20,529 nucleotides of DNA from a virus. A program made the translations under genes and the position numbers. A model generated the notes under the pieces. It made no database searches, had not been told where the DNA came from, and worked only from the letters and a program-made list of their open reading frames with translations. The stretch is taken from positions 1 to 20,529 of the IMG/VR virus record IMGVR_UViG_3300045996_001257; one strand, 5' to 3'. How positions within the stretch are numbered: the stretch's first letter is position 1; each line of letters starts with the position of its first letter. This document shows, one piece after another, positions 1 through 20,529 of the stretch.

Positions 1-264
1 AAAAGAAATCGAGTAGGACGAAAGCGAATCTAATTTTGAAGGATCAGTACCTAGGTTAAAATCAAAAGCTCCTGTTATAGTATTATTACCTGTTAATACT
101 GATCCTGATGTTAGTACTTGTTGAAGGGTTGGGGTTGCGGGAAGAAGGCTTAAAATATTATTTATCGTAGCGTTCTTTGTTATTCCACTTTGAACAACAG
201 CAAACAACTCGGTTCCAGAAAGTGAACCAGCAGGGGAGAGACTTGATATTTTTAAATCTGACAT
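1..264 (-). CDS. Tail fibre-like structural protein, N-terminal part (runs off the left edge)
   Basis: This is an open frame of 88 codons that starts with ATG at 264 and continues past the left end of the window. The protein begins MSDLKISSLSPAGSLSGTEL and then reads FAVVQSGITKNATINNIL. The pattern of a short 'IS-L-P/E...L-GTEL...VQ-G-T...I--IL' lead is common at the N-terminus of phage fibre and baseplate-attached proteins, where it precedes repeats that trimerise. The start codon overlaps the stop of the LysM gene by one base (TAATG), so it belongs to the leftward tail operon. Its place after LysM and gp25-like genes fits a fibre or other distal tail component. The C-terminal receptor-binding part is not in the window, so the exact role is an inference. 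Confidence 0.6.
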   Translation of the reverse strand, partial: MSDLKISSLSPAGSLSGTELFAVVQSGITKNATINNILSLLPATPTLQQVLTSGSVLTGNNTITGAFDFNLGTDPSKLDSLSSYSISF

Positions 265-773
265 TAAATAATAATTTTAAATCCGTTTTCTTGTAGAATA
301 TAAAAACTATCCTCCTGTTGCAAATAACTATCAATCGGATCGTCGTAATAAGGGTACCTTGACGATACGGTTAAATTGTTGTTTCTGAAAAAAATCGGAG
401 CCATAGTCTTACTCTCCGTATAACTAAGTGACATTCCTATGTACCCTAAATCTAAAATGTTTTCTATACTAGGATTTTCCGCAATTAAATCATAAACATT
501 TTCTGCCGATCCATAATATTGCAAAGCTATATCGAACAAGGTTTGAGAACTTAACATTGTCACATTTTTCTGCGTGGATTTAACGGTTATAGTAGCTTCT
601 TTTTTTTCAGGAGCAGAAGGAGTGTAGGTTAAATTTAAGCTGGTTAAATCAGAAATGACATTTTCTATTTTATCAGGGTTTTCTGAAATTAAATCGTAAA
701 CCTTGCTGACATCACCATAAGCCAACAAAGCAACATCGAAAATAGTTTCATCACTTTTAACAATTATAATCAT
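264..773 (-). CDS. LysM-like tail/baseplate protein with two tandem repeats
   Basis: 169 residues containing two similar LysM-like units: about residues 1-50 (VKSDETIFDVALLAYGDVSK, then VYDLISENP) and about 62-115 (SSQTLFDIALQYYGSAENVY, then DLIAENPSIENI). Both show the LysM pattern 'T--DIAL-YYG----VYDLI-ENP'. In contractile phages and related injection systems, LysM proteins of this kind sit in the inner tail or baseplate hub and link the tube or tape measure to the baseplate. They are not necessarily peptidoglycan-binding in the free cell. The ATG overlaps the stop of the gp25-like gene (ATGA). The C-terminal 50 residues lack a recognisable domain. Assignment to the baseplate rests on the repeats and on the neighbours. 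Confidence 0.75.
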   Translation of the reverse strand: MIIIVKSDETIFDVALLAYGDVSKVYDLISENPDKIENVISDLTSLNLTYTPSAPEKKEATITVKSTQKNVTMLSSQTLFDIALQYYGSAENVYDLIAENPSIENILDLGYIGMSLSYTESKTMAPIFFRNNNLTVSSRYPYYDDPIDSYLQQEDSFYILQENGFKIII

Positions 774-1081
774 ATCCTTTCAGCGCTTAAGTCATAGTCG
801 AAATAACCATCGGGTCGTTCTGATAATGTCAATTGATTAACAGTGAATCCGTCAGCCTCTAATTGTACCCGTATGCTCCGATTTAATTTTGAGCCTTGCC
901 CAGAAGAAGCTAAATACTGAATAATTCCTGTTCCGCAGGTCGGGAACTGCTTCCAGTGCCCAGGGAAAGTATTTATAATAAGAATAATATGTTGTTGATC
1001 GCTTTCTGAAACTGAAAAATCACCGTTTTCAATTACCAGATCAACATCTTCGTCTAACTCTATATCTTTAACCGTTGCCAT
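770..1081 (-). CDS. Baseplate wedge protein, gp25/gpW-like
   Basis: 103 residues, close to the usual size of gp25/gpW-type baseplate wedge proteins (Mu gp46, P2 W, T4 gp25). The N-terminal half reads DVDLVIENGDFSVSESDQQH followed by IILIINTFPGHWKQFPTCGT, matching the family pattern of a short strand pair ('---v--GD----') followed by a helix ending in a glycine-rich turn. The C-terminal half has RSIRVQLEADGFTVNQLTL, the family's conserved helix-strand ('---v--al--dgr---l-v'). It lies between spike and LysM genes and overlaps the spike gene by 14 nt. In P2 and Mu this gene usually adjoins gene J; here the J-like gene lies about 12 kb away in the other operon. Confidence 0.72.
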   Translation of the reverse strand: MATVKDIELDEDVDLVIENGDFSVSESDQQHIILIINTFPGHWKQFPTCGTGIIQYLASSGQGSKLNRSIRVQLEADGFTVNQLTLSERPDGYFDYDLSAERI

Positions 1082-1589
1082 GTTTTACAGTTGTATTTTC
1101 CAATGTTATTTTATTTAAATTTAATATTGATGCTGCAGCGGCATTAAAAGCCGCAACCGAACCTCCGGGTTGACCTAAAACAATAAGCTGAGTGTCAACA
1201 ACAGCGAGCGCAGTGGCTACAGCAGATTTAACAACTGCAAAATTCAAATCCCATTGCGTTTTTAGATCGTCAATTTTCACCAACCCGCCATTAACTACTC
1301 CGTTTATTCTTATTTCTGAAACCGCACTAAACATAGATACGTAAGCAGATTGGTCGCTCAGGAAAGAAACTACAACAAGGCTACCAACAGTTGGAATCAT
1401 TACAAAACCAATATTGTTGTTGGCAATTAGACGAACGCCTAGAATATCAGCGCCGCCTTTAACAGGCACACAATAACATGACATGTCTGTCAAGTCTACA
1501 GAATCTACAGTGCACGTAACACAAAATCCGTCGTTGTCTTTTTCAACAGCTTTACGTATACTTTCTAATATGTCGCTTTTATCACTCAA
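1068..1589 (-). CDS. Baseplate spike protein, gpV/gp45-like (TTG start)
   Basis: 173 residues. The central part, about residues 20-95, fits the OB-fold of phage baseplate spikes: CTVDSVDLTDMSCYCVPVKG, then GFVMIPTVGSLVVVSFLSDQ. The phrase 'P-VGS-V-V-F' is a characteristic core motif. In Mu (gp45) and P2 (gpV) this protein forms the trimeric membrane-piercing tip. The C-terminal part is alanine-rich and ends in KHGNG without a long beta-helix, so the spike is short. The start is TTG at 1589, because no ATG lies near the beginning of the conserved part; it overlaps the hub gene stop by 8 nt, which suggests translational coupling. The order hub-spike-gp25 agrees with the role. Confidence 0.72.
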   Translation of the reverse strand: MSDKSDILESIRKAVEKDNDGFCVTCTVDSVDLTDMSCYCVPVKGGADILGVRLIANNNIGFVMIPTVGSLVVVSFLSDQSAYVSMFSAVSEIRINGVVNGGLVKIDDLKTQWDLNFAVVKSAVATALAVVDTQLIVLGQPGGSVAAFNAAAASILNLNKITLENTTVKHGNG

Positions 1590-2619
1590 CTTTAGTTCCT
1601 AAAGAAAATATTTGCCTATAGCCACCGTCTACACTAAGCTTTCTCTTTACTGATGTTATTAAATAAGACCCGTTACGTTCTGGCAGTTTTTTACTTACAA
1701 TCCTACACCGGTCACCGTGCCTTAAATACGGCTCTCCGAAAGTTTCGAGATTTCCGATAAATCCTGTGTACTTAAATTCTTCAAGCCATTTCAGAGCTAC
1801 TTTTCTTAAATCAGCCTCGTTTAAATTATATTTATGTATAGTCTTCTGCTCGCCGTCAGAATCGCCAACTTCTACTTCTATTTTAGCATTGTCTGGCATC
1901 ATGCTAACCGCCTTAACTTTCAATTTTACATCCTCTTCTATTTGATATTCTAAGTCATCAGAGTTAATTATAACCCTTTCCATTTCAAATTCTTCTTCTA
2001 TAGTATCACTGGCATCGTTAGCGAACCCCACGGTTAAAACCCCGTCAACGAAATATGAAAAAAGCCCGTATTCGGATTTTAGCTTGTCTAAAACTTGAGC
2101 TGGCGTAGCGTTCTGAACACGAAATTGTCCTAATTTAATATCATCTAAAACCCTATACTCAATGTCATCTGCTATAATGTTATCCATTAATTCCTTGAGA
2201 GAAATATTAGCGCTTATTATTTTCGGTCTTTTCAGGTGCCTGCCGTTTTTTCCTAAATAAATCGTTGAGTATTTATCCGGATAACTTACGGTGTATTCCT
2301 TTAGTAGAAACATTCTGTCTTCGCACTCAATCTCTACTGGTATTTTAGCATGAATCTTTGAAATATACCCATTAAAAATTACCCGCTTATTAGGATAGTA
2401 GCCTGCTTCTATTTTGACCTGATCGCCTCGTTTAAATACAGGGTTGGTGCCAGAAAACAAATCTATGCCGTCCATAGAAAGTTTACGAGGCACGATAATT
2501 TTTGCCGTATCTGTCAAATGCTCGTAACTCTCATCTGTTTCAAATGAGTTACAGAAATTAAAAGAGACTTCCGTTCCTACAGCCTTAGTAAAAGTTATGT
2601 TATGAATTGGTCTATCCAT
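1582..2619 (-). CDS. Baseplate hub protein, gpD/gp44-like
   Basis: 345 residues, the normal size for hub proteins of the P2 gpD / Mu gp44 / T4 gp27 group, which form the ring that receives the tube above the spike. Consistent features are an N-terminal beta domain with 'FKRGDQVKIEAGYYPNKRVI' and FNGYISKI (a binding-domain pattern 'f--G--v-i--Gy-----ifnGyI'), and a middle region with ATPAQVLDKLKSEYGLFSYF. The latter is the usual helix before the second barrel, where the protein searches a short variable-loop domain. The end has LRHGDRCRIVSKKLPERNGS and YLITSVKR, typical of the C-terminal barrel. It overlaps the DUF6046-like gene stop-to-start (TAATG). Confidence 0.75.
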   Translation of the reverse strand: MDRPIHNITFTKAVGTEVSFNFCNSFETDESYEHLTDTAKIIVPRKLSMDGIDLFSGTNPVFKRGDQVKIEAGYYPNKRVIFNGYISKIHAKIPVEIECEDRMFLLKEYTVSYPDKYSTIYLGKNGRHLKRPKIISANISLKELMDNIIADDIEYRVLDDIKLGQFRVQNATPAQVLDKLKSEYGLFSYFVDGVLTVGFANDASDTIEEEFEMERVIINSDDLEYQIEEDVKLKVKAVSMMPDNAKIEVEVGDSDGEQKTIHKYNLNEADLRKVALKWLEEFKYTGFIGNLETFGEPYLRHGDRCRIVSKKLPERNGSYLITSVKRKLSVDGGYRQIFSLGTKVE

Positions 2620-3275
2620 TAAAAAGATGCTGTTGGCTGAGATCGCCTGCTTTCATTCTCACTTTGAATTTCAAAAGGAGTGTCAGAAATGCAGTTAAAT
2701 TCATAATCAACAATATTTAACGAGCCTTCTCTTTGAGATACTGACGAATCTGTAATAACTATGCTGTATATTTCAAAAAAGTTCAGAAAATTAGACTCGA
2801 CTTTAAGCTGAATTGGCGCTTTAGTAATAGCGTCGAACGCCCTTATTAAAGACTCGGGGCGGGCATTGGGCAGTTCATTCACAAAAGAGCCTCTAACGTT
2901 TATTTCGTAATCTCCATCGCTCATATACTCTTTAACAGTTCCGTTTCTGCCAGTAATCGCAGTTCTAACTATGTTTCTAGGCTTATTTACCGTCATCAAG
3001 GCAACTTCAAAGTCAAACCTGGCCGCATTAATCGTTTTTCCTGTTTCAGCATCTTCATAGCTAAACGCATCGAACCTAAGCACGTCGAAAATTGGCGTTC
3101 CGAATAAACTTTTTTTATCAAAATCAGAAAATCCTACGCTTTCATCGGAAGCCTTTTTAGAGTCTATAGCGAAGAACTTTTGTTTTATTAGGCCAAGTCC
3201 AGGTCCTTTTAAAATAAGTTTGGCCTGATTATTTATTAGCTGTGAAGATTTTGGTATTATAAAGTTTGAGTTCAT
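2619..3275 (-). CDS. DUF6046-like tail/baseplate protein
   Basis: 218 residues with no signal peptide or membrane segment. It resembles the Bacteroidota phage family I know as DUF6046, found between tape measure and hub genes of contractile phages. Segments such as SLFGTPIFDVLRFDAFSY, then ARFDFEVALMTVNKPRNIVR and TAITGRNGTVKEYMSDGDYE, followed by INVRGSF, fit a compact beta-rich fold like that of LysM-linked baseplate adaptors. By position it corresponds to the DNA circularisation/hub-adaptor gene (Mu gpN region). The ATG overlaps the tape measure stop (ATGA), so it is translated as part of the tail block. The exact function is inferred from context only. Confidence 0.6.
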   Translation of the reverse strand: MNSNFIIPKSSQLINNQAKLILKGPGLGLIKQKFFAIDSKKASDESVGFSDFDKKSLFGTPIFDVLRFDAFSYEDAETGKTINAARFDFEVALMTVNKPRNIVRTAITGRNGTVKEYMSDGDYEINVRGSFVNELPNARPESLIRAFDAITKAPIQLKVESNFLNFFEIYSIVITDSSVSQREGSLNIVDYEFNCISDTPFEIQSENESRRSQPTASF

Positions 3276-4642
3276 CGTTTCATAAGATTTACATCGTTAA
3301 CAGCTTCCAGAAGCACTTTGGAAACTTCTGATTTTATTTTATCTGTACTCTCTTTTAGATTCGTAGAGTGTATTTCTTGAGTTTCAATTAATTTTTCTAT
3401 GTGTATGTTAAGATTTTGAGGTCTGTTTCCAGTAACTTCAGTTCCTGTTCCTAATGAAGAAGAAGATTTACTCGTGCTATTTTTGCCTTGACTAGCGATA
3501 AGACTTTTTGTTCCGTCTAAATCTTTTGTTCCTTTATAGAAATCAAGTTCACCTCGAATCACAGCTATTCGCCTTAAATATTCTTCGTTAGAATCTGTAT
3601 CGCTTTTTCCGAGTACCTGATCACGTTTTTGCATTACAGTTAAACCCATGGCCATTTTGTTTAACTTGGAAATTTTATCCTCGTCTGACATGTTTGGCAT
3701 GTTCCTATATTTTTCAACCTCTTCTGAAAAAACTTTTATTCTAGCACCGTCTGATAGTTCGCCGTAGCGTAATCCTACTCCTTGCTTTCTAAGCGACCCC
3801 TGCATCCTGTTACTATGGGCTAAATCATCGTTAATTTTTGTCAACCAGTAACTTAATTCCGAGAAAGTAGATTTTAGGTTTTCGGAAAACGTGGTCCCGA
3901 GATTTACTTTAAATTGTTCCCAGCCATCAATTAAATTTGAGATTTGACCGCCTAGAGTTTTAGACTGATCATTCATTAAATTGAAAAACTGGCCGCCTTC
4001 TTTAGTCATATCCTGAAAGGCGCCTTCTACATCTTTAAATCCAATCTTGCCATCGTGAACAAGCTGGTTTACCTGCGCAGTTGTAACTCGTAATCTTTTA
4101 GCGAGCGATTCATAAATTGGAATGCCTCGACCGGCAAACTGCCTCAAATCAACTTGCATCACACGGCCGGAAGTTTTTAGAGTGCCATACAAGTAAGCTA
4201 TATCGGTCATAGGTGCGCCTACACCTGCAGAAACGTCCCCTAACATTTTCATTGTATCAACTACGTTTCCGGCCTGGAAGCCGTAAGCTAATAATTGACG
4301 AGTGGCCTGTTGGACCTCAGTTAATTCGAAAGGTGTTGTTTTCGCTAGGGTGACTAATCTTTGTTCTAAAACATTCGCAGCATTTTCATTACCGTGCAGC
4401 ATAGTTTTTAACCCGGCATGGAAATATTCAAAATTGGAGTATGATTCAATTACTGCTTTGCCAAAATTTACTACCTGACTAACAGAAAAAGCCGTCGCCA
4501 TAAGCCCGCCAAGTTTTCCAATGCCAGAACTCATTGAGTTCATTTTGTTGTCAAGACGTGCCGTTTCAGCATGAGCGCCCTGCATTGTTTTGCTAAACAA
4601 GTCCTTTAATCGGAGGGTATATTGCAGGTCTGTATTACTCAT
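3272..4642 (-). CDS. Tail tape measure protein
   Basis: 456 residues. Residues about 95-245 match the conserved tape measure domain: AKTTPFELTEVQQATRQLLA, YLYGTLKTSGRVMQVDLRQF and AGRGIPIYESLAKRL, followed by GGQISNLIDGWEQFK. The 'Q-L-F-GRGIP-Y--LA' motif is diagnostic of tape measure proteins of many siphoviruses and myoviruses. A hydrophobic stretch lies near residues 40-65 (LGGLMATAFSVSQVVNF). The C-terminal third is Ser/Lys-rich and ends in an amphipathic helix. The protein sets tail length and is ejected with the DNA. It is short for a tape measure, which predicts a short tail. Its ATG overlaps the TAA that ends the frameshifted chaperone extension, as expected for the G-T-H gene order. 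Confidence 0.88.
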   Translation of the reverse strand: MSNTDLQYTLRLKDLFSKTMQGAHAETARLDNKMNSMSSGIGKLGGLMATAFSVSQVVNFGKAVIESYSNFEYFHAGLKTMLHGNENAANVLEQRLVTLAKTTPFELTEVQQATRQLLAYGFQAGNVVDTMKMLGDVSAGVGAPMTDIAYLYGTLKTSGRVMQVDLRQFAGRGIPIYESLAKRLRVTTAQVNQLVHDGKIGFKDVEGAFQDMTKEGGQFFNLMNDQSKTLGGQISNLIDGWEQFKVNLGTTFSENLKSTFSELSYWLTKINDDLAHSNRMQGSLRKQGVGLRYGELSDGARIKVFSEEVEKYRNMPNMSDEDKISKLNKMAMGLTVMQKRDQVLGKSDTDSNEEYLRRIAVIRGELDFYKGTKDLDGTKSLIASQGKNSTSKSSSSLGTGTEVTGNRPQNLNIHIEKLIETQEIHSTNLKESTDKIKSEVSKVLLEAVNDVNLMKR

Positions 4643-5152
4643 CTTTATCTACTCTAATTCCAGAGTATTTTAAACAGAAGTCTAATTCGGCGACACGTTT
4701 GGCCCATTGACTGTCTGTTAGTTTATTTGGGTCTTCCTTATAATAAAAAAGGATGAGCGCATTGTTTTTAGCGATCTCATCCTTTTCAAGTAATGCTTTA
4801 TAAGTCTTTAATTTTTTTTTATAACTGTTCGCTGAACCTTAAGCAATTCCGAAAGAGCGCCGTCAACTGAATCCATTGCGTCGCCGTTACCAGTTATTAA
4901 GTCAATAGAATCCCCACCGATATATAAAGCCTTTATACAGGCTATAATCGCCTTGTCTGTATCGCTTTTTCCGACCAATGTCCAAACCATGTTTCGAGTA
5001 GTCCTGTCGGGTTTACGAAGGAACAGAATAGCAACTTTAGAATCGTCGTCCTCATCAAGTGGAACAATAAGAGTTCTTATGCTTTTGTGCTTAGCGAGAA
5101 GATCTTGTTTTTCAGCCTCGTATTTTTCAGGTAATTTTTCCATTATTGCCAT
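4635..5152 (-). CDS. Tail assembly chaperone, -1 frameshift product (GT-like)
   Basis: A second product of the chaperone gene is predicted. Ribosomes reading A_AAA_AAA at 4820-4814 would slip back one base and continue in the -1 frame from 4814 to a TAA at 4637-4635. This adds 59 codons, giving about 172 residues in all. The extension contains KAYLL-like helical sequence and EDPNKLTDSQWAKRVAELDF, then CLKYSGIRVDKDE. It has no stop and shows protein-like composition, and its stop overlaps the tape measure ATG exactly as in lambda G/GT and many other phages. Without the shift, 165 nt between chaperone and tape measure would be non-coding, which is out of keeping with this compact operon. Transcriptional slippage on the A9 run could give the same protein. 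Confidence 0.8.
4747..4786 (-). promoter_or_regulatory. Stem-loop downstream of the slippery site (frameshift stimulator or attenuator)
   Basis: On the - strand AAAAGGATGAG (4786-4776) pairs perfectly with CTCATCCTTTT (4757-4747). Inside, CGC pairs with GCG across a 2-nt bulge, leaving a 10-nt loop. The stem begins 27 nt after the heptamer, farther than the usual 5-9 nt. The 3' arm runs into TTTTTT (4750-4745), as in an intrinsic terminator. It may stimulate frameshifting, slow ribosomes, or attenuate transcription into the tape measure gene; sequence alone does not decide. Confidence 0.55.
4808..5152 (-). CDS. Tail assembly chaperone, short form (G-like)
   Basis: 114 residues. It is acidic and compact, lies between the tube and tape measure genes, and has no other recognisable domain (VPLDEDDDSKVAILFLRKPD, then TTRNMVWTLVGKSDTDKAII). 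Position and size match the tail assembly chaperone that coats the tape measure during tail assembly in long-tailed phages. The final codons are ATA AAA AAA AAT TAA, giving a run of nine A residues just before the stop. That run is the slippery site for the longer product described separately. The ATG overlaps the tube gene by 10 nt. The role is inferred from synteny plus the frameshift architecture, which together are strong evidence. Confidence 0.8.
   Translation of the reverse strand: MAIMEKLPEKYEAEKQDLLAKHKSIRTLIVPLDEDDDSKVAILFLRKPDRTTRNMVWTLVGKSDTDKAIIACIKALYIGGDSIDLITGNGDAMDSVDGALSELLKVQRTVIKKN
4814..4820 (-). promoter_or_regulatory. Slippery heptamer A_AAA_AAA for programmed -1 frameshifting
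   Basis: On the - strand the zero-frame codons are ATA AAA AAA AAT TAA, so the heptamer A_AAA_AAA is in correct phase. Both tRNAs can re-pair after a one-base backward slip. The run is nine A long (4820-4812), enough for RNA polymerase slippage as well. The zero-frame stop follows two codons later. Confidence 0.8.
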
Positions 5153-5571
5153 TCAATATGAGAGGTTATTAATTCAAGTTCCACTTCAATAGCCCCGTCA
5201 CCTGTTTTGGATTTACGATCGTTATTCATAAATCTTACGTTTCTGATTTTATGTGTAACTGTAGCCAAGCTGTCGTCTAAGTAAATTACACTAATGTCAA
5301 ATTCGGGGATACGAGTTAAATCGCCAAGCGGAGCAACAGCCTGGATGTTCTCAACCTCTTCCATGGTTAGAGTTATTTTAGCGAACGGCTCATTTTTACC
5401 ATAAACACGAGACACCGGTTCTGATCCTGCGCCGTAAACATTTTGCATGTCACGCTTATTGCCGTATTCAATAGAAGTGAACCCATTGATAGGCACACCG
5501 AGGATATTTGCTATTATGTTGGCCCACTCGTAAGATTTGCCGTTTACTAGGGGTATTAAAGGGATATTCAT
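5143..5571 (-). CDS. Tail tube protein
   Basis: 142 residues placed between sheath and tail chaperone, the standard place for the tube gene of contractile phages. The sequence contains NGKSYEWANIIANILGVPIN, then GFTSIEYGNKRDMQNVYGAG and SEPVSRVYGKNEP, followed by a beta-rich end (AIEVELELITSHIEW). The phrase 'sI-Y-----vygaG--PV-rgyG' is what I recognise from tube proteins of Bacteroidota myoviruses. The size agrees with Mu gpM and P2 FII-type tubes. The protein forms stacked hexameric rings inside the sheath. The start is ATG at 5571, 11 nt after the sheath stop, with no overlap. Confidence 0.75.
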   Translation of the reverse strand: MNIPLIPLVNGKSYEWANIIANILGVPINGFTSIEYGNKRDMQNVYGAGSEPVSRVYGKNEPFAKITLTMEEVENIQAVAPLGDLTRIPEFDISVIYLDDSLATVTHKIRNVRFMNNDRKSKTGDGAIEVELELITSHIEWQ

Positions 5572-5582
5572 GTATTAATTTT

Positions 5583-7133
5583 TTAGCTTATTGCAGTTAC
5601 AAATCCAACATTTACGGTAATTGTCCTGGCTACACCTAGAAGAACCAACTCCACTGTTATTACTAACTGTGAGGTAGAAAGCACGTCCTGAGAAGGATCT
5701 ATAATCACATTGAATGCGCTCAGTTCACCATCTCTGACCATAACATCTAATGCACGAGAACAAAGAGTTTTGTAAAACGAAATAGTGTCTTCTGCAAGAG
5801 TGCCGTCATCGTTTACTTTAATAGGGCTAGCTAATTGAGGAAGCAATAACGCTCTCATGCTCCTTATTGATTTTAAAATCGTGCGGTTGTTTTCAATGTA
5901 AGCGTAATCACTAGTTAGTGACACGCAAGAATGCGAGTCGTCAAAATAAGATCCTGAAATGCCAATATGTTTCTTTAAGAAAATATATCCGTATAAATCA
6001 ATGTTGTTTACATTTCCGTCTGTGACTGCGGTAAATAATTCGCCATTAGAGAAGGACAGAATTTCAAATTCCGTATTAGCCATGTTAAACTTTCCAACCC
6101 ATGCTATATCCTCGCTTACCTTCGCAAATGAAACAGCTCCAAGGGTTGTTCCTAGACAGCCAATAGATTTCGCTGTTGCTTTCCATAACTTAAAGCCTTT
6201 TCCGGCTCCGTCCTGCCCGATACACACTGAAACTTCAGGAGCGGTTAGGGTTCTTAAGTTTGTTAGCGTAGATACATCAGAAGTAGCAGAAATTTCAGCG
6301 TTATAAATAGCCACTAAAGGCTTATGATTCCCTTCAAGTGCGGTTAATACTGTCTGAATCGTTGTGCATTGAGAAGTAGCGAATGCGGTGTTCTTTTGAA
6401 AAATTCCTAATTGCTTGATTTCGCCTTGTGCGTAGTTCTGCATCAGGGTTATGCTTGCAAATGTTGTAGCGTCAGCAAGAGCGTAAATACCAACGTATAA
6501 TTTTCCTTTCGGTTGAATACGGAAATATTCAGAAATATGGTAGTATAAAATATCAATGTCAGATGCGATCCCCGCAACAACGTTTTGTGTCAATGTTCCC
6601 GCAACAGCACCTGTGGTGGTTACAACATAAGGAGTTCCGGAGTTTAAGAAGACGCCTTGTCCTGCTTCGGCTGTAATTGTAACCGTAGCAGTGTTTGATG
6701 TTGCCGTGAAGCCATGAGTGGCAGTTCCCAGATTGATAGCAGCCGCTATCGCAGTTGCTGAAGTGGTTGTACTCACAGCGTCAGCGGTTAAAGCGGTAAA
6801 ATCACATAAAGTACGAGTTCCTGCGGCGGCATCAACAGCGATAGGTGATGTGCTGGCAATAGTCGCAACAGTTAATTTAAATGTATCGCCCGCCGTAAAT
6901 TTTGTAGTCACTAAATAAGTTGCAGTCGACTTTGTTTCGCCCAAACTTGTATTAGTTATCCCTAAATCAACTGCATCGTCAACAGAATAAACAACTTTAA
7001 TTCTGTCGTTTGAAGAAAAGCCTGTTGGTAGAGTTGCGCCAGAATAAAATAGTAGCCCGGAAATATAATCCGTTCCTGGTAATGGCCGCCCTAAACCTCC
7101 CTGACCTTTATTAAAAACAATATTATTTGCCAT
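5583..7133 (-). CDS. Tail sheath protein (DUF2586-like) with inserted beta domain
   Basis: 516 residues. The N-terminus MANNIVFNKGQGGLGRPLPG followed by TDYISGLLFYSGATLPTGF is typical of DUF2586-type sheath proteins of Bacteroidota phages. The C-terminus (DVMVRDGELSAFNVIIDPSQ, then a strand pair ending VNVGFVTAIS) fits the conserved sheath domain that forms the handshake with neighbouring subunits. Residues about 62-190 look like an insertion. They are very rich in Thr, Ala and Val, with repeated beta strands (FTAGDTFKLTVATIASTSPI, ATSNTATVTITAEAGQG), like an exposed Ig-like or decoration domain. The sheath contracts to drive the tube through the host envelope. The ATG overlaps the preceding stop (TAATG). 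Confidence 0.85.
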   Translation of the reverse strand: MANNIVFNKGQGGLGRPLPGTDYISGLLFYSGATLPTGFSSNDRIKVVYSVDDAVDLGITNTSLGETKSTATYLVTTKFTAGDTFKLTVATIASTSPIAVDAAAGTRTLCDFTALTADAVSTTTSATAIAAAINLGTATHGFTATSNTATVTITAEAGQGVFLNSGTPYVVTTTGAVAGTLTQNVVAGIASDIDILYYHISEYFRIQPKGKLYVGIYALADATTFASITLMQNYAQGEIKQLGIFQKNTAFATSQCTTIQTVLTALEGNHKPLVAIYNAEISATSDVSTLTNLRTLTAPEVSVCIGQDGAGKGFKLWKATAKSIGCLGTTLGAVSFAKVSEDIAWVGKFNMANTEFEILSFSNGELFTAVTDGNVNNIDLYGYIFLKKHIGISGSYFDDSHSCVSLTSDYAYIENNRTILKSIRSMRALLLPQLASPIKVNDDGTLAEDTISFYKTLCSRALDVMVRDGELSAFNVIIDPSQDVLSTSQLVITVELVLLGVARTITVNVGFVTAIS

Positions 7134-7378
7134 TACTTTTTAGTGATTTTTGGCTTCTTGCCAGTTGCGTCGTTATTTGAATTTTCTGAACCCTCCGCTT
7201 GACCGAAATCCGTCTGAGTAAATTCATACAAGTCAATTTTTCTACTGTCTGCAAATGCCTGAACTGGTCCTCTTTCGGAGTTTAAAAACACTCCTGAGTC
7301 TCCTGTTACAATAATTGATTTATTGGATTTGTTTGCGGCAAAAGGGGCCGCTATTAATTTTGCTTGTTCTTTTGTCAT
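7133..7378 (-). CDS. Small phage protein of unknown function between capsid and sheath genes
   Basis: 81 residues, with no signal or membrane segment. The N-terminal 55 residues look folded (AKLIAAPFAANKSNKSIIVT, then GDSGVFLNSERGPVQAFADS). The last 20 or so residues are polar and low in complexity, with Asn, Gly, Glu and a Lys-rich end (ATGKKPKITKK). I do not recognise a family. Its place directly after the capsid gene and its terminator-like hairpin, and directly before the sheath, is where Mu-like phages carry small head-completion or head-tail joining proteins. That role is only a positional guess. Confidence 0.6.
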   Translation of the reverse strand: MTKEQAKLIAAPFAANKSNKSIIVTGDSGVFLNSERGPVQAFADSRKIDLYEFTQTDFGQAEGSENSNNDATGKKPKITKK

Positions 7379-7393
7379 GTAAGTGTGGTTTAA

Positions 7394-7418
7394 AACGGAG
7401 GGCTATTAACCCTCCGTT
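7394..7418 (-). terminator. Hairpin terminator/attenuator after the major capsid gene
   Basis: On the - strand AACGGAGGG pairs perfectly with CCCTCCGTT (9 bp, 7-nt loop TTAATAG) and is followed by TTAAA. It lies 5 nt after the capsid stop and 16 nt before the next ATG. A partial terminator here would keep capsid mRNA abundant relative to the tail genes, or the hairpin could protect the 3' end. The U run is short, so termination is probably incomplete. Confidence 0.65.
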
Positions 7419-7422
7419 AGAA

Positions 7423-8568
7423 TTAAGTTCCTTGAACCAATGCAACAACACCGGTTTGTGCTGTACGGAGTTTTGACGCCCCGTGCATTACTTCTGCTGA
7501 GAATAATGAACCGTAATATTCAGGCTTGCCATTACCGTTTGAACCTGCATCGTAATAAGGAGTAATTGACCCTAAAGCGTGAGCCACATAAGAAGGGTGA
7601 TAAGCTAAACAAGCTCCCTGGTCAGTAGCTGAAGGGGATGTGATAACACCATCCCCGTCAATAGCTTTAATTACAGGAGTAGCTGTGTTGTCATAAACTA
7701 ACACTTCTGAACGTATCATAATGTCAAAGCCCATCAAACGAGCAACAACACCGTTAGGCATTACTGGTGATCCGAAAGCATAAGCCTGAACTATACCAGC
7801 GATATTTAATAAGTCGTTGTTGTAGATGTACTGAGGCACTAATAGAATGCGGCCAGACTGAGGGATATTATCAGCGTCAAGAACTTTCTTAACGTTAGTG
7901 ATATCCTGGATAGTTACCATTTTACGTGAACCAGTTGCGGTTGAGTGAGGTAGGTTGTTTGTAGAAGTTGAACCGGTAGTCATTACGATACGGGAAGCGC
8001 CTGAAGGAGCCCACGAGTAAAGAGTCCATGTTGACACGACAAACTGAAGCGTTTGATACATGTTATAAAGAATAGACTGGCGCTTGTTGTAGCTAATCTG
8101 TAATTCTTCAAGATTTTGAATCAAAATTGGATCAGTTGTGTACTGATTAAGATCGTATGTTAGTTCGGTGTCCGTTCTACCTTGAATAGCAGCTGGGAAA
8201 ACCGTCCTGTTTTTCTCTACGCCTGGTTTTGCTCCTGCTTGTGGAACGTGAACGGTTTTATGTTTTACCCACATAGAATGGTCTGTGGCGTACTTCATAA
8301 AATCGTTATTCATGTAAAGATTATCCTGAATGTCCTTACTCCAAACTTCTGTTAAAAGCGACATAAAGGCGAATGAGTTATTTGATTTAGCACCGAGGTT
8401 TACTGCGATAATCTGAACTAACAAAACTGTCGATACAGTGAGGGCGGCACATTTAAGTGTGTTGATTTCTGGAATAAAAGTTGTTTCAACTGTTCCGAAG
8501 AAAACGACTGCAAGCAAAAACGCCGTTACCAGGTTCGCTACGAGTTTAAAAATTGATTTAGTTTTCAT
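7423..8568 (-). CDS. Major capsid protein with an unusual hydrophobic N-terminus
   Basis: 381 residues. From about residue 70 the sequence fits coat proteins of Bacteroidota Mu-like phages: SLLTEVWSKDIQDNLYMNND, then VHVPQAGAKPGVEKNRTVFP and RTDTELTYDLNQYTTDPILI, followed by EELQISYNKRQSILYN. The rest includes DITNVKKVLDADNIPQSGRI, an HK97-fold-like segment. The first 68 residues are quite different: two hydrophobic stretches at about 8-28 (LVANLVTAFLLAVVFFG) and 38-60 (CAALTVSTVLLVQIIAVNLG) with a short polar link. They could be a cleaved delta/scaffold-like region, a membrane anchor, or part of a fusion. An internal ATG at 8364 (Met69) would give a 313-residue protein starting just before the conserved part. 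The neighbouring protease and scaffold fit head assembly. Confidence 0.85.
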   Translation of the reverse strand: MKTKSIFKLVANLVTAFLLAVVFFGTVETTFIPEINTLKCAALTVSTVLLVQIIAVNLGAKSNNSFAFMSLLTEVWSKDIQDNLYMNNDFMKYATDHSMWVKHKTVHVPQAGAKPGVEKNRTVFPAAIQGRTDTELTYDLNQYTTDPILIQNLEELQISYNKRQSILYNMYQTLQFVVSTWTLYSWAPSGASRIVMTTGSTSTNNLPHSTATGSRKMVTIQDITNVKKVLDADNIPQSGRILLVPQYIYNNDLLNIAGIVQAYAFGSPVMPNGVVARLMGFDIMIRSEVLVYDNTATPVIKAIDGDGVITSPSATDQGACLAYHPSYVAHALGSITPYYDAGSNGNGKPEYYGSLFSAEVMHGASKLRTAQTGVVALVQGT

Positions 8569-8595
8569 GTTTAAGGGTTGTTTCTGGTTGTTTGG

Positions 8596-9006
8596 TTAGT
8601 CGATTTTGATTACGTCGGTGTTTAAGTAATTGGTGCCGTCGTAAACGAAGGTTAAGAGATGGGTTTTGTTACTGGTCATGGTGTAAGAAGCCATAGTGCA
8701 ACCAGTACTTCCGGTAATCGTTCGTGTAGCAGCCGTTGCGGAGTTTTTAATCTTCACGTACACAACTGAGCCTTTGATAATGCCACGTGCAACCGAGAAA
8801 GTGATTACTAAACTTGTGTCGTGAGTGGTAAGATTATGGATATGGCAACGATTAGTTACAGATAAGGTAGCGGCAGGTACTTTGGTTGTTAGTGTTACTG
8901 TGGTAATTGTTGCTGGCCCGTTAGGGTATTGAATTACTGATTGAGCTTTTACATCATTACAAACGAATGCTAAGCAGATTGCTAAAAGAGCTATGATATT
9001 TTTCAT
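8596..9006 (-). CDS. Secreted-type beta-rich protein between protease and capsid genes (decoration protein candidate)
   Basis: 136 residues. The first 22 residues form a clear Sec signal peptide (MKNIIALLAICLAFVCNDVK, then A|QS), with the A|Q cleavage site common in Bacteroidota. The rest is a Thr/Val-rich beta protein. Its end, MTSNKTHLLTFVYDGTNYL, resembles the 'l-l-fvyDGtnW' closing strands of phage capsid decoration and fibre domains. The position between the protease/scaffold and the major capsid gene is the usual site of a head decoration gene. A signal peptide on such a protein is unexpected. It may instead be a moron exported by the host, or the hydrophobic part may act in assembly. 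No other function can be read. Confidence 0.7.
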   Translation of the reverse strand: MKNIIALLAICLAFVCNDVKAQSVIQYPNGPATITTVTLTTKVPAATLSVTNRCHIHNLTTHDTSLVITFSVARGIIKGSVVYVKIKNSATAATRTITGSTGCTMASYTMTSNKTHLLTFVYDGTNYLNTDVIKID

Positions 9007-9008
9007 GG

Positions 9009-9512
9009 TTATTTTTTAAATTCTTTGTTATACAATTCATCGTAAGCTGCACGGTTATTGATAAACATGTTGTGCAGGCCTTTTTCATCTTTTTTAGACC
9101 AATCTGTGTAATTCCAACCGGAGCGATCTTCAGTAGTACCGTCGGTTTTCTTTACATTCTTCACGTCGAAGATTTTTTGAGCCTCTTTAGAGCTACCCAT
9201 TTTGTTAATCAGGGCAGCAACGCCATCATAGTTTGCGATAGCTAAAGCGATAGTATTTTCTTTTTCGGACTCAGAGATTTTACCCTCTTTAACAGCGGAG
9301 TCAGCTAAGGCTGTAGCTTTATTTTTGAGGTCTAAAGCAGCTTTGTCTTCTGCTGTTTTTTTCTCAGCTTTCAAAAGATCATTTTCTTTTTTAAGCGCAT
9401 CGTTCTCAGTTTTCAGAGAGGAATTTTCATTGTTGATTGACTCAATGGCTTCAACCGCTGATTCTTCAGAGGCATCGTTTTTGAGCTTCAACACGTTATT
9501 TATTTTTGTCAT
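9009..9512 (-). CDS. Possible separate scaffold protein from an internal ATG in the protease gene
   Basis: An in-frame ATG at 9512 begins MTKINNVLKLKNDASEESAV, 167 residues. It excludes the protease domain and includes all of the coiled coil (INNENSSLKTENDALKKEND) and the charged C-terminal region ending YDELYNKEFKK. Mu (I/Z) and lambda (C/Nu3) make a scaffold from an internal start in the protease gene in the same way. No strong ribosome binding site is visible, but such sites are generally weak in this window. This is inference from architecture. Confidence 0.4.
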   Translation of the reverse strand: MTKINNVLKLKNDASEESAVEAIESINNENSSLKTENDALKKENDLLKAEKKTAEDKAALDLKNKATALADSAVKEGKISESEKENTIALAIANYDGVAALINKMGSSKEAQKIFDVKNVKKTDGTTEDRSGWNYTDWSKKDEKGLHNMFINNRAAYDELYNKEFKK

Positions 9513-10127
9513 GTTGTATTCGGGATTAATGATTTTATTGTAGATGAGCATTCGGTTTACAAGACTTTCAGACTTCTTAACCTTTACTTTCTTTTTGCTC
9601 TCAATGATTTCGTCGGCAAAGCCTTTTTGAACAGCTTCCTCGGCATTTAGCCAGGTTTCCTTGTTCATCATTGTTTCAATTTCTTCGGCAGAGCAGGTAG
9701 AGCGATTAGTTAATATTGTAACAAGAGTATCTTTTATTAACCCAAGCACTTTTTTATCGTCGCTTCCTGAAGGATTATGAACCATTAAGGTTCCGTAATC
9801 CATTATGTAGCACTTTTTACCAGCAACAGCGATTACGCCTGCAATACTTGCGGCTAAGCCATCGATATAGGTATTAACCGGAACTTTAGAGTTTAAGATT
9901 GCTGAAACGATTGAATAACCATCTAGGACTGAGCCTCCGATAGAGTTGATGCGAATATTTATTAAGGAGCAATTATCCTGCAGCCATTTTAATTCATAAG
10001 CGAAAGAAGACCCTGAAATGCCATAAACATACTTACCGTTAACGTCAACCGAATCGCCAATTTGGTTGTAAAGGCAGATTGTACCCTCACCATTTTGGAC
10101 ATTCTTTATGTATTTGAAATTTTCCAG
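9009..10127 (-). CDS. Prohead protease (ClpP/S14-type) fused to scaffold, non-ATG start
   Basis: The frame is open from a TGA at 10154-10152 to 9009, but contains no ATG, GTG or TTG until an ATG at 9803, which lies behind the catalytic serine. The conserved protease begins far upstream (NFKYIKNVQNGEGTICLYNQ, IRINSIGGSVLDGYSIVSAI), so the start must be unusual. CTG at 10127 gives 372 residues and matches where homologues begin; ATT at 10151 and ATA at 10109 are alternatives. With the CTG start, catalytic Ser94 lies in GLAASIAG and His117 in LMVHNPSG. Glu157 (NKETWLNAEEA) takes the usual Asp position, as in many phage members. A Lys-rich linker follows, then a coiled coil (about 225-280) typical of scaffold. 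It matures the prohead and guides shell assembly. Confidence 0.8.
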   Translation of the reverse strand: MENFKYIKNVQNGEGTICLYNQIGDSVDVNGKYVYGISGSSFAYELKWLQDNCSLINIRINSIGGSVLDGYSIVSAILNSKVPVNTYIDGLAASIAGVIAVAGKKCYIMDYGTLMVHNPSGSDDKKVLGLIKDTLVTILTNRSTCSAEEIETMMNKETWLNAEEAVQKGFADEIIESKKKVKVKKSESLVNRMLIYNKIINPEYNMTKINNVLKLKNDASEESAVEAIESINNENSSLKTENDALKKENDLLKAEKKTAEDKAALDLKNKATALADSAVKEGKISESEKENTIALAIANYDGVAALINKMGSSKEAQKIFDVKNVKKTDGTTEDRSGWNYTDWSKKDEKGLHNMFINNRAAYDELYNKEFKK

Positions 10128-10150
10128 CCTGTATGTTGAAAAGTGTTTAA

Positions 10151-10168
10151 TATCAACTTTTCGCTATA
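10151..10168. repeat. Copy 1 of the 18-bp operon-head repeat TATCAACTTTTCGCTATA
   Basis: This is an exact direct repeat of 20382-20399. It lies in the divergent region between the protease gene (leftward) and 10214 (rightward), just downstream of a leftward -7 box. Its TGA (10154-10152) bounds the protease frame. The predicted leftward transcription start falls inside the repeat, so it could be an operator, an activator site or a 5' leader element. Confidence 0.75.
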
Positions 10169-10176
10169 CAAAATTA
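10169..10176 (-). promoter_or_regulatory. Bacteroidota-type -7 box for the protease/capsid/tail operon
   Basis: On the - strand the octamer is TAATTTTG, an exact match to the Bacteroidota -7 consensus TAnnTTTG. It directly abuts the 18-bp repeat. No good TTTG -33 box is seen about 19 nt upstream, so the promoter may need an activator. Confidence 0.5.
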
Positions 10177-10182
10177 TATTGC

Positions 10183-10190
10183 TATTTTTG
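10183..10190 (+). promoter_or_regulatory. Bacteroidota-type -7 box for the rightward small-gene island
   Basis: TATTTTTG matches TAnnTTTG exactly. Nineteen nt upstream is TTCG, a one-mismatch form of the TTTG -33 box, lying inside the 18-bp repeat. The predicted start is just upstream of the palindrome that covers the first ATG. Leftward and rightward promoters would therefore overlap. Confidence 0.5.
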
Positions 10191-10199
10191 AGTAACCCC

Positions 10200-10214
10200 T
10201 TAATGTCACATTAA
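10200..10214. promoter_or_regulatory. Palindrome TTAATGTCACATTAA at the start of the island (operator candidate)
   Basis: Perfect 7-bp inverted repeat with a one-base centre, ending on the first base of the ATG at 10214. Its place just downstream of the rightward -7 box suits a repressor site, perhaps for the DNA-binding-like protein it precedes. Confidence 0.5.
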
Positions 10215-10570
10215 TGAGTCGGATTAAAACCGAGAAACTGCATGAGTTTTTAGTATCGAAGGAACTTAAGTACAGTGTTAGGCTTACCAGTTACGCTCAC
10301 GGAGATCTAAAAAAGGTTTTTTTATGTGACTGTATACAGCGTGAGTGTAATGAAAGTAAAATGATTAATCTTATTTTAGAATCTTACTACTCTAATCCTG
10401 CAAATAAACCATCGCTCAATGAAAAGCAACTAGAATACTTCAGAAAACTAGTAAGGGAAGAGGAGGAGCGGAAAAGCACAGAATTGCAGAAGCAAATTAG
10501 GATAGATTGGGATAAAATAGAAGATAACCCGATTAAAGACTATATAAACAATAAAATAAAACTAGAATGA
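10214..10570 (+). CDS. Small protein with possible ribbon-helix-helix segment
   Basis: 118 residues, charged. The N-terminus reads MSRIKTEKLHEFLVSKELKY. A central stretch, NESKMINLILESYYSNP (about residues 46-62), resembles the second half of ribbon-helix-helix DNA-binding proteins ('s-s-li---le-y---'), preceded by a strand-like LKKVFLCDCIQREC. The C-terminal half is a highly charged helix (KLVREEEERKSTELQKQIRI). If it does bind DNA, the 15-bp palindrome over its start codon would suit autoregulation. It heads the only rightward gene group between the two structural operons. I do not recognise a named family, and the RHH reading is tentative. Confidence 0.6.
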   Translation: MSRIKTEKLHEFLVSKELKYSVRLTSYAHGDLKKVFLCDCIQRECNESKMINLILESYYSNPANKPSLNEKQLEYFRKLVREEEERKSTELQKQIRIDWDKIEDNPIKDYINNKIKLE

Positions 10571-10749
10571 GTGAATTATCAGAAGCTGACGAGATGAAAA
10601 TCATCGACTTTGAAACATACAAGTTTAGAAGGCGAATGGATAAAAGGAATAAGGAATTTAAACACGTAAAAGTGTTAGAAGTGAAGGTTAGGGTAAACCA
10701 TCCTGTGCCGGTTAAGATGGTTAAACATTGGTGGCAGTTTTGGAAGTAA
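10567..10749 (+). CDS. Small basic protein of unknown function
   Basis: 60 residues, rich in Lys and Arg (ETYKFRRRMDKRNKEFKHVK), with an aromatic tail HWWQFWK. There is no recognised family. It overlaps the previous gene by ATGA and the next by TAATG, and this tight coupling on both sides is the main evidence that it is real. The tryptophan-rich end could contact membrane or another protein, but nothing in the sequence proves that. Confidence 0.55.
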   Translation: MSELSEADEMKIIDFETYKFRRRMDKRNKEFKHVKVLEVKVRVNHPVPVKMVKHWWQFWK

Positions 10750-10952
10750 TGAAAGAAAGTGAATTTGATAGAGCGGCAAATGCTTTAAGAAAAGCCGTGA
10801 TAGATAGCGGCATGCTGTATGGTTACGGGTCTGTGCCAATAGCACCTTCTTATTCTATGCAAACCGATAAAAATGTACCCATTAACTGCAAAAACTGTGG
10901 CGCCAATGAATACAAACTGAATAAATGTCTTTATTGCGGCACTCAATATTAA
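10749..10952 (+). CDS. Small zinc-ribbon protein
   Basis: 67 residues from the ATG at 10749, which overlaps the previous stop (TAATG). A longer frame opens at 10728, but the coupled ATG is the better start. The C-terminus carries two CxxC knuckles, CKNCGANEYKLNKCLYCG, a compact zinc ribbon. The N-terminal part (SEFDRAANALRKAVIDSGML) is helical, followed by a Pro/Tyr/Ser linker. Small zinc ribbons of this sort often mediate protein or nucleic-acid contacts. The partner is unknown. A terminator follows 60 nt downstream, closing this three-gene unit. Confidence 0.65.
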   Translation: MKESEFDRAANALRKAVIDSGMLYGYGSVPIAPSYSMQTDKNVPINCKNCGANEYKLNKCLYCGTQY

Positions 10953-10986
10953 ACTAACCACTTGGTAAGTTACTAATCGGTAAGTT
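10952..10986. repeat. Inverted and direct repeat cluster (GGTAAGTT)
   Basis: AACTAACC (10952-10959) and GGTAAGTT (10964-10971) form an inverted repeat with one mismatch around ACTT. GGTAAGTT recurs directly at 10979-10986. It follows the zinc-ribbon stop and precedes the terminator. It could be a protein-binding site or an mRNA 3' structure. No U run follows, so it is not itself a terminator. Confidence 0.35.
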
Positions 10987-11011
10987 TTAGTGTGTTTTTG
11001 TCTTATCGGTT

Positions 11012-11041
11012 AAAAAGGGCCTCAGAAATGGGGCTTTTTTA
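11012..11041 (+). terminator. Intrinsic terminator of the three-gene rightward unit
   Basis: AAAAGGGCCTC (11013-11023), loop AGAAAT, GGGGCTTTTTT (11030-11040). The stem has eleven pairs, three of them G-U, and the U run follows within the stem. On the other strand the three G-U pairs become A-C mismatches, so it should act mainly on rightward transcripts. Confidence 0.7.
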
Positions 11042-11097
11042 TGAAATATACTCGCTTTGATTAGTAGTGATATAATTTATTTCATTACCTTTAATAT

Positions 11098-11637
11098 ATG
11101 AAAAAGACGTTATTAATTCTAGCCGCTCTTATTTCCCCGTTTTTTAAAGCCCAAGTGAATCCTAATTTTCCGACAATTAATATTTGGCGGGTTTTGCCAC
11201 AGAACGCATGTCCGGGAGATACACTGAGAGTTAATTTTAAATTTAATCCCCCGAGCCAGGGAACGCTTACAAATTCATATTTTATAATAAAAAGCGCTAG
11301 CACGTATTCAACCGCATGGCAAGGTAATTGGAATACTTTTTATTCCCTACCTAAGGAAACGTGGTCTCCGTTGGCATGGAATGATAGTTGTTATTTAATA
11401 AAACTTGTTGTTCCTTTTGGATTAACAGCTTGTTCATGTGCTAGCGTGCAGTCTACCGGCGATTATTTAGGTTTTACCCTTAACGGTTGCGCAACCCACA
11501 TAATTGAACAATCAGTCAATTCAGAATCTAATGCTATTTATTATGACTTGTTTGGAAACACAATTGATCCACGACCAAATGAATTGATAATTCAACAAAA
11601 TGGGTTTATGCGTAAAAAAATTATTATTGTTCGCTAA
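11098..11637 (+). CDS. Predicted secreted protein with T9SS-like C-terminal tail
   Basis: 179 residues. The signal peptide MKKTLLILAALISPFFKA is followed by QVNPNFP, the Bacteroidota-style A|Q cleavage. The mature part has several Cys residues (NACPGD, NDSCY, TACSCAS, NGCATH), consistent with disulfides in an exported protein. The last 33 residues (NAIYYDLFGNTIDPRPNELI, then IQQNGFMRKKIIIVR) match the 'YDl-G--i----gl-i---G---kkiii-' pattern of type IX secretion sorting tails, though shorter than usual. It is read against the phage operons and meets the fibre-like gene tail to tail with a 14-nt overlap. It may be a moron altering the host surface, or a virion-associated protein; no enzymatic motif is visible. 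Confidence 0.75.
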   Translation: MKKTLLILAALISPFFKAQVNPNFPTINIWRVLPQNACPGDTLRVNFKFNPPSQGTLTNSYFIIKSASTYSTAWQGNWNTFYSLPKETWSPLAWNDSCYLIKLVVPFGLTACSCASVQSTGDYLGFTLNGCATHIIEQSVNSESNAIYYDLFGNTIDPRPNELIIQQNGFMRKKIIIVR

Positions 11638-12448
11638 ATTCCTCTAACACAAATACTCCTCCGCTTATTTCTTGGTTGCCAGATGTAGTTCTTTCTGCTG
11701 TTAGTTTAAACGTTGTACCGCCTGCAACGCCTGTTACAATGTAATGCAATATGGCCTGTTTAGTTACTTGTGTAGTTGTGTCGCTATCAATTGATCTAGG
11801 GGTAATAGTTTTAATAGTTGATCCAGCCTGTTTAAGCCTTATAATAACTCCTGTTACTGATGTTGCTAATCCTGTGCCGTTCACTTCAGCTATAAAAAAT
11901 ATTTTGTAATTTCTTGTCCCTGCAGGAGTTGTGTACGTTGCGCCAGTAATGTCAGCTTCTGACCCTGAAGACGTTGTAAAAGTAGATATTGCAATTTGTT
12001 GCAGATCTTTTCGTAAAAGATCCGTCAAATCAAACGCGCCGGTTCCTGAGGCTCCTGCTTGTAAAACCAATCGTTTAATCTTATGTACAGACCCTGTTGA
12101 TAAATCTGAAAATGTAATAGGATCAATTGTGCCGTCATTGGTTAAAGATTCGACAAAAATGGCAGATGGCGCAAATGCTAAAACACCCGTGGCACCAGGG
12201 AAATAATAAAGTTCATCGTCAAAAAAAATAAAACCATCACTATACACGTCTCCTCCTGATGAAGAAACGCATCCGGCAATTACTATCCCATTTGTATTTG
12301 AAATAGAGTATAAGCCTTCCCCAATACGTGATCTGCAAATACCTTTGACCATTTCACGGCCGGCGTTCTGTAAAAATTGAAGTGAAGCCCCTAAAAAAGG
12401 CTGTTGTTTTAATGGATCGCTTATCTGTGATGTATCTATGTAATTCAT
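11624..12448 (-). CDS. Fibre-like tail protein, last gene of operon A
   Basis: 274 residues. The N-terminus (SDPLKQQPFLGASLQFLQNA, then GREMVKGICRSRIGEGLYSI) looks like an attachment domain of phage fibre or baseplate-associated proteins. A middle part follows (DGFIFFDDELYYFPGATGVL). The C-terminal 110 residues are a beta-rich Thr/Gly/Ile domain (TNYKIFF-like strands, ITGATYTTPAGTRNYKIFFI, HYIVTGVAGGTTFKLTAERT) of the sort found in receptor-binding or capsid-decoration heads. It follows the J-like and gpI-position genes, exactly where fibre genes lie in P2 and Mu. Its 3' end overlaps the convergent secreted-protein gene by 14 nt. The host-binding role is inferred. Confidence 0.65.
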   Translation of the reverse strand: MNYIDTSQISDPLKQQPFLGASLQFLQNAGREMVKGICRSRIGEGLYSISNTNGIVIAGCVSSSGGDVYSDGFIFFDDELYYFPGATGVLAFAPSAIFVESLTNDGTIDPITFSDLSTGSVHKIKRLVLQAGASGTGAFDLTDLLRKDLQQIAISTFTTSSGSEADITGATYTTPAGTRNYKIFFIAEVNGTGLATSVTGVIIRLKQAGSTIKTITPRSIDSDTTTQVTKQAILHYIVTGVAGGTTFKLTAERTTSGNQEISGGVFVLEEFSEQ

Positions 12449-12450
12449 AA

Positions 12451-13128
12451 TTAAAAAGTTTGTATATCGTAATTCATTCCTGCTAAATTGTATTTGTCTA
12501 CTACGTTTCGGATCATTTTTTCTTTGTCAGCATTCAGTGTAGGCGGGAGACCATTAAATAAAGCAATCGGGAAGTATACCGTAAAGTCATACTGAGTTGC
12601 TGAGTATGTGTTTCCCATAAAGTACGGCTGATAAGCACTATTATTTGCCATAGTACCTGATGTTTGTGAGCTTCCTCCGAGTAGAAATTGATTCGTAACA
12701 ACGTTAGTTTCTATATAAATCAGATCATTCGGTGCGGTATTCATAAACCAACGATTTAAAGCGTACTCTAAAATTATTATCTGGCTGTTGTACTTAATCC
12801 TCTCGTCTATTCCGATATAATTATCCTGAATCTTCCTCCAATAAACCGTATTCAAAGGATATTGTATCGCTCCAAAGGCTCCTGCGGGGTTTATACACTC
12901 GTAGTTCCCTAAGTCTGAATATCTCACCCGAGATCCTAAAGCAAAGCCCGTAATTGCGTCCCAATCTTGATAAGCCGTACCTACAGAGTAATCTTCGAAT
13001 ATTAGCTGCCATAATGTCTGAACCGGAGAAAGCAAAACTCTCAACCAAGCCAGATGCTTTAACTGCCTCAAAACTGGCGGTAATAGCCAACCGCTTATAG
13101 TGCTAGTATTGAAAGTGTAAATACTCAT
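12451..13128 (-). CDS. Baseplate-associated protein in the gpI position
   Basis: 225 residues. The N-terminus is hydrophobic and amphipathic (TISGWLLPPVLRQLKHLAWL, then RVLLSPVQTLWQLIFEDY), without signal-peptide form. It resembles the N-terminal helices of tail protein I types that clamp onto J. Residues about 57-98 (FALGSRVRYSDLGNYECINP, then NTVYWRKI) match a small 'GdrV-y---yecI-------p-W' carbohydrate-binding-like module that also occurs twice in the gp36-like protein. The rest (YNSQIIILEYALNRWFMNTA) is unassigned. Stop and start overlap the J-like gene as TAATG. Assignment to the baseplate is by order J-I-fibre, not by clear homology. Confidence 0.55.
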   Translation of the reverse strand: MSIYTFNTSTISGWLLPPVLRQLKHLAWLRVLLSPVQTLWQLIFEDYSVGTAYQDWDAITGFALGSRVRYSDLGNYECINPAGAFGAIQYPLNTVYWRKIQDNYIGIDERIKYNSQIIILEYALNRWFMNTAPNDLIYIETNVVTNQFLLGGSSQTSGTMANNSAYQPYFMGNTYSATQYDFTVYFPIALFNGLPPTLNADKEKMIRNVVDKYNLAGMNYDIQTF

Positions 13129-14021
13129 TAGGCTGGTGTAAAAGTTAATTTATCAGCGAATGTTTGAGATGCGGTTGTTTCCTGCTCCACATATCCAGCG
13201 AAGGTTGGGTAAGAGGTAATAATTGATAAACTGCTTTGAATAAGAAATGTTTTGCTTGAGAAAGCCGTAGCGTTAGCTCTTATTGCAGCATTAACTATTT
13301 TAACATCAATCACACCTGGAACGGCTTGAATGGCATCTACAATCTTAATAATATAAAGTGTGCCGTCAAAAGCCAGATTAGCGAAATATTCTTCAATAGC
13401 CTCAATCACTTTAGTCTGGATAACACTTGCGTACTGACCATCATAAGTTATTGTACCTTCCAAAAAGAATTTGTCTGAAGCGATTGATGTTACGTTCATT
13501 TGTACGCCGGCAAAGGCAATTCCTACACCTTCATTGGTTCCATCTCCTCCATTAGTTAGATACGTAGTAAGGGCACTTAGTTCCGGTGCCGATAGAGCTA
13601 CAGGAGGGTCGCTTTTTGCAACCTTCACGTTAACCGTTTTATTTGCGGCAGTCTTAACTGAAGCTCTGGTAATTATTCTTAAACTTTCATCGATCGTAGC
13701 ATATCCAACCGACATAAACGTTGGTGAGGTTGCTGTAGTGTCAAGCGTGACGACTTGCGGAACCGTTGCGGAGTATTGAAACTCTAAAATCTTTTTTTGA
13801 TACCATAAATCAGAACCTACCGCAGCGTATTTTGCCACATCCTCAAGCTCTATTTTCTTTTTATCCCATAACTGCTCATGAAGATTAATTACTAAGGCTG
13901 TAATATATTTCCAAAGCTTGTATATTGCACTTTGCGAGGGGCTATTTAAAGAAGCAAGTTCGGTTTCTGCCGCCTGCTGCTGATCCATATTGGTTAATAT
14001 TTCGTCTACTGATCTTGCCAT
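13128..14021 (-). CDS. Baseplate J-like protein
   Basis: 297 residues. The C-terminal half carries the J-family signature: YASVIQTKVIEAIEEYFANL followed by AFDGTLYIIKIVDAIQAVPG and VIDVKIVNAAIR. This is the conserved '--v---i--yl--l-f-g----s-l--ai--v-GV-dv-i' of P2 gpJ/Mu gp47 wedge proteins. The N-terminal helices (VDEILTNMDQQQAAETELAS, AIYKLWKYITALVINLHEQL) fit the start of the family. It is shorter than Mu gp47, and the middle domain is reduced. The protein forms the baseplate wedge with a gp25-like partner, which here is encoded at 770-1081 in the other operon. It overlaps its neighbours by one base on each side. Confidence 0.75.
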   Translation of the reverse strand: MARSVDEILTNMDQQQAAETELASLNSPSQSAIYKLWKYITALVINLHEQLWDKKKIELEDVAKYAAVGSDLWYQKKILEFQYSATVPQVVTLDTTATSPTFMSVGYATIDESLRIITRASVKTAANKTVNVKVAKSDPPVALSAPELSALTTYLTNGGDGTNEGVGIAFAGVQMNVTSIASDKFFLEGTITYDGQYASVIQTKVIEAIEEYFANLAFDGTLYIIKIVDAIQAVPGVIDVKIVNAAIRANATAFSSKTFLIQSSLSIITSYPTFAGYVEQETTASQTFADKLTFTPA

Positions 14022-14533
14022 TATTGTTCGTCTGGGTCAATTACATCGGTATTAATAACAGGCGTTGCTGTTGCGTCTACCATTGTATTTGTTAATTCAT
14101 CTAATCCGTTTGTGATATATTCTTGTGTTAAATCGTCAATGTTTGTATGGTCAAAATCCTGGTTGTCGCCACGCCTTAAAAATTGCGAGAAATTACCATA
14201 TTGTTTCTTGTGCACTTTCTGCCATACCGCCTGTTCAAACCTCAAAAGGTCTAAATCATCCTCTTTATAGCTCTCAAAGACACAATGAAGTTTTACTCCT
14301 AAACTTGAGTTCTGTGACTTTGCTGCGTTACCTTTATCTGTGTAAGTAGCGGGTAAAAACTCTATAAAAACAGCAGGAAGCCTCTTAGGGTCTTCTTTTC
14401 CTTCAGCCTCTCTTTTTAAATAATTTCGCCACAAGCCAACAGACTTAACCGTCATAGTAGAACCATCTTCTTTTGTAAAAGACACCGTTAGTAAATCGGT
14501 TTTTAACCCGCTGTATAATACTATTTTACTCAT
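14021..14533 (-). CDS. Tail terminator/completion candidate
   Basis: 170 residues. The sequence contains KRLPAVFIEFLPATYTDKGN and a strand-helix stretch LGVKLHCVFESYKEDDLDLL, then RFEQAVWQKVHKK. This alternating strand and helix order ('P-vfi-f------------v-l-c-f------l-----v---v') is the usual pattern of tail terminator proteins that cap the tube (for example Mu gp37, lambda gpU). An acidic, low-complexity end follows (VIDPDEQ). It lies between the gpG-like gene and baseplate J. The ATG overlaps the stop of the small upstream gene (ATGA). I infer the role from fold-like pattern and position, without a diagnostic motif. Confidence 0.5.
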   Translation of the reverse strand: MSKIVLYSGLKTDLLTVSFTKEDGSTMTVKSVGLWRNYLKREAEGKEDPKRLPAVFIEFLPATYTDKGNAAKSQNSSLGVKLHCVFESYKEDDLDLLRFEQAVWQKVHKKQYGNFSQFLRRGDNQDFDHTNIDDLTQEYITNGLDELTNTMVDATATPVINTDVIDPDEQ

Positions 14534-14700
14534 CGTATATTACTGAGAGCTTCAATTAAAGATGTTTGGACTTTAGTCTTAATTTCTTCCAATTGCTTCT
14601 TTGTTACCTCCCCAGAAATTTCCACCTTACCGACAAGCGATCCTATATTGATTACGATAGGAGGGTTCTTTTCTTTTTTGTTTTCGTTGTCTTCAGCCAT
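14530..14700 (-). CDS. Very small phage protein (56 residues)
   Basis: This open frame of 56 codons has ATG at 14700 and TGA overlapping the next start codon (ATGA). It begins MAEDNENKKEKNPPIVINIG and continues SLVGKVEISGEVTKKQLEEI, then KTKVQTSLIEALSNIR. The N-terminus is charged, then two predicted strands and a helix. It lies 3 nt after the gpG-like gene. Close packing, an overlap typical of this operon and protein-like composition support it. The function is unknown; it may be a small head-tail joining factor. Confidence 0.6.
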   Translation of the reverse strand: MAEDNENKKEKNPPIVINIGSLVGKVEISGEVTKKQLEEIKTKVQTSLIEALSNIR

Positions 14701-14703
14701 AAT

Positions 14704-15150
14704 TTATTTACTAAATGCTTTTTTTATTCCTTTGTCAAATATTCTTTGCAGCCTCTTGTCCAATTGAGTGCTATACCCCATAAACATGCGTTTAGGCATC
14801 TTAAACGGATGCCCGTAGGCTTTACCCATCAATCCTTCATTGTGAATCTTTGCGTACTTAAGACTACTTTTAAAGTTCACATAGAATCCTTCTTTATTAC
14901 TGTTTGAGGTAGTACGTATTGAGTTTTTAAGTTTTCCTGTATTGGTTAGAATTTTACTTCCTGCATACCTTCCTCTTCTCGGCCTTTTTAATGGTGTCCA
15001 ATGCCAAAAAGATTTATCCGTAAACCCCTCATCACTAAAAGACTTCTTATAATGTTTTAGCGCCACATCTTTCAATTGAGTACGCATTTCATTGCGGGCT
15101 ACAACCATGTGTTTAATGGTTTTACTTATTTTTTTGGCCTCGTTAAACAT
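14704..15150 (-). CDS. Phage virion morphogenesis protein, gpG-like
   Basis: 148 residues. The sequence fits the Mu gpG/P2 S 'virion morphogenesis' family: GFTDKSFWHWTPLKRPRRGR, then KILTNTGKLKNSIRTTSNSN, and SLKYAKIHNEG, ending with a Lys-rich helix. The family's signature order is 'W--l-----r-----iL--tG-L--Si-------------Ya--hn-G', all present. The following PFKMPKRMFMGYSTQLDKRL matches the conserved 'iP-R-flG-s--l' end. In Mu the protein acts late in joining tail to head or completing the tail. It follows the minor head protein, which agrees with Mu order F-G. It overlaps the small upstream gene by TAATG. Confidence 0.85.
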   Translation of the reverse strand: MFNEAKKISKTIKHMVVARNEMRTQLKDVALKHYKKSFSDEGFTDKSFWHWTPLKRPRRGRYAGSKILTNTGKLKNSIRTTSNSNKEGFYVNFKSSLKYAKIHNEGLMGKAYGHPFKMPKRMFMGYSTQLDKRLQRIFDKGIKKAFSK

Positions 15151-15353
15151 TACTTGTTTCTTCGCTTTGACAGAACGGGGGTAAGTTTAATTTTTCCTAG
15201 CCTTGTCAATTGCTTTTCCAGTTCTTTTGCCAGTTTTCCGCAAACTTTCAATTGATCGGTGTACTTTGTCATTCCACGTAACTCCATTGTATAAATAGTA
15301 TAGTTAGTTTTCGATCGGGCCTTGTTTACTACTTTGCTTGTCTTTTTTTTCAT
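15150..15353 (-). CDS. Small basic protein of unknown function
   Basis: 67 residues, strongly basic (Lys and Arg through both ends: MKKKTSKVVNKARSKTNYTI, LGKIKLTPVLSKRRNK). It has a central helix, DQLKVCGKLAKELEKQL. No family is recognised. It is tightly packed, 4 nt after the gpF C-terminal piece and overlapping the gpG-like gene by one base. Such composition suits binding to nucleic acid or to an acidic partner in head assembly, but nothing proves it. Confidence 0.55.
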   Translation of the reverse strand: MKKKTSKVVNKARSKTNYTIYTMELRGMTKYTDQLKVCGKLAKELEKQLTRLGKIKLTPVLSKRRNK

Positions 15354-15357
15354 TGTT

Positions 15358-15732
15358 TTATTTTTTAGGTAGTGGTAATTTAAAATTCTGTTTTGCTAGT
15401 TTCTTGTCTTTCGGCGCTATTTTGAAATATGGGTGCTTCTGGCTAACAACAGTTCTTTCTTTAGCGGCATTAAATCTGAATATTTCAGGGACCGACTTAT
15501 GAAGATTCAATCCAATTGTGTTTGTTGAAGTGATCCCAGAAGATTGCAATTTTTCTAGTTTGCACCGGCATCTCCAACCATTTGGCGGCGTGTAAATGTC
15601 CCAAAACGGATCGTCAACTTTCTTTACCACCCAATCCAATAGAGCGTGTTCTGGTCTTACCCTTCCGTCTCTCCTGGTTACGTATCGAAGAAATTTCTGT
15701 TGCTCTATTCCTTTGTTTACGACTTGTTCCAT
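15358..15732 (-). CDS. Minor head protein gpF-like, C-terminal part in a separate frame
   Basis: 124 residues carrying the diagnostic core of Mu gpF-type minor head proteins: LRYVTRRDGRVRPEHALLDW, then DDPFWDIYTPPNGWRCRCKL. The 'RVRp-H--ld', 'dPFWd---PPN-W-CRC' motifs are intact. Family members normally carry this after a long N-terminal helical part in one protein; here that part is encoded by the upstream frame. The ATG at 15732 lies 13 nt before the upstream stop, in the -1 frame, so coupled re-initiation is possible. A Lys-rich end follows (APKDKKLAKQNFKLPLPKK). Minor head proteins bind the portal and are packed in small numbers in the shell. Confidence 0.75.
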   Translation of the reverse strand: MEQVVNKGIEQQKFLRYVTRRDGRVRPEHALLDWVVKKVDDPFWDIYTPPNGWRCRCKLEKLQSSGITSTNTIGLNLHKSVPEIFRFNAAKERTVVSQKHPYFKIAPKDKKLAKQNFKLPLPKK

Positions 15733-16178
15733 GATTCAAATTTTAACCATTCATGAGCTGATTTAGCCTGCAGCCCAAAGTTCTCATACTCTATACTCAA
15801 GTATTGCTCATTATATTTGTCAAAGATCGTTAGTGCTTTATCAATTATCTCCTGTTTAGAATTGTACTCTTCTTTTCCAATCATAGACAGAATCTCTCTT
15901 ACAAGCTGGTACTGTTTTGCACCGGTGAATACATACGCACTTTCAATTAAATCAGCGAGTAAACTATATTCATCTGAGCCGTAACCTAGCTCGTCTAGTT
16001 TGTTTCCATATCCTTCTTCAATACTCTCAGACAGCTTACGGGCTATCGTTAAGTACTGGTTAACATCAAGATTCTCAATATTAACTCTACCTAAAAGAAC
16101 ATTTTCGACATAAGTTTCCTTTTCCTCTTGGGTAAAAAGACTTATAGACCGAACGTTTTTAATATCCGATATACACAT
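15717..16178 (-). CDS. Minor head protein gpF-like, N-terminal part in a separate frame
   Basis: 153 residues with helical composition. A start-to-middle region (TQEEKETYVENVLLGRVNIE, then YLTIARKLSESIEEGYGNKL) matches the N-terminal part of Bacteroidota gpF-like proteins. The end, NFGLQAKSAHEWLKFES, corresponds to the '--y---v--a--a--w--f' helix that normally continues directly into '...LrYvT--D-RVRPEH'. After it come only WNKS and a stop. The continuation is found in the -1 frame in the next gene. The combined product would be about 275 residues. The TGA of the downstream frame lies 6 nt before its ATG, so any frameshift would have to occur in a very narrow stretch lacking a classical heptamer. 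Confidence 0.65.
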   Translation of the reverse strand: MCISDIKNVRSISLFTQEEKETYVENVLLGRVNIENLDVNQYLTIARKLSESIEEGYGNKLDELGYGSDEYSLLADLIESAYVFTGAKQYQLVREILSMIGKEEYNSKQEIIDKALTIFDKYNEQYLSIEYENFGLQAKSAHEWLKFESWNKS

Positions 16179-16205
16179 GGTTTGGTATTTTTATAACCTA
16201 GAAAG

Positions 16206-17438
16206 TTAACCATTCCCGTAAAATTTATCAAGATTATTTCGCACATTCTCAATATCAGTATCAACTTTTGGCTCTATAACTTCAATAACTTCTGTATTGT
16301 ATTTTTCTTTAATGTATTCCGGGGTTAATTTGTATTTGCCTGTCTTTATCAGTTCGATATCAATTTTACTCTTATCTAACAAGCTTAATTCGTCATCTTC
16401 CACAGAACACAAATTATCATCGGGCGACAATAAACCTTTAGTAACCATTAATGGCTTGAGCTGGTAATTTAGAACGCCCTCAATAAAGAAATTATCTGAT
16501 TCGCTTACATTATCTAGTACTCTCTCGTGAACTTCCGCTGATCCAACGAACGATTTTTCGTCCATCGTTGCCGTTTGTCCTAATATTAGTTTCGAGATTT
16601 CCGAGTTACACCTGTTGATCATCATGTCAAATACCTGGTAGGCATCTTGACGAGTGTCAGCCTTTAACTCAATCTGGTCGTCTAATCTAAAAAGCCCCCA
16701 TGAGGCTACGCTCATATTACTAAGCATGTCTTCCATGGCTTGAACGCTATTAAAATCGGTAGCGTCGGTTTTACCTATTCGTATAGGCGACCCGAACTTT
16801 TCAACGTATTCAGACCAAGCGCCAAGAGCATTTTTTTTCCAGATAACCAGAGGAGCCACTTTTAAAAGAAGTCCTAAATCATTGGTTCTACCAACACCTA
16901 TACACCAATTTTTCCATGGGTTTTCTAAATAATCGGTCCCCTCGATTCCGTTGAATGTATCAGTTACTATATGTAATTCAGGTTTAACATATTGTCTAGG
17001 GACAAGCTCAACACATTTGAAAACGTCGTCAATTAAAGAGTCGAACTGTATAAGGGAGTAACCCCAAAAAATAGAATCAAGCGAGTAGTCTAAGAAGTCA
17101 CGAAACCATTTTTGTTGAATTAGTTTCGTTTTTTCTTCATTCTCTTTCCCATCTTTATTATTAACCACAAAGTTCCTGCATAGTATCAGGTTCTTGCGCT
17201 GAGTCATAGCTGCGGTGAGATGAGCGTCTAAAACACATTGATTATACACCTGAAGTAACTGGTACCTTTGAGGCATTACAATTTGCTCGGCTGCAATAAC
17301 TGCGTTTTTGTAGTCCTGTATATCTGTTCTTACACGGTATAAAGGAGTTTGTATCGTAATTTTTTTACGCACATCCGCTTTATCCGGTTTTTTTTCGGTA
17401 ATGTTTTTTACGGTATTTAATTTTTTTTCCCTAGCCAT
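16206..17438 (-). CDS. Portal protein, DUF935/Mu gp29-like
   Basis: 410 residues from the ATG at 17438, which overlaps the connector stop (TAATG); a TTG six bases upstream is less likely. The sequence fits the DUF935 portal family of Mu-like phages: QVYNQCVLDAHLTAAMTQRK, then WGYSLIQFDSLIDDVFKCVE and GLLLKVAPLVIWKKNALGAW, and KFGSPIRIGKTDA. NRCNSEISKLILGQTATMDE, then SAEVHERVLDNV, is the family's C-terminal motif ('--i--ilGqt-tt------s-A---vH--v'). The portal is the dodecameric DNA gate at one head vertex and the docking site for terminase. It is preceded by TerL and the gp36-like connector and followed by gpF. The N-terminal 30 residues are Lys-rich and likely disordered. Confidence 0.88.
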   Translation of the reverse strand: MAREKKLNTVKNITEKKPDKADVRKKITIQTPLYRVRTDIQDYKNAVIAAEQIVMPQRYQLLQVYNQCVLDAHLTAAMTQRKNLILCRNFVVNNKDGKENEEKTKLIQQKWFRDFLDYSLDSIFWGYSLIQFDSLIDDVFKCVELVPRQYVKPELHIVTDTFNGIEGTDYLENPWKNWCIGVGRTNDLGLLLKVAPLVIWKKNALGAWSEYVEKFGSPIRIGKTDATDFNSVQAMEDMLSNMSVASWGLFRLDDQIELKADTRQDAYQVFDMMINRCNSEISKLILGQTATMDEKSFVGSAEVHERVLDNVSESDNFFIEGVLNYQLKPLMVTKGLLSPDDNLCSVEDDELSLLDKSKIDIELIKTGKYKLTPEYIKEKYNTEVIEVIEPKVDTDIENVRNNLDKFYGNG

Positions 17439-18322
17439 TACCAAAGCATGTTTCTTGATGAAGTTGTTGAATCATTTGCGTTTCCTGACCTCATGGCCAT
17501 ACCTTGCTCCGGATTTATTTCTGGCAAATCGGCGTTTACCGATCCTTTAGCTACCCGCTTTAACCATCCAATAGCGCCGCCGCAATCATTATGGGAATTG
17601 CCGTTGTAAGCTTCTTTGCGGTGATCGGGTACGTTTCTAGGATTTATTCTTCTGTGTAAATGATATAAGGTTATATCTATTAAGTGTAATACTATAAGCT
17701 GGTTTCTATTGTCGCCAGCGGTCCATTTTGTTGTATCGGTAGGTAAGTCTCCTGAAATAGAGTAGGATACTCCTGAACCCCATACCGCAGACACGGTTGT
17801 TTTTACGTTTGTATTAGCTACTAAAGCAGTATAAACTTTGTCATCATACCAAACTTCATCCCCTATAACGTATTCAGTTTCGGGATTCCATTGTTCTTCT
17901 GGTAGAGTAACATAGAATAAAGATTTATCTAAACATAGTTGATCCCATTTCGCTGGCGTGGTTGTAGGTGACTGTCCGGCTGTAGTTAACGTAACACACT
18001 CGTAAACATATGTAAGAGCGTTATCGCCGGAGCCTGTTGTAAAGGTGATCCGATCCCCTGGATTATATACAGATAAAGCGTTAAAAACTGTTTCAGTGTA
18101 TTCTACTAAGTTTTTAGCGTAATAAGTAGCGGTATTGTCGTAAACAGTGGTGTTGGAAAATATCTCTTCCTTAATATAACGTTGTTCTAGGTAAGAAATC
18201 ATCTCGGCCTGTGCGGCTTGTTCAACGTCCAATTTAACCTGTTGGTTATTCTCAATTATTTGAGCAAGATTATCCGATTGGATAACCCTTAAATAATCTA
18301 AATCCCTGAGTAACCTGCTCAT
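17438..18322 (-). CDS. gp36-like head-tail connector with inserted carbohydrate-binding-like modules
   Basis: 294 residues. Residues 1-65 (LRVIQSDNLAQIIENNQQVK, then EQAAQAEMISYLEQRYIKEE) and about 205-270 (QLIVLHLIDITLYHLHRRIN, then PRNVPDHRKEAYN and AIGWLKRVAKGSVNADLP) together match Mu gp36-type (DUF1320-like) connector proteins. In those, the two parts are normally adjacent in 130-150 residues. Between them are about 135 extra residues with two modules, about 86-130 (YNPGDRITF...YVYECVT...P.KWDQL) and 145-203 (YVIGDEVWYDDKVYTALVAN, then TKW). Both carry the 'Y--Gd-V-y---vY-a---n----P----W' pattern of small CBM5/12-like modules. The insert would be exposed on the neck. The Asn/Ser tail is flexible. 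Confidence 0.65.
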   Translation of the reverse strand: MSRLLRDLDYLRVIQSDNLAQIIENNQQVKLDVEQAAQAEMISYLEQRYIKEEIFSNTTVYDNTATYYAKNLVEYTETVFNALSVYNPGDRITFTTGSGDNALTYVYECVTLTTAGQSPTTTPAKWDQLCLDKSLFYVTLPEEQWNPETEYVIGDEVWYDDKVYTALVANTNVKTTVSAVWGSGVSYSISGDLPTDTTKWTAGDNRNQLIVLHLIDITLYHLHRRINPRNVPDHRKEAYNGNSHNDCGGAIGWLKRVAKGSVNADLPEINPEQGMAMRSGNANDSTTSSRNMLW

Positions 18323-18358
18323 TTATGCAAAATTACTTGGGGGATTATAGCGATTTCG

Positions 18359-18374
18359 TTATTGTCACATTTAA
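18359..18374. promoter_or_regulatory. Intergenic sequence resembling the island operator
   Basis: The 53-nt gap between the terminase stop and the connector start contains TTATTGTCACATTTAA. This shares TGTCACATT and most flanking bases with the palindrome at 10200-10214 (TTAATGTCACATTAA). On the - strand TATAAT is also present nearby. It could be an internal control site of operon A, or chance. Confidence 0.25.
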
Positions 18375-18375
18375 T

Positions 18376-19806
18376 TTATAGACGGTGTGTTGGGTTTGTA
18401 GCGTTTCTTCCTAAAGGACGGCGATCATGTTTTTTAGGTCCAGATTGATATTCATCGTAATCTGATTTGAACGCCTGACACAAAATATAGTCTGTAAGGT
18501 CGGTAATATGACCCCATTGCTGATAACTTACGCCTGTGTTATTGTCTTTTACCAGCTTTTTATCTTTAGTTCCGTCTGCAGCTTCTTTTGTTTGCTCAAA
18601 ATCCATGATCGCCTCGTGTAATCCTTTATCTATGAAGAAACGAATCTCATTAAAGTTGTTTTCAAGTACTTCGTTGAAGAAATTTCCACGCATAACCACA
18701 GAAGGATTAGCGGACGGAACTCTTAACTGAGGCTTGAATTTTTCCATTTCCTGCAGTATTAATTTGAAGAAGTTATAACCCTTTTCAAGTTTTACATCTT
18801 CTTTCTTACTTGTGGCATCACCGTAAATAAACATTCCAGAAACATGATTGTTGTATTTATTTCTGATTTGTGCGCAAACTGATTTTATCGTATTGTTCGG
18901 AGTACGGCCCAAGAATAAATCAACCAGGTAAATGGATTTCCCTTTGATCTGGAATACACCGCAGGGTAAATAAGGGTTAACGTTCTCATCCCATGATAAA
19001 TGAAGCGGCAAAGAAGGATCGTATTTAAGTTCGGCTACATGGCGTTTAGAATCAAATTTCTTGTAAAACTCGCCTCCTGTTTTCGGTATTGCATCCCAAT
19101 CTCCGTAGAGTAAACGAGCTTTATCATACTCATTCATCTTAGATAGAGATTCTTTATACAGTTTCATAAATCCTTCATCAGGGTTATCGTCAACGGTGGC
19201 CCGGATATATTTCTGATACGGCTGCAGTTTGATATAGTCACCTTTTTTATTCTTGATGTACTTTTCTTTTATCCAGTTTATGTTAGGATTGCAGGTAAGA
19301 AGAATTTTAGGTTTGAGTCCAAAATCTGATAACATCCATCGTATGCGGGAGTTTATAATGTCAAAAGCTTTTTCGGTAATTTCTCCAGCCTCATCTATAA
19401 AAGCATCTGTAAATTCAGTTGATCCTAAGCTTTCAAAATTTGGGTCGGAAGGCTCTTGTTTAAGTTCTTTAAATACAGTACGTGATCCATTGGACCAGTT
19501 TATAACCATATCCTGAGCGTTGAACTTAAAATCAATACCGGAACGATAGCCCATTATTTGGGCCACCTTTAAATAAGTGATAAGCGTTGATTCTTTTATG
19601 GACTTTAGTTCTTTACGACCGATGAAACCACGAGAGCCAGGATAACGAACACGGCGGACAATGTGCCATAGACAACCTAAATATGACTTGCCGCCCCCTG
19701 CGGCACCTCCGAATAATACCTCATTTGTTGTATGGTCTGATAAATAATGCCAAGCGTTTGATTGTTTTTGAGATAAGTTAAAGATTCGACTATTTACGCT
19801 CGTCAT
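18376..19806 (-). CDS. Terminase large subunit
   Basis: 476 residues, a normal TerL length. The ATPase domain has Walker A GGAAGGGKS (33-41), Walker B DAFIDEAGE (134-142, catalytic Glu139) and the coupling motif TCNPN (171-175). The nuclease domain has the expected acidic residues: Asp273 (LSWDENVNPY), Asp330 (FIYGDATS) and a late Asp near 435-438 (GHITDLTDYI). It cuts concatemeric DNA and pumps it through the portal, while docked to the portal encoded two genes downstream. The start overlaps the HTH gene by 17 nt. All key residues are intact, so the enzyme should be functional. Confidence 0.93.
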   Translation of the reverse strand: MTSVNSRIFNLSQKQSNAWHYLSDHTTNEVLFGGAAGGGKSYLGCLWHIVRRVRYPGSRGFIGRKELKSIKESTLITYLKVAQIMGYRSGIDFKFNAQDMVINWSNGSRTVFKELKQEPSDPNFESLGSTEFTDAFIDEAGEITEKAFDIINSRIRWMLSDFGLKPKILLTCNPNINWIKEKYIKNKKGDYIKLQPYQKYIRATVDDNPDEGFMKLYKESLSKMNEYDKARLLYGDWDAIPKTGGEFYKKFDSKRHVAELKYDPSLPLHLSWDENVNPYLPCGVFQIKGKSIYLVDLFLGRTPNNTIKSVCAQIRNKYNNHVSGMFIYGDATSKKEDVKLEKGYNFFKLILQEMEKFKPQLRVPSANPSVVMRGNFFNEVLENNFNEIRFFIDKGLHEAIMDFEQTKEAADGTKDKKLVKDNNTGVSYQQWGHITDLTDYILCQAFKSDYDEYQSGPKKHDRRPLGRNATNPTHRL

Positions 19807-20074
19807 GAACCCATTCAGTTAACTGCTTTTTACTAAAGTAAAGCCTCTTTCCCTTCTTGGAAAAAGGAATCTTCCTGCTTGAAACTAGTCCATATATGGT
19901 TTGATTACACAGATTCAAAAAAACCGCTGCCTCTGTAACCGTTAGAAGTTCGTCTTTTTCGTTTTTTTCAACGCTAACACTCTGCAACACTTCGCGGACG
20001 CAAGCTATGATAGTAGCCTGAAAATCGTTCATAGTCATTGATATAAACACTATTTCATTTTCTTTAGTTTTCAT
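19790..20074 (-). CDS. Helix-turn-helix protein (HTH_17/excisionase-like) beside terminase
   Basis: 94 residues. Residues about 42-91 are a winged helix-turn-helix of the excisionase/MerR-like type: LLTVTEAAVFLNLCNQTIYG followed by LVSSRKIPFSKKGKRLYFSK, then KQLTEW. The pattern 'lt--eaa-fL-----tiy-lv--gkip--k-gkrl-f-k--l--W' is typical. The N-terminal 40 residues form an amphipathic helix. It lies between the small-terminase candidate and TerL, overlapping both (11 and 17 nt). This place suggests DNA recognition during packaging or control of the late operon, rather than excision. Excisionase action cannot be excluded, but no integrase is seen. Confidence 0.8.
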   Translation of the reverse strand: MKTKENEIVFISMTMNDFQATIIACVREVLQSVSVEKNEKDELLTVTEAAVFLNLCNQTIYGLVSSRKIPFSKKGKRLYFSKKQLTEWVHDERK

Positions 20075-20354
20075 TTTCGTTTAGAGATTGTATGTTAATT
20101 ACTGGAGCCTGTAGTTTCTCTCCGTCTGATTTGATATCAATTTGTTTTGGCATGAAATAAGGGGCCAGTTTAGAAAAGCAAAGAATGTAATTGAACGGTG
20201 ATTTTTCCCGAATGTCGTTTAACGCTTGTTCGACATGATCAACCTGCCCCTCCATAATTTGTACGAATAGAGCTTTTGCGTCTTTGGTCACCTTGTTTGG
20301 CGTACCCTTCTTCTTGCCGCCCGTTTTCGGCTTTCCAGTTTCGAACTTTGCCAC
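20064..20354 (-). CDS. Terminase small subunit candidate (GTG start)
   Basis: 96 residues starting with GTG at 20354. The N-terminus is a basic Gly/Lys stretch, GKPKTGGKKKGTPNKVTKDA, then a helical part KALFVQIMEGQVDHVEQALN and SPFNYILCFSKLAPYFMPKQ. This 'GrpKGt-NK-t-e----f------------l-----k----p--y---l-kl--y-lPk' pattern is what I know from short proteins directly upstream of terminase in Bacteroidota phages. It is generally taken to be the small terminase subunit, which recognises the packaging site. It is the first gene of operon A, 28 nt after the 18-bp repeat. The acidic end overlaps the HTH gene start. Confidence 0.65.
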   Translation of the reverse strand: MAKFETGKPKTGGKKKGTPNKVTKDAKALFVQIMEGQVDHVEQALNDIREKSPFNYILCFSKLAPYFMPKQIDIKSDGEKLQAPVINIQSLNENEN

Positions 20355-20381
20355 TAACTAATTCTATTATAGAGGCTAAGG

Positions 20382-20399
20382 TATCAACTTTTCGCTATA
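20382..20399. repeat. Copy 2 of the 18-bp operon-head repeat TATCAACTTTTCGCTATA
   Basis: Exact copy of 10151-10168 in the same orientation. It lies in the 66-nt divergent region between the small-terminase candidate and the rightward gene at 20421. On the - strand it is preceded by TTTATTTG (20411-20404), one mismatch from TAnnTTTG, 4 nt upstream of the repeat. The common place at the head of both leftward operons argues for shared control. Confidence 0.75.
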
Positions 20400-20420
20400 T
20401 TTTCAAATAAAGATTTTAAC

Positions 20421-20529
20421 ATGAAAGCACACGAATTAAGAATTGGTATAATAGTTGACTTGAGATATACATCTTTAGTTCATCCTTCGGGCATTGTATC
20501 GATTGATAATGAGTTAATGATGTATTTAT
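20421..20529 (+). CDS. Start of a rightward small phage gene (runs off the right edge)
   Basis: An open frame of 36 codons from ATG at 20421 to the window end: MKAHELRIGIIVDLRYTSLV followed by HPSGIVSIDNELMMY. The opening 'MKa-ELRIGn-V' is common in small proteins of unknown function of Bacteroidota phages and their hosts. It is transcribed away from operon A and separated from it only by the region with the 18-bp repeat, so it probably begins the opposite (early or regulatory) gene block. The rest is not visible. Confidence 0.6.
   Translation, partial: MKAHELRIGIIVDLRYTSLVHPSGIVSIDNELMMYL

Follow-up and report, generated by a model that had tools for sequence, protein, structure and literature searches.

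An 18-bp element at the heads of both structural operons in a Bacteroidota phage and its relatives

The two structural operons of the phage sequence analyzed here begin with the same 18-bp element, which is phage-specific and is conserved in pairs among relatives, with fixed position and orientation. The head sequences support well the view that this element is an asymmetric control site shared by both operons and lying over their predicted transcription start, and it very probably acts as a phage-specific switch for the two particle-building gene sets. In its most specific form, our explanation is an asymmetric operator over the start of both operons, read by a phage-encoded protein and most likely serving repression, with a Cro-like protein as the candidate reader. 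We regard this full reading, drawn from sequence comparison, as having about an even chance of being correct.

The window, i.e., the whole stretch of DNA that was analyzed, is an entire IMG/VR record of 20,529 bases and is probably a genome fragment. Its gene set (Terminase_3, Portal_Mu, Phage_Mu_F, Clp-type protease, capsid, DUF2586 sheath, and tape measure) is that of a Mu-portal type tailed phage, and the host group of the virus is Bacteroidota. The N-terminal part of the protease gene contains no ATG, GTG, or TTG in the window, and the probable start, judged from the alignment with relatives, is a CTG at 10127. Non-ATG starts are frequent for this gene, with TTG in G001, G003, and G006, and the G011 group has no ATG, GTG, or TTG near a predicted leaderless start. 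The Mu F-like gene of the window (15358-16178, minus strand) consists of two overlapping frames (15717-16178 and 15358-15732), and its counterpart in relatives is a single gene of about 268-274 aa; the split may reflect a sequencing error, a frameshift mutation, or a programmed frameshift. Additionally, the capsid protein (7423-8568, minus strand) has a hydrophobic N-terminal extension of ~68 aa that is common to the window, G001, and G003 and is missing in G006 and most relatives. The features of the two operon heads are as follows:

10151..10168, minus strand: element copy at the head of the protease/capsid/tail operon; exact, with copies at the same place in G001, G003, L008, and L181, and before the sheath gene in L135
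20382..20399, minus strand: element copy at the head of the terminase/portal operon; exact, with copies at the same place in G001, G003, L004, and L078
9009..10127, minus strand: Clp-type head maturation protease, first gene of the downstream operon; start aligned with the TTG starts of G001 and G003
20064..20354, minus strand: small-terminase-like (TerS) protein, first gene of the upstream operon; assigned from position and relatives, with a weak match to a PHROG of unknown function
10169..10176, minus strand: -7 box TAATTTTG of the protease operon; exact, 0 nt before the element, a spacing kept in G001, G003, and L135
20404..20411, minus strand: -7-like box TTTATTTG of the TerS operon; one mismatch, 4 nt before the element, a spacing kept in G001, G003, and L004

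An 18-mer search of the window located TATCAACTTTTCGCTATA exactly at 10151-10168 and 20382-20399 on the same strand, as an earlier note on this DNA had reported; read with transcription (coding strand), the element is TATAGCGAAAAGTTGATA. The earlier note also held that a chance match was expected well below once. A chance origin is indeed unlikely, although the shuffles do not make it negligible: an exact direct repeat of at least 18 bp of any kind appeared in 1% of 300 dinucleotide shuffles of the window, and a 12-bp word common to the two short intergenic regions appeared in 0.17% of shuffles. The argument from length proved weaker than claimed, since the genes of the window contain a 19-bp exact repeat (3594-3612 and 4956-4974, both encoding GKSDTD) and a 17-bp exact repeat (1741/16588). 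Therefore, repeat length by itself is no proof of function and is weak evidence for it, and the comparative evidence is independent of this argument. A third near match with two mismatches lies inside the portal gene in the same orientation as the element (16259-16276, minus strand), and its weight-matrix score of 19.0 is higher than that of all background sites. It encodes EPKVD, and similar residues occur in relatives (EPKED in G001 and EPIDT in G003), so this look-alike is most likely a coding coincidence. Many copies within coding regions would have spoken against a control site; the one look-alike found is explained by the encoded peptide.

Among 2.9 million viral contigs, the exact element was found in only two others, L078 and L079, directly before a TerS homologue in each. 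Variants were identified at the TerS head of L004, at the protease head of L008 and L009, and, in L135, at the head of an operon that starts with the sheath gene and adjoins an RHH homologue. Searches of whole records added a second copy to G001, at 432-449 (protease head), and to G003, at 3740-3757 (TerS head), and three phages (the window, G001, and G003) have one copy per structural operon. With up to three mismatches allowed, there are two sites in 32 kb of G001 and two in 23.5 kb of G003. Degenerate scans of IMG/VR returned 62 and 63 matches; the ones from outside this group are in unrelated sequence, and many seem to fall within genes.

Both heads could be compared in 12 genomes, in which the element was present at both heads (3 of 12) or at neither (9 of 12); Fisher's test on this concordance gives 1/220, a value that is overstated because the phages are related and few. 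Absence from the same heads in related phages had been named in advance as a point against the element; it is kept at both heads in three phages and is absent from many relatives, and is then missing from both heads together. With a leave-one-phage-out weight matrix, the head sites were the top sites in all five element-bearing records tested (20.1-27.5), and the best score among the eight element-less relatives scanned was 14.5. Between different phages, TerS-head and protease-head copies are 89% identical inside the element, and the flanks are 19-34% identical, which is near chance. The same site thus stands at two operon heads of one phage and is kept in relatives, as in a multi-site operator regulon. 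A chance repeat is rejected by these matrix scores and cross-head identities; the longer exact repeat in the genes of the window speaks for it, but with the same two places conserved in divergent phages we consider it extremely improbable.

Judged from protein identities, the presence of the element cuts across terminase and capsid relationships. The large terminase of G001 is 71% identical to that of the element-less G011 and 44% identical to that of the window, and the capsid proteins of the element-less L243 and L244 are 77-78% identical to that of G001. This distribution, together with the location of the copies at two module starts, would be compatible with a short boundary sequence kept by recombination between modules. 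Such an origin is nevertheless very doubtful, as each copy keeps a base-exact distance from the -7 box and this distance differs by head, as for a regulatory site.

The TAHHTTTG sigma-A -7 element of Bacteroidota was found at six heads as TAATTTTG, TAACTTTG, TATTTTTG, and TAAATTTG, and with one mismatch at the TerS heads of the window and L004. The two boxes that the earlier note had placed upstream of the copies were thus recovered, exact at the protease head and with one mismatch at the TerS head. At every protease-type head the -7 box is followed by the element with no gap (0 nt), and at every TerS head the gap is 4 nt; this constant spacing within each head class is the fixed position expected of an operator regulon. 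In Flavobacterium johnsoniae, transcription starts 4-5 nt after TAHHTTTG (PMC6847099). If this rule holds for the phage, both starts would lie inside the repeat, at nt 5-6 of the protease-head copy, positions 10164/10163, and at nt 1-2 of the TerS-head copy, positions 20399/20398, which agrees with the earlier prediction of starts at or near it.

Since transcripts of both operons probably include most of the element, it might act as RNA in the 5' leader on translation or message stability. A hairpin in the protease leader of G003 (z -3.0) points in this direction, but G003 is the only phage with notable leader folding, no consistent fold was seen across seven leaders, and no Rfam family matched. 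Furthermore, bases 1-4 of the element are fully conserved at protease heads, where they are predicted to be untranscribed, and this suggests recognition as DNA rather than RNA. We consider action as RNA improbable.

In the main rival explanation, a phage antiterminator or a pause factor would load at the first bases to be transcribed, so that polymerase reads through both long late operons. This would fit an element that covers those bases with an orientation fixed relative to transcription and occurs exactly once per long structural operon, and lambda Q sites and the RfaH ops element are comparable systems (PMC6606751, PMC2871177). However, the 4-nt shift relative to the -7 box between head classes argues against a factor that needs one fixed polymerase geometry, and fixed polymerase contacts are hard to reconcile with it. 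The region contains no more terminator-like sites than chance would give (8 found against 9.7 expected), and no antiterminator candidate was recognised among the proteins scanned, which cover part of the open reading frames. Antitermination is therefore possible but rather unlikely in our estimation.

In addition to the element, the heads contain other short features, and a regulator gene lies divergent from the protease:

10138..10144, plus strand: inverted partial arm GAAAAGT, facing ACTTTTC (10156-10162) of the element; a possible second half-site, seen in the sequence
20363..20373, no strand given: small dyad TCTATTATAGA between the element and the TerS start, from the head sequences
10200..10214, no strand given: perfect palindrome TTAATGTCACATTAA at the RHH start, from the sequence; a probable RHH operator with a GTNAC core
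10214..10570, plus strand: RHH-like regulator, divergent from the protease; predicted CopG fold, of a family present in the clade, and disfavoured as reader

The protease heads of the window, G001, and G003 each have such an inverted partial copy opposite the element, and in G003 it ranks third among the sites of the 20-kb stretch; it is absent at TerS heads and in L135. The small dyad has counterparts in relatives (TCTAT/ATAGA, GCTAT/ATAGC, and CGTAT/ATACG). Sites of the GTNAC type occur near the RHH start across the clade, and none was seen at TerS heads among the relatives' heads compared.

The RHH-like protein had been suggested earlier as one possible reader, and the element might then be the operator of this divergently encoded protein. 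Its predicted fold matches CopG, with non-significant Foldseek E-values, and the family adjoins the protease in most of the clade, including next to the protease-head copy in the window, G001, G003, L008, and L135. The element does not co-occur with the gene as the operator of a CopG/Arc-like protein would, however: L243 and L244 have the RHH gene and the protease promoter without the element, and L010 has the RHH gene without the element. The retention of the gene in L243 and L244 makes the protein a poor candidate, and the family has GTNAC dyads at its own start, including TTAATGTCACATTAA in the window. We therefore disfavour the RHH-like protein, and consider that it reads the element only with low probability. 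In G006, the RHH homologue (L005, 12207-12590, minus strand) includes an additional N-terminal domain that weakly matches HTH_Tnp_1 (E 0.037); the other family members are short.

The HTH_17 protein of the window (19790-20074), the other reader proposed at first, was rejected; among related phages it was found in the window only, and in no other element-bearing phage. In G001, L078, and G003, the TerS head is adjoined by a gene for a 76-aa Cro-like protein, and a C-terminal fragment of it is present in L004; Cro-like proteins are encoded at 7427-7654 of L146 and at 3500-3727 of L147. No match to this protein was found in the element-less clade members searched, and homologues occur in L239 and L240, both without the element. 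The location of the gene beside the TerS head and the lack of a match in element-less clade members support this candidate, and it appears to fit as reader better than the RHH-like or HTH_17 protein. The structural model, built from two sequences, is of low confidence (mean pLDDT 69.7), with a weak, non-significant likeness to phage 434 Cro (E 0.23), and no Pfam match was found for the protein. Cro-type proteins usually bind palindromes, and the element is not palindromic, which counts against a Cro-like reader. The window ends 130 bases past the TerS-head element, before any Cro-like gene could appear.

A host-encoded regulator is not supported, since a search for the element with the -7 box in 84,980 prokaryote genomes gave two matches, neither of them from Bacteroidota or in a related context, and a host regulon was accordingly rejected. 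Of the earlier proposal of one regulator, phage- or host-encoded, the single regulator is consistent with the shared site at both heads of three divergent phages, and the host-encoded version lacks support. Scanning bacterial genomes by terminase turned up no prophage. The earlier idea of an operator that separates early rightward from late leftward transcription is unnecessary: in G003, the next gene upstream of the TerS head is co-directional with it.

Taken together, the paired presence or absence, the matrix scores, the 89% cross-head identity, the fixed spacing, and the lack of a host regulon support an operator. In the proposed mechanism, the 18-bp site, placed directly after a host-type -7 box, would cover the point at which transcription of each late operon starts, and a phage-encoded DNA-binding protein would read it, so that the terminase/portal genes and the protease/capsid/tail genes switch together. 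The most likely mode would be repression, in which the start region is occupied until the regulator is lost or diluted, and the candidate reader would be the 76-aa Cro-like protein whose gene adjoins the TerS head in relatives. We infer the DNA-level action, the repression, and the identity of the reader; position and neighbourhood point to repression by the Cro-like protein as the most likely mechanism.

The element-less G006 (L218) offers a possible parallel. Its two heads (TerS about 10984 and protease about 2006, both minus strand) have a different word in common, ATATTTAATTCT, located 27 nt upstream of the -7 TTTG in both. The heads match in register at 36 of 62 positions, more than at any other offset, and the same test across element-less relatives gave a clear result for G006 alone. 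As one genome, it is only a lead. In Bacteroidota phages of this group, the two structural operons might be controlled by a swappable paired site, i.e., the start-overlapping element in one lineage and the upstream word in G006, each with its own phage regulator; we hold this generalization to be tentative and rather less probable than not. If true, it would represent a modular late-control switch not described before.

The literature searched contained no paper on late-gene control in Winoviridae-like phages. The present analysis provides a defined site with two target operons and a small set of candidate regulators, and, if confirmed, the element would give Bacteroidota genetics a compact means of control that is specific to the phage. 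Among named phages, the nearest ones found were Flavobacterium phages from the Winoviridae (capsid 38-40% identical, proteins 37-40%). Two of them, lotta8-1 and FPSV-S1, resemble the window in the order of the terminase, Mu-type portal, protease, capsid, and sheath genes, but the element is absent from the stretches read (25.1 and 24.1 kb).

Among known systems, the operators of P1 C1 are likewise asymmetric, of ~17 bp, and located at several operons of one phage; the element differs in having fewer sites, an unrelated sequence, and a putative reader. The late activators of Mu (C) and P2 (Ogr) coordinate late genes through one site per late operon, as the element might, but their sites lie upstream of the promoter core, whereas at every head the element follows the -7 box. 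Stoperators of the L5 type are asymmetric and oriented with transcription. In cluster A mycobacteriophages (PMC9283540), stoperators and operators of this type are short sites read by a phage repressor at several places in the genome, and this is the likeness to the element. Here, only two sites were found, each of which stands at the head of a structural operon and covers its predicted start, and G001 and G003 have two sites each in place of many elongation-stopping sites. Lambda-type Q sites and the RfaH ops element (PMC6606751, PMC2871177) resemble the element in lying at or just after the start of a long operon; the element differs in a promoter spacing that changes by 4 nt between heads, with the starts predicted, and in that the proteins scanned included no antiterminator. 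Shared sites that coordinate phage operons are an already known kind, to which the element, with a putative reader, would belong.
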